Translations under genes and position numbers: made by a program
From: Pohlia nutans
Taxonomy: Eukaryota; Streptophyta; Bryopsida; Bryales; Mniaceae
Length of the DNA: 64,000 bases
Assembly: GCA_022496805.1 (NCBI GenBank)
Contig: CM040090.1
Location: forward strand, 9,790,001 to 9,854,000
Direction: 5' to 3'
Shown: positions 1 through 64,000 of the stretch, one piece after another
Layout: the number at the start of each line of letters is the position of its first letter
Position numbering within the stretch: position 1 is the first letter of the stretch
Notes under the pieces: generated by a model
Told to the model about the DNA's origin: nothing
Seen by the model: only the letters and a program-made list of their open reading frames with translations
Database searches by the model: none

Positions 1-934
1 TAACTTTGGAGTCACACGCCCTTCAAAATCTTGTTTTTGAGTGTGCATTATACGGTTCAAAGACACACTATGATCTTCCAATTCAACGGTCCAACCTTAC
101 CAAGGTTTAACTAACACTTGTTTGATCAAGCAATGCTTATATTTATATGGTTGATTACTATTAATAATATCCTTAATTTCAAGAGAAAGAGTTTTGAAAA
201 CTAAATCACCAAAGATCGGTGGTTTCTACAGAACAGGGTTGGGTGATAAAGGGTTAAGGGTTAATGCATTTGTGTAAGTTTCAACACAAAAAATTTATGG
301 ACCAAAGGTGGTTTTCTTCTACAGTACTGTAGTGATAAATGCCCCTACTTTCCCTGTGCATTCTAGGTTGTTAATTGTTGAGTTTCGCTTCGGAATTGAC
401 TGCTGATGACAGTGTGTAATTTGGTATATTTACATTTGATAGAGCAGCTCGATGTGTTTGATCCTTAAGGAATTTGTTAGGCTATGTTCATGGTTTAGTT
501 AGAATTGGGATATATTGTTTAGAGCAGCTGGCAACATGCATTTGGTTTCAAACATTGAGCATGTTACATCGTTGCAAAATACGTCACATAGTTTCAAGGA
601 ATGCAACTCTATACCGGTACTGAAAATAAACTGTGCCGCTATCCCAGGTTAAAAAGTTTTTCAGAGGAGCGCAAAAGAAAGCCTGTGAAATATGGTTCGC
701 AATGTTCCGTGAAATATGACCGTCCACAATTTTCTGTACAATCTAGTCCATGTTCTGGGCAAGACATGATATGTTCCTTTCTACTTCACAATGATCTAAG
801 TGTGCTGATAGCCGCAGGAATTGCCTTCTGAACGAGTTCATGGCAGATCTTGACACTGGGAAGAAATTGCCGCATACCCAGGTTGGTAGGTTCTCTTCTG
901 AGCAGTAGTTCCACCACAAGTCTACGATTCCTCA
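1..934. other. intergenic, downstream of sucrose synthase
   Basis: AT-rich sequence with no coding region I can support. It would contain the 3' UTR and possibly a last small exon of the minus-strand sucrose synthase gene, because a good splice donor lies near 1,114. No recognisable repeat or RNA gene was seen. Confidence 0.4.
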
Positions 935-3900
935 TCAATTGAGAGGGGTACTGTCTTTGCCTGCACATATCATACATAAATGAGAACTTGAACCTATATG
1001 CATTGTGGGTCTACTAAGCCGTCGATATAGGAAAAGTTGACGCAGGGATGATAATAAGTTTGCAAGAAGGCAATCATCTAGATTTTTTTCAAAGGGTGTA
1101 GAATGTCCATGACATACCAGTTCACGGAACTTCAATATGTAGAACATTTCCAAGTATCTCCGGGATTCCTCCCTGTGCAATTTGGAAACGAACTTCCAGA
1201 ATCCGTAAACGCCAGAGAGTGTCATTAAGCGCTCAGCGTACAATTTCCAAGTATAGCTGCAGGTAACAATACAACTTTAGAAATTAATTTCACTTGAATG
1301 AGCTGTATTGAAACCTTTTATATCCTCAATGGCTGTGTGCAAGAATCCTGAGCAGGTGTAGAAGTGTAACTGACGATGCAATTGATCAATCTCACCTGGA
1401 ATTTATGCGTTCTACACCAGCTTCTGAAATTTTAGTCCATATTGAAGGATCGGTTTTACATTTCTCAAAGAACGCGGCTATGTCTTCGGCAGCTTCGTCA
1501 GGATGATAAGGGTCGATCTGATAACCAGAAATTCCATGCTCGATAATCTCTGCTGGACCTCCATGAGACGTTGCAAAGGTGGGAAGACCACATGCCATCG
1601 CCTCAACCACTGTCAAACCAAAGCCTTCGTAAAAAGCAGGCTGAACAAAAGCTCCATGACCATCTGCAATGTAACGATACAACTCCCCATTTCTTACTCT
1701 ATTCGTTTGTGATCGGATCCATCTGAAGTGATTCTCGAGCTTGTACTCCTTGATAAGATTCTTCATAACCTCAATCTCTTTGACTTCCTCCCGATCCTTT
1801 GATTTGTCAGCGTTGATTTCGCCACCAACAATAACCAGATACATCAACTCCTTCAGTTTCTCACTTTTCCCATACATTTCCACTAGGCCTGTGAGATTCT
1901 TCACCTTATCGAGTCGGGCCATCGTGAAGAGGATAGGCTTTTTCTTATCAATCAAGCCACTGTTGTACAACCAAAGTAACGCATGTCAGAACATTAAGAG
2001 TGATAGAATGGAAGTGCAGACAAGGGACCGGGCTGCATGGATTTCATACGCAGCAGCTTAGCAAATATAGTTCCCGGGCCGCTGTGCAATTTGCAAAGCT
2101 GGTGGAGTGACTTACATATGCTCATCTGTCTGTTCAGGACTATAAAGCAATTCCTCAATGGCTCCATGTAGGCTAGGCAAGCGACGCTCCTCGTCTGTGA
2201 AGGTATAGTAGATGCTCGAGTCAGCACCTGGTGAAACAATGTTAAACTTGGGATCAAAGACGTCTATGCCGTTCACAACTCGATATAGTCCCGGCATTGT
2301 GAATGCCTGATGGCTTTCGTATTGCCCCACGGTATCAGCACTGCAGACGAAAGTAAAAACAATCAGCTCTCTGGATTACTAGCTTGAGAAAAACCAAAAC
2401 TGGACAACCGATTTCAAATTTCCAAAGTTCTAGAAACTTCCATGTCAGCGAATACTGTCGATATCCATTAAAATTAATGTGCCTCAAGTTGGAGAGAAAC
2501 TACACCTTCCGGCAATTTCTTGATAGGTACTGGTGATGATGAAATCCGTATGGTTCATCGCAATGAGGTCAGCAGTGAACTGACAAGAAAAGTGATACTT
2601 CTCTTCAAATTTCTTCCAGTAGATATCCGAGTCTGGATACTTAGTCTTCTCCAACGCATGTGCAATAGTACACTGCAGCAATGCAAAGGTAATCATGAGC
2701 ACGTATCTAATTTTTCCAAACCCTCATCGTCAATTCAAGGCGGAGCAACTGAAAAACTCAAAGAAGTAATTCCATATCCCACTGGTATTGGTAGAAATAC
2801 CTGAGTTACGCCAAGGTGGTGAGAAATCAGCGAAGCCACCAGGTTTCCATCGCTGTAGTTTCCAATCACCAGATCAGGTCGCCCTGAAAGCTCTCCAAGG
2901 ACTTCGCTGGCAGCATCCTGTTCACACGGAGAGATTATTCATTATTCATATTCTTCACAGATAAGTGGGGTTCGAAAAAGTGTTAAAGAAATTAGCATCG
3001 CATGAATAATAAATGTGGCAAAGCTCACTGAGCACATTGCAAGTAATTTGCACCAACCAATGCGCCGAAACGAATCCCAAACTAAGTAAATACCACTACT
3101 TCACTGCTGCAAGTAGCTCAAGATTCAAACATACTTGCAAAGAATATGCATTATAAAAATCGAGATAGATGTCTCACCTGAGCATAAGTTTCCAAGTAGG
3201 GATAAACATCAAATCTCGATATCCAGTTCTTCAGAATTTTTCCTTCGTGGCGAAAAGGAACGCGTAAAATTCTCGAATACTCAGTGCCTGTCACCTTTTC
3301 AATGCGCTGATTGCAGGTGGTACCGATAGCATTGGGAATGAGTCGTGTAAGCTGCCATAAATTCCAAACTCCCGGTCACTATTTTTGCAAACACCTCTGT
3401 CAATCACAAGTTGTTCTGGTTCCGCCTATATCCTGACTAAGGAGTGCATAGCTTAAGTTAAGAGGAATTTGTCACTTTCAAGAAGGTTAAGAGGAAGTTG
3501 TTGAAACATACAATTACGATTTGTGGTTTGAAGTCCAACCCTTGTAGCCTGAGATTCTCAAGCATTTCGTTTTCCAAAGCTCTCACTTGATCCAAGATGT
3601 ACACAACCTGGCCCCAAAACGCACTTAGCACCAAAGGTATAATTCCACCCACAAACCTTGGAGAGAAACAGAAAAAACAAGGCAACGGTCCTAGCAGGTA
3701 GTGTGGTTTATACCTGACCACCGGTGTCAGGCAAGCCGAGAACACCTGCTTGACCGAAGTAACCATGAGGCGAAACAATGACAACGGTGAACACCATGGG
3801 AATTCGAGCCAGGAATTTCTCCAGTGTGTCTGGATCAGGAGCCTGAAGCAGATCTAGCAGCAGTCTCAGATTTTGCAGGACACGAGCAGCTGTATTCCCC

Positions 3901-5849
3901 CAACCCTTTTCAAAACCTAGGTCTTGAAACCTGAAACAGCCAATTAGCATTGGAGTAAACTCATTGGACACTGGCCTCTCGTATTCAAAAAAGCCTTCAT
4001 TAGCTAAGGCCAGTACTATTCCATTATGTATCTTTACAAACATAGAATTTTCAATTAACATCAATTGCATAATGACTGATGATGCAAACTCCGATGAAAT
4101 ACCATGTGCACAAACTATTACGATAGTATCCTCTACTTCTCCTGTGCATCTTCTATGTGATCAGCAAGGTGACTTACTGGTATGCAAAGCTGGAAAACGG
4201 AGTGTCCTCTGGGAGTTTCGATAAAATTTCTTCCGCTTTCACCAACTGTGGACGAAACCTAGCGAAATTTGCAATCCGATCGTTGAGCATCAAGGTCTGC
4301 AGCCATCAGAAAATTGAGTTCCTTTGTTAAGTAGACCATGGGATCGTATTCGGCACCCAATGTACTAGACTTTTTATTGGCGTTCGCCGTTTGATATTGA
4401 TCTGCTCTACTGCCATTGGTACTTTTAATGAATTCACAGTACCGATTCACACCACGGAGAATAAATGAGTATATCGCCCAGTACCTGTCCTCGATATGTA
4501 TGAACGCGAAGGAACTGAAACAAAGGCTCCATGCTCTCCGGTGTATGGAATAGCTGAGCTGACAGGTGACGATTCAGAAACTGCACACCGTGTCCTATTG
4601 ATGATGGCCTGGTCATGCGTGGGAAGTGTGCATTGAAGGGCTCAAAGTCCAGCTCCAGCACAAATGGATCAAGTGTGCTGCATTTACAGCAGTGATATTA
4701 GGGCAATGTTGACCTAATCGCTTTAAGACAGAATGCGAGCAGAAGACAGATCTGCGAGTATTTCACTGCAGGACAGCTTCATGTACGTACTACATGAATA
4801 CCATATAAGCACTGAAATATTGCCACCGTTTAAATAGTGAAAATTTACAGACTGAGGCAAAGAGTGTCAGAGAGAAGTACTTGGAGTCACCGATAAGTTG
4901 TTCTTTGAAACCCAGGTACTCGGATACACTAAGCTCTTCCACAATGAGCTCCTCCACATTGATACGCACATACTCCCATATTCCTGGCTTCGGACGCACA
5001 GCAAATCCAACCCAAGGTGGCGAAACTATGGCTTCCTACACGTCCAACTTCACATCTTTAGCATAAAGCTGTATCAATATGGTCAATATTCCAGATCGAG
5101 ATGGACCATGGTTATTACCTAACTTTTATCTAAACAACACAGACGTATACACTGGTCCCTTAATCGGTACTCCTTTTACCTGACAATTCTCAATAAGCCT
5201 TCCGAAGGCAGTGGTCTTTATGTCGGCTGAATCTTTAGTGAGCTCATCAACCAGATGATGCGGTTGTAGAATTGAACGCCCTAGTGCCACATAACTAAAC
5301 AAATTCCATAGCAAATGTCAGACGCTCGTCAGATAACTGTGTTTGGATTATAACTAAGAATTGAAAAAAATCGGGGAAAGACAGGACAGTAATTCTTCCG
5401 CTAGCAGCTAAGAATGCATAATAGAAGAGTCTCTCTCCTTGTACCTCTTCCTACGCAAGCATTCATAGACTTTGGTAGCGAAAATCTTGTTTGAGGCTAA
5501 CGGTGAGGAGAATAGTGGAATTATAAACCTCGAACAAGTTACACGAGTTATCGACCTCTTACGGCAGGATACATACTTAGGTTGACCACCTATAGCTGAA
5601 TAAAACTCAATGGTTTCCTAAAACTTGCATCTATGGATAAACTAACATATATCGCAACCCCTTCGAATCGAGGATAAAGATAAGAACAAAGTCAAAGAAT
5701 ACTTGCGACCAATAAGCAAGAAGTTTAAATTGGATATTGTACCGTTGAAGAAGGTTAAGAAGTTGATTGCGATGCTGTTGAACTTCATTCTGGATTCGCT
5801 CTCTCATGCTGGTAAGGCGCCGAAGCTTCGGTCCTCCTTGCGCCGTCAT
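935..5849 (-). CDS. SUS: sucrose synthase
   Basis: Cytosolic glycosyltransferase that reversibly converts sucrose plus UDP to UDP-glucose plus fructose, feeding cell-wall and starch synthesis. About 13 coding exons can be read on the minus strand, with splice sites that keep frame: 5849-5743, 5294-5180, 5035-4881, 4677-4485, 4296-4178, 3930-3714, 3607-3513, 3351-3178, 2917-2801, 2672-2506, 2340-2116, 1959-1396 and 1256 onward. The order matches the whole plant SUS family: an N-terminal regulatory region, then a GT-B synthase domain with the stretch GRIPMVF-like (ARIPMVF), [37 protein letters not shown] and the C-terminal E-x7-E nucleotide-sugar motif in [12 protein letters not shown]. The N-terminus has LRRLTS, which fits the CDPK phosphorylation site known in SUS. 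An in-frame Met lies 7 codons upstream of the chosen start. The C-terminal end is uncertain: either exon 13 reads to a stop at 935, giving an odd tail of about 60 residues, or it splices at a GTATGT donor near 1,114. Confidence 0.93.
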
Positions 5850-6942
5850 CTTGGAAAGCTGAAATTTCAAGGTCTACGTACCAATCTGCACTGCCAGTAT
5901 GTCCGATTAAGCAGCCTTGACTATCAACATAATCCCCGCAGCTCGAGCTAAGTAAAGAACAAATACCGGCAACGGACGAATTGACAACCGGGATTACTTT
6001 CAAACAGAAATGCTTGACATGCACGCACATTCAATCGTTTCGCAGTCGCAAAAAAAATCTAATCAAGCCACTTTATAAATTAAGAGCAGAGAACGAACAA
6101 TTTACAATCACAAATTTGAAACAGAAATGCTAGATCGTGCATTCCGCGCTCAAAAGTACTCTCCACCAAGAAGCTCTCATGGCAACACACTCATTTCAAA
6201 AACGAATCAACCCGCACCTGATCGATCGCTTGTCACCGATCCAATTAAGCTTGAAAAACCGAAGTATGTATATTTCAACCCTGGTCTGCGAAGAATAGTT
6301 GAAGCGTGCACTCAAACAACACGTACAAACTGAATAAGATGAATGTAGTCTCGCGAGAGACGGAATTAAAAGCGGGAAAATCAAAAAGCAAGAAAGAGAT
6401 AATAATGATGTGGTCCCGATGGCGGAGGAAGTTTATAAGTCACGCTTTTGTACGATAGCAAGCGACTTGAATTGCGTCAGCTAGAGCTGCAGCCATAGTT
6501 GAATTAGGGGATCGGAGGATTGACGTGAGTCAGCACATGCAATGCAAGCTTTGGATACTTTGGCTGTAGTGCTCGTTGGCAAATATCTTGGAATTTTCTA
6601 TTGATCTCCTCATGCACGGTAGACGGTACCAATCTCTGCCGCAAAATCTTCGCTACAATTGTCGTGCAAGTGACCGGGCAAAAGACTGCGCCATTCTTCC
6701 CTAGCTGACTCACTGTCGTCTTGTTGCAACTTGCCAGTGCCAGGACTCTTGACCGGGCGCCTACCGACACGTGTCTGGCTGCCTCATTCAATGCATGTAT
6801 ACTCCTCGACGTTAACGTCAAGAGGGCCTGGGCGGGGCAGCCCGGAAAGGGGTTGAAATTTTTGGAGGAAAGAAAAACAAAAAAAAATGAAAAAACGGCT
6901 CAGCTGGCCAACATTGTTGCGGCATTGTAAGGTAACTATACC
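5850..6942. other. upstream region of sucrose synthase
   Basis: Probably the promoter and 5' UTR of the minus-strand sucrose synthase gene. Short open frames occur on both strands (for example 6504-6821 minus) but they match no family I know and show no domain. I do not call them genes. Confidence 0.35.
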
Positions 6943-6946
6943 TTAA

Positions 6947-7472
6947 CCCCTAAAAGCCCGAGGGGTATTGGACAAAACATAGATGTGTTATAATATGTGC
7001 CTTCCATATGTTTGATGAAGGTTGGTTCAATAGACAAAATGTAGAGTATCATCTTTACAAATTATCCATACGGTCAAACTTCCAAAATAATCTTTAGATC
7101 ATTTTTTAATGAATTTAAAAGCATTAACCTTCGAAAATTTGTATAAATTATAATTTTCAATTTTAGAGTTCAAAATTTAGTACGATTGGTTAAAGTTGGG
7201 CTATCTATCGTAAACTTCAAAAAAGCAAGAGAAATGATGGAGGAATCATCATTACTTTCCCCAAATAGCAAATTTTGTAACACTAAGACAATGTTGAGGT
7301 GATCTACTTTGAAAAATTCTCCCGGGTGGAGTTTAACTCGGATTGCCATAATTCAAATTGGGTTGGAAAGTAGACTTGATGTAGTATTTAAAAATATTTT
7401 TTATTTTTTTGTTCCGGGCAGCCCGTTTTTTCCGGGCAGCGACCAGAAAATGGTCGCTTGGGAGCTTAGGGG
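6947..7472. mobile_element. short TTAA-flanked inverted-repeat element
   Basis: A 526-bp non-coding element flanked by TTAA on both sides (6943-6946 and 7473-7476). The left end reads CCCCTAAAAGCCC and the reverse complement of the right end reads CCCCTAAGCTCCCAAGCG, so the ends are imperfect inverted repeats. The right end is nearly identical to the sequence at 8,962. The interior around 7,290-7,390 resembles 30,670-30,770, so it belongs to the same family as the large structure that follows. A TTAA target plus terminal CCC is the signature of piggyBac-type elements; no transposase is present. Confidence 0.6.
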
Positions 7473-8010
7473 TTAAAGCGTTCACCTTACCAACTGAGCC
7501 TATTTACACATATAGAACAAATAATATTTTCATATGACAAGTTCAAGAGAATTTCAACGCACTTTAGCATGCATTATTTGGACACCGTATGAATAAGTTA
7601 TAAATTTCCAAAGTGCTAACTGTAGGTTGACCTTAAAGCAACCCTAAACTCTGATGTTCAGATTGTGCACATTCTCATAAACAGTAGAATATCAAAATCT
7701 ACTTATTACGGAAGATTGAGCTATGGACGCTTTTAAGTAAGGGTCGCTTTTAGATATAGTTACCTTGGCACTGCGGCACTTTTCAATAAACGACCTTTGT
7801 TGTCCCAACTTCAACTCCTGTTCATTTTTATAATTTTGATTGTTTGCCGATGGCTCCACAATCTCTCAAATTAGGAACAAGTTTGCAATCTAAATTGCTT
7901 TTTCAGTAGCTTTCCAACGCACCAATCCTCCATTGATTTGGTTGAGAAAATCTACTTTTTTCTCAATTGTTCCTTTATAAAAAGATCGTGGGGCTTTTTT
8001 TGAAGTTTAA

Positions 8011-8567
8011 CCCCTAACCGCCCAACCATGCATATTTTGCATGATGTACGGATTTGAAGTCCGTTTTCTCATCCATTATGCGCTTTTTGCAATGTGGATT
8101 TTTTGTTGAAACTTTTATGGGAAGTTAGCTCCGTGCATGTGTGATCCGATTAGAAAGGGGATGATTTGTGAAATTTTTATGCCTCGTTTCATGTTGTAGT
8201 GTTCCACCCAAAATTTCGCAAATTTTAGTCTAAAAGTGCTTATAAAAATGTCAACTACTAAAATTAAACAACCAAAAAATCTCCAAAAATCACTACACTT
8301 AGAGCATTACATTTCAATCCATCACAACAAGTTTCATTATTAAATTGTCAATATCTTATTCGTATTCATGTCACAAATGAGTGTTAAATTTTAAGTTTGA
8401 AATTTAATACACAAATATTGATGATAACAATTGCAAATCTAACCATATGGATAGAATCTTAAATGCATAATGTAAAAATTTTATTCATTCATCAACTTGA
8501 AAATATCCCTCTTAGTTGCAATTTTTGAAAAATTGCCAAATCTGAAAAGGGTGAGAACATTTAGGGG
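8011..8567. mobile_element. short TTAA-flanked inverted-repeat element
   Basis: A 557-bp AT-rich non-coding element between TTAA at 8007-8010 and TTAA at 8568-8571. The left end is CCCCTAACCGCCC; the right end read in reverse is CCCCTAAATG. It has the same TTAA plus CCCCTAA ends as the elements at 6,947 and 59,352. No coding capacity. Confidence 0.5.
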
Positions 8568-8961
8568 TTAACTCCTAAATGCCTAAAGCCCTCTCCAAAT
8601 TTGTCAGTTTTGCAAAGATGCGTTATAAAATACAATTTAGAGGGACATTTTGAACTTTATATATGAATAAAAGTTGTACATTATGAATTTTAGATTCTAT
8701 GCATATGGTTAGATTTATGATTGCTATTATCAATAATTTTGTGTAAATTTTAATAAAATAAAAATGATAATACTTTTTTTTCTTATAAAAATCATGAAAA
8801 TTACAAAAATACTCATAATAGTATGAAACTGTTAGGGAAAATGTAGATAATAGTGATTAACAACAAGGTCTAGGTGGTATACTTCTTGAGCTTATATAAA
8901 AAGAAATTTGATAGAATTTTTTCTAAACTGTATATTAGAATTTTAGGACTTTGAGCTTTAA

Positions 8962-11375
8962 CCCCTAAGCTCCCAAGAAACCATTTTGTGTTTGTTGCAC
9001 ATTTTCTTGGGCCACCTTCGCCCAAAAAATATCATTTTTTCAAAAAAATAAGACTTGATGTTATACATAAACGAGTCTTCTTTTCAATCCAAATAGAATT
9101 ATATCCATACGATCAAAACTCCACTTAGGGAAACTTTTCAAAGTGAAACACCTCAATGTTAAATGCAGCTTCAACACTTCATGTAAACTTGCACAAAAAT
9201 CTAAGGCAACTAGATTCATTACGCACCTCAAAAGAAATTGACTCTAGCCCATATAGGTTGCATGCCATGAGTTATGATTTCTTTTAATTGGAAGTGAGTT
9301 GAAGATATAATCTAATTTTGCATAATTCTCTTGATTCTTTCATAACCCCACCCATTACAAGGTCTTTGAATAAATGCTTATGAATTAAACATCTTGTCAA
9401 ATCAAGTCATTCATCTTGTTGACTACCTCACCTTAAGGATGGCAAAAAATGGCACTTCATTTCTATTTTTTTGGTTTGGAAGCCCATCAAAGCAATGTTG
9501 CCCAAATGTTTTAGGACTTGAAATTTTAAAATCTCAGCTTCATTTGCTATTATTTTGACATCCGTACGGTCAAATGTCTTGAAATTTTGAGAGATGTTTT
9601 ACAAGGCTTAAGAGTAAAATAGCCTATGGTTGGAATGTAAAAAATGATTTTGAAAAGCATCTAGATATCATCAACAAAAATTTCCAAAATGAAGCGGATT
9701 TGGGTGGGAGACCACCCTCAGGCATTTATAGATTAAAGGGTTGTAAAATAAATCAAATTTAAACAGTTTGAAGAATTATAAATTGGACTAAAAAATAGAT
9801 AATAACTCCCACATTTTTTCAATCGAGACCATTTTCATTTGAAATTAGGAATTTAGTGAAAATTGGTGATCGACCAAAACAAGACCAAATATGGCCCCAC
9901 CAGGCTCTTTCCATTTGTAAGGCTTAAAAATAGAGCTTTCAATATTTATACTGGTAACCCAAAATATTTTATTGTTTTTCAAGAGAATCAATAGAATGGA
10001 CTCAATATTTATGAAAATAGATGAAACATAGATACCTAATTGTTAATATAGTTCTTATCATCCGTCTTGTCGATAGGCCCTTATTATAAATTTATTATTG
10101 ACTTCCAATGTAAATAGTACATAATACATCTGTTGACAATGTAAAGATAAGCAATGCCCTAGTTGTAGGTATATATTGGAATGGAAACCCCAAGTCTGAA
10201 TAATTGCAGATAATGCCCACTCTTAAGGTTTAGTATATTAACCTATAAGCGTCCATACTACAATTATCATTCCAGTCAAACCTCATTAATTTGTCACATT
10301 TTAAATGGTAATATTCTTTTTTTTGATAAATTTTCTCATATAACATATCCTTAAACCAAGTTATACTAAATTTTTCATAATTATTTAAATGAAAATAAAT
10401 TTATAAGATTTTTCAAGGTTTTTTCTCTTGTGATAGCCATAGTGATTACAAAAATGCCTAAAATGGTTTTTTTTTTTTTTTTAAATGTAAAAGATAGTCA
10501 TGAACAACAAGGTGAAGGCTACATGCTTTTCAAGCTTACACAAAAAGAAATTCAGTTGAAAACAAACTCTGCAGTAAATACTGGAATTTAATGGTTGCAG
10601 CTTTAAAGTGCTACAAGAATCACAACTTTAACAATTTTGAAGAACCGTAAATGGGTCTAGAAAGTAGAAGACAACTACCACACATTTCTAGTCGGGACCA
10701 ATTTCATGTGAAATTCGGAACTAGGTGAAAATCAGCGTTTGACTAAAAAAAGATCAAACATGGTCCCACGGGGCTATTTGTGTGCTCAAGGGTTACAGAC
10801 AATGTACCTCCCACTCCTCAGGGGTTGTAAAATTCACCTAAATTGTATACCATAATATACTTTTTTACGTTTGGTAAATAACACGACTAACTAGTAATGA
10901 TTGCAAAATATAAATATTTTTATACCCTAAATCCAAAATATTGATACCAATACAATCCTAAATAGTACAAACTCACGGTACGTAGTGAAATTCAATATAC
11001 ACATGCAATACAACTATTGATTAAGGTACTTGAAAACCTCAAACAAGTCCAATCTAATATTTCAATACTCATATTGATATCTATGATTATAATAGTCTTA
11101 GATTGATATACCCACAAACAAATTCACCACACCTACAGTGTCTTGGGTATCCATTATAGATCTTTAACATTACATAACATGCCTCAACAGAAGTTTACAC
11201 ACATACATTGCTATCCAAGAGCATTACAAGATTGTCAATAAACGTTATGCATGGTCAATTACAGTGAATTTCATCCTATGTTACTATAGAATTTTCTAAA
11301 AGAGGAATTAGATAAAGTGGCCATGCCCACATGATTCGAGAGCTACAAGATCATTCGTCCGAGTCAATAGCCACC
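8962..11375. repeat. outer left arm of a large inverted repeat
   Basis: AT-rich sequence starting with TTAA then CCCCTAAGCTCCCAAG. Long stretches are the diverged reverse complement of 29,574-30,870. For example, the 9,460-9,500 segment pairs with about 30,340-30,380, 9,600-9,700 with 30,130-30,250, and 10,850-11,080 with 29,574-29,760. From about 11,050 to 11,375 it also pairs with 14,975-15,342. It carries about 1 kb of extra sequence (roughly 9,740-10,830) not found on the right, with its own internal diverged direct repeat (9,745-9,920 and 10,610-10,800). No genes. Confidence 0.65.
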
Positions 11376-11774
11376 AACACGCAATTCGCTATTTATGCAC
11401 TTGGTCAAGTGCGCTCATTTCATAAACATATTTGACTTTAAAAAAAACCGGTGAAAAAGTTCTCTAAAAAACATCAATGTTGTCTTTTTACTATCACTTA
11501 AATTGTAAATAAATAATTATTTTAATTATTTTTTATTCATATCTTTATCTTTTCTTTTATCTTTTCTTTCATCTTTTTTTTTCAACTTGATTTCTTTCTT
11601 GTCTTCTTTCTTGTCTCCCTCTTATCTTTCTTTTGTCTTTCTTTTTGTCTTTCTTTTTGTCTTCCTTGTCTTTTTTTTCTTCTACTTTTTCTTCAGTTGT
11701 GGCCGCTGAACCTAAAACAATGGGAGCAAACCGAAAAAAAAAAAAAAAAAAAAAAAGTTTTTTATTTTTTATTT

Positions 11775-11807
<33 letters not shown>

Positions 11808-11939
11808 ATTCCGGGTTGGCTATGAGGTGCTGCAGAACCCTAAATGGCAGCCGCCAAAAAAAAAAAAAAAAAAAAAAAACTTTTTTTTTCTTCTTTTGGT
11901 TGGCCGTGGGGTGCTGCTAAATCCTAAATGGCGGCCGCC

Positions 11940-11982
<43 letters not shown>

Positions 11983-12497
11983 TTTTTTTTGACTTTTTTG
12001 ACTTTTTCCAAAATTTACTATTTTTAGCCTCTGGGTGCGCGGCCGCGCACCCAAAGACCCTCCCATCTCCCTCTCATCTTCTTCTTCTCTCCTCACATAT
12101 ATAGAGGAAAGGAGAGGGATGGGAGAGGGAGTGGGAGAATGATGAGAGAGACCCCTCTCCCCTATATATATGAGGAGAGGGGAGAGAGATGGAGAGGAGA
12201 TGAAGGTAGAGAGGGAGATGAAGATGGAAAGAGAGATGAAGATGGATAGGGAGATGTAGAGGGAGATTGAAGAGTCTTTGGGTGCGCGGCCGCGCACCAG
12301 AGGCTAAAAATAGTAAATTTTGGAAAAAGTCAAAAAAGTAAAAAAGAAAAACTTTTTTTTTTTTTTTTTTTTGGGCGGCCGCCATTTAGGGTTTAGCAGC
12401 ATCCCACGGCCAACCAAAAGAAGAAAAAAAAAGTTTTTTTTTTTTTTTTTTTTTTTTTTTTGGCGGCTGCGTTCAGCAGCACCTCATAGCCAACCCG

Positions 12498-12555
<58 letters not shown>

Positions 12556-12926
12556 TTTTTTTTTTTTTTTTTTCTGTTTTGTTTTTTTTTGGTTTGCTCC
12601 CATTGTTTCGGGTTTAGCGGCCAAAAAAAGACAAGGAAGAAAAACAGGAATAGAAGAAGAAAGACAAGAGGGAGACAAGAGGGAGACAAGAAAGAAGACA
12701 AGAAAGAAATCAAGTTGAAAAAGAAAAGATGAAAAAAAAAAAAAAAAAAAAAAGATAAAGATAAGAATAAAAAATAATTAAAATAATTATTTGTTTACAA
12801 TGTAACGGATTGAAGAAAGACAATAATCGTCGATTTAAAAAAAAAAAGTTAGACCAAAAAAATTATGCGCCCGAGAACCAAGTGCATGATTATATGGCCA
12901 AGTGCGTAAATAGCGAATTGTGTGTT
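11376..12926. mobile_element. foldback element inserted in the left RING copy
   Basis: A 1,551-bp element that is palindromic from end to end. Its ends are AACACGCAATTCGCTATTTA and, reversed, AACACACAATTCGCTATTTA. The arms contain mirror-image stretches, long A and T tracts, a CTTTCTTGTCTTC/GAAGACAAGAAAG pair, and a NotI-like GCGGCCGC core placed symmetrically near 12,040 and 12,285. The centre is purine/pyrimidine-rich. It is flanked by CACC (11,372-11,375 and 12,927-12,930), while the intact mirror copy near 14,975 has a single CACC, so the site is a clean filled/empty pair. The open frames inside are homopolymer translations, not genes. Confidence 0.85.
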
Positions 12927-13532
12927 CACCATGCTACGCATATTTGCAACGTCACGAGCCATTTCCATGATATCTTCCAAATCCTTCCGCAGTCTCTTCA
13001 CAGCTACGTGATGTCCATTAATCCTAAAATATATTATACTCTCTTTCACTCGCATTTCTCTCCGACTTATTCTTTCCGTCTGGAAGTCAAAAAACACTTC
13101 CACCAGATTAAAATACAATGCACCAAGGCGGGCTTCAATGCTAGAAAGTCCTTCACTTCGCACACTCAACAATTGCTCATAAACCGTCTCCAAGAAATCA
13201 AGTGATTTTAGCACTACAATTCCACTAGGATAGTTCTCGCTTGCAGCTAATTCTAAAGTAGCAATAGGAAGTGGACTAGGACGCCGTGGGATGACGTCAA
13301 CAATACCACTGCCATCGCTATCACACTTTGCATCTCTAGGGTTCACTTCAACTTTGGATCCATAAATGGGAATCACATTAGTGGTGCTCCTCAAAGTAGC
13401 TTTACAAACAGGGCATGGTTTTGGTGATGGATCTGGGAGCACCCGGTACAAGCATGGCCAACAAAACATGTGACCACAAGAGGTTGCAACAGGGTTTTTT
13501 GGAGGCGCAAGGTTGCAGATGTGGCAATCCAT
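12849..13532 (-). pseudogene. RING-finger protein, left mirror copy with altered C-terminus
   Basis: The protein opens MDCHICN and has a RING finger with CxxC, SCGHMFCWPCL and CPVCK spacing followed by VIPIYG, the arrangement of RMA-type E3 ubiquitin ligases. Those ligases transfer ubiquitin and are normally ER-anchored, but no C-terminal membrane segment is visible here. It is the reverse complement of the 14,373-14,999 copy, with one obvious amino-acid difference (HHVAV against HHVVV). After MRSMV the frame runs into the foldback element's terminal repeat and gains about 24 foreign residues instead of ending AIDSDE. I chose the internal Met because upstream residues lack family character. 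Whether the changed protein is functional is unknown; it may simply be broken. Confidence 0.7.
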
Positions 13533-14974
13533 CACAAACAGTAAGTTGGATTGGGCTTGACAAATCAAATCGAAGAAATGAAACGAAGTTGTTGGAATGC
13601 AAGTTAGCAATGCCTTGGAATGCACAAACAAGCTAGGGTCTTAAAACTTTGAGCACATATAAGATGGCACAAGGGTATGGAGCACCCTAAAATTTGTGAA
13701 TTGAGGTGGTCAGCAATGAGCTAAGAACAAATCTTGGTCACGCAAAAATAGAAGTCTAAAATGAAGCAAATAATACCTAAGTGATTGCATTTATACCCAT
13801 CCTAATTCCACCTAACGAGGCTCAGGAGTTTTGTTTGATCCCCTTGAATGACAACCGAGGCTTTAACAACTCTAGTTCCAGCTAGCAAGGCTTAGGGTTA
13901 GGCAGGTTCCACCTAACAAGGCTTAGAGAGCTATTTCTGTAAAATAATTAACCACTTTGTTGAAGTCTTTTCCTTCTCGTTGAATTTGATTATAGATGAA
14001 GGAGGAAAATTAAGCCTTGTTAGGTGGAACTAGAGTTGTTAAAGCCTCGGTTGTCATTCAAGGAGATCAAACAAAACTCCTGAGCCTCGTTAGGTGGAAT
14101 TAGGATGGGTATAAATGCAATCACTTAGGTATTATTTGCTTCATTTTAGACTTCTATTTTTGCGTGACCAAGATTTGTTCTTAGCTCATTGCCGACCACC
14201 TCAATTCACAAATTTTAGGGTGTTCCATACCCTTGTGCCATCTCATATGTGCTCAAAGTTTTAAGACCCTAGCTTGTTTGTGCATTCCAAGGCATTGCTA
14301 ACTTGCATTCCAACAACTTCGTTTCATTTCTTCGATTTGATTTGTCAAGCCCAATCCAACTTACTGTTTGTGATGGATTGCCACATCTGCAACCTTGCGC
14401 CTCCAAAAAACCCTGTTGCAACCTCTTGTGGTCACATGTTTTGTTGGCCATGCTTGTACCGGGTGCTCCCAGATCCATCACCAAAACCATGCCCTGTTTG
14501 TAAAGCTACTTTGAGGAGCACCACTAATGTGATTCCCATTTATGGATCCAAAGTTGAAGTGAACCCTAGAGATGCAAAGTGTGATAGCGATGGCAGTGGT
14601 ATTGTTGACGTCATCCCACGGCGTCCTAGTCCACTTCCTATTGCTACTTTAGAATTAGCTGCAAGCGAGAACTATCCTAGTGGAATTGTAGTGCTAAAAT
14701 CACTTGATTTCTTGGAGACGGTTTATGAGCAATTGTTGAGTGTGCGAAGTGAAGGACTTTCTAGCATTGAAGCCCGCCTTGGTGCATTGTATTTTAATCT
14801 GGTGGAAGTGTTTTTTGACTTCCAGACGGAAAGAATAAGTCGGAGAGAAATGCGAGTGAAAGAGAGTATAATATATTTTAGGATTAATGGACATCACGTA
14901 GTTGTGAAGAGACTGCGGAAGGATTTGGAAGATATCATGGAAATGGCTCGTGACGTTGCAAATATGCGTAGCAT
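12931..14974. repeat. near-perfect palindrome carrying two RING genes
   Basis: Two arms of about 0.95 kb (about 12,931-13,890 and 14,015-14,974) are inverted copies with very few differences. They are separated by a spacer of about 125 bp and centred near 13,952. The arms hold the RING gene, its promoter side and repeats with the phrase GTTAGGTGGAA. Outside the foldback insertion the symmetry continues, but with much lower identity (11,050-11,375 against 14,975-15,342). Confidence 0.88.
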
Positions 14975-14999
14975 GGTGGCTATTGACTCGGACGAATGA
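14373..14999 (+). CDS. RMA-like RING-finger protein, intact mirror copy
   Basis: Probable E3 ubiquitin ligase of 208 residues. The N-terminal RING finger has MDCHICN, then SCGHMFCWPCLYR, then PCPVCK, followed by NVIPIYG; this matches the RMA family in cysteine/histidine spacing. The region after residue 60 is a linker with SDGSGIVDVIPRRPSP and then a probably helical segment (about residues 110-200) ending AIDSDE. Family members have a C-terminal membrane anchor; none is visible here, so it may act in the cytosol or be a shortened transposon-borne version. There is no intron. A longer frame starts 33 codons upstream at 14,274 but those residues lack family similarity. The gene sits inside a palindrome within repeat DNA and a relative is found at 47,960, so it may have been captured by a mobile element. 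Confidence 0.75.
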   Translation: MDCHICNLAPPKNPVATSCGHMFCWPCLYRVLPDPSPKPCPVCKATLRSTTNVIPIYGSKVEVNPRDAKCDSDGSGIVDVIPRRPSPLPIATLELAASENYPSGIVVLKSLDFLETVYEQLLSVRSEGLSSIEARLGALYFNLVEVFFDFQTERISRREMRVKESIIYFRINGHHVVVKRLRKDLEDIMEMARDVANMRSMVAIDSDE

Positions 15000-16023
15000 T
15001 CTTGTAGCTCTCGAATCATGTGAGCATGGTTAGTGAAATTTGGTATGCATTACGAGTTGATTTTATTTCACTTTTGGAAAGTGCTCTTGGAAGTCCTAGA
15101 ATAATATAGGATCAAATTTAGTCAAATCTTCTTCTATGCATGTACTTGAGCGTGAATAAATTTAGTTGAGGATCTTGTAATGCTCTTCAATAGCATTATA
15201 TGCGAGTGAACTTGTATTGAGGCTAGTTTGTAATGCTAAAGATATTGAAAGGATATGCAAGACACTATTGGTGAGGTCAATTTTATGTTCAATACACCAA
15301 TCTTAGATTGATATAAATATGGATATCCACATTAGTATTGAAGGATAGATAGATAGAAACACCGACCCTAAATAAGGCCCGGCGTGAATAAAGTGTCCGT
15401 TCATAATGTCAATGACCTGATGCCCACCGGACAATGGGACATTGGAACAAAACTACTCTCCTCTTTCGAGGATAGACACTATAGTAACCAAAACAAAGTA
15501 ACAGTAACAAAGGAGAAGAGCGAAGTAATGATAGTTGAGTGCTAGTTTGTATAAAGGTATGTTTAGTGCTAAGTTTTATCGCCAAGTCATGAGTTCTTTG
15601 GTTGGTTGGTGAAGGGCGTTGTATCATATTTATGTGGTCTGGGTTCGAAACCAATTGGGCTCGTTGAGCAGTGTTGTGGTACACATGGCTTAGTGCTGCT
15701 AGTGAGTTATCATGGCAGGAAAGTTGTACCAACGAACAGGCCCGTCCTATCCCCTGAGACAAGTTGAGCTAGTTGTTTGAAAAGAGTGGCTAGCAGTGGT
15801 TTTCACCACTACCCTCCTTCTTTTAATGTACTACGCCTGTTGGAATTGTTTGATTATTCTCTATACGTCTTTTATGTAAAAGGATAGATCCGACATACTG
15901 TATGGCAATGGTATTTATTGCTTTGAATGTGTGTTTTATGGAGGTTTCGCAAATGTTGAATTTTGTTTCGTTGAGGGGACATGTGTGGTTCTCTAGCTCC
16001 AGCTGTAATGACTATGATGGGAT

Positions 16024-17200
16024 CTACTTTCCAACCTTGTTGTTTGTGTATGTAAATTCTATGAATTGTATGGTTAGTTTACCATCGAGGTTTAGAAGAG
16101 GTGGGCTTTGGTATGGGAGGCCTTTAATGCATAATATATCTGGTTTGAATCTGGCATTACATTGACATCTTTGTTGATTGCAAGTACATGGTAATAGCCA
16201 TGGAAGAACTGTGTTTTCTTGTGGGTTATTGTTGAATGTGTCCGCATTCATGAGAGTGTAGCATCTTGATTTATTTGAAGATAGTATTAATTTTCTTAAT
16301 TCCCATACCGCTTTATTGTGTCTTTTGGTACTTAGTGCGTGTATATGGTGTTGTTTGCATAGTAAGAGTACAAGTAGCCATGTGTCTGCATCTTGTGAAT
16401 TACAGATGGGACATGTTTTTGAGGGGAATCTTTGTATGCCGAAAATTAATTGCTTTATGGCATTACCCATGTATTGACGTGTTCTAAATTTTAGTATGCT
16501 TGTTTTTTGTGAGTCTGTTATTTCTGGATTATTCCAAAAGTTATTGGACATTTCGTTATCTATGATGGAGTTTGTTGTCCATTTGTTAATGTTGGGAAAG
16601 TCTTCTGGCTGTATTTCTAGGTTATTTTCTCGGTCATGTTTCTTTATGTATTCTTCCAAACATCTAACTGGTCCTTCGTCTGGTCGTTTGATACGACTGG
16701 GCCATGTGTCTTTTTGGAAGTAGTAAGGTGTGGTATGTGCAAATTCGTCTGGATTTGCTGCAAATTGATAACCTCTTTTCATGGTTCCTTCTTTTGCGAG
16801 TTGATCTGCGTGTTCATTCCCGTTAATTTTAGCGTGTGCTTTAACTTTGTATATTGTGGTTGGTTGTGTTTGTTTTTTTAGCATTTTTACCATTTCTTCT
16901 AATATGGTTTTATCGGCGTGGTTGTTTTGTTGGGTTGGGTGTTTTAGTTGTGTGTTTAGAACATTTATACAATTGAGACAATCAATAAAAATATGTGCAG
17001 GTTCGTTTATGTATTTAGTGGTGATTAGTGAAAGTGTTTCATGTATGGCCATTAGTTCTGCTATGAAGCATGTTTGTAGTCCAGGCAGTCATTTTGATAT
17101 TTGTATATCTGGTTTAGATGAGTTGTAGATTCCATATCCAACTTTTTTTTTTCCAATGGCCATCATCAGCTTCTTTAGGTGGTAAAAAGGATCTATCTGT
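16024..17200 (-). pseudogene. LINE RNase H domain and C-terminal Cys/His finger
   Basis: The RNase H part begins with YYTDRSFLPP near 17,200 (first catalytic Asp, with the usual Gly changed to Arg). It continues with FIAELMAIHETL (catalytic Glu), HIFIDCLNCINVL (third acidic residue) and KVKAHAKINGNEHADQLAKEG-like sequence (the His/Asp region). A finger of the type CPIC...C...H follows near 16,370-16,440, as is typical at the end of LINE ORF2. RNase H would degrade RNA in the RNA/DNA hybrid during reverse transcription. Stops interrupt the frame between this part and the preceding domains. Confidence 0.8.
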
Positions 17201-17357
17201 GTAGTAGCTGTATTGTGGTTGAAATTTTAGTGTAGTGATTATTTCGAAATTTGGAAGGGGATTTACCCACATGTTTTGTAGATTGTTATAAGGCGGGTAT
17301 ATGAGTTTGTTCCATTTTGTGCTTTTGTTAACTTTGTGTTTGGTAGTGTGGGTGGTG

Positions 17358-17816
17358 CTATTTGTGTATGGTATTGCGAAATTTGTAGATTTTCAATTGT
17401 TGTGTTTTTTTGGTGTCTATTTCGTTTATTGTGCCAATGTTATTGTTTTGATGGTACATACACCATATGTGCATTGCAAGTGGTTCGTTTGGGGTTTTGT
17501 TGGGTTCTAGTGGTATTGTTAGTTCGTCATATGTAATGGTGTCCGCGGCAAAATGTATAATGGCGTGCATATCCGGGAAGGGTCCGTTGTACGGTGATAA
17601 ATTTTGGTACCAGTTGGTGTCTGGAATTGCTAAAATGGTGACAGTTTCTGGGTCTTGTTTTTCTGCTAGTCTTGCCCAATGTATTGCTTGTTGTGCTATT
17701 TTGGCGTCATTTGGGTGTGCATATCCAATACCTTTCCATTTGTATTGAAAGGTTGTCCCTAGTAAGCCAAAAATCCTGTCTCTAACGAATGTTGAGTAGA
17801 ATTGGGTAGATTTCAT
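17358..17816 (-). pseudogene. unassigned LINE domain between RT and RNase H
   Basis: An open segment of 152 residues with a dense run of conserved-looking positions: YKWKGIGYAHPND, then QQAIHWARLAEKQ, then TVTILAIPDTNWYQN, then IIHFAADTITYDE. The order (W-x-G, a NPxx-like turn, a helix with A and W, a strand ending in a PDTxWY box, and a late F...I.Y strand) recalls phage-type N6-adenine DNA methyltransferases, with the catalytic NPPY-like box replaced by AHPND. That is inference from pattern only. It could be an unrelated LINE-specific domain. Confidence 0.4.
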
Positions 17817-18701
17817 GGAACATGTAATTGGTGAGGAGAAGTATGAGTGTGTTATATTGAATGTTGTTATTAGTGTGTCTAGAATGTTGGATGGGATGGT
17901 ATGGTGTGGTGTTTTTATTGTATTCTTTTTGTGGTTTTTGTGTTCGTATCTTTGGTATAACCAGACTACTTCCGTTTCAAATGTTTGTATAGCAGGTATT
18001 AGTCTGTGGATGTTGTATTTGTTATTGTTGTTGTATTGTTGTCATAACCATTTTATTCTTGTAGTCGAAATGGTGGTGATATATTTACCGTTGTCATTAT
18101 ATATGTGGGTTTTATCATTTTGTGTTTGAATGGTGCACTTGTTTGTGTCTATGTCTCTTTTTGGGTTACATTCAATTGTGGATGTTTTAATGTAGGGGAT
18201 TATTGTTGGGGGTGGGATGTATCATGTGTCTCTATTTTGTTCGGGTGTAAATTGTGTATTTATGATATTTTAATAGTGTTTGTTTTTATAATCTGTGTAG
18301 TATTTTGTAAGTAGGTTTATGTTATAGCGTATTACTGTTGGTAGATTTAGTGGAAATAGTTCGCGTTGTTCTAACCATTTATTGTATGTTATGTGGTTTG
18401 AGTCTATCCATTGACATAGATAGGTGTTGTATTTTTTAGATATTTTATATTTATCTTTTGTTGTAATTGTTTTGTGGTTTAATATTGTGCGAATGGTGAA
18501 TCTTATCGGGTCATTTTTTATGTTTTGTGGTGGGCCTGGTTGTTGTGGTTGTGGAGGTTGCAGGAATTGTATAGGGTTTATTGGTGTTCTTGGTTTTATT
18601 CTGTAGTTATATATTTTATATTTTTCTTTTAGTGTATGAGGTGGTAAGTGTGTTTGGCCTGGATTTGGGCAATCTAGGGTACATTTTGGTTCACAGAAGA
18701 G

Positions 18702-20795
18702 TTATTCTGCTATTTTTAGTGCACTTTTGTCTAGTTTAGTTGGATTTTGATAGTATATTTTAAATTCTTCTGGTGACATTAATTTTGTGCCGTTGTGAAG
18801 GATGATTTGATTTATATTGTAAATTTTGTGTGCCATTAATTTATATAATAATTTGATGGAGAGTTTTGAATGTAATTGTGGTAGTTCGTTTATGATTGTA
18901 GATCGCCATTCTCGTTCTAGTTCGGTCATGTGTAGTTGGAAGTTTTCTTCTGTACTTTTTAGGTGTATACCACACGTTGTTTTGAGAAGGAATAATGTTC
19001 GTGTTGTAGGTGACGTAATGCAATCTTGGCGTTTAATTCTTGGGATGTCTTCGGCACCGCCGGCTTTAGCAAGTATGTGTTGTATTAGTCCTTTATATAT
19101 TATTCCTAGTCTCCCTTTATCGTTAAGTGCATTTCGAAGTTGTTCCCCATTGCATCTAAGGCATTTTTTTAGAGAGAAGGCTTCTAGTCCAAATAAATCA
19201 TGAGGAAGTTGCGTTATTATATTTGCGGTGCTTTTAGGTAGTCCGCATATTGTTTTTTGGATTGCAATAATTTTCTTGTCAAGTTTTTTAATGGTTGGTA
19301 GTGAGTATAGAACTGCAAAGAAACTGTAGGCTATGCCTGCTCTCATTACTGTGTCCACCATACTGATTCTTTGTTTGATGGTGGCAGGGCATTTTGATAG
19401 TTATTTACATTGGTCTATTATTTTAGTTGTGGTGATATATGTTTGGAGTTTCCATTTTAGTGATGGAACTAATTGTATGCCCAAGTAGACATAAGGTTCA
19501 TTTTGATGAAGTACTGGTAGTGTTTGGTCTCCGTAGCTGATTTTTTGGATTGTCATGTGGGTTTTGAATTTTTTTGGTTGCATTTTGGATTTATTTGGAC
19601 AACCAGTGACGGCACATTTTGTCTCCTAAGTCCATGCCTGCCCATTCACAGAATTTGTCAATTTTGTTTAGTTGTATTTGTAGTGATTTTGTATTATTTG
19701 ATATAGCTGCTAGATCGTCTGCGTATGCTGCGGAGCTGATTTTAATTTCTGAAGTACCAAATGTATATCCATTTTCTCCTCTTTGTAACCACCTCAAGAG
19801 TGGTTCTAGAAAAATTAAAAAGAGATATGGGCTAAGTGTGTCTCCTTGTATGGTTCCTCTTTGAATCGGTATTGGTTTTGTTTTTCCAAATTGTTCTCCA
19901 GTAAATATAGTGTTTCAGTGGGAGTAGATGTTTCCAACTAGCATTCTTGCATCTCCCGGGTATCCAAGGTCTTTCATTATGGTTAGGAGTCTTGCGTGAT
20001 CTAATGAGCCAAATGCGTTTTTGAAGTCTATATATAGTAGATATATGTCTTGATTTGTAAATTTTGCATCTTCTAGTGCTGCTATGAGGAGTTGTAATTG
20101 TCTTGCTGTACTTCTTTCTGCTCTGAATCCTTCTTGACTATCGTATAGGATTTGGTATTCTTCACCGTATGCTGACAATATGTATGTTAGTGTGCTGGTG
20201 AAGAATTTGTATATTGTGTTTGCAAGTGCTATTGGTCTATGGTTTGGCAGTTGTGCGGGATTTCCTTTTTTATAGAGTAGTATAGTTAGACTGGTTTTCC
20301 ATGAGGCTGGAATTTGTTTTTGTTTGTAGCAGTGAGTACAGGATAAAAGAGTAGTTTATGAAAACTTTCAGGCATATTTTTTAGTATAGAGTTGGGAATT
20401 TTGTCTGGGCCTGGTGTTTTGTTGTTAGATAGATGTTTGAGACACATTTCGTATATTTCTTTGTCAAAGTGTTTATGTAGTAGGATTTGTGCGTTTCCTC
20501 TTTTTTCTATTACGAATCCATCAAGGTCGTGCCATGGGTATTGTCGAACTCCACAAGTACATTGTGATGGGTGTTCGGGTTGATGGTAGCATGTAGGTAC
20601 TGTAGGTCTATTGCTAATTGATTGTTGTATGTGGATTTCGTTTGCTATGTCTTTTGGACTGGTTAGTATGTTGTTGTTTCTATCCAATATGCAATCTAAT
20701 GGTGGTGTCTCTCGATTTTTGAAAACTTTTTTGTTTATTTTTTTGTGCTTTTGTCGTATAATTGTTTGTATTTGAGTATTGCCTTTTTTATACAA
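18702..20795 (-). pseudogene. LINE reverse transcriptase domain
   Basis: Reverse transcriptase segments are spread over three frames on the minus strand. NNKTPGPDKIPNSIL (about 20,430) and the QEGFRAERSTARQLQLL palm region (about 20,120) are followed by LLYIDFKNAFGSLDH (first catalytic Asp), TIQGDTLSPYLFLIFLEPLL, and AAYADDLAAI at about 19,711-19,735 (the YADD active site). A thumb-like segment follows to 18,702. The domain copies LINE RNA at a nicked target site. Frame changes near 19,590, 19,890 and 20,280 show decay. Confidence 0.88.
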
Positions 20796-21029
20796 CTTTG
20801 GGTATATTTTGTGGTGATTTTACAGGCTTGTATTTTTGTTGTCTTGGCTATTTCTACTAGTGATTGGATCCATTCTTGTTGATCATGTTCTTGGGTTGGG
20901 AATGGTGGAATGATTACATTTGTATGGGCTATTAATTCTTCGATTATTGGATGCGTTTGCCAATTTTGTGTATTTTTTGTTATGTAAATTGTTTTTCTAA
21001 TTAGATGGTAAGTGGATAGGTGTTTTTTC

Positions 21030-21590
21030 TATGCTTTTTCTAGTTTTCTTGGTAAGAAGCCTCCTTGTTGGGAAGAACGATTTGTTAGTGTCGGGAGTGG
21101 TGGTGCATTACAAGTTTCTTGAATTTTATTTGAATTTTTTTGTATCATGTGATCTAGTTTTGAACATGATGTTTGCCATTGGTTGTCTGTTAATTGGTCA
21201 TTTGATAGTATTGTGATGAGTTCATTTATTTGCAGCGTATTTTCTTCAAAATATTCTATTTTGAGTTTTTCAATGTTTTCTTGTGGTATGGAATTTAGTA
21301 TTCTTGTTGTTTTGTTTGTTATTGGTGTGGGTCTTGCTAGTAAGGTGTTTGTTGGTATGTATAATGTTACTGGTGAGTGGTCATAGTTGAGGTTGTGGTC
21401 ATTGTCTGTAGTTGAAATGTATAAAGTATTATCTGATGTTTTGATGTAGTATCCATCTATTAAGCTCGTTTGGTTATAGTTTTGTCCCCCTTGTCTTGAG
21501 TATGGGCAGTTTGTTGGGATGTTTTTTAGTTGGAGATTATTTGTAAATGTTCTCTATTCTATGTCTTCCGTTTGTGGTGGGGTTGTGTCG
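21030..21590 (-). pseudogene. LINE endonuclease, C-terminal part
   Basis: Minus-strand segments include SLIDGYYIKTSDNTLYI and LNYDHSPVTLYIPT, the latter containing the SDH/YDH-type catalytic box at the end of apurinic/apyrimidinic-like LINE endonucleases. It is separated from the N-terminal part of the domain (23,203-23,884) by a 1.6 kb insertion. Confidence 0.7.
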
Positions 21591-21594
21591 GTTC

Positions 21595-23202
21595 CTGTGA
21601 GTCAAAAAACCGGTCGCTCGATTTATGATCACAAATGGGCCGGTGGTGGGTGCGAATGTATGCCTTCCAAGCAACGGACCTCCTTGTTCCTTGTGCGATT
21701 AAGTGAACTCAATCTACCCTAGGCACTTAGCATGCAAAACTGGGCTTAGATTTGTGAATGAAGGCTCTTAACTAGGTTTTCTGAGCTTATATCTAACAAT
21801 TCCAGCACACCTTCTAGACTTGCAAAAGTGAATAAGTCAACTTAGAGCTTCTCATATCCCTTCTTAATGCAACCTAAACCACCACACATACTACCAACCA
21901 CCTTAGCAATGCATAGACTCAATTTAAACATAAATTAAGGTTTTCTGGAGAATTTTGGGCAGCGCTTCCGCGTCATGCCAAAAAACTCAGAAATTTAACC
22001 CTAAACTTAAAACACAATCAAATTGGACGAAGGAACTCGGGCAGCGCTTCCGCGTCTCTCCCTTCACCGTTCTAAAATTCACCACAAGATCATACAATCA
22101 GCATAAAACCATCCAAACATCAACAATCATAAATAGCTCACTTTCACAACACAATCTTGAATTTTTACACACACAAGAAATGTAAGGTGATTAGCTCACC
22201 ATTCCCACATCCATGTTGCCTTTTAACTCACTAATGGTCTACTGATCATGCAATGGAACTTGAAACACAAAAGAAGAACAAAATAGAACAAGCACGGAGG
22301 GCTCCCTCTATAATATCACGCCGTCAGTTTTCCGTATTGTCACCGTTTTGCACTGCCGCAGCTTGTGCGCGCCTCCAAAAACCTCCTTTCACTTCCACGG
22401 CCGTTGCTCCCTCGTCCTTGCTCCAAACGCCTTGAGCTTAGACTTTTTGGAAAGCCAACTTAATCATCTTGCTTGTCCTCAAAAACCAGATCTTGATTCG
22501 CCTCCACGTCCGAGATATCGCCCTCCAAGTCTTGGGCTCGAACTCTGTGATGGCAGCAGTACCTCCTTTCACTTCCGCGGCCGTTGCACCCTCGTCCTTG
22601 CTCCAAACGCCTTGAGCTTAAACTTTTTGGAAAGCCGACTTGATCATCTACAACCCCTCCAATTTTCAAGACCTAACTACCTTTTCTCTAGCATCTATCT
22701 ACCAAAGAAAATCAACCTATCCTATGTGATTCGAGGGAGAGAGAAGAGAATGATCCCCCTTGGGCTTCAACCCAAGGATTTTGCCCCCCCTCCATCCGTT
22801 GCACTTCATCCAACTAGAACTCATCCAAAAACCCTACTCTAGTAAACACACTCTAAACTATTAGTTACCGGGTCTTTTTTAGGTGTTAAAAATAGGACTA
22901 GGTCTTTTACCAATAGTCCCACGTTTACTTCCCAACAATAGCCCAACTTCTACTTCCTGCATTAACCGCAAAATACCGTGAAATACACAAAAATCCACGA
23001 TTAGTCGGTTAGAACACAAAATACGGCAAAAATACCCAAAAACTAGGATAATTCAACCGGCACATAAAGACTCCAATCACATACACTAATAATCCTACCA
23101 AATTAAATACGCAGCTAAACCGCTGTAATTAGGAAAATACGATCAAGATTTCAGGAAAAAATGCCGCGGTAAGAGTTTATCGCGGCCGTGGACCGTTTTG
23201 AT
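21595..23202. mobile_element. nested insertion inside the LINE endonuclease
   Basis: About 1.6 kb of different composition splits the endonuclease. A candidate 5-bp duplication, GGTTC, lies at 21,590-21,594 and 23,203-23,207. Near the ends TCAAAAAACCGG and, reversed, TCAAAACGG form a weak inverted repeat. Inside, GGGCAGCGCTTCCGCGTC occurs twice (about 21,957 and 22,038), and a block of about 90 bp near 22,382-22,470 is repeated near 22,564-22,650. No transposase or retroviral-type gene is visible. The reading frame on the two sides does not rejoin perfectly with this boundary, so the ends may be off by a few bases. Class unknown. Confidence 0.55.
22382..22650 (+). repeat. tandem direct repeat within the nested insertion
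   Basis: Two copies of about 88 bp, starting with CTTTCACTTCC(A/G)CGGCCGTTG and ending with GGAAAGCC(A/G)ACTT(A/G)ATCATCT, are spaced 182 bp apart. They differ at only a few positions. No function is evident. Confidence 0.75.
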
Positions 23203-23884
23203 GGTTCAGAGTTCCATTTTGTTGTCCGATGAGTGCTATGTCTCTGTTAAAATCACCACATAGTATGTGTGTGGTATTCAGATGTGCATTTATTTGTTGT
23301 GTTATATTTTGTTGAATCATTGGTATATTGTATGTCCTCTGCATGTGACGGCATATACATGTGAATAATTAGTCACGTTTGCAATGGTTTGTTGTCTATT
23401 TTATTATTTGTAGATAAGGTGATATTTCTCTAGGGGTTGGGATTTTAGTGACATTACCGGGGTATGCATATTTTTTATGTATTAGTGTGAGGAGACCTCC
23501 TCTTGCGGGTATGTATGGTATTCTTTGTTGCATGCATCTTGTTAGAGCATGTGTGTTGTTAAAAATTAATTTGTATTTTGGAAATAGGTTTTGTATGTAT
23601 TTGGTAGATTTTGTAGCGGTTATTTTAGTTTCTTCTATTGTGATGATTGCGGGTTCATCGGGTGTGTTGGTAATTAGTTCATGTAAATTTGGAAGGGCCG
23701 TATTTAGTGACAAGGCATTCCATGTAATAAATCTTATATTATAATTTGTTGTTTGTATTTCTTGTGGTTGTATTGTGGGTATATTTGGAAGTAGTGGGAG
23801 ATGATTATATTCATGTAGTGGTTCATTTATTCTTAAGGTTTCTTTTAATAAGTTGATAGGGAGAAATGAGAATTTATCAATCAT
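23203..23884 (-). pseudogene. LINE endonuclease, N-terminal part
   Basis: The domain starts near FITWNALSLNTALPNL (Asn of the first motif), continues with PAIITIEETKITA (catalytic Glu in EETK), and reaches CGDFNRDIALIG near 23,230-23,262 (the GDFN motif of apurinic-type LINE endonucleases). This enzyme nicks target DNA to prime reverse transcription. The frame breaks between the two halves, and the rest of the domain lies beyond the nested insertion. Confidence 0.8.
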
Positions 23885-24071
23885 GTTTTAGAGGGTTATA
23901 GAATCATTGTGTTGATGAATAAAATCGTAAATATCTTTGTGAATGGTATTTGGTTATTTTCTGTGAATTCTGTGTATGGGTGTGTCGTTGGGATATGCGT
24001 TTTAGGTGGGTTTTGTAGTTGGGACATTTTTTCTAGAAGTAGCGTTGTCCAATCGGGGTTTGGAATTTGTA

Positions 24072-25244
24072 TTAGTAGTTGGTCACATTTTGTTTTGATG
24101 GACTGATTGTGATGATGAGTGCGTATAGAATTCTTGGTGATGGATGATGTTGATTTTGGTAAATATAATTTGATAGATGTGGATAGTCATTACTGGTTTC
24201 CGCATGATTTGGATGTGTTATATTTAGGATAGGTGAGAATTGTTTTGCTAAATGTTGGTACTCTAGTTGTAATTTAATCGTACTTGGTATAAAGTATGTT
24301 TTGGATCTTCTTTTGTGTGTGGGTGGGTGTGTTTTTAGTAAGTCGGGCATGGGCCCGGGGTTGGTTTCTATGTCCCTGCATAATATTAATATTCGGTGAA
24401 AAAAGTTTCTTTTTAGAAGTGATTTTTGGGCCATTTTTTCTTTTTTCTTTTTTCTTTGTCTATTTTGGACGAGGCCGATAGGCCGAGTCCATTGTTGTTG
24501 GTGTATATTTTGGACGAGTCCGTCAGGCCGAGTCCATTTATTTTGTTTGTTGGTTTTCTTATTTTTGTTAGGGTATTTGTTTTTGGGGTTTTTGATATTT
24601 CTTTTTGTTTTGTGAATTATGTATTTTGTATGTTGTGGAATATTGGGCACCGGTCCTGAGTTGGTTTCGATATCTCCACTCGGTAAAAGTAAACGGTGTA
24701 ATGGAAATGTTTTATTTTTGAAAAGGTAAATTTTTACTTTGTACTTTGTGCTATTAATATTAATTTTTGTTTTGTTCATGTTAGAGTTTTTATTAAGTTG
24801 GTGATTTGTTTGTCTTGTGTTCTTTTTTGTCCCGGGTTCAAACTGGGGGGTCCCCGGTTGTCCAAGTACAAACTTGAGGTTCCCAAGTAGCCCAAGTTCA
24901 AACTTGGGGTTTCTAAAAATTTTAAGTTTAAACTTGGGGTCAACGTCTCTAAGGAGTAGTAATAGTAGTAATATGAGAAATAGCATTTGTGTGTATTTTC
25001 TTTTTCTTTTTGAGAAGGGTTTTTTTTTGCGTGTTTTATTATTATTTTGAGTGTTGTTATTATTATTTCTTTAGACGAGGCCGGTAGGCCGAGTTCATTT
25101 TTGTTGTTCTTGAGTTATTGGATCTACTATGGTAGTTCTGGATGCTATTATATTTTGGTTTATGTTGTGGTTTAGGTGGTTTTTGTCTATTTTTTTGGGC
25201 CCCGGGTTAGTTTCAATATCTCCACTAAGTAGTAGTGTAAGGTG
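24072..25244 (-). pseudogene. LINE segment with three 2A-like ribosome-skipping motifs
   Basis: Three 2A-like motifs sit in one reading frame upstream of the endonuclease: LLLSGDIETNPGP at 25,244-25,197, LLLPSGDIETNSGP at about 24,698-24,651 and ILCRDIETNPGP at about 24,398-24,351. The 2A consensus is D-x-E-x-N-P-G-P, where the ribosome releases the chain before the last Pro and continues. The first motif fits perfectly, the second has Ser for Pro, and the third lacks the preceding Gly. Similar flanks (KYKxKIxLFKN before motifs 1 and 2; TRPxGLV between motifs) show the unit multiplied by tandem duplication. Stop codons separate motif 1 from the others in this decayed copy. Confidence 0.8.
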
Positions 25245-25307
25245 GGGAGAGAAAGTGTTATTTTTGAAGAGGTGGATTTTTTCTTTGTATTTTGTGCTAT
25301 TAGTATT

Positions 25308-25435
25308 GGTATTTTTATTTAGATTGGTATTTGTATTGGTGTGTGTATTGGTGTTTGCATTGGTGTTTGTGTTGGTGTTTGTATTGGTATTTGTATTGGT
25401 GTTTGTATTGGTCTTTGTATTTGTACAAAAAGGTA
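25308..25435. repeat. short tandem repeat (TTGGTRTTTGTA-like)
   Basis: About a dozen imperfect 12-bp units built on TTGGTGTTTGTA lie within the LINE. On the minus strand they would encode an Asn/Thr-rich stretch just before the first 2A-like motif. AT-rich sequence with repeated GGTAT phrases continues to about 25,650. Confidence 0.8.
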
Positions 25436-25677
25436 TTGTATAATCGTATATGTATTTTTTGGTACTAGTATATACCTTTTTATTTTTGTTGCATAGTATT
25501 CTTACAGTATATGTGTACCAAAAAGGTATACATATGTATTTGGTATTTTTACACTGTATAATACTATATAGTCTATTGTATAAATATTGTATAAATACTG
25601 CTGTATTTTTTGTTTTTCTATATACTCTATACTAGTAGTATGTATAAATACTATGTAGATTGCCTTGTAATCTTTAG

Positions 25678-27989
25678 TCACTCTATTTTTTTTAGGTTTT
25701 CTATGGCTTTTCTAGGCATTTTTCCCTTGATGTCTTTGATACCATCCAAAGTCTTCATAAGGGAATCACGAATGAAATCAATCTTTGAATCAAATTCTTC
25801 ATGCTTTGCGTCGTTGTAGATCCTCTCCTCCTTAAACTTGAGCTCAATGTCATCTCTTATTATCTTCTTGTTGCTAGCCTTCACAATCGTGACAACATCT
25901 TCTTTTGTCGGAGTAGTGGAGTGCTTGTTGTCAATGAAGCAACCGTGTTGACCAACGCCGTGTTAATGTCATTAAAACCCCACTTGTCAACTAGCTCTTT
26001 TGATGGTGGTTCAAGTCCTTCCAAGCTCCTCTTGTGTGGCAAGAAATCTACGTAGTCGCCACCAATGGTTAGAGTTTTGTTGATAAATTGGCGGTACACA
26101 ATGGGGTTAACACATTGAATGTTAGCACTACCATTATGCTTGGTTCCAACTTCCCTATGGTACCAAATAGAAATGATATTGCTAGCATCCATGAGTTTGT
26201 TAATTGCAATTGTGGTGTCATTAACCGAAAGCAAAATGGGAAGATGAGAGAGGATTAGAGTGATGGCATCCTTCTTAGCCTTTGCCTTCGGTGTCATACG
26301 AGAGTTGGAGGAGTACTTCCTTTGGGGAGCAATAAATTTCTTGCTTTGCGGGAATGTGATGGAGGCGGATTTTGTCTGCTTGAGAAGGAGTGGGAGCCAT
26401 AATGAAAGCATGAATTTCATGTTTTTTCTTGTGCAGACCGGTGATTTCAAAGTCTTGCTTTCTACAAAAGCTAGACTCTAAAATCTCATAGAAGAGTGCG
26501 GAAGCGGAAATATCCACTATGTTCTCACTTTTGAACTTGACGGATAAATTGTCATTTCTAGCAACAGCATGGAAGCTCTTACAAACTTTGCCCAAGTAGT
26601 TCCTAGAAATTTGCTCATCCAATGAATTTTCCTTGTTGTCAAGTTTAAGCATGAAGGAGCGGAGCCCTTTTAGTAGACGAATCCCATCAATTTCAGGGTT
26701 TTTGAGGTGCAATTTAATGACCCCATTCCACACTCCCCTTTGGCCTCCCTTCTTGGTGCTAAAACAAAGCACCGCCACGGGATTTATTAGATCTGTGACT
26801 AGGGGGATTTTCATTTCCTCAAGTCTTTGCAAGACTAGGGATTTGACATGATCATGGAGGAGTGGGGATTCCACGTGAGTTTCAAAATGAATCTCAACGT
26901 GGAAATCTAGAGCAAGTCCCGTTTCGGGGTTTACCGGGATGTCAAATGGAATTTGGGTCAAATTGTAATGTTGACCCAAAATTCCATCTTCCCTGGTCAT
27001 AGGGTAGAGAAGTTGGGGGATTCGTGGGTAAGCCACGCATGCACCCCAAGCCTCATCCGCCTCTTCGGGAGACATAGCCCTTGTGGTCATGTCATTGGGT
27101 GTTTCATCTGTGAACATAACTTCGTCTTTGCTGTCTATGGCTAGTTGTTCCATGTAATGGAAACCTAGCCAAAATTTTGGAGTTCTAGTAGCGAACAACG
27201 TGTTTTGAGACACGATTATAGAGTCTGTAGACTCTGTTGTGGTTTTGTTCTTGGGAGTGTTGAATGCTAGATCATCTGTTCCTTTGCTGCCTGTCTTCTT
27301 CTTCGTGGGGCTTCGCGTTTTGCCTCTGGAGCTGCTCCTGTCCCCGCTCTTCCTCACACTGCTGGGACTTTGGCTTCTGTTTTCGGTGGGGCTACGTTTG
27401 CGCGGCCGATGCTACTTGGGCTTTGTTGCCGATCGCTCGGGCTGGTATGCTGGCTGTTACGGCCGGCTCTGCTTGGGCTCCTGTGGCGGTCTCTCGAGCT
27501 TGGACGCTAGTTACTGCGGCTCCTGTTCCGATCGCTGCCTTCTTCTCGTGCGTTCGGGCTTCTCCCCGGCTGCTTCTCTTTGGCCGCGTTTCCCTCTCCG
27601 TATGTCGCCTTGCTCCCGCTCCCTTCCCCGTGCTTAGCCTTGCTCGCGCTCCTGGTCTTCATGTTCCAGGTTCTTTCTTCATCTTCGGTGGTCGATTTCT
27701 CCCCGCGGTCTTTGGCGCTGCTACTTCCACGGCGGTCTCCCTCGATTGTTGCTCTTTGGCTTTCTTCTGCTCTGGATTCTGCGCTCTTCTTCGCGGCTTG
27801 CTCAACGTTTTGTTTTTTGGCCTCTTCGTGCGCTGCCTTGGCTGCTAGCAATTTCGTCAGGTGAACGGCACGGGAGTTTATTTCCGTTGCGTTTGTTTCC
27901 TCTTCTCTCACCCATGCGGATTGTCTCTCCATTGGGAGGGTTTTTTGTCTTGTTTTTCTATGCCACCAGATAACCCACAGAGTGTGCAC
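25678..27989 (-). pseudogene. LINE ORF1 (RNA-binding-type protein), frameshifted
   Basis: The protein upstream of ORF2 is split by frameshifts near 27,400-27,500, 26,300 and 25,880. An N-terminal part rich in Ala, Glu, Lys and Ser (27,989-27,507) is followed by a basic Ser/Arg-rich stretch, then a 360-codon segment (27,357-26,275) and a further part with TLTIGGDYVDFLPHKRSLEG. The beta-alpha pattern in the last part is compatible with an RRM-like fold, as in many plant LINE ORF1 proteins that coat the RNA. That is inference; no strict RNP motif is visible. The sequence ends near 25,680 with a charged, probably coiled region. Confidence 0.6.
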
Positions 27990-29562
27990 TGCAATTTAAA
28001 TGAAATTGAGAGAGACAAAGTTACCTTTAGGGTTTTGCTCTACCGCTGTGCTTACTTGTAGATTGCTGTTGTAGGTTCTTCGCGGCAGGGCTTGGAGGTG
28101 GTACGTTGGAGCTGAGCCTGTGCAATTTGATTGAATTATGTCTCCCCTAGTACTGGCAGTGTTTTTCGTTGTTAATTGTCTGCAGTGATTCTGGGTCGCG
28201 TGGCTAATGCTTCTTGGCTTCTCAGCTGCACTTTGCTGCTATCGAATGTCTTGCTGTAGGCTAAGCTTGTCAATCGAGTGGCGTCTTGGGAGTGATTACT
28301 CTGCACTGGTTCTCGTTCCTGGATTGATGTATCTTGTGTATCTTGGTTTGCTTTCTTAGTGCAGCTTTGGCAATTTTTGCTAATCTGTTCAAACGTCTTG
28401 GGTAAAAGGTTGCAAAAAAGACAACGGTAGATAATTTGATGAATGCAGCTACTAGCAATAGTATTACTAGAAATTCTAGGGTGGTTTTTGCAATTTTTGG
28501 GAATAATAATAGTACAATAAATAAGAGTGTTAGAAAGATGGTACTTGGTGATGTTTCTGAGGCGCCTGTTTTGCGTGGGTTGAGTTCTGTGTGGTGTTTT
28601 GGCACTTTGCAGGCTACGTAGCTGCTCGCGTGAAGTGTGGGCACATTGATCACAGTTGATCCAATAGTACTCTTTTGTTCTGTAGATCACACTACAGACG
28701 TGCATGCATCTAGTTTTTCTAAGGTAAGCAAATTTGGCTTTACTAGTGTAAGTCGAATCTAGGTTAGTATTGAGGTAACCTTTAGTCTGTCTAAGCAAGC
28801 AAACAATAGATCGTCCAATCCAGAGATAGTACTGGGTAGTGTAATAATCATGGATAAGTAAGTCATGCGGCAATCTAGAGATTTGAATCACAGCAAGGGT
28901 TCGGTATTTGATGTGTGGACTGTTGCTATAGATCACACGATCTAGCAAGTCATCGGGGTATAATAAAGAATGCAACAGAAAGCAAGAATGAGGACAGGGT
29001 GAAGAATGCTTACATGTATTGCGGCTGTGGTAAACAAGTATCTTCGTTGCTGGTTTGCGGGTGTCTACGCGGCAGGCAGGGCTGATGCTCGGTGAATGGG
29101 CTCCGATCGAGAAGTGGCGAGCTCAAGAAAATCAGTGTAGCTCCAGTGACCGCACCTTGTTGGACTGGTCTTCGTGTGAGTAGATCTCGCTCGTTATGGA
29201 GAACACTACTAGATCGTTGCAGGATTACAAGAAAAGTATCCCCCAGCCGCTCAGATCCGGATCAGATCTCGCTCCAAATGCTCCAGCCCGCTCAGATCTG
29301 GCAGCAATGAACTGTAAGTGCTCTACATAAGCTTCACGAAACCAATCGGAGCAGCAAAGCGGAGTTGATGTAAACGTTGTGGGGTGGCGTCTGTTGTCGA
29401 TCTGGGTTCTTCGTTGTGGATCTGGATCGCTTATGCTGCTACGTACTCACACTCAGCTCTGAGGTCTTCTTGCAGTCACATCCTACTGCTGCTTCCCTTC
29501 ACTTGACCTTCTCTGCTAGCTTACGCTCCGCTCATTATCCCTCTCCTTTTGTTTGTTACTTC
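27990..29562 (-). other. 5' region of the LINE
   Basis: Mixed-composition sequence between ORF1 and the 5' target-site duplication. Short open frames occur (for example 28,975-28,172 minus) but none resembles a known protein. It probably holds the element's internal promoter and 5' UTR. Repeated TCAGATC and CGCTC phrases appear at 29,240-29,310. Confidence 0.45.
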
Positions 29563-29573
29563 TTAGTATTGAA

Positions 29574-30870
29574 ATATTAGATTGGACTTGTATGAGGTTT
29601 TCAATTACCTTAATCAACATTCATATTACATATGTATATTGAATTTCACTACGTACTGTGAGTTTGTACTATTTAGGATTGTATTGGTATCATTATTTTG
29701 GATTCAAGGCATAATTTTATCTTCGTTTTGCTATCAAAAGTAGTTGGTCATGTTATCAATAAAAAAAATTAAAGTATACTATTCTATAAAGGTGCACTTC
29801 ATTGTTGGGGTGGATCATGAGGTGAAATAAATATTTAAATAAAGAAAAATGTTTAGGATTTTTCCTTGAATAGAATTTTATCATCCAATTCTAAGAGATC
29901 ATCCAACTTTCATTCAACTTTCATTAAGATTTCATGCATATTATTCTATTTCATCCAAACTTATCTATGTATTTACTAATTTGCTAATTTTATTTGATTT
30001 AGTGTAAAATGAAATTGCACTATTTAAATTTATAGACTAATTGAAAATTAGTTTGATGTCAAATTGATGGATTTCAAACTATATTGACCTTATGTATAAT
30101 TAATGAATCTTTGTTAAACTTGATAAATTTAGTTTTTAACTCCTCCAAAATTTATCCATTTTGGACTTTTTTCTAGATGATCTCTGAATGCTTTTCAAAA
30201 CTCTTTTTCACATTCCAACCATAGGAGTTTTTACTCCTAAGCCTTATAAATCATGCCTAAAATTTCCAAAACATTTAATCGTATGGATGTCAAGATAATA
30301 ACAAATGAAATTGAAAATTTGAAATTCACTTGAAATTTTGAAATTTGGGCACCGTTGCTTTGATGGGCTCCTAAACCAAAAAAAAAACTTGAAATGAAGT
30401 GTCATTTTTGACCATCTTTGAGATACATGACTCAATTTGATAAGATGTTTGATTCATTAAATTTCTTCAGAGACCTTCTAATGGGTATGAAGAAAAACAA
30501 GAGATTTTGGTTAAATTAGATCATCCTTTCAACTCTCTTCTAATCAGAAGAATCGACAACTCTAGACATGCAATCGATGTGGGCTAGAGTCAACTTCCTT
30601 TGAAGTGTCCAATGAATTTCATTGACTTAGATTTTTTGTGCGAGCCCACCCAAAGTGTTGAAGCTGCGTACAACATTGAGGTGTTGCTCTTTGAAAAATT
30701 CCCTTAAGTGCAGTTTTGATGATATGGATATAATTCCAATTGGGTTGGAAAAATGACTTGTTTATTTATGACATCAAGTCTTTTGTTTTGAAAAAAAAAG
30801 ATGTTTTTGGAGCAAGGGTAGCCTGGGAAATTGGGCACCAATTACACAATGGTTTATTGGGAGCTTCATC
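29574..30870. repeat. outer right arm of the large inverted repeat
   Basis: The diverged reverse complement of parts of 8,962-11,080. The outer limit is recognisable where AATGGTTTATTGGGAGCTTC mirrors the left end (GAGCTCCCAA-type sequence, then AAACCATT). Before the LINE inserted, this arm was continuous with 15,342. About 300 bp near 29,830-30,140 has no counterpart on the left. No genes. Confidence 0.65.
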
Positions 30871-33385
30871 TCAAAAATTTTGAAGTGTAACTTTCATGTA
30901 ACATCTACATAATTTTACACATTGTAACTTGCAACATTGCGTGTTATGTAAAAGTTACATGAATATTATACTTGTAACTTTCATGTGTGCTTTCCATTGT
31001 AATTATCGTATAAATGATTTGAAAGTAAATGTTACAATTTTTTTAGGAATTCTTTTTATATAATTTTTACATAATGTTCATGTAGATGTTCTATGAAAAC
31101 AATTGTAAGATTGTTACATGAAATTTATGTGGATGTTTCAACAAGATTATGATAAACAATCAGAATTGTTATATGATATTTACATTTGAACGATTTATGT
31201 AGGTGTCATATAAAGTTTACAAGCAAAAGTTTGCATAAAAAACATGTGCAAAGTCCATTTATAAATTTTACACAAAAAATCTATACTTTTTATATAAGAG
31301 TTACATATTTTTTCCAATTGTAACATATTTGTAACATTTACATGATTTGGGAGTAGATTGCACATTCCTAAATAGTATATGCAAGTCACAATGGAGATTT
31401 CATGTAGATGTTACATGATTTGTATATTGTTTTGCTGTAAATGTTACAACTTGTAACATCTACATGATTTCCATAGTGCAAGTTACACTTCTACATTTTT
31501 GAGATGTTATCGTTTACGGGTTAATTACATTTTTTTCTTGTATAAATAATATATGGTATTAGCTATTTGTTTTCTTTTGGGTTGGTGTATTTGTACTTAT
31601 ATACCTGTACACAATGGAGTTACAATAATTGGGACCAACACTTTTATACCATAGCAGGATCAGCACCTGGCGAACAAATATTTAACACTTTTTGAAAAAT
31701 AAAATTTTTTTCTTAAAGAAAAAAATTCTTGATTTTTGTTTAAGAAAAAAAATGATAAAAAATGGCCCAAAATTCTTAGAAATAGCAAAATATAGCTAAA
31801 ATCAAATTTTTATGTTTTAGTTTTTTTTGCCCTCATAATTTCAGATTTTAAAGATTTTGTTGGAATTTTTTTGTGACCCTAGTATAGTACTACGGTAGTT
31901 ACAAATGTTTAATACTCAATGTGAAATTCACCAATATAAGGTTCATTAGGGATTATTGAACTTTTCATACCATACAATCCAGTTGGAATGAATAATGATA
32001 TAATTGATTTTATAAAAAGTATTTAAAAGTAACCAATCAAAGACCAAGATTATTTTGAAAGATTTGACACAAAATTAATATGCAACCCTAGTAAAGGGAA
32101 GTTGGTGATTGGTTGCACACTATAAAGCACCAAGGCTACAAGATATAATCGTTTTGCAACTGAAAGCTTCATCAAGATTTGATACCCTTATTGAAACAAA
32201 ACAATTGTAATCGTTTATTGGCACTCTACTAGGAAATGATAGAGACTACACAACAATTTCTACTCTTAAAAAGTCCACCTCCTATTTGGCATTCATTTCA
32301 CAATGCTTACTTAAAAAAAATTCAAAACAAATTCTTTCACACCATGATTATAAAACTAAGACTAATTTGACTTTGTAAGCAATGTACCATTCTATTAGAT
32401 CATATATTATTTAACAATCTAAAATATAATATATAAATAGTACACATTTATGTTACTCCAACAATAAAAAATTATTTTAAAGCTTGTATAAAAATTTACA
32501 AGAAATACAATAAAGGCTACTATAGTTTACTAGCATGTTCACAAAAGAAAACTCTAAAAATATATGTCAATATTTTTGAAAAAATAATTTTCAAAACAAT
32601 GAATTTTTATTAGGAAAAAACGGATTTAAAAGAATATTTTTTTGCCGAAACCTACTTAAATAAAATAATTAAAATAATTATAGACAAAAAGTGCTGAACT
32701 TGCTAGTAAACTACGGTAGACAGTCCAAATACATGGCGGGTCTCAGAATAGACAGATTCAATGTGTGACAATTGTGTTGTAGTCAAGAAAAGAGTGGGAA
32801 GTGTGTAGGAATAATTTAGAGCCGATTCACGCTATGTAGAGATGCTGTTGCAATCCAAACCCAATTCATGCCAAGAGTCCAAAGTCTCAGGTTGAAAAAT
32901 ATATAGTAAAACATACATGTTCTGATTATATTATCAAAAGAATCGGTTATCTCTAAATAAAGAATTGGGTTTTCATTCCCTAATGAACCAATTCTTTTGT
33001 AAGAGTCTAAGACATTAGCATCAAAAATTCACAAAAAGTGCTGCCATATATCGTACGTGGAAGGCAGGGTCAGCACTTTCATGTCGAATATTTAATAAAA
33101 GTTGAAACAATGGAGGTCGGCACTTGCAAAAGTAATTATTAAGAAATCGGCTATTACCGTAATAGCTAACATTAAATTTTTTTCCGACGGCTAAACGTTT
33201 GATTTTATTTTCTGTCTACGATTTTTGTTGAGTGTATTGTTTTTATTTTTATTTATTTTTGGGCTTTTTGTTGACTTTATTTTTGTTGATTTCAACGAAA
33301 TACTTAATAAATTTATTTATTGTTTCGGTAGTTTTTTAGGGAATTATTTTCTGCCGACCCTACCTTCCAACTACGGTAGGCACTT
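30871..33385. other. AT-rich non-coding region
   Basis: No coding potential beyond chance. From 30,890 to 31,500 the phrases GTAACATTTACATGA, TTACATGA and their complements recur many times as short dispersed inverted and direct repeats. From 31,600 onward the sequence is A/T-rich, with a loosely repeated phrase of the type AGGATCAGCACCTG, GGTCAGCACTTTC or GGTCGGCACTTGC. Confidence 0.5.
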
Positions 33386-34587
33386 TTGAAGAAGACGACC
33401 TTTCTCTATTGTGATCAATTTCCGACTTCCTTGCAAACTAATCGGTGGAATTTGATGGATTATGGACCTCTGGCCCTGAGAAGGTCAAATGGAGTGATGA
33501 CAAATCGACAGCCGGCATCCGCGCGACGAAACCAAAGCGATGAAACCAATATATGGATGAATGCTGCCGTCCGGAAATATCATCCACGAAAGCAGCAAGC
33601 CCGGATGAATGATAAACGACTTTCTCGTCGGATGAGACCCGTCTTTCTCGTCCAGTTCGGTGCTTCCCGTCACGTCACTGCTTGTGTAAGTTACACTGTA
33701 GTCGTTCTTCAAGCGCCCCGCCACGGAGCTTTGATGGCACCAGCGGCCGTGCTTTTCCTCATCACACCAAATCACACCGCCGTGCACGATCGAACACCCC
33801 GTGCGCTCGCACCATGTGGGCCTCATCGCCCTCCTGCGCAGCGGGGTTCCGGAATCTGACGAATATTGCCATTATTATTATTGTTGTTGTAGTAGTTGTT
33901 GTTGTTGTTGGTGGTGATTGAGTGGCGCGTGCGTTTCTGCGGCTGGTCTTCGTTTCCACCCTCACTGCTCGATTCCAGGTATGGTGTTGATTTCCTTCAC
34001 TTCTGGACGTTGCGATTTTTTCAGTTAAACCCCGTCGCAATTCAGTCCCTTGGACTCCGTTGTGGAATTAATTCGACAACCGTTCTTGGTTCCCACGTTT
34101 TAGGGTTCCTTCTTGCTTTCGATGATTTCAATGCTGGTCCGGTTTAAAAAAAAGAATCCAGTTTCTGTTAATTCGATCCGTGATATTTTACCTTCTTGCA
34201 TGAGGAAATTTCGACAAATGATTTAAAGACATGGATACGGAAGGTACCTTGAAATTGTTGTGTTTCGGGATGAGTGCTGCTCAGGGGACAATACCCCCTG
34301 AAATGTACATCTCTGGTACATTCTCTCTATTGAGCAGCGTGTGATATCTGTGTTGCTTCTTTTAACACTTGAACTAAGATTCTTTCTTTTCTTTTTAAGT
34401 TTCTTTAAGAGTGTGTTATTCATTCTAGTAATGGGATTTCGTTTTCTTCTCAGGTACAATTTGAAGAGTTCAAATAGTGATGGTATTGACGGGTAATGAG
34501 GCTGGTTGGAGAAGGAATATCGTAATACTGAGCGTGGGATTGCCTTTATCCGCCTTTGGTTTCGTAAAGATTAATCAAAGTCTCTTA
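33386..34587 (+). promoter_or_regulatory. probable promoter and 5' UTR of the TMEM135-like gene
   Basis: GC content rises from about 33,450, as expected around the start of a plant gene. A trinucleotide stretch (TTATTATTGTTGTTGTAG type) occupies about 33,868-33,918. Overlapping open frames on both strands here are not similar to known proteins. I infer a transcribed leader with at least one 5' UTR intron, but no transcription start can be read directly. Confidence 0.35.
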
Positions 34588-34888
34588 GAGCCCAGTTCCA
34601 TGGGTTTGAGAAATTGCCCATGCAAGTAGGCAAGAGGAGGGAAAAGTGGAACTTGGGTTTGTCTCATACCTGGCCATGAAGTTGTGCACGTTCTATGGAC
34701 TTCTTGAGGTGAAACATGAAAAATTTGATTGTTTAGGAAGAAGTTGGCGAGAAGTCTTGAGCTTGAGAACGCTCAAGAATTTCTCCACCACTTTTTTCTC
34801 AGAAGCTCACTTTAAATGTGGAACTTGGTCCCCGAAGTCCCTAAAAACTTGTCTTTTATTGAGATAGTTCACCCATGGAAATTGGCTC
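34588..34888. mobile_element. Tourist-like MITE in the leader of the TMEM135-like gene
   Basis: A 301-bp element flanked by TTA on both sides (34,585-34,587 and 34,889-34,891). The ends are inverted: GAGCCCAGTTCCATGGG and, reversed, GAGCCAATTTCCATGGG. A TTA duplication with GAGCC ends is the hallmark of PIF/Harbinger-type MITEs. Relatives lie at 45,992-46,300 and 62,800-63,108 in introns of the SDP1-like copies. Confidence 0.78.
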
Positions 34889-34946
34889 TTAGTCTTCCTC
34901 ACGAAATGCTCTGTTTTGTGGCAGGAAGGTACAAGATTGAGACGCA

Positions 34947-37900
34947 ATGGATGGTAACTTGCGATCAAATTCGGAGGAGGAGATTAGAATAGAGGAACAG
35001 GAGAGGGATGGAACAAGTGGTATAGTTTCTGTGCTGGCAAATAAGATGGTCAATTCGAAGGACATTGGACAGAGCTCATTGCAGAACGCTCCCGTGTTGG
35101 TGAATGGAAGAATGATACAGTCCAGGAGTATGGGAGCTCTGGCGAGGCTGACAAATGGCATAGAGAAGATTAGTATATTTGAAACAATAGGAGGTCCTCC
35201 GAAGGACGAATGCTCGACTTCTGGGCACGACGATGGGAGAAACAGTTGGAGAGCCATGGAACGGTGTGTTGCAGCTTCCGTCAAAGGATTTATTATTGGA
35301 GGTGGTCTTCGAGGGGGTCTGTCGCTGTTTGCTATCCTTGCGAGTTTAAGGAGAAGATCGTCTGCCAGGTACATACGTTGAGACCGTAGCACAAGTTTTT
35401 GGACGATGTTTTCTGGACTGTTTTTGACGATTTATTTGTGTATGACTTTATTTGGCTCAGTAATGGTAAATACATTACACGGAAAATAGCAATAAGTTTT
35501 TCTAGTTTTTAACTATAAGTCTGAATTAGAAATATCAGCTTTAACTTGAAAAAATGGATTAGTATAAAGTCATGAACGATTTAGTCCTTCTTGATGTATC
35601 CTTAGTACGATACATTAGAAATTTTATTACGAGTTAAAAGTTTCACCAAGATGTAAATTACAGTGTAGCCCACAATAATTGTATTTGATGGTGTATTAGT
35701 GTTCAATTTAGTGCTCCAAATGTGCAGAACTGATATGTCATTTGTTTCCCCTTTTTCGCAGTAAGAAGGCTCTGAAAGTCGAAAAGACAAACAATCAAGC
35801 AATTATGGAGGCATTAAGCGAGACTCTTCGATATGGTTTATTTTTGGGGACCTTCGCAGGGGGTTTCTGCACTGTTGAGGAAACCATTGCAGCGTTAGGA
35901 GGCTCTCGGAGGTTGGATTTTAATTCTATGTTCGCACAGATAGGCTGTAGCTAGCTATACATGGTTTTGCCGATTTGGATGATGTCACAAGTTGATGGTG
36001 GCCTGGTGTTTATTTTTGAAATTTCAATAATGTGCGTATCTCTTCAAATTCTTGTCTCATTGGGTTTCTTATTAGGACTGCGAGGTGGCGATCTTTGGTT
36101 GCTGGAGCAGTTGTAGGTCCGTCCCTGCTGTTGACTGGTCACAAGGTGCGGCATACGAGTATGGCTATTTACATACTTCTGCGTGCAGCTGTATTGGCTG
36201 CTCGCTGTGGATTGAAGAGCGAGCGCGCAGGTTGGCTTTTTAAGCCACTATCTTGGAAGCATGGCGACACTTTTCTCATGTGCTTGTCATCATGCCAGAT
36301 CCTGTATGTTCTGATTATCCCCATTGCTTAACGACCCCCGGCTTTTTATGTCAATTGATTGTTGCAGCAACTGTTTCTGTTGATTTTGTTTTCCTTCTGG
36401 TCTTATCATTTGATTACATTGGTGTTTTTATTTTGTGCCAAACTGTAATTGTATTCTCATTTTGTGTTGTTTCTTTGTAGATCTGCCTATATATTGAAGC
36501 CATCTAGCTTACCAAGGTCTTACATCTCGTTCCTTAACAAGCAAGGAGGTAAAGATGTCTCAATCATCAAGGGCATCAATCAGTTAGCATTCAACACGAA
36601 GCCTTTCACTGCATTGAAGGATATCGAGGATCACTATAGGTCAACGGGTGTTGACATTAAACTGGACCCGAAGATGACCATACCCTGCACGGTGAGCATC
36701 TCTGAACCACGACATTTAGTTTTTAATAGTCAACTTTTGAAGAGACTTTATCTGCTTAGTGGCGTTGTATATTCGTGACGTTATTTTGTGTTGGTTTACG
36801 TTAAAATCAGGCATAACCACCACATTGATTGACAGAGATCTGAAAAAATGTTGTCTGTGATGGTTGTGCAGATGATACATGGGAAGCAAGGATGTGTGCC
36901 TCATTTCTTCACATACTGGACACAAGCGTATCTCCGGGCATTACCAGTTTATATACCTGTATACCTTGTTCCTGCACTTCTGGTGCATCGGCAAGGCCTC
37001 TTTGCAAGGTACTCTTAATCACTTTGACCAGGGGTTTTTTTCCTAGGTTTGATAGAAGGTTTTGCCTAGCCGGGATGACAGTGATCCGTCTTCAAATATG
37101 TTTCTGATTTTTATTTTTATTTTTAATTTGATGCTAACTTTGTTACGTTCTTGACTGGTGCAGGCCTTCACCCATTTTATGGAAGTCATTACTTGGAGTT
37201 GCCAGATCTAGCCTTTTCCTCTCCATGTATACTTCTTCTTCTTGGTAAGCACTTGCAACGCTCATGGCATTGTGCAAAAACTCCTAAATTCAATTTCAAG
37301 CATTTTCCTGAAACAAAGATGTATGAAACCAAGTTCACTCCAAACAAGCCAGGGACCTCGAGGGTAATTTTTGGCTGTATACAAGTGGCAGCAGATTCTG
37401 TTTCTGGCAAGTGGCGGTAGGGCATCTCATTGTTGCGTAGAGTTAGTAGATACATTTCAAAGCAGGACATGCTGGCTTTTGATCTTTGCTTCTACTCTCA
37501 TGCTAAATGCTGTTCAATACGAGTAGTTTACTGATTATTCGATGGTGCCTCTGTTCACAGGGCCTGGACATGTTTTCTGTTTAGATCTGCAGGAACTTGC
37601 ACGCCGGGTCTCGTTCCCACAGCAGCTGTACGGATTCTTTGCTCTTGCACATTCATGGTAGTTGGTCTGGCAATTGTGGAGTTACTGTGTTTGTAAATAA
37701 ATACAATGCCCATGCAGATCTTAAAAAGATTCTAGTCACACGTTGCATTGATTATATCATTATTCATGCGGTTGGGAGAGTCTGATGCTGTCTGATCATT
37801 TCATTCACGCTGCTTGTGTGACCTTGTCTTAAACATGCTGACATGATTGCTTCCGTTTTGTCAACAGTTTCCAGTCGGGTTGTCTGTGATGATTGAGAAG

Positions 37901-38236
37901 AAGTCACGGCGCATGGAACTTGCCCTGTACTGCTTAGCAAGAGCTATTGAAAGCTTTGCCATTTGCGTGGCCGAAGGGGGAGTGTTCGAGCGCTACAACT
38001 TGACTCCTCCAAAACGAATAGACGTCTTCCTTTTTAGTGCAGCGACGGCTATCATCATGCATTGCTATGCCCAAGAACGGGATGTATTCCGGTCCAAGTA
38101 TCTCAATGTTCTTGACTGGGTATTTGGTCTCCCGGATGGAGCTACGAAGTATGTCCCTGCACCATCTCATACAGAAGTACTATTACCAAAATCGAAATCA
38201 TGTGTGGAGCTTTCCGAATCGAAAGCAAGGGGTTGA
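34947..38236 (+). CDS. TMEM135-like multi-pass membrane protein
   Basis: Eight coding exons: 34947-35368, 35762-35911, 36076-36303, 36481-36691, 36872-37008, 37164-37244, 37561-37657, 37868-38236. They total 1,695 bp, an exact frame for 564 residues. The N-terminal 100 residues are polar. SVKGFIIGGGLRGGLSLF marks the first hydrophobic segment. YGLFLGTFAGGF and AGAVVGPSLLL resemble Tim17/22/23-like glycine-rich helices. CVPHFFTYWTQAYLRALPVY, the later YCLARAIESF and the C-terminal AAATAIIMHCY-like segment (SAATAIIMHCY) match the plant TMEM135-like family. Animal TMEM135 acts on mitochondria/peroxisomes and in fat storage; the plant role is not established. Splice sites are GT-AG, with a weak donor after exon 2. 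Confidence 0.85.
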
Positions 38237-38800
38237 ACGGCTTCAGGAGGAGTATGATTTATCAACCATATTAATTCTTTCAGAATTCGTACGTGGCTAT
38301 GTGGTGGTAGAATTCTTTGCTACATTTTCAGGGTAGTCGTACATTTCAAGATTTTGGCACCTGGTAGAGGAATCTCAATTATGTGCTCACCCCGAGTTGG
38401 CACTTGTTTCTTGTACTGTCCATGACTAGCTCATCAGGTGTGCTGGATCAGTTGGACTTGACATTCTGGTGCTGTCCAGCATTGTGCAGATTTGCAATTG
38501 CCCTGCATTTGTGATTTATTAATTATTTGAAAAGAATGGTTTCGTGTCATCGCATGAGTCGAATGGTTTTGTGTCATAGTTCCATATCTGAGAGATCCAA
38601 ACTCAGGGAAATTTGATGTTTCAATATGCTGTTGTACTGGTTTGAATTAAGTACTGATTATACTTCCTGACAGGATTTTAAAATAAAATTGTTTCAAGAA
38701 TTCGTGATTTACAGGGAGGTTTCCTCATGGTGACAGTGAACAAACGGATGCCTCTTCATAAATTAATAGGAATTAATCCACAAAGCATCTGTGGCAACAG

Positions 38801-41710
38801 ATGGACCCTGCCATTTCCGGCACGTTTAGCAGTAATACAGTGCCTCTGTCTACTCTCGTTGCCATCAATTCTTCGTCATGCATCTCCTCAGAGTTGCAAC
38901 GTCGAGCCATGTTGAGGAGTTTTCATTCAAAACATGGTGGACCTTGGACCTCATTCTCTTCCCGTGTGCAATCACCCCAGAGATGGAGCTTTCGTAACTA
39001 TAACGAGGAGGTGAGTGACCTAATCCATCTCTGATAGAAGCTTCAATAGAGTGTACTTGCAAATGCTGTTTTGATCTCAAGCTTCATTTAGAATGTAAAG
39101 GCCTTTTTAACCTTTCGTGCAATGCCTACTTGGTCCGTCATTCTGGGAATTGGTGGATGGCCAGGGTTTGACTAGTCGTGATAGAGAGAATTTGTTGGAG
39201 GCCTACCTTGACTTGGTACACGAAGTAGGCCGTACTATTCTCCGGGGATTGATTCCAGCGGTAGAGATTGATAACCAGAACAGCCATCTGTCTGTCTGTC
39301 GGTCGAAAATTGACCTTCAACATGAGGGACAACTCTGCCACACAACGTTACAGAATGAGCCTCGACGTCAGAGTTACGCACTTCTCCACTTACAATGCAG
39401 AAATAATGGGACAAATGGCCGTTTCTGTACCACAGCCTGATGCTGTCACCTCCGAGAGAGAAAATGGTGAAAACCAGTGTATGAATTGGTCATCAACTTT
39501 TCAGACGTGGGACTCACTGAAAATTCTTTCAGGTGGTTTCTGTGACATCGTACAGACTCCGAAGTGTTTTTCTTTTTCTTTTTTACGTGAAGGTGTAAAT
39601 CGTGATTTCACTCAACAGCTTTGGTACGGGATGGTAGTACTGAGAACAGAACGGTTGCAACCCAGAAAGCAATGGCGACGTAAGAGGTTGCTTCAATCTG
39701 CAGCAAGTTGGGCGTGAGCATGATCGTTGCTACAACAATTGTCTGAGAGGATGGTGCTGAGACAGACGTCTCGAACGCCTTAATCACTGGCAAGTATGGA
39801 GGAGAATTGAATGAACACTCAACCGGCCGTTGTTGTGCGATGGTGAATCAAGGAGCCAATCTCATTGACCTGGTGATCACGGTTGCATCGCGGCTCTGGA
39901 GCACAATGGCTGACACTTTGATGTCACCGGGGAGTTGGAACACAACTGCAGCGATGAGCATGATGGTCGAGTACTTTGAGGTGGCAGCTTTGAAATGGGA
40001 CGTGGCAACGGGCATCTACCACTTCCTTCTGGTGTACGCACTGAAAAAGTATGGGGTGCACATTTGGCTTCGAATTTGCAGTCGGTCGGATCACAGCATT
40101 CCATGGTGGAAGAGCCATGGCCAGGTCGCTGCCCTGAGTCCTGCCGTGGCGGACGACGTGCTGCTTAGGAAGCTGGAAGTCTTGGCTGAGAAAGGGTGGG
40201 GAGTAAACCAGGAGCTTGCAACCCCAGTTCCAGCGATGGCCATGGCTGCGAAAGAAGGTGACGACGACGACGACGAGGGTTGTCCTGCAGGGATGCCCAT
40301 CAGCCATTCCGTTTCTTGTTCCTTGGTCCTGGCATTCCAATGTGTGCTTTCGGATGAGCAAATCTACCAGTGGGCTAACAAGATGCGCAAGATGTTTGGG
40401 TCGACACCGCGTGTCGAGAGGTTTGAGCGCTCTACCATTGTGCAGACAAGCGTTTGGACACACGAAGGCCTGTTGCATGATGCGGCTGCTCTGGTTCGGG
40501 AAGCGTGCGAGGAGAATTGTCCCCAGTGTACGTTGCAGGTGGATTCCTGGGGCGTCTTCCTTTGCGACGTCACTGCACCTGGTACATTGTCTTTTTTACC
40601 AGTTTTTTGAGTAGGTCACATGGACACTTTCTTTTGTTTTCTGAACTACACATGTAATGTTCTTCACTGGTTTTGGGGTTATAAACTTTGGCCCTGTCTG
40701 AATCATATTTTTCACAATATGATCATTGGAATTGGTTATGTTTAAACCATGAATTCTTGGTCCTTCAGGGGTTAGCTCCTCGTTATCCAAGTCTGGCCTC
40801 CGGATCACCTGAGCTGTAGATCGTTTCTTGTCAATTGGGTGCAGCAAGGACAAACCATGTTCCTGCAGAGATCGAGATTAGGTTTTTAAAGTTTGTGAGA
40901 GAAAAATACCATAATTGAATAAAGATATGGCGTGTCAAAAATGAGTAACGCTTAGATTGTCTGGACACCTTTGGAAAGCCTGATGGATGAGCTCGTAGGG
41001 TCTTCAACAGGAGGCGAAGTGAAGCTTGTAAAGCTTCGGGGGCTCCATGTACCGGTCATCACGAGCGTCAGCCAATCCTCAGCTGGTAATTGCACATGAT
41101 CTTCATTTCATGCATTGCGTTTCCAGCTCAATCTTCCTTGCTGGTACTGACCTATTAAGCCTGTTGCAGTTGACACGCTTGAAATCCGGGGACTTCACCT
41201 GAACGAAGCTGATCTGATTGCGCAAACCCATGATCAAAGTATGAGACTCTTGTCTAAGTCCAAATTGTCCCGGGTGAGCCTTTCACCTTTTGGTTTCAAT
41301 GCTGATTCTTCATCTCCTACAACAGAAATCACGTTCAAGTAAAGTTCCTTGCTGTAATCAACCAGTATCCCTGGGAAAAAATTGTCATGCCCGAATATGT
41401 ATGTTTCTTCAATTTGATAAAGACTCTGCCAGGGTGAAACCTTGAACTCAATGTTGTTGTGTCCATGAACAGGATTCGGAAGAACTGGAAGCACTGTCTG
41501 TGCAATGCCCTCCAGATGCCCTTCAACAAGATTTGCACTTATACGCTTCGAAGACAGTTGCAGTTAATGGCTCTTTGATATCTGTTCAATGTGCACGTAC
41601 CAAAGTAGTCTCCACGAATGACAATTTCTCTACTACCGGTAGTACAGGTACATTGCTGCAATCTCTCAATGAATTATCAAGTGTAATTATTCTTCAAATC
41701 GACGTCCATC
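38801..41710 (+). CDS. unrecognised multi-exon coding region
   Basis: Several stretches look coding but I do not recognise the protein. They include 38,801-39,009 (Ser-rich, ending at an AACGAGGAG/GTGAGT donor), about 39,118-39,440, the long frame 39,807-40,610 (EYFEVAALKWDVATGIYHF; an acidic run of five Asp; CEENCPQCTLQVDSWG), about 40,956-41,084 (SLMDELVGSSTGGEVKLVKL, ends at a GTAATT donor), 41,170-41,275 (VDTLEIRGLHLNEADLIAQ) and 41,474-41,640 (DSEELEALSVQCPPDALQQ). I could not join them into a single clean frame. They could be a separate gene, a decaying gene, or upstream exons of the SDP1-like gene. They are absent from the second SDP1-like copy. Confidence 0.4.
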
Positions 41711-41903
41711 CCCCAGTTTGATGATACTTCTGGATGGTACGTTTGAGCAAGGCAGACGGGTGTGCAGTTCCACATTTTGTAATGCTCCCAGAATGCTTGA
41801 AGAGCATGGAGGTTTTCGTAAATTTACTTTTACTGCTTAAAAAACAGAGATCGATGCTGTGTAACTGATGTTGTATTCGTACACAGATTCGACAGCTTGG
41901 ATC

Positions 41904-44900
41904 ATGGCAGCGCTTATCATGGCAGTACCTATGACTCAAATTGCTTTGTCATTGCTGTATCCATCTTCCGGGTCCTCTCTATCAATCGTGGTAGGCCAAG
42001 GCCTTGGTTGGATGTTGGGTTGGTTGATGCGGCGATTGCTTACAGCCAGGTATGTGTAAAGTTTTAATGAAATGGCCGGTATTCTAGCTGAACATAATGC
42101 TGTTCATTAGATTGTCAGTCTCAACGATTTAAGCTGATTCTCAAAGTTAAAATCGAAACCTGTAGGAGTAGTACCTTCCTTTTTGACAGTAGGAAAACTC
42201 CCAATTTAATGAACTTACATTTCCATAAGACTCTTTTAGTTCAAAATAATCTCTCGCCCCACAAATAGCATTTTGTTTAATTTCTGACTACTTATCAGTG
42301 CTAGCTTTCATACCGTGTAGGAACGCAAGTAATCAAGTAAAGGCACCAAAACCAATTGTGAAGGCTTCCTCTGAGGTAAATGCTCGTAACCTCCCTGAAT
42401 AAGTCAGTCGTTGCACTATGAAACTGTCTTGAATTTTGTTTCATTGTGTTTGCAAATGTTAATACATCATGTTGTTCTGTTCTGGTGTGCATTTACGTAC
42501 TCGGCTTGTAGAGACTGGAAGTGGGATGGAGCTGGAACTGGGAGCTGTGCTTTGTATATTGCCGGCGAGGGAGCTGGTTGTTACTATTACTACTGTTGGT
42601 TTTGCTGTCGCATTGGTCATGGACGCATATGGGGCCAGTTCAAAAGAAATGGTGTCTGGTAGGGGCAACCACAGCCACCCTGTTTGTCACGGTTTTGAAG
42701 CTTCAAGCGAAATGGCGGAAGAGCAAAGAGGCGGACATAGTGTCGCGCAGCAGATACTGGAGGAACTTAATGAGCACAGCCATCACGTACAACGAGTGGA
42801 CTCATGCAGCCAGCATGCTCCACCTCGAGAGGGGTCGCAACGAAGAAGCCCAGCTCTACGACGAAGCCTACGTCCAGGGAAAGCTCCGGGAGCTTCAAGT
42901 GCGGCGCAAGCAAGGCACCACTGACGAGATTCTCTTCTTCTTGCGCGCCGATCTCATTCGACACCTCGGCAACATGTGTAACCCGGACCTTCACAAGCAC
43001 AGGGCTGAAGCTCCAGCGGTCATTCGTGACTACATCAAAGAAGTCAGGTATGTATGTTTAAAACACACTTTCGTTTCTTTTCCAGCAAGGACCTCATGTA
43101 TTCTTTTTTCACCAAGGAGTCGACTAATATGAAAAACTCAATCGATCATAATTATTGTGAATCGTATATTTCAGATGGGACCAAATTTTATATCAGTGAA
43201 AAAAATTGCAAGTGTTGATCGAAACATAAATAAATTTGAACACCAGAGTCCAACTCAAAACTGCTAAACAAGACACGAGGCTTTTTGGTTTGATCAGTTG
43301 TGAATGGGACTATCCTATGTCCAGTTTATTTATTTAATTTCTATCAACACATATAATGTTCTTCACTGATATAGAACTTGGCCCCATTCGAATGTTATAT
43401 TTATAGTTTTCAATCAAAGTAGTCATTTTAGAACCTCGAATGCTTGGTCTTTTAGGAGGTAAGGAACCATTATAACAGTGAACAGTCTCCACTGAAAGTA
43501 TGTTATAGTTGTTTACATTCACTTGGTGTTGAAACGAGCTTGTTGTAATTGCAGAGTCCACCTTCAAGCAGTATGCGAAATGGATGTAGAGGAGTTCACG
43601 CTGGAGGAGAAGCTGACGTTTCTGACTGAGACACGGCAGAGGCTGGGAAGGACGGCTCTGGTGTTCAGTGGGCACGTTGCACTGGGAACGTTTCATTCGT
43701 CGGTGTTTCGGACGCTGGTGGAGCACCAGCTGCTTCCCAGTGTGATAGTGGGCGCCAACTTGGGAGCCATTGTGGCCTCGTTCGCAACCACGAGGACGGC
43801 CTCCGAGCTTCGGCACTTCTTCGATGACCCGTCGCTCCCCATGGACTTCTATGCGAAACTGAGCACCGTGTACGTGGCCGCGTATCGGTTACGCACTCAA
43901 GATGCGATTCAACCGTATGAGATTGAGAAGCTGGAGCAAAGCATGCAGGATCTGTTGGGCGATCTCACCTTTGAAGAGGCGTTTGACTTGTCAGGTGGGT
44001 ACATTCACAATACAATAGAGTTAACCGGAAAGAGTGTCTCAAAGTGGAAACTCTCTTGTTGAACTCACCTTAAACTCGTTTTGAGTTCAAAAAGACTGCA
44101 AAACTAGTCTATGGTGAGTTGGAGAATAATCTGAAGCAAGGCCTGACAGTATCGTGGTGTATGGAACTCATAACCTCCCCAATGCTAAGAGAGATTTCCC
44201 ACAAGGGACTATTCATGAAGGGACCAAGGGACTATTCATGCATAACACTTGTCAGAATCTGTTATTATTGCGATGGAGACTCACCTTACAAGTTAGAAGT
44301 TAGAAATCACAGGTTATGTTTACAGATAACTCTAATGACACACGAAATCTGTGACCAGTGCTTATATTTTACTAAGATTCACTCGAAAAAGCATCCTTTA
44401 CTTTATTAATAGTAACAATATTGTAGGTTAACACAGCCCTATGGTAAGTTTATTGTCCGCTTGTTCTTTTTGGTACATTTGTACTGTCCTTAGATTCCCT
44501 CTAAAACCTACGTAATGTATAGATTTCGTTGCCTAAAAACTCATCAAAAGTTCTTGATTTTGGGCGCCATTGAGTCGTTATACTATGGATGCACCCAGGT
44601 CGCATCTTGGGGATTTCCATTCCTGCTTGCCCTATCGGTCACCAACCGGCCCAGTTTCTGAATTATCTGGCGTCGCCTCATGTTGTTATCTGGAGCGCTG
44701 TTGCCGTGTCTTGTGTGCCTCCCTCTGGACTTCTCCACCGCCCTGAGCTCATGATCAAGGACCGGTTCGACCGCATTGTACCCTACGTTCCACCAACAAA
44801 AGTGAGTAAGAGCATTTTCATATATAAATGTTCATTTTGTTATGTAAGCAAGCTCATCGTTAGAACATCAGGTAGAGGGTAACTACCGTTTGCGTCACTT

Positions 44901-47336
44901 TGAGCATTTGTGATTTTTGGGAGAGATCTGTTAGTACAATCTGAGTCAAGTCTGTTGAGATCAAATTTTTAGTGAATTTCTTAAAGTGCGAGGAACCTTG
45001 TAGATTGCTCTCTGTGACAACAGACAACCTCATTTCCATTCAATTATCAACGGCCATAGACATTTAGCTCACACCACGTGCTAATCAGTCCAACCAAGTG
45101 TATGATTTGAAGAGTTGCTGTCGGTAACGGCTTTCTCATGGTTTTAGTATCCTCTGCCTTAAATTCCAAGGCATCTTAATAAGTGACGTGATTTTAATTG
45201 AGGTAGATTACGTTAGTATAAATTCATGATGTTGATAGCTTTTTGCATGGAATTGTGTGCATGTATTGCGGACGCAGATGAGCTTTGAGAAGGCAAAGAG
45301 CGAAACGAGCTTAGAAACGGAGATCCCCTACCGACAGGTGCGGGAGCTTTTCAGTGTCAACCATTTCATCGTCAGTCAGGCCAGTCCTTACATGGCGCCG
45401 TGGTTGCATTTCAAGGAGTCAATACAAGACCGCTCCTCTCTTGCAGTCAAGGTCAGTAAGAGCCAACCTCCTTTAATTTCAAGGTCTCCTTCCCTGCAAT
45501 GACTATAATCGGAGGATTGCCTTAGCGTAATGGCTCCTTAGTTACTGATTTTGGTCAACTTTGGGTGAAATGATTGGCAGCTTTTGCACTTCATGGAGAT
45601 GGAGGTTAGGCATCGGTGTGCTCAACTGTTAGACATGGGGATCAGGCTGCGAGGTCTTACAAATCTCTGTGCACAGAAGTGGGAAGGTGATATCAACATC
45701 ATCTTGCCAATCACATTTAGTCAGGTGATACATTAATCCTACGATTGCAAGTTGATATGCAATATGAGGATGGCATCATCCATACCTTCGGATTTCCAGG
45801 TAGAGGATACTATTTGCGTCACTTAAAACATTTTAACATATGTAGGAGTGAGCTGTGAAGAGATGTGTTAATAGAGCTGTGAAGAGATGACTTTGCGCAC
45901 ATCATTCAAGAGTCATCCGTTTTTATCAAATTTTTATCGTTCAATGAATTTCTTATGCAATTTCAAAGTGGGAGGTTGTAGACCATTCTAAGAGCCAAGT
46001 TCCATGGGTTTCAGAAGTTGCCCATGGAAGTAGGCAAGAGGAGGGGAAATGTGGAACTTGGGTTTGTCTCATACCCAGCCAATCATGAAGTTGTGCATGT
46101 TCCATGGACTTGAACATGAACAAATTTGATTGCTTAGGGAGAAGTTGCCATGAGGTCTTGGGCTTGAGAATCCTCCATTCTTCATGACAACTTCTCCACC
46201 ACTTTTTTCTCAAAAGCTCACTTGAAATGTGGAACTTGGTCCCCTGAAGTCCCTAAAAACTTGTCTTTTAGTGAGATACTTCACCCATGAAACTTGGCCC
46301 TATGTAGACAATCCCATTTCCATGCAAAGATCAGTGGCCAGAGACACTATGCTCACACCACTTGCTAATAAGTCCATTCAAGTGTATGAATAGTCGAGTT
46401 GCTATTGGTAACAGTGGTCAGTATAGAAGAAGGGAATGATCTTCTACCTCGAGTAATTTGCAACTGTTCAACTTCTTTATTACTTTTTTGCTTGTTGAAC
46501 CTGCACTAACATATCCTAACGGTTGTTATGGAGTGTAGGCCCTCTTGATGTCCAGTGGTACCTTGCATGACGACCATTCACCGAACGAGCTCAGGAAGGC
46601 CGCCATGGCAGGGCGTCGATGCACATGGGCCAAGTTGTCAGCCATTCACACGAGCTGTGGAATAGAGTTGATGCTAGATGAATACATCAACGAGCTCCAC
46701 CGTCAGGAACGTCACGCACTTCACAGGGAGGAGGATGACGGTCACGACCCAGGCACGCATCAATCATCAGAGCTCGAGCCGGGAACGGCAACCGCAACTC
46801 CGGGAGATGGCGATGCAGAGCTTCGATTGGAACAACAAATCACTCCAGGCTACGGCACGCCCAGCGAAGCAGAAACCGAGGATTACTTGCTGGATCACCT
46901 CTGCTCCTGCGCCGGCAACACCAACCGGGAGTCTCGCAGGTGTGATGCCGCCCACACTGTCGCCGACCAAGTTCAGCTCGTGGAAGAATGTGATACCGTG
47001 GAAGATAGCGGAGTGCCATCGCCACTGTTCGGTGACACTGCAGCTTGGTCAGGCGAGCCGCTCCATGATTCTCAACCAGAGCAGGACGGGATGCCGAGTT
47101 CGCCATCGCTTGCTGTGGAGAGCGTCTGTGAACAATATAGACTGGGAGTGCAGAGCCAAGACTTGGAGTGGGACGTAGGCTGTGAGGACAGCCATGGCTC
47201 GCCCACCACGGTGTTACAAGGTCCGCGCCATTTGCGTTCCAGGAAGGTTAGTGACGGAGTCTCGCATCCGGGTTGCAAGCTACAAAGCTATTTTGAGGAA
47301 ATGTCCAACTCTTCTAATCCAGACGATGACATTTAG
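41904..47336 (+). CDS. SDP1-like patatin protein, probable pseudoenzyme
   Basis: Eight exons: 41904-42049, 42321-42375, 42512-43047, 43555-43994, 44599-44801, 45278-45451, 45581-45724, 46539-47336; 2,496 bp, an exact frame of 831 residues. N-terminal hydrophobic helices are followed by the conserved SDP1 block (YWRNLMSTAITYNEWTHAA, RADLIRHLGNMCN) and the patatin domain (GRTALVFSGHVALGTFH; LVEHQLLPSVIVGANLG; NYLASPHVVIWSAVAVSC; ELFSVNHFIVSQA). In plants SDP1 is the oil-body triacylglycerol lipase starting fat mobilisation. Here the nucleophile motif GxSxG reads GANLG (Asn for Ser), and the partner motif DGS aligns with ETS (no Asp). The oxyanion-hole glycines are also altered. I infer loss of lipase activity with the fold retained. 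The C-terminal tail is long and acidic, beyond the usual RRCTWAKLSAI block. Confidence 0.88.
44017..44333. mobile_element. MITE in intron 4 of the first SDP1-like copy
   Basis: A 317-bp insertion flanked by AAT (44,014-44,016 and 44,334-44,336) and missing from the same place in the second copy (near 59,265). The ends are AGAGTTAACCGG and, reversed, AGAGTTATCTG. Part of it (44,017-44,150) is found inverted at 61,240-61,373, inside a related element. Confidence 0.75.
45992..46300. mobile_element. Tourist-like MITE, intron 7 of the first SDP1-like copy
   Basis: About 309 bp beginning GAGCCAAGTTCCATGGG after TAA and ending near CATGAAACTTGGCCC. Clearly the same family as 34,588-34,888. It is shared with the second copy (62,800-63,108), so it was present before the segmental duplication. 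Confidence 0.75.
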
Positions 47337-47959
47337 TTGCAGTTTCAATAGTTGTGTGATAACTTTGCACTTGTAATATATATGGGTCTTGAGGTAGAAA
47401 ACTAGATGTTTAATTTCCTGTTTACAAATCGATTGGTTTTTCCATAAGTGTTCTTATCATGCGCTCAGAACGAAGTACTGGACTCATAACAAAAGATAAA
47501 ACACATTCCTTAACCTGAGAGGCATTGTGTTCGATCCCATTACCGAGGCATGGCGTTTCACTACCGAGGCTTGTTCAAACAACTTAGGCCTATAAAATCA
47601 CAACGGCCTTGATGCTTAGACACAAATTTCAGTTTGTCACCAACAAGAGTTTTTGTACTGAGGTAGGATTTCATCGTCCCCTACTGGATTGCAACAATTT
47701 ACGTATGGATGATGAGATTTCGTGTCACGTCTTTTTTGCTTTTTCCCATTACCTTTGGCAGCAAGAGATCATGTCAATTGGCCACCTTTTTGGTACCGAT
47801 GATGGAATTTGTCATGTCCAATCGTTGTTGACGCATGATGAAATATAATTATCTCCTGAATACTCTTGCTAGATTGGGCATTACTATGTGTTTATGCTTT
47901 TCGGATCCGTTTGCTCAGGTTGCTTTTTGCAAAGTTGGCATCTAAACTATCATTTAAGC
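47337..47959. other. intergenic, 3' of the SDP1-like gene
   Basis: Contains the 3' UTR of the upstream gene. A TTACCGAGGC / CTACCGAGGC pair near 47,542 and 47,562 is reminiscent of phrases flanking the palindromic RING genes. No gene supported. Confidence 0.35.
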
Positions 47960-48401
47960 ATGGACGGAAGTTTAAGTTCCGGAGTTCCTGGTGCTGATCC
48001 GTTACCATTGACATGCCTGATCTGCTTCCGCACGCCTACGAACTCTGGCAACGTTCTGCGGTCACTTGTTTTGTTGGCCATGCCTGTACCGATCATGGCC
48101 TCAGGGCTCCATGGAAGACCAAGCAAAGCCATGCCCTATTTGTCAAATGATGTTGATGGAAGGCATCAACGTCATTCCCATCTATGGGAGCGAGCGGCCA
48201 TCGAGAACATCGAGTGATGGAATTGTCGCAAATTCCGACACCAACGATGTCCCACGACGCCCCAATCTGCCACCGCGGATTACTCCTCGAGCTGCGCCTG
48301 CTCGTCCTGTACTTGCGAGAAGCTCCCAGGTACCGGCTCGGTATGTGATCGAGCGCACTCTGGCATTTTCGAAGTTACAGCAAGAAATACAGAAACAATG
48401 A
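47960..48401 (+). pseudogene. RMA-like RING-finger pseudogene
   Basis: Relative of the RING genes in the palindrome. It starts MDGSLSSG and gives the first zinc-binding pair as TCLICFRTPTN. The next part, CGHLFCWPCLYRSWPQ, then PCPICQMML, NVIPIYGSE and DVPRRPN, lies in a different frame. The frame break is at about 48,052-48,057, between the first CxxC and the CGH box, so the RING finger cannot be translated whole. A short undetected intron is not excluded but no splice sites fit. The C-terminal half is Pro/Ala/Arg-rich and ends near 48,401 with FSKLQQEIQKQ. Confidence 0.7.
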
Positions 48402-48790
48402 TAAAAGATGCAATAAGAATGAAATATTCTTCCTCAAAATGAAAATATGATACAAAGACAGTCACAATCTGTACAATAACAGTGTAAAATTCTCACTCAA
48501 AATGAGCATGGATGATTATACAGGCCCCGTGGAAATGATTGTAGGAGAAAAAAATACAACGGATGGGGACAAAGTATTCGAGAGCAGCAAGAAATTCTCT
48601 CTGAAGATGAAGATATGGATGATTATACAGGCCCGGTGGAACCGTGAAGCCCTAATACTACGTGGACTGGTTTGGATCCGAAAATTACATTTCTATGGAA
48701 AGGCATTCATTCATCTTTTGCAGAGGTATCTATTCACCTTTGCCAATTCAGCCACACTGGACAGGTATCTATCTACTTCTGGCTCCAGGT
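48402..48790. other. intergenic with a short direct repeat
   Basis: A phrase of about 25 bp, ATGGATGATTATACAGGCCC followed by (C/G)GTGGAA, occurs at about 48,508 and 48,615. Two AAGAAATTCTC- or AAAATTCTCAC-like phrases lie before them. It would include the 3' UTR of the minus-strand iron permease. No gene. Confidence 0.4.
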
Positions 48791-50278
48791 CTAGTGGAAG
48801 GTCTTGAGATGATCTTGGCCTTGCCGAACCATATCAGCAGCATCGGCTTCCGAGACGGCCCGCTTCCGCTTTACGTAGTTCTTGAGGCCAGGAACCTTGA
48901 GACAGGCATTCATGAGCGGCTTCTTCAGCGGCAGCGAGCCTGTCCGCTCCTCATAGAGCATGCAGATGATGCAGAAGATGATGAAAATCCAGTACACGTT
49001 GTACGCGATGACCGAGCCGTACGTCGCCGAGTTCTGCCAGCCGAGAATCGAATTGAAGATATCCCACCCGTTGGACGTCTCCGGGTTGCAGCAGTTCACG
49101 TGCCAAACGGATTGCGAGATGTCGTACGAGCCCGGCCCACTGCCCGATTCCGCGACATCGCTTCCCACCTTCTGCGCGAATTGGTGGAACTGGATCTTCC
49201 AGACGCCCTTGGAGAACATGCCTGCCGCGATCAGGTAGAGAACGCTTGTCGAGGCGATCAGGAAGAGCTGGATTGAGAGGACGTTTCCTCCGCGGTAGAT
49301 CAAGTAGCCGATGAGTAGACCTGCGAGAATGTTGCAGCGGTTATTTTAGTGGTGACAATGGGACTCAATGTGTATCCAGCTGCTCGTAATTTTCTAACAA
49401 TAGGAGTCAAACATAGTGAAATAGGCATGTACTTCACAAAATCTCTCAAATTCTGCCCGTGCCTGCCCGGAGACCCAAAAAGCTCAGATACCCGTAGAAT
49501 AATTCATATGTGTTGAATTCCCCATGTCAAGAGGAGAGGAGTTGCGAAACATCCGAATACTTATGAATTTAAAGGAAAATGACAAAACATGTGACATCCA
49601 TGTAGACGTGTATTTCAGACTTATGCGACACAGATTTCACATCTGGTTTGACTCCCCCTCATTATTAAGGTTCTAAATTCACCCCCAAAAAGTAAAATAA
49701 ATACCTGCGAGAATGCCCGTGCAGACTGGAAGTGGAAACGCGGTCGCCTTCAGGCCCAGAGACACGCCACCCACAAACACGACGCCCTCAACGCCTTCGC
49801 GCAGCGTGGTGATGAACGGAAGGATGAACATGGCGTATCTTCGCGTCAAGGCGCCCAGCTTGCCGCCGACATTGTGGTGCTTGGCGTTGTCCTTCAGAGA
49901 CTGCGCAATCTTGAGCCTCCATTTCTCCTTGGTCTTGTTGATTCGCAGCAGGGCCAGGCCCATAATGGTGATGATGAAGGTCGCAACGAGGTAGAAGATC
50001 CCCTCCCAGAGATCCTCCGACTTCGCCCAGAGGTTTCTACCCAATCCATAGAAGACCCCGATGAAAACGCCACCGATGATCAGGCACAATGCGATGCCGC
50101 TCAGAGACCCCGCCCACACCTGGCGTCGCAGCCGATTGTAGACCTTCTGGTCTTGGTCGGGCTGGCCCAAGCATTGCCTCAGGAAGGACAACAGCACGGA
50201 GACAATAATGACCGCCTCGAGAACCTCCCGAAAGACAATGAAAAACACCTGCACTGCAAATACGTCTGCCCCTGCCAT
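48791..50278 (-). CDS. FTR1: fungal-type high-affinity iron permease Ftr1
   Basis: Plasma-membrane Fe(III) permease that works as a complex with a Fet3 ferroxidase. Two exons (50278-49705 and 49320-48791) encode 367 residues, close to fungal Ftr1. The start at MAGADVFAVQVFF is chosen because it aligns with the fungal N-terminus; an in-frame Met lies 19 codons upstream (50,335). About seven membrane segments are visible. The two iron-binding R-E-x-x-E motifs are present: FREVLEA in the first helix and LREGVEG in the fourth. SEDLWEGIFYLVAT, the SRRYAMFILPFIT-like stretch (TRRYAMFILPFIT) and VNCCNPETSNGWDIFN match fungal Ftr1 closely. The single intron (49,704-49,321) is bounded by a 13-bp direct repeat. 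The gene is divergent from FET3 with 2.1 kb between, as in fungal FET3/FTR1 clusters. I infer transfer from a fungus; ancient retention is the alternative. Confidence 0.92.
49319..49715 (-). repeat. 13-bp direct repeat bounding the FTR1 intron
   Basis: ACCTGCGAGAATG occurs at 49,319-49,331 and 49,703-49,715 (plus strand), exactly at the two splice junctions. On the coding strand both read CATTCTCGCAG/GT. Splicing removes exactly one repeat unit plus the DNA between (384 bp). This is what an intron created by insertion or tandem duplication around a CAG/GT proto-splice site would look like. Confidence 0.85.
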
Positions 50279-50389
50279 GGTGACTGCAGAACTGAAGTGT
50301 GGGGTGGGACGACTGAAAGATCGCGTGTAAGACAATAATTACCGCCTCCAGACTGAGGACTCTATGAATTGATTCGGGAACCACGGCAC

Positions 50390-50790
50390 GGCCCTCTCCA
50401 CCCGTGAGGAGTCAAGCGCTGCAGCCCACACGCCCAATCTCGTCCGGATCCCCCGGGCTGTCGCTCTCCACCCGCTGGCCCGCGGACTGCACGCGCTGGC
50501 CCGCAGACTGCACGCGCTGGCCGGCAGACTGCACACGCTGGCCCTCGATTCAGCTCTAGAACTGTGGTGGAGCCTTTTACAGCGGCACTCGCCCAGCACG
50601 AGCTCTCCGCCCGGTGGCCCGCGGACTACACACGCCAGCAAGCGCCTCTTGCCTCGATGGATGGCCCCGCGGATTGCACACGCCTGCTCGTGCCTCTCTC
50701 GACTCCATCTGTAGTGGCAGCGTGCTTAGAGCGAGCCCACCGCAAGGCGACGGGTGGAGTGAGGATGCTCTTAGCACAGCTAACCAGCTA
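50390..50790. repeat. GC-rich tandem repeats upstream of FTR1
   Basis: A 21-bp unit of the type CTGGCCCGCGGACTGCACGCG is repeated about three and a half times at 50,474-50,545. Related single units occur near 50,614 and 50,665. The GC content is far above the surroundings. Open frames here are repeat translations. Confidence 0.7.
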
Positions 50791-50840
50791 AGTGGAGTAA
50801 TAATTATCTACGATTTGTGCACTGATATGTGCCGCGATAT

Positions 50841-51058
50841 TTATCTAGGCTCCTTTATCTATATTTGCAATGGGATTTATCTCCCTTGTGCACTGAGAAT
50901 TATCTCTAATTTCTGCACTGATATTTATCTATACCTTCACTGAATTTTATGTTGATCTCTGTATACTGATAACTATCTATGATTTGTGCACTGTCTGCAG
51001 TGAGATTTATCCGCATTTGTGCACTGATAATCATCCGTCTCTGCACTGATATTTATCT
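50841..51058. promoter_or_regulatory. cluster of GATA motifs between FTR1 and FET3
   Basis: Eight GATA sites lie in 218 bp. Six are TTATCT (that is AGATAA on the other strand) at 50,841, 50,855, 50,877, 50,900, 50,925 and 51,053, and two are TGATAA at 50,967 and 51,025. They are embedded in loosely repeated units of the type TGCACTGATATTTATCTATA. In fungi, iron-responsive GATA repressors bind such sites in FTR1/FET3 promoters. The sites here may equally be a by-product of repeat expansion. Confidence 0.45.
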
Positions 51059-51135
51059 ATACCTGTGCACAGATGACTGTCTATATCTGCACTGATGTTT
51101 ATGTACATGTGTGCACTGACAATGATCTATGACGG

Positions 51136-52385
51136 GCTGACTTGATGTTCAGATGAAAGTTCTATTTACAGATTAATTGTTCAAAATTTAAGTTTATTAA
51201 TTTATTTAATGCAGTTACTAAGTTCTTAAACATATTTATATAATGCTTTTTCTCAGCCAACTGCATGTTTTTAAAAGTATTTTTAAAATGAAACACACAA
51301 GCATCTAAATAATATTTTAAAAATTAGTTTACTTGATGAAGGTAAAAATATTATATAAATCAAAACAAATACGACTATGAAATAAATGTGATACTAGAGT
51401 TATTTGTAAAGTCCCTCAAAACTTGAGTTTTTGACCTGTAATTTGGAAAGGACAGGATCAGCATGATCTCACTGTAGACCCATAATAGAACACTGGATAG
51501 ATTGAAATTTTTATTCATAAAAATTTGAAGGGAGGGAGAAGAATTGGGTAGTGGGGTGGGACCGTGAGGAGGAGTGGTGTCAGAATGCTCTGGTCCATGA
51601 AAAAAGGAGGACAAAAGACTGGATGCCTTTACAAATAACTCTGTATCCAGCTCAGACTGTCTGAAACGGAAAGGACAGTAGTTAGGTAGGCATCCGCATC
51701 AAGAGCATTTGCACCAACAAGGGTATTATTTTACTTTTTTAGCAATAATTTTACAGTATCTTTTAAAAACATGGGAGGTGTATGCTCTCACCGCAGCAGC
51801 ATCTAAACAGAGGACAGAAAATTGAAGTAGCAGGTGGCACACCGCAAAAAACGAAACTGACCTTCTCCTCCAAATAATAACGAAACGCTTGGATAAACTT
51901 CGGCCCGTACGATGATTCCGACCTCCTTCCTCTGTTTGCACTTGGTGCTTGTTGGAAAATATCAAAAGCGCCCCTTACACTGCTTGCTAAAATAGAAATC
52001 TGCCTGTGGCCCGTATACTGTAAGCCCGCGAAGCATTTAGAAACGATTTAAGGGCCGGTGGCGGTAGTACGACCTTCTAATTCCATGGTAAAAGAAATTC
52101 CAGCCAGCATGATTCCGCTACCAGCCCGAGCCACCGATGGAGCGCTCGCTGCTCGTCGACAGGGGAATTCGTCGAACGCTTTACTGCCCCGTTCTCGCAA
52201 TCCTCGACGCCGAGTTTGAGCACTAGCGGAGTCAATTTTCTGATCGAACTCGACGTTACTGTTGTTTCTTACACAGAATCTAGGTAGCCCAGCTATCAAC
52301 TAAAGTTGAGAAGCGGTCCCGTAGAAACAAAATCCTAGTCGAATTCGGCGCATTCCAGCGTTTCTCCTCCCGACATCACCACGAG
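51136..52385. promoter_or_regulatory. upstream region of FET3
   Basis: AT-rich to about 51,600, then rising in GC toward the FET3 start at 52,386. It contains no supported gene. It presumably holds the FET3 promoter and 5' leader, and shares the divergent intergenic region with FTR1. Confidence 0.4.
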
Positions 52386-54194
52386 ATGGCGTCGTGGCCT
52401 CGGGGTTCTCTCCTGAGGGCAGTGACCCTGCTGCTGCTCTGCGGGTGGTGCGCGGCGAAGACAGTCACGTACGATTTCAACGTGAGTTGGGTCACCGGCA
52501 ACCCCGATGGCCACACGGAGAGGAAGGTCGTGGGCATAAACGGTCGGTGGCCGCTGCCCGTCATCGAGGTGGACAAGGGCGACCGGTTGGTGGTCAACGT
52601 GCACAACGGGCTGGACCGAAATGCCGCCATCCATTTTCACGGCATGTACCAGAACGGAACCAACTACATGGACGGGGCGAACATGGTCACCCAGTGTCCA
52701 ATTCCGCCGGGAGCGGACTTCACCTACAATTTCACGGTGGCGCAAAACGGGACGTACTGGTACCACTGCCACACCGATTTCTGCTACCCGGATGGCTATC
52801 GCCAGGCCCTGCTCGTCCACGACACCAACGCGTATTTCCAGAATCAGTACGACGAGGAGATGGTCGTGACCGTAAGCGACTGGTACCACGAGCTGGTCGA
52901 GGGCATCGCGCCGCACTTCTTGTCGCTGTACAACCCTACCGGTGCGGAGCCGATTCCCAACGCCTTCCTGTTCAACGACACGCAGAACGTAAGTATTCCG
53001 GTCAAGCCGAACACGACATACTTGCTGAGGCTTCTCAACATCGGAGCATTTGTGTCACAATACTTTTACATTGAAGACCACAAGTTCACCATCGTGGAGG
53101 TCGATGGCGTGTACACGGAGCCGACCGAAGCGGATTTGCTCTACATTGCGGCTGCTCAGCGGTACGCGGTACTCCTTACGACTAAGAACTCGACAGAGCA
53201 GAATTATAAGATTGTCACTGTGGCAGACTCGGAGCTTCTCGACGGGATTCCATCTCAATTGCAGCTGAATAACACCAATTGGTTGGAGTACAACGCAGCC
53301 GCACCACACGACCAAGCAGAGATGACTGTCGCCACGTCCTCGGATCTCGTTCCCTTCGATGACTTCTCGCTTGTCCCACACGACCGAATGCCGCTGCTGC
53401 CGGATCCGGACTACGAGATCACCGTGGACGTGAACATGGAAATCTTGAAGGATGGCAAGGGCTATGCTCTCCTAAACAACATCAGCTACACGACGCCCAA
53501 AGTGCCTACTATCTTTTCCGTCTTGTCGGCCGGCAATTTGTCCACCAATGCCAAGGTCTACGGGGACTACACGCACTCGTTCGTCCTCAATCACAATGAT
53601 GTTGTCCAGATCGTTCTCAACAACAACGATGGGGGCTCTCACCCTTTCCATCTGCACGGGCACAACTTCCAAGTCCTCGAGCGAGTTCCTTCCTACGGAG
53701 AGCACTTCTACGACTACGCAGACAGCGACCCCCTGCCATTTGATCCCAGCAATCACACCGCTTTCCGTGCCGTCCCAATGAGAAGAGACGTCGTGGTGCT
53801 CCCACCAGGAGGTTACTACGTCATCCGCTTCGTAGCAGACAACCCTGGCGTGTGGTTTTTCCACTGCCACATCGACTGGCATTTGTCGCAAGGGCTTGGA
53901 ATGCTCCTGATCGAAGCTCCCACACAAATGCAAGAAATTTATGGATCCGCAGCCATCCCCAAGGACCACTACGACGTATGCCGGGCCGCAGATGTGCCGT
54001 TCGTTGGCAACGCAGCTGGCAACACGATGGACTTCCTCAACCTGGCTGGCGAAGACAAGCAGCAGCCGTTTCTCCCGAGTGGTTTCACTACCCGTGGTGT
54101 TGTGGCTCTCGTCTTGTCATGCGTGAATGGTTTCCTAGGTGTGAGTTTCATCGCCCTCTACGGCTTGACTGACCCTACCTTCCGCTCGAAGTGA
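52386..54194 (+). CDS. FET3: Fet3-type multicopper ferroxidase
   Basis: A single intronless frame of 602 residues, close to fungal Fet3. The enzyme oxidises Fe(II) to Fe(III) on the cell surface with four copper ions and passes the iron to Ftr1. A signal peptide (residues about 7-24) precedes three cupredoxin domains. The copper ligands are present: HFHG (about 80), WYHCHTD (about 125), HPFHLHGH (about 420) and FFHCHIDWHL near the end. The GAEPIP Glu, known in yeast Fet3 as an iron-binding/electron-transfer residue, is kept (YNPTGAEPIPNAF), and FDPSNHTAF sits where Fet3 has its second acidic site. A C-terminal membrane helix (GVVALVLSCVNGFLGVSFIA) is placed as in fungal Fet3. Plant laccases lack this anchor. 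Coding GC is visibly higher than in neighbouring genes. The lack of introns beside intron-rich plant genes supports horizontal acquisition. Confidence 0.94.
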   Translation: MASWPRGSLLRAVTLLLLCGWCAAKTVTYDFNVSWVTGNPDGHTERKVVGINGRWPLPVIEVDKGDRLVVNVHNGLDRNAAIHFHGMYQNGTNYMDGANMVTQCPIPPGADFTYNFTVAQNGTYWYHCHTDFCYPDGYRQALLVHDTNAYFQNQYDEEMVVTVSDWYHELVEGIAPHFLSLYNPTGAEPIPNAFLFNDTQNVSIPVKPNTTYLLRLLNIGAFVSQYFYIEDHKFTIVEVDGVYTEPTEADLLYIAAAQRYAVLLTTKNSTEQNYKIVTVADSELLDGIPSQLQLNNTNWLEYNAAAPHDQAEMTVATSSDLVPFDDFSLVPHDRMPLLPDPDYEITVDVNMEILKDGKGYALLNNISYTTPKVPTIFSVLSAGNLSTNAKVYGDYTHSFVLNHNDVVQIVLNNNDGGSHPFHLHGHNFQVLERVPSYGEHFYDYADSDPLPFDPSNHTAFRAVPMRRDVVVLPPGGYYVIRFVADNPGVWFFHCHIDWHLSQGLGMLLIEAPTQMQEIYGSAAIPKDHYDVCRAADVPFVGNAAGNTMDFLNLAGEDKQQPFLPSGFTTRGVVALVLSCVNGFLGVSFIALYGLTDPTFRSK

Positions 54195-54998
54195 TTGTAG
54201 TAGTAGTTTTATCAGGATAGCACATAAACCCACAATTTCTTCGTTTCATCGCTTACAACTTGAGTGATCCTAACTTCGGCGTGAAGTGCTTGTATCATTT
54301 TAATCATACGTTGCTATCTTTATTGCCTGTTGTACATGTGATGTTATTCCTCGTCCAAATACACTATCTGAAATGGGACCAACTTCGTGCATCCTAGCAG
54401 AAGAGTCAGGCCGAAGAGGAGTGCGAGCATCGATGCACTGTTGATTATGCGGTAGTGCATTTCTATAGAGTCTCCCTTCTGAACACGCATCCTGAATTTT
54501 CGAATATATTTAGGGGTTTGCTAGATTTAGGGTTATAAAAAGAGTGAAAAAAATTCATGTAATTCTTTACATCAAAAGTCGACCTGCAAAGGCACATGAT
54601 GATGCAGATCACCTTGGAGAAGTGCTGCCCAATGTGTTTATATAACACGTGTTGCTTGAAATTCTACTCCTCTCTAAATTGCACAGTTGAGAATTCAAAT
54701 ACACTACACAAGCGTTTCAGACAACCTTCTCATTCCAACACTTCCCTCGTCACTTTGCCATTCATGTGTTACGGAGTAATGCAGAGGTTCACAATCCTCT
54801 GGTCAACTCCAAGTGAGTACAAAAAGGATCTATAACGGACTTCGTAAATTTTTATGAATATCCCCTTTCATCACAGTCTTGTTGATTGATGTGAACCAAT
54901 GGGTGTGAACTATATAAATGTTAACTAGCCAAAGAGTGTATGATGAAGGCCTTTTAGAATTGTCATAGAACAGAAGAATGCATAGAATTAGGAGGGCT
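54195..54998. other. intergenic, 3' of FET3
   Basis: Contains the 3' UTR of FET3. A phrase near 54,330-54,390 (GTGATGTTATTCC, GGGACCAACTTC) loosely resembles the repeat in intron 3 of the SDP1-like genes. No supported gene. Confidence 0.35.
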
Positions 54999-56409
54999 TC
55001 AAAATGTTACCGATCCTGGAAGTACTCTCCACGACCCATCCATTGATGCGAAGTACGATCGAGTGAAAGCCGATGGGTTGGTCGACGTAAACGACTTCAT
55101 CAAAGGATCCAGCTCCCTCTGGGAACAAATGGAATGCATTGTATCCACACTGCCCAGGTCCGTAGACGCTGCCACTCTACAAACACAGACATTCAAGTGT
55201 AAAGTGGTTGATCAGTACGCAACACTGAAATTTAAACGAGGGTTCTTGTAAAATTAGAACTTGTAGACTAAATTACACAGAAAACCTTTTCACTGAGATT
55301 TTTGGAGCTTTATGTACCAGTGGTAAGGACTTTCGGTACACTATAGGGAGACTTCCCTGTATATCTTGCACAGGATTATCATTCTCTACGATGTTGTCTA
55401 AACGCTCCTGGAAAGTACGTGTCAACTTAATTATGTTGAAAATCCTGTTGTAACTAAAGCCTCACTTGAGGCTTCATCACATAAGAGGTAACTAGAAATA
55501 TGCTGGAGCTAGCACTAAATCGTCAGACTTCAAGCAAGTGTCTATTAAGTGTCAACGCATTTGAACCCTAGTTAATACTAGTGCACGTCAAACCACCTGT
55601 AGATCGAAATGAACAAACATTGAAACAGCAGAAGCATTATTTGGGAGGGTTTAAACAACATTGGGCTAATTAACGTACCTGACATAACCCCGTCTGTAAT
55701 CGAGATTCATGCTCGTGCAGGGGTGATGCCATTTTCGGGCGCAGGACAAAACGTGTTGTTCTTCACGGTCGTGCAGGTGAGGCCCTCTAAATCCCCCAGC
55801 AAAGGCTTACAAACACTGTGGGAGCAGTTGGAAGGGTTGCAAGTTGCCAGCAATTCTGCAGAGACGGTACAAATGAGCCCATTAATGAATTTCACACTGG
55901 TCAGATACTATTAATACTCTGGTGTATGGCAATCAGTATAAACCTACGTTAAGACTGTTAAAATGGCAGATTTCAGTGCAAGTGGCACAGATCTCAACTT
56001 CTCAGTTCTCACCTGAACCTTCAAATCTGCAAAAGTCCTAGTGTCAGGGCTCTGGGCACTTGAACCCCATAACTTTGTCCTCTGAAACGTAGCTGCCATG
56101 GTAACGAATATGACCATTATTTAGACTCTGCCTTCTCATTCATCAACATCCAGTTGACTGACCACTAGAGAAGTGGCCGACTGACACGAGTACTTCAGAG
56201 ATGGCCCAAGAGGAACGGAAATATATAATACCACATCTGCGATTGTAGTTGATGGAAGCTTGATTCGATAGCTCCACCACCTGGGCTTCCTTTGAATCCA
56301 AGTAATCCCCTCCTTCAACTCCAACAATTACAGCGGAGAACCCCACCAGCACGATGCAGCAGAGCAGAAGCGAATCCCAGCAAAATCTACTCATTCTTCT
56401 ATTCTCCAA
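54999..56409 (-). CDS. possible small secreted protein, structure uncertain
   Basis: On the minus strand an open segment starting at 56,409 (or at 56,394, MSRFCW) encodes a convincing signal peptide with core LLLCCIVLVGFSAVIVG, followed by about 30 polar residues. Further segments could continue it. One is a cysteine-containing stretch near 55,900-55,740 (CNPSNCSHSVCKP) with a good GTACGT donor at about 55,674. Another is a segment from about 55,157 to 55,000 preceded by a CTGGGCAG acceptor, reading either CGYNAFHLFPEGAGSF or VDTMHSICSQRELDP depending on frame. I cannot decide which junctions are used and recognise no family. Confidence 0.3.
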
Positions 56410-58597
56410 AAGAAATTTATTGTTACATCAAATGATGCTGATGTCGAAGCACAAGCCCCAATAGACTCGATCGACCCTAGGACTAACGTTACACAGAGAA
56501 GCTGTATATGCAAGGTGGGAAGGTGAGACAGGGAAATAAAGTACAAATCCCCTGCGTGATGATGACAGGGGCTTGCATACAGTTTCCCTGCTGTTCTCAT
56601 TCTTACCCCAGAGATCGAGGAATTGAATCCTATAAATTCCCTGTGAGCTGATTTCTACACTGACTTTAACGTAAGGAGATTGCAAATAACCAACTCGAGT
56701 GAATGGATGGTACGTTTGAGCAAGGCAGAAGGGTGTGCAGTTCCACATTTTTTAATGCTCCCGGAATGCTTGAAGAGCATGGAGGTTTTCGTAAATTTAC
56801 TTCTACTGCTTAAAAATACAGAGATCGATGCTGTGTAACTGATGTTGTATTTGTACACAGATTCGACAGCTTGGATCATGGCAGCGCTTATCATGGCAGT
56901 ACCTATGACTCAAATTGCATTGTCATTGCTGTATCCATCTTCCGGATCCTCTCTATCAATCGTGGTAGGTCAAGGCCTTGGTTGGATGCTGGGTTGGTTG
57001 ATGCGGCGATTGCTTACAGCCAGGTATGTGTAAAGTTTTAATGACATGGCCAGTACTCATGCTGTTCATTAGATTGCCAGTCTCAACGATTCAAGCTGAT
57101 TCTCAAAGTTAAAATCGAAATCTGTAGAGGTAGTACCTTTTTGACAGTAGGAAAACTCCCAATTTAATGAACTTACATTTCCACAAGACTCTTTTAGTTC
57201 AAAATAATCTCTCGCCCCACAAATAGCATAATTTTGTTTAATTTCTGACTACTTATCAGCGCTAGCTTTCATACCGTGTAGGAACGCAAGTAATCAAGTA
57301 AAGGCACCAAAACCAATTGAGAAGGCTTCCTCTGAGGTAAATGCTCGTAACCTCCCTGAATAAGTCAGTCGTTGCACTATGAAACTGTCTTGAATTTTGT
57401 TTCATTGTGTTTGCAAATGTACGTTAATACATCATGTTGTTCTGTTCTGGTGTGCATTTACGTACTCGGCTTGTAGAGACTGGAAGTGGGATGGAGCTGG
57501 AACTGGGAGCTGTGCTTTGTATATTGCCGGCGAGGGAGCTGGTTGTTACTATTAGCACTGTTGGTTTTGCTGTCGCATTGGTCATGGACACACATGGGGC
57601 CAGTTCAAAAGAAATGGTGTCTGGTAGGGGCAACCACAGCCATCCTGTTTGTCACGGTTTTGAAGCTTCAAGCGAAATGGCGGAAGAGCAAAGAGGCGGA
57701 CATAGTGTCGCGCAGCAGATACTGGAGGAACTTAATGAGCACAGCCATCACGTACAACGAGTGGACTCATGCAGCCAGCATGCTCCACCTCGAGAGGGGT
57801 CGAAACGAAGAAGCCCAGCTCTACGACGAAGCCTACGTCCAGGGAAAGCTCCGGGAGCTTCAAGTGCGGCGCAAGCAAGGCACCACTGACGAGATTCTCT
57901 TCTTCTTGCGCGCCGATCTCATTCGGCACCTGGGCAACATGTGTAACCCGGAACTTCACAAGCACAGGGCCGAAGCTCCAGCGGTCATTCGTGACCACAT
58001 CAAAAAGTCAGGTATGTTTATTTAAAACACACTTTCGTTTCTTTTCCACGAAGGACCTCATGTGTTCTTTTTTCACCAAGGAGTTGACCTTGATTTTAAA
58101 ATGAAAAACTCAATTGATCATATTGTGAAACGTACACTTCAGATGGGACCAAATTTTATATCAGTGTTGATCGAAACATAAATAAATTTGTATAACGAGA
58201 AGTCCAACTCAAAACTGCTAAACAAAACATGAGACTTTTTGGTTTGATCAGTTGTGAATGGGACTATCCTATGTCCAGTTTATTGATTTAATTTCTATCA
58301 ACACATACAATGTTCTTCACTGATATAAAACTTGGCCCCCATTTGAATGTTATATATATGTATTTTTCAATCAAAGTAGTCATTTTAGAACCACGAATCC
58401 TTGGTCTATTAGGGGTTAAGGAACCGTGCAACAGTGAACAGTCTCCACTGAAACTATGTTATAGTTGTTTACATAATTCACTTGGAGTTGAAATTCATGA
58501 GCTTGTTGTGATTGCAGAGTCCACCTTCAAGCAGTATGCGAAATGGATGTAGAGGAGTTCACGCTGGAGGAGAAGCTGACGTTTTTGACTGAGACAC

Positions 58598-58872
58598 CAC
58601 TAGGAGCTTAAAGTGGATTCCCTGTGTGTTTCCGTGTGTATTCCCTCTATGAATTTCATTACACAGGGAACTTGTAAAGAGTCCACAGGAAAGAACAAAG
58701 ACACACAGGGAATATTGAGACACACAGGGAAAACTGAGTATTCCCTGTGTCTCATTTTTCCCTGTGTGTCTCAGTTTTCCCTGTGTGTCTTTGTTCTTCC
58801 CCTTTGTCTTTTTACAAATTCCCTGTGTATGTAGGGAAAACGTCACAGGGAATCGCATATGAGACCCTGGTG
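58598..58872. mobile_element. CACTA-type MITE in exon 4
   Basis: A 275-bp insertion. It starts CACTAGGAGC and ends CCCTGGTG (reversed CACCAGGG), and is flanked by the 3-bp duplication CAC (58,595-58,597 and 58,873-58,875); the uninterrupted sequence is seen in the first copy at 43,629. CACTA ends plus a 3-bp target duplication are the mark of En/Spm-type elements. Inside, the phrase TTCCCTGTGTGTCTCA and its complement recur about eight times, as subterminal repeats do in this group. Confidence 0.85.
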
Positions 58873-59351
58873 CACGGCAGAGGCTGGGAAGGACAGCTCT
58901 GGTGTTCAGTGGGCACGTTGCACTGGGAACGTTTCATTCGTCGGTGTTTCGGACGCTGGTGGAGCACCAGCTGCTTCCCAGTGTGATAGTGGGCGCCAAC
59001 TTGGGAGCCATTGTGGCCTCGTTTGCAACCACGAGGACGGCCTCCGAGCTCCGGCACTTCTTCGACGACCCGTCGCTCCCCATGGACTTCTATGCGAAAC
59101 TGAGCACCGTGTACGTGGCCGCGTATCGGTTACGCACGCAAGATGCGATTCAACCGTATGAGATTGAGAAGCTGGAGCAAAGCATGCTTGATCTGTTGGG
59201 CGACCTCACCTTTGAAGAGGCGATTGACTTGTCAGGTGGGTACATTCACAATTCACTGACACACGAAAACTGTGACCAGTGCTTATATTTTACTAAGATT
59301 CACTCAAAAAGCATTTTTTACTTTATTAATAGTAACAATTTTGTAGATTAA

Positions 59352-60554
59352 CCCCTAACCCCTAAAGGACCAGAGTGTTTTTCCTCCAAAAACATTCCAA
59401 TGCTGCCATTTTTACTCCCCCATGCAAAAAATCCAAAAGAATGTTATTTTTTACCTTCTAACCACAAGATCTTGTCCTAAACTATTTGAAAAACATACAC
59501 AACAAATTTCGTTGATTTTGACCGCACGGATTGCAAGATAATTGCGTTTGATGGAAAAAAACACCCCAAAAAAACACATGCCCGAAAATTTCAGATGCGT
59601 TTGACCACATCTACATCAAAAAAACCTCACTACCAAAACTTGTCGCACTTCACTTTCACATTCTATATGATGTTACTTAGTTGTGTACCAATTTTCGTTG
59701 CGTTTGGAGATGTTTAGGATGTTGAATAACACCTTGCACTTGTTGGGGGTTTAAAAGTTCAGAAAAGACTATATGTTTTTGGAATTGCAATGTTTTCGAC
59801 TTTCTTTATTTAAAATACAAATCCGAGCGGTGAAACACAAGTACATTCCACCCTCTACAAAATGGCGAAAAAAAATTTGAAAAAAAAATAAATCTCCAAG
59901 TTTTAGAAGACATGTAGCACATTTTCTAAGAATTTTGGGGGTTAGGGGGGAAATAAAGGGTGGTTGAAGTGCCAACCCATTCCAATGTTCATGACCCCAC
60001 TAACTCTCAAGGTACACTGCCACGTGGCAGTCCCCCATTGGACGATTTTTATTTTTTATTTTTTATTTTTAAAAATGATTTTATTTTTCAAGTTTTTAAA
60101 TAATATTTTTAATTATGAAATTGAACTTTCAGTTTAAAATAATATTTTTAATTTAAAATAATACTTTTCAGTTTAAAATAATATTTTTTAATTTTAAAAA
60201 ATTAATTTTAATTTTAAAAAATATTATTTTAAAAAAGAATTATGAGTTTGGGAAACGGGGTGGTCTTCTGCCCCCCACAGTCCACCCCATTTTCCACACA
60301 CCGCCCATCTTGTTGCCCCCCCCTAAAATTCAACTATTTCTCTATTGCCCCGCTGCCCTTTCTCCCGAAAAAAACACATTTCTCCTCATAACTTTCACAT
60401 ACGGTGTCGGAATTCAAAAAAAAAGAATCCCCATTTTCATGGCACATTGGGGAATCTACTATTAAATTTCCTTCAAAATTCGATTAAAAATGTGTTCACC
60501 GGAACCTACCCGATTCTCTAAATGTCCTAGTTAGGACACTTGGTCCTTTAGGGG
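59352..60554. mobile_element. TTAA-flanked inverted-repeat element in intron 4
   Basis: A 1,203-bp non-coding insertion flanked by TTAA (59,348-59,351 and 60,555-60,558). The empty site in the first copy (near 44,427) has a single TTAA. The left end is CCCCTAACCCCTAAAGGACCA and the right end reversed is CCCCTAAAGGACCA, so the left has an extra CCCCTAA unit. A TTAA target with CCC ends is piggyBac-like. The interior is AT-rich with (TAATATTTTTAATTT)-like repeats near 60,040-60,240 and no transposase. Confidence 0.85.
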
Positions 60555-60699
60555 TTAACACAGCCCTATGGTAAGTTTTTATTGTCCATTTGTTTTTTTT
60601 GGTAAATATATATTGTCCTTAGATTCCCTCTAAAAGCTACATTATTTATATATTTCATTGCCTAAGCACTCACCAAGACTTCTTAATTTTGGGGTCATT

Positions 60700-61373
60700 A
60701 GGGTAATCCAAAAGCAAAACTAGTTTTCAAGTGGAGTTCAAGTGGAGTTCTCTACTTATAATTATAATTTCTGAGAATTATTGTTCATGAATAGTTTCCA
60801 TGGTCGGGGCTCTTGGCTTGGGGGAACGTGTGAGAACTCTCCTCTAGCATTGGGGAGGTCTCGAGTTCCACACCTCGTGATGGTGCAGGTGTTAGATTTA
60901 AGAAAGATAATGTGCACAGAAGGTAAACAATAAACAAAGTTTATTGATATGTGACTTGCCACCCAACCATAGAAGTGAGATATTGTCCTATAGACAAAGA
61001 TATCTCCTTCACCCACCAAGCCACACTTATAGTTCTAGTACCATCTGTCTACAGACCTAGAATATGTACAGACTAACTAGACTATCACTTTGGTGTTCTA
61101 ACTAACTTGGAATTATAGACTCTTGGTCTATCAGTTCCCTCATAAGTAACTTAATTACCATATGAGTAACTTAGGCATAGACCCTTGGTCTATCAGTTCC
61201 CTCATGAGTAACTTAATTACCACATGAGTAACTTAATTCCAACAGCAGGGCCTTGCTTTAGATTATTTTCCAACTCACTATAGACTAGTTTTGTAGTCCA
61301 TTTAAACTCAAAACGAGTTTAAGGTGAGTTTAAGGTTTCTTTCCGCTTTGAGACACTCTTTTCGGTTAACTCT
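60700..61373. mobile_element. MITE related to 44,017-44,333, in intron 4
   Basis: A 674-bp insertion flanked by ATT (60,697-60,699 and 61,374-61,376); the first copy has the empty site CCATTGAG near 44,570. The ends are AGGGTAATCCAAAAG and, reversed, AGAGTTAACCGAAAAG. The right 130 bp is the reverse complement of the element at 44,017. An internal phrase (TCTATCAGTTCCCTCAT(A/G)AGT) is duplicated near 61,128 and 61,188. Confidence 0.8.
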
Positions 61374-62799
61374 ATTGAGTCGTAATTTTGTGAATGCACC
61401 AAGGTCGCATCTTGGGGATTTCCATTCCTGCTTGCCCTATCGGTCACCAACCGGCCCAGTTTCTGAATTATCTGGTGTCGCCACACGTTGTTATCTGGAG
61501 CGCTGTTGCCGTGTCTTGTGTGCCTCCCTCTGGACTTCTCCACCGCCCTGAGCTCATGATCAAGGACCGGTTCGACCGCATTGTACCTTACGTTCCACCA
61601 ACAAAAGTGAGTAAGAGCATCTATATATATAAATGCACATTTTGTTATGTAAGCAAGCTCATCGTCAGAACATCGGGTAGAGGGTAACTACGGTTTGCGT
61701 CACTTTGAGCATTTGTGATTTTTGCGAGAGATCTGTTAGTACAAGAGTCAAGACTGTTGAGATCAAATTTTTAGTGAATTTCTTAAAGTGCGAGGAACCT
61801 TGTAGATTGCTCTCTGTGACAACAGACAACCTCACTTTCATTCAATTATCAGTGGCCATAGACATTTAGCTTACACCATGTGCTAATCAGTCCAACCAAG
61901 TATATGATTTGATGAGTTGCTGTCGGTAACGGGTTTCTCATGGTTTTAGTATCCTCTGCCTTAAATTCCAAGGCATCTTAATAAGTCACGTGATTTTAAT
62001 TGAGGTAGATTACGTTAGTATAAATGCATGATGCTGACAGCCTTTTGCATGGAATTGTGTGCATGTATTGCGGACGCAGATGAGCTTTGAGAAGGCAAGA
62101 AGCGAAACGAGCTTAGAAACGGAGATCCCCTACCGACAGGTGCGGGAGCTTTTCAGTGTCAACCATTTCATCGTCAGTCAGGCCAGTCCTTACATGGCGC
62201 CGTGGTTGCATTTCAAGGAGTCAATACAAGACCGCTCCTCTCTTGCAGCCAAGGTCAGTAAGAGCCAACCTCCTTTAATTTCAAGGTCTCCTTCCCTGCA
62301 ATGACTATAATCGGAGGATTGCCTTAGCGTAATGGCTCCTTAGTTACTGATTTTGGTCAACTTTGGGTGAAATGATTGGCAGCTTTTGCACTTCATGGAG
62401 ATGGAGGTTAGGCATCGGTGTGCTCAACTGTTAGATATGGGGATCAGGCTGCGAGGTCTTACAAATCTCTGTGCACAGAAGTGGGAAGGTGATATCAACA
62501 TCATCTTGCCAATCACATTTTGTCAGGTGATACATTAATCCTACGATTGCAGGTTGATATGCAATATGAGGATGGCATCAGTTCATCCATACCTTCGAAT
62601 TTCCAGGTAGAGGATACTATTTGCGTCACTTCAAACATTTTAACATATGTAGGAGTGATTCGTGGGAGATGTGTTAATAGAGCTGTGCAGAGATCACTTT
62701 GCGTACATCATTCAAGAGTCAAATCTGTTTTTGATCAAATTTTTATCGCTCTATGAATTTCTTATGCAATTTCAAAGTGGGAGTTGTAGACCATTCTAA

Positions 62800-63108
62800 G
62801 AGCCAAGTTCCATGGGTTTCAGAAGTTGCCCATGGAAGTAGGCAAGAGGAGGAGAAAAGTGGAACTGGGGTTTGTCTCATACCCGGCCAATCATGAAATT
62901 GTGCATGTTCCATGGACTTGAACATGAACAAATTTGATTGCTTAGGGAGAAGTTGCCATGAGCTCTTGGGCTTGAGAACCCTCCATACTTCATGACAACT
63001 TTTGCACCACTTTTTTTCTCAAAAGCTCACTTGAACTGTGGATCTTGGTCCCCAAAGTCACTAAAAACTTGTCTTTTAGTGAGATACTTCACCCATGAAA
63101 CTTGGCCC
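62800..63108. mobile_element. Tourist-like MITE, intron 7 of the second SDP1-like copy
   Basis: Paralogous to 45,992-46,300 and of the same family as 34,588-34,888. It begins GAGCCAAGTTCCATGGG after TAA and ends near CTTGGCCC. Confidence 0.75.
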
Positions 63109-64000
63109 TATGTAGACAATCCATTTCCAAGCAAAGATACCATGCTCACACCACTTGCTAATAAGTCTATTCAAGTGTATGAATAGACGAGTTGCTGTTG
63201 GTAACAGTGATCAGTATAGAAGAAGGGAATGATCTTCTACCTCGAGTGATTTGCAACTGTTCAACTTCTCTAATTACTGTTTTGCTTGTTGAGCCTGCAC
63301 TAACATATCCTAACGGTTGTTATGGAGTGTAGGCCCTCTTGATGTCCAATGGTACCTTGAATGACGACCATTCACCGAACGAGCTCAGGAAGGCCGCCAT
63401 GGCAGGGCATCGATGCACATGGGCCAACTTGTCAGCCATTCACACGAGCTGTGGAATAGAGCTGATGTTAGATGAATACATCAACGAGCTCCACCGTCAG
63501 GAACGTCACGCACTTCACAAGGAGGAGGATTACGGTCACGACTCAGGCACGCATCAATCATCAGAGCTCGAGCCGGGAACGGCAACCACAACTCCGGGAG
63601 ATGGCGATTCAGAGCTTCCACTGGAACAACAAATCACTCCAGGCTACGGCACGCCCAGCGAAGTAAAAACCGAGGATTACTTGCTGGATCACCTCTGCTC
63701 CTGCGCCGGCAACACCAACCGGGAGTCTCGCAGGTGTGATGCCGCCCACACTGTCGCCGACCAAGTTCAGCTTGTGGAAGAATGTGATACCGTGGAAGAT
63801 AGCGGCGTGCCATCCTCACTGTTCGGTGACACTGCAGCTTGGTCAGGCGAGCCGCTCCATGATTCTCAACCAGAGCAGGACGGGATGCCGAGTTCCCCAT
63901 CGCTTGCTATGGAGAGCGTCTGTGAACAATACAGACTGGGAGTGCAGAGCCAAGACTTGGAGTGGGACGTAGGCTATGAGGACAGCCATGGCTCGCCCAC

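What the first reader, a model, noticed from the sequence alone, without database searches (positions are those of the whole stretch)
48791..54194. Complete fungal-type Fet3/Ftr1 reductive iron-uptake pair in a plant genome
A fungal-type ferric permease (both R-E-x-x-E motifs, the VNCCNPE...NGWDIFN block) and a fungal-type membrane-anchored ferroxidase (all copper ligands, the GAEPIP Glu, a C-terminal helix) lie side by side and divergent, as in fungal iron clusters. The flanking genes are plant genes rich in introns; these two have one intron and none. Land plants are known to use FRO/IRT1 or phytosiderophores, and Chlamydomonas uses FOX1/FTR1 with an animal-like oxidase, so a Fet3-like partner is unexpected. 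Inference: the two-gene module was acquired as a unit from a fungus and integrated between duplicated lipase-like genes.
Basis: partly seen in the sequence, partly recalled or inferred. Interest (0 to 1): 0.92.

Follow-up and report, generated by a model that had tools for sequence, protein, structure and literature searches.

The report
Fungal iron-uptake gene pair in moss
A moss genome carries, side by side, the two genes that fungi use together to pull iron into their cells; they appear to have been captured from a fungus, which is an unusual case of a plant taking in a working two-part machine.

Summary
Observation confirmed. An intact FET3-type ferroxidase (52386-54194, +, 602 aa, no intron) lies divergent from an intact FTR1 permease (48791-50278, -, 367 aa, one 384-bp intron). 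The flanks are moss: the adjacent tandem SDP1-like lipase groups with Ceratodon and Sphagnum (100/100). After the leafy liverwort Calypogeia fissa (82%, 81%), the nearest named relatives are ascomycetes, mainly Leotiomycetes. In fungi the genes are usually linked, so joint capture is the simplest reading. Tested copper, iron and REXXE residues are kept, and changes avoid conserved sites. Liverwort and moss copies share derived features (FET3 tail lost; FTR1 Lys177 where 78 of 78 presumed fungal rows have Pro). The FTR1 intron is bounded by a 13-bp direct repeat, as after an insertion. Whether moss and liverwort took the genes independently, exchanged them, or the liverwort record is partly fungal is unresolved. 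A fungal-type iron permease transcript was already noted in Physcomitrella in 2005 (PMC1079823); the FET3 partner, the pairing and the tree evidence go beyond that. Iron uptake is inferred. The whole-genome search did not complete (16 tries), so copy number and the sequence beyond 64 kb are untested.

The parts
48791..49320 (-). FTR1 exon 2 (C-terminal half, NCCNPE block, stop)
   Evidence: (PF03239 1.4e-21)
49321..49704 (-). FTR1 intron, 384 bp, GT-AG, GC 0.40
   Evidence: splicing restores the GILAGLLIGYLIYRGGN that homologues have uninterrupted
49319..49331 (+). 13-bp direct repeat copy 1 (ACCTGCGAGAATG) at the exon 2 end of the intron
49703..49715 (+). 13-bp direct repeat copy 2 at the exon 1 end of the intron; preceded on + by an A-rich stretch
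49705..50278 (-). FTR1 exon 1 (start codon, both REXXE motifs)
   Evidence: (PF03239 9.2e-42)
50279..52385 (.). 2.1-kb shared upstream region of the divergent pair, with 21-bp and 46-bp tandem repeats
   Evidence: no iron-regulatory motif established
52386..54194 (+). FET3-type multicopper ferroxidase, intronless, 602 aa, N-terminal signal/anchor helix and C-terminal TM helix, no cytosolic tail
41731..47333 (+). Flanking SDP1-like (patatin/DUF3336) triacylglycerol-lipase gene, copy 1; moss
56704..64000 (+). Tandem copy 2 of the SDP1-like gene, runs off the window end

Best explanation
A moss acquired, from an ascomycete fungus in or near the Leotiomycetes, a linked FET3-FTR1 pair that encodes the ferroxidase and the permease of high-affinity reductive iron uptake, and has kept both genes intact. 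Shown: intact genes, moss flanks, fungal-nested trees, conserved active sites. Inferred: joint transfer of the pair. Also inferred is the working mechanism: a plant ferric reductase supplies Fe2+; the membrane-anchored oxidase, loaded with copper in the secretory pathway, oxidises it to Fe3+ outside the cell using O2; and the Fe3+ is handed straight to the FTR1 channel through its REXXE and D-x-x-E acidic residues. In fungi neither protein does this alone (recalled), so two adjacent divergent genes form a self-contained module that can work in a new host at once. After capture, FTR1 seems to have gained an intron by an insertion with target-site duplication; the FET3 cytosolic tail was lost, in the plants or already in the donor.
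For: Homologue lists: after Calypogeia, every listed hit that carries an organism name is an ascomycete genus (class placement checked for four of them; the rest from knowledge), for FTR1 (120 listed of 2136) and FET3 (120 of 4090). Trees: window + Calypogeia clade at 100/98 (FTR1, which also holds metagenome protein P0015) and 100/99 (FET3), inside clades of 21 rows (97/92) and 12 rows (100/93) made up otherwise of named fungi or unnamed rows. A concatenated tree with 28 presumed fungal pairs gives 100/100 and 100/91. Holding 21 Leotiomycete-clade FET3 rows together without the plants is rejected, p-AU 0.018 (the group was named after seeing the tree). Moss flanks: SDP1-like gene with Ceratodon 100/100. 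Constraint: at 161 FET3 columns invariant in 63 presumed fungal rows the window has 1 residue unseen in them; at 87 FTR1 columns (78 rows), 1. Fet3p active-site residues conserved. AlphaFold model pTM 0.80, top PDB match 1zpu, TM 0.82. P0122, a Logan contig, encodes the same protein with 3 changes counted by eye. A fungal-type high-affinity iron permease among Physcomitrella transcripts (PMC1079823 passages) shows that a moss can express such a gene.
Against: FTR1 alone does not reject the plants lying just outside the 18-row fungal clade (p-AU 0.42), nor does the concatenated tree (p-AU 0.25); the donor class is therefore less certain than the donor kingdom, and a MAG labelled Icmadophila (Lecanoromycetes) sits in the donor group. 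In Calypogeia the genes appear to be on different contigs (20.2 and 3.8 Mb). The window branch is long (0.39, 0.36). Two of Fet3p's four loop acidic residues thought to feed Ftr1 (D312, D315; recalled) are not aligned to acidic residues here. The Physcomitrella permease of PMC1079823 was read by its authors as more likely retained than transferred; how it relates to this one was not tested. No expression data, read coverage or whole-genome search was available.
Confidence: 0.89

Rival explanations
1. Single capture by a bryophyte followed by bryophyte-to-bryophyte transfer: moss and liverwort copies share one plant ancestor, as proposed for the moss NAS gene lineages HypNAS and PolNAS.
For: Exclusive sister grouping in FET3 and the concatenation, and in FTR1 together with P0015. 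The FET3 tail is lost in 3 of 66 rows, exactly the window, P0122 and Calypogeia, the others having at least 12 further residues. FTR1 Lys177 is shared where 78 of 78 presumed fungal rows have Pro, and 4 FET3 residues are shared that are absent from 63 presumed fungal rows. Precedent: PMC12454661, section 6 read.
Against: A donor fungus that already had these traits would give the same pattern; Calypogeia's short branches (0.07, 0.09) look less like an old plant-resident gene; P0015, of unknown host, also has Lys177.
Confidence: 0.31
2. Two independent transfers, one to a moss and one to a liverwort, from closely related bryophyte-associated fungi.
For: Mosses took NAS genes from microbes at least three times (PMC12454661 section 6). 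Calypogeia fissa is recorded with Ascomycota symbionts, and Hyaloscypha ericae is the ascomycete symbiont of liverworts (PMC7062687 passages).
Against: No named fungus separates the two plants; separating Calypogeia from the window in FET3 is rejected, p-AU 5.5e-5, though for FTR1 it is not, p-AU 0.20.
Confidence: 0.32
3. The Calypogeia records are from a fungal symbiont sequenced with the plant, so only the moss has a true transfer and the 'liverwort' sequences mark the donor lineage.
For: Short branches; Calypogeia hosts ascomycetes; a FET3 contig of 3.8 Mb could be fungal.
Against: FTR1 lies on a 20.2-Mb contig, large for such a fungus (recalled) and like the 15.9-Mb contig of Calypogeia's SDP1; the two genes seem unlinked, unlike in fungi; the tail is lost as in the moss.
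Confidence: 0.25
4. Vertical descent from an ancestor of mosses and liverworts with loss in most lineages.
For: Presence in a moss and a liverwort; a fungal-type iron permease transcript in Physcomitrella (PMC1079823 passages).
Against: Both proteins nest within Ascomycota in these trees; no other plant is named among the 120 listed hits of either search (capped lists) although Ceratodon, Sphagnum, Marchantia and Riccia proteins are in the same database. Age argument recalled: the fungal donor group is younger than the moss-liverwort split. Odds raised from 0.04 to 0.07 because.
Confidence: 0.07
5. Assembly chimera or contamination in the window.
For: Read coverage could not be seen; whole-genome search did not complete.
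Against: No N runs; a 384-bp, 40% GC intron, long for ascomycetes (recalled) and ordinary for a moss (Physcomitrella mean 252 bp, PMC1079823); an independent Logan contig encodes FET3 with 3 changes, though without visible flanks; the closest listed non-plant rows are 80% (FTR1, unnamed) and 77% (FET3) identical.
Confidence: 0.04

Closest known systems
Fungal Fet3p-Ftr1p reductive iron-uptake complex (yeast Fet3p, PDB 1zpu; filamentous-fungal pairs)
   Same: Sequence, fold, copper and iron residues, REXXE motifs, membrane anchor, gene linkage
   Different: Resides in a moss genome; FTR1 has a repeat-flanked intron; FET3 lacks the cytosolic tail; two loop acidic residues not conserved. Gene orientation in the fungi was not checked
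Fungal-type high-affinity iron permease transcript PPP_184_C1 of Physcomitrella (PMC1079823, passages)
   Same: An FTR1-type permease in a moss with matches only among fungi
   Different: Reported as one line of a table from 2004 databases and read as a candidate for transfer or, more likely, a retained gene; no FET3 partner ('ferroxidase' absent from the text); its relation to the present gene was not tested
Horizontally acquired NAS genes of mosses (PMC12454661)
   Same: Microbial, mostly fungal, metal-handling gene taken up by mosses, flanked by plant genes, some with introns (section 6 read)
   Different: NAS is one gene for a metallophore; here two linked genes that make one uptake complex. 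'FTR1', 'ferroxidase' and 'permease' do not occur in that main text
LPR1-type ferroxidase of land plants (PMC9168544)
   Same: Three-domain multicopper ferroxidase gained by plants from microbes (passages)
   Different: LPR1 is bacterial-type (CotA-like), 17% identical to Fet3p by that paper; the present protein is fungal Fet3-type
Chlamydomonas FOX1/FTR1 (recalled; a PMC9168544 passage places Fox1 with 6-domain oxidases)
   Same: Ferroxidase plus FTR1 permease strategy
   Different: FOX1 is a 6-domain oxidase; not tested here by tree

Membership tests
FET3-type ferroxidase | Three cupredoxin domains with all T1/T2/T3 copper ligands | tested here: met
   (11 of 11 tested Cu-site residues)
FET3-type ferroxidase | Fe2+-site residues E185, D283, Y354, D409 (numbers recalled) | tested here: met
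   E188, D286, Y360, D415
FET3-type ferroxidase | C-terminal transmembrane anchor | tested here: met
   hydrophobic 566-595, helix 569-595
FET3-type ferroxidase | Acidic loop feeding Ftr1 (D312, D315, D319, D320; recalled) | tested here: inconclusive
   2 of 4 aligned acidic (D325, D326)
FET3-type ferroxidase | Ferroxidase activity | not testable with these tools
   needs enzyme assay
FTR1 permease | PF03239 over the length, two REXXE motifs | tested here: met
FTR1 permease | Acidic D-x-x-E in the exofacial loop (role recalled) | tested here: met
   D246 and E249 invariant in 81 rows
FTR1 permease | Seven membrane helices | tested here: inconclusive
   hydropathy shows about seven stretches, several overlapping; not modelled
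Fungus-to-plant horizontal transfer | Plant sequences nested in fungi | tested here: met
   for FET3 p-AU 0.018; FTR1 and the concatenation not decisive within the donor group (p-AU 0.42, 0.25)
Fungus-to-plant horizontal transfer | Continuity with plant flanks in single reads | not testable with these tools
   assembly is continuous, reads not held
Fungus-to-plant horizontal transfer | Plant (moss) genes on both sides | tested here: met
   copy 1 by search and tree; copy 2 by DNA identity to copy 1

The most novel reading that the evidence does not exclude
A complete two-gene fungal iron-uptake module was captured once by a bryophyte from a bryophyte-associated leotiomycete and then passed between a moss and a leafy liverwort, losing its cytosolic FET3 tail and gaining an intron from a retroposon whose target-site duplication supplied both splice sites. 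That would give some land plants a reductive ferroxidase/permease route of iron uptake obtained from the fungi they live with.
Probability: 0.24. Interest if true: 0.87.

Novelty: new variant of a known kind. Interest (0 to 1): 0.73.

Why it matters
The fungal gene captures by mosses that I saw described in print are single genes or gene families (NAS, KP4, HET); a 2020 paper on fungi-derived genomic regions in mosses was seen only as a reference and may include multi-gene stretches. Here both partners of one uptake complex seem to have arrived and survived together, so the case tests whether gene linkage in the donor makes multi-part functions transferable between kingdoms. It would give a land plant an iron-uptake route thought to be fungal, possibly drawn from the fungi that colonise bryophytes, and it can be tested in culture. 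The repeat-flanked intron is a candidate example of intron birth inside a foreign gene.

Tried and rejected
Window is a liverwort: held after because Calypogeia was the best named hit, dropped after the SDP1-like flank proved moss. Vertical descent and contamination: see rivals. Chance match: excluded by the scores. Foreign base composition as evidence: third-position GC is 0.78 and 0.735 for the pair against 0.643 for SDP1-like exons and 0.447 for one sucrose-synthase exon; too variable to use. Regulatory motifs in the 2.1-kb shared upstream region: no CACGTG, no ATCWGATAA, 11 HGATAR sites on the two strands, not tested against chance. The intron has no other copy in the window beyond short matches. 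Literature: 10 of 10 paper searches; by titles and abstract starts none reports FET3/FTR1 transfer to a moss or liverwort. One listed paper (PMC1079823, listed) turned out, when its passages were read, to note a fungal-type iron permease in Physcomitrella; interest and odds were lowered a little for it. The library holds open-licence papers only.
Full report
What is there. The window holds a divergent gene pair. FTR1 is on the minus strand: exon 1 50278-49705, a GT-AG intron of 384 bp, exon 2 49320-48791, 367 residues. FET3 is on the plus strand: 52386-54194, 602 residues, no intron. Pfam recognises both. FET3's best solved relative by sequence is yeast Fet3p, 578 bits against 235 for the next protein, a laccase. 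An AlphaFold model (mean pLDDT 78.5, pTM 0.80) matches the Fet3p crystal structure best, TM 0.82 over the query.

Integrity. The 11 tested copper-site residues and Fet3p's iron residues E185, D283, Y354 and D409 are present (roles and numbers recalled). FTR1 has R17-E-x-x-E21, R160-E-x-x-E164, and D246/E249. Of Fet3p's four loop acidic residues, two are not acidic here. In FET3, 161 columns are invariant in 63 presumed fungal rows, and the window shows an unseen residue at 1; in 67 columns with no majority it does so at 4. In FTR1 (78 rows) the figures are 1 of 87 and 3 of 47. Changes thus avoid constrained sites, as under purifying selection. dN/dS could not be computed because relatives were available as proteins only. 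Neither reading frame is broken.

The host. The pair lies between two tandem copies of an SDP1-like (patatin, DUF3336) triacylglycerol lipase gene, which match in blocks at 41731-47206 and 56704-64000. Joined exons of copy 1 hit Ceratodon purpureus best (64% over 98%), then a Logan contig, then Sphagnum; Calypogeia reaches 46%. In a 20-row tree the gene sits with Ceratodon and the Logan row at 100/100, inside a clade that otherwise holds three Sphagnum rows and one JGI row. So the window is a moss, most likely Bryopsida. The species is not determined. Sucrose synthase exons lie at the left end.

The donor. In both protein searches the first named relative is Calypogeia fissa, a leafy liverwort (82%, 81%); the other named rows in each list of 120 are ascomycete genera (the lists are capped, 120 of 2136 and 120 of 4090). 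FTR1 tree (81 rows): window, Calypogeia and P0015 form a clade (100/98) inside a 21-row clade (97/92) with Mollisiaceae, Hyaloscypha, Xylogone and Icmadophila. FET3 tree (66 rows): window, P0122 (same species by 3 changes) and Calypogeia (100/99) inside a 12-row clade (100/93) with Oidiodendron. A concatenated tree with 28 presumed fungal pairs agrees. Oidiodendron, Xylogone and Hyaloscypha are Leotiomycetes; Icmadophila is a Lecanoromycete. Against a precise placement: FTR1 (p-AU 0.42) and the concatenation (0.25) do not exclude the plants lying just outside the fungal subclade, whereas FET3 does (0.018). The kingdom of the donor is firm; the class is probable.

Joint transfer. With the same sister and same donor group in both trees, capture of the pair in one step is the simplest account. 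Orientation in the fungi was not checked.

The liverwort. Calypogeia's FTR1 is on a 20.2-Mb contig and FET3 on a 3.8-Mb contig, so they seem unlinked there. Moss and liverwort share derived traits. FET3 stops right after its membrane helix in 3 of 66 rows, these being the window, P0122 and Calypogeia, while the other 63 have at least 12 more residues. FTR1 has Lys177 against Pro in 78 of 78 presumed fungal rows, and P0015 has it too. Calypogeia fissa is listed with Ascomycota symbionts, and Hyaloscypha ericae is the ascomycete symbiont of liverworts (PMC7062687, passages). This suggests a route for transfer. It also raises the possibility that the liverwort records are symbiont DNA. I cannot choose between transfer between bryophytes, two transfers from related fungi, and symbiont sequence.

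The intron. On the plus strand ACCTGCGAGAATG stands at 49319-49331 and again at 49703-49715, exactly 384 bases apart. The second copy follows an A-rich stretch. Read on the coding strand, each repeat contains the AG|GT that is used as a splice junction. This is what an insertion with target-site duplication, for instance of a retroposon, would leave. It is an inference: fungal gene structures and the rest of the genome could not be examined.

Mechanism and novelty. The likely function is reductive iron uptake by a plasma-membrane oxidase-permease complex, using the plant's own ferric reductase and copper loading (known biochemistry, recalled). Mosses have repeatedly gained fungal or bacterial NAS genes (PMC12454661, section 6 read), and KP4 and HET genes are cited as fungal in mosses (PMC11228847, passages). 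[quoted passage not shown] So a fungal-type FTR1 in a moss is not wholly new. I found no report of FET3, of the linked pair, or of a tree-supported transfer of either gene to a bryophyte in ten searches of the held open library (listed in Tried and rejected); subscription papers were not searched. No Physcomitrella protein is named in the top 120, so its permease is either less similar, absent from the list, or unnamed; this was not resolved. I rate the finding a new variant of a known kind: a linked pair that makes one complex rather than a single gene.

Noticed in passing
window 49319-49331 and 49703-49715: 13-bp direct repeat at both borders of the FTR1 intron, with an A-rich stretch before the second copy on the + strand: looks like intron gain by an insertion with target-site duplication.
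   Followed up: partly
window 41731-47206 and 56704-64000: Tandem duplication of the SDP1-like gene; if the unit is 41731-56703 it includes the FTR1/FET3 pair, so a second pair may lie just beyond 64 kb.
   Followed up: partly
P0015 (metagenome protein): A third member of the moss-liverwort FTR1 clade with Lys177, but with Cys in place of the first REXXE Arg; host unknown.
   Followed up: partly
window 12927-13894 and 14011-14978: Inverted duplication at 99.3% identity of a RING-finger gene; another RING-like ORF lies at 48021-48398 beside FTR1.
   Followed up: no
window 16027-25631: LINE-like retroelement remains on the minus strand: RNase H domain at 16027-17088; reverse-transcriptase-looking ORFs by eye only.
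   Followed up: no
window 50469-50544 and 50994-51130: 21-bp and 46-bp tandem repeats in the shared upstream region of the pair.
   Followed up: no
P0122 (Logan contig, 4479 bases): Encodes the window FET3 with 3 amino-acid changes: another individual of the species or a second copy of the gene.
   Followed up: partly
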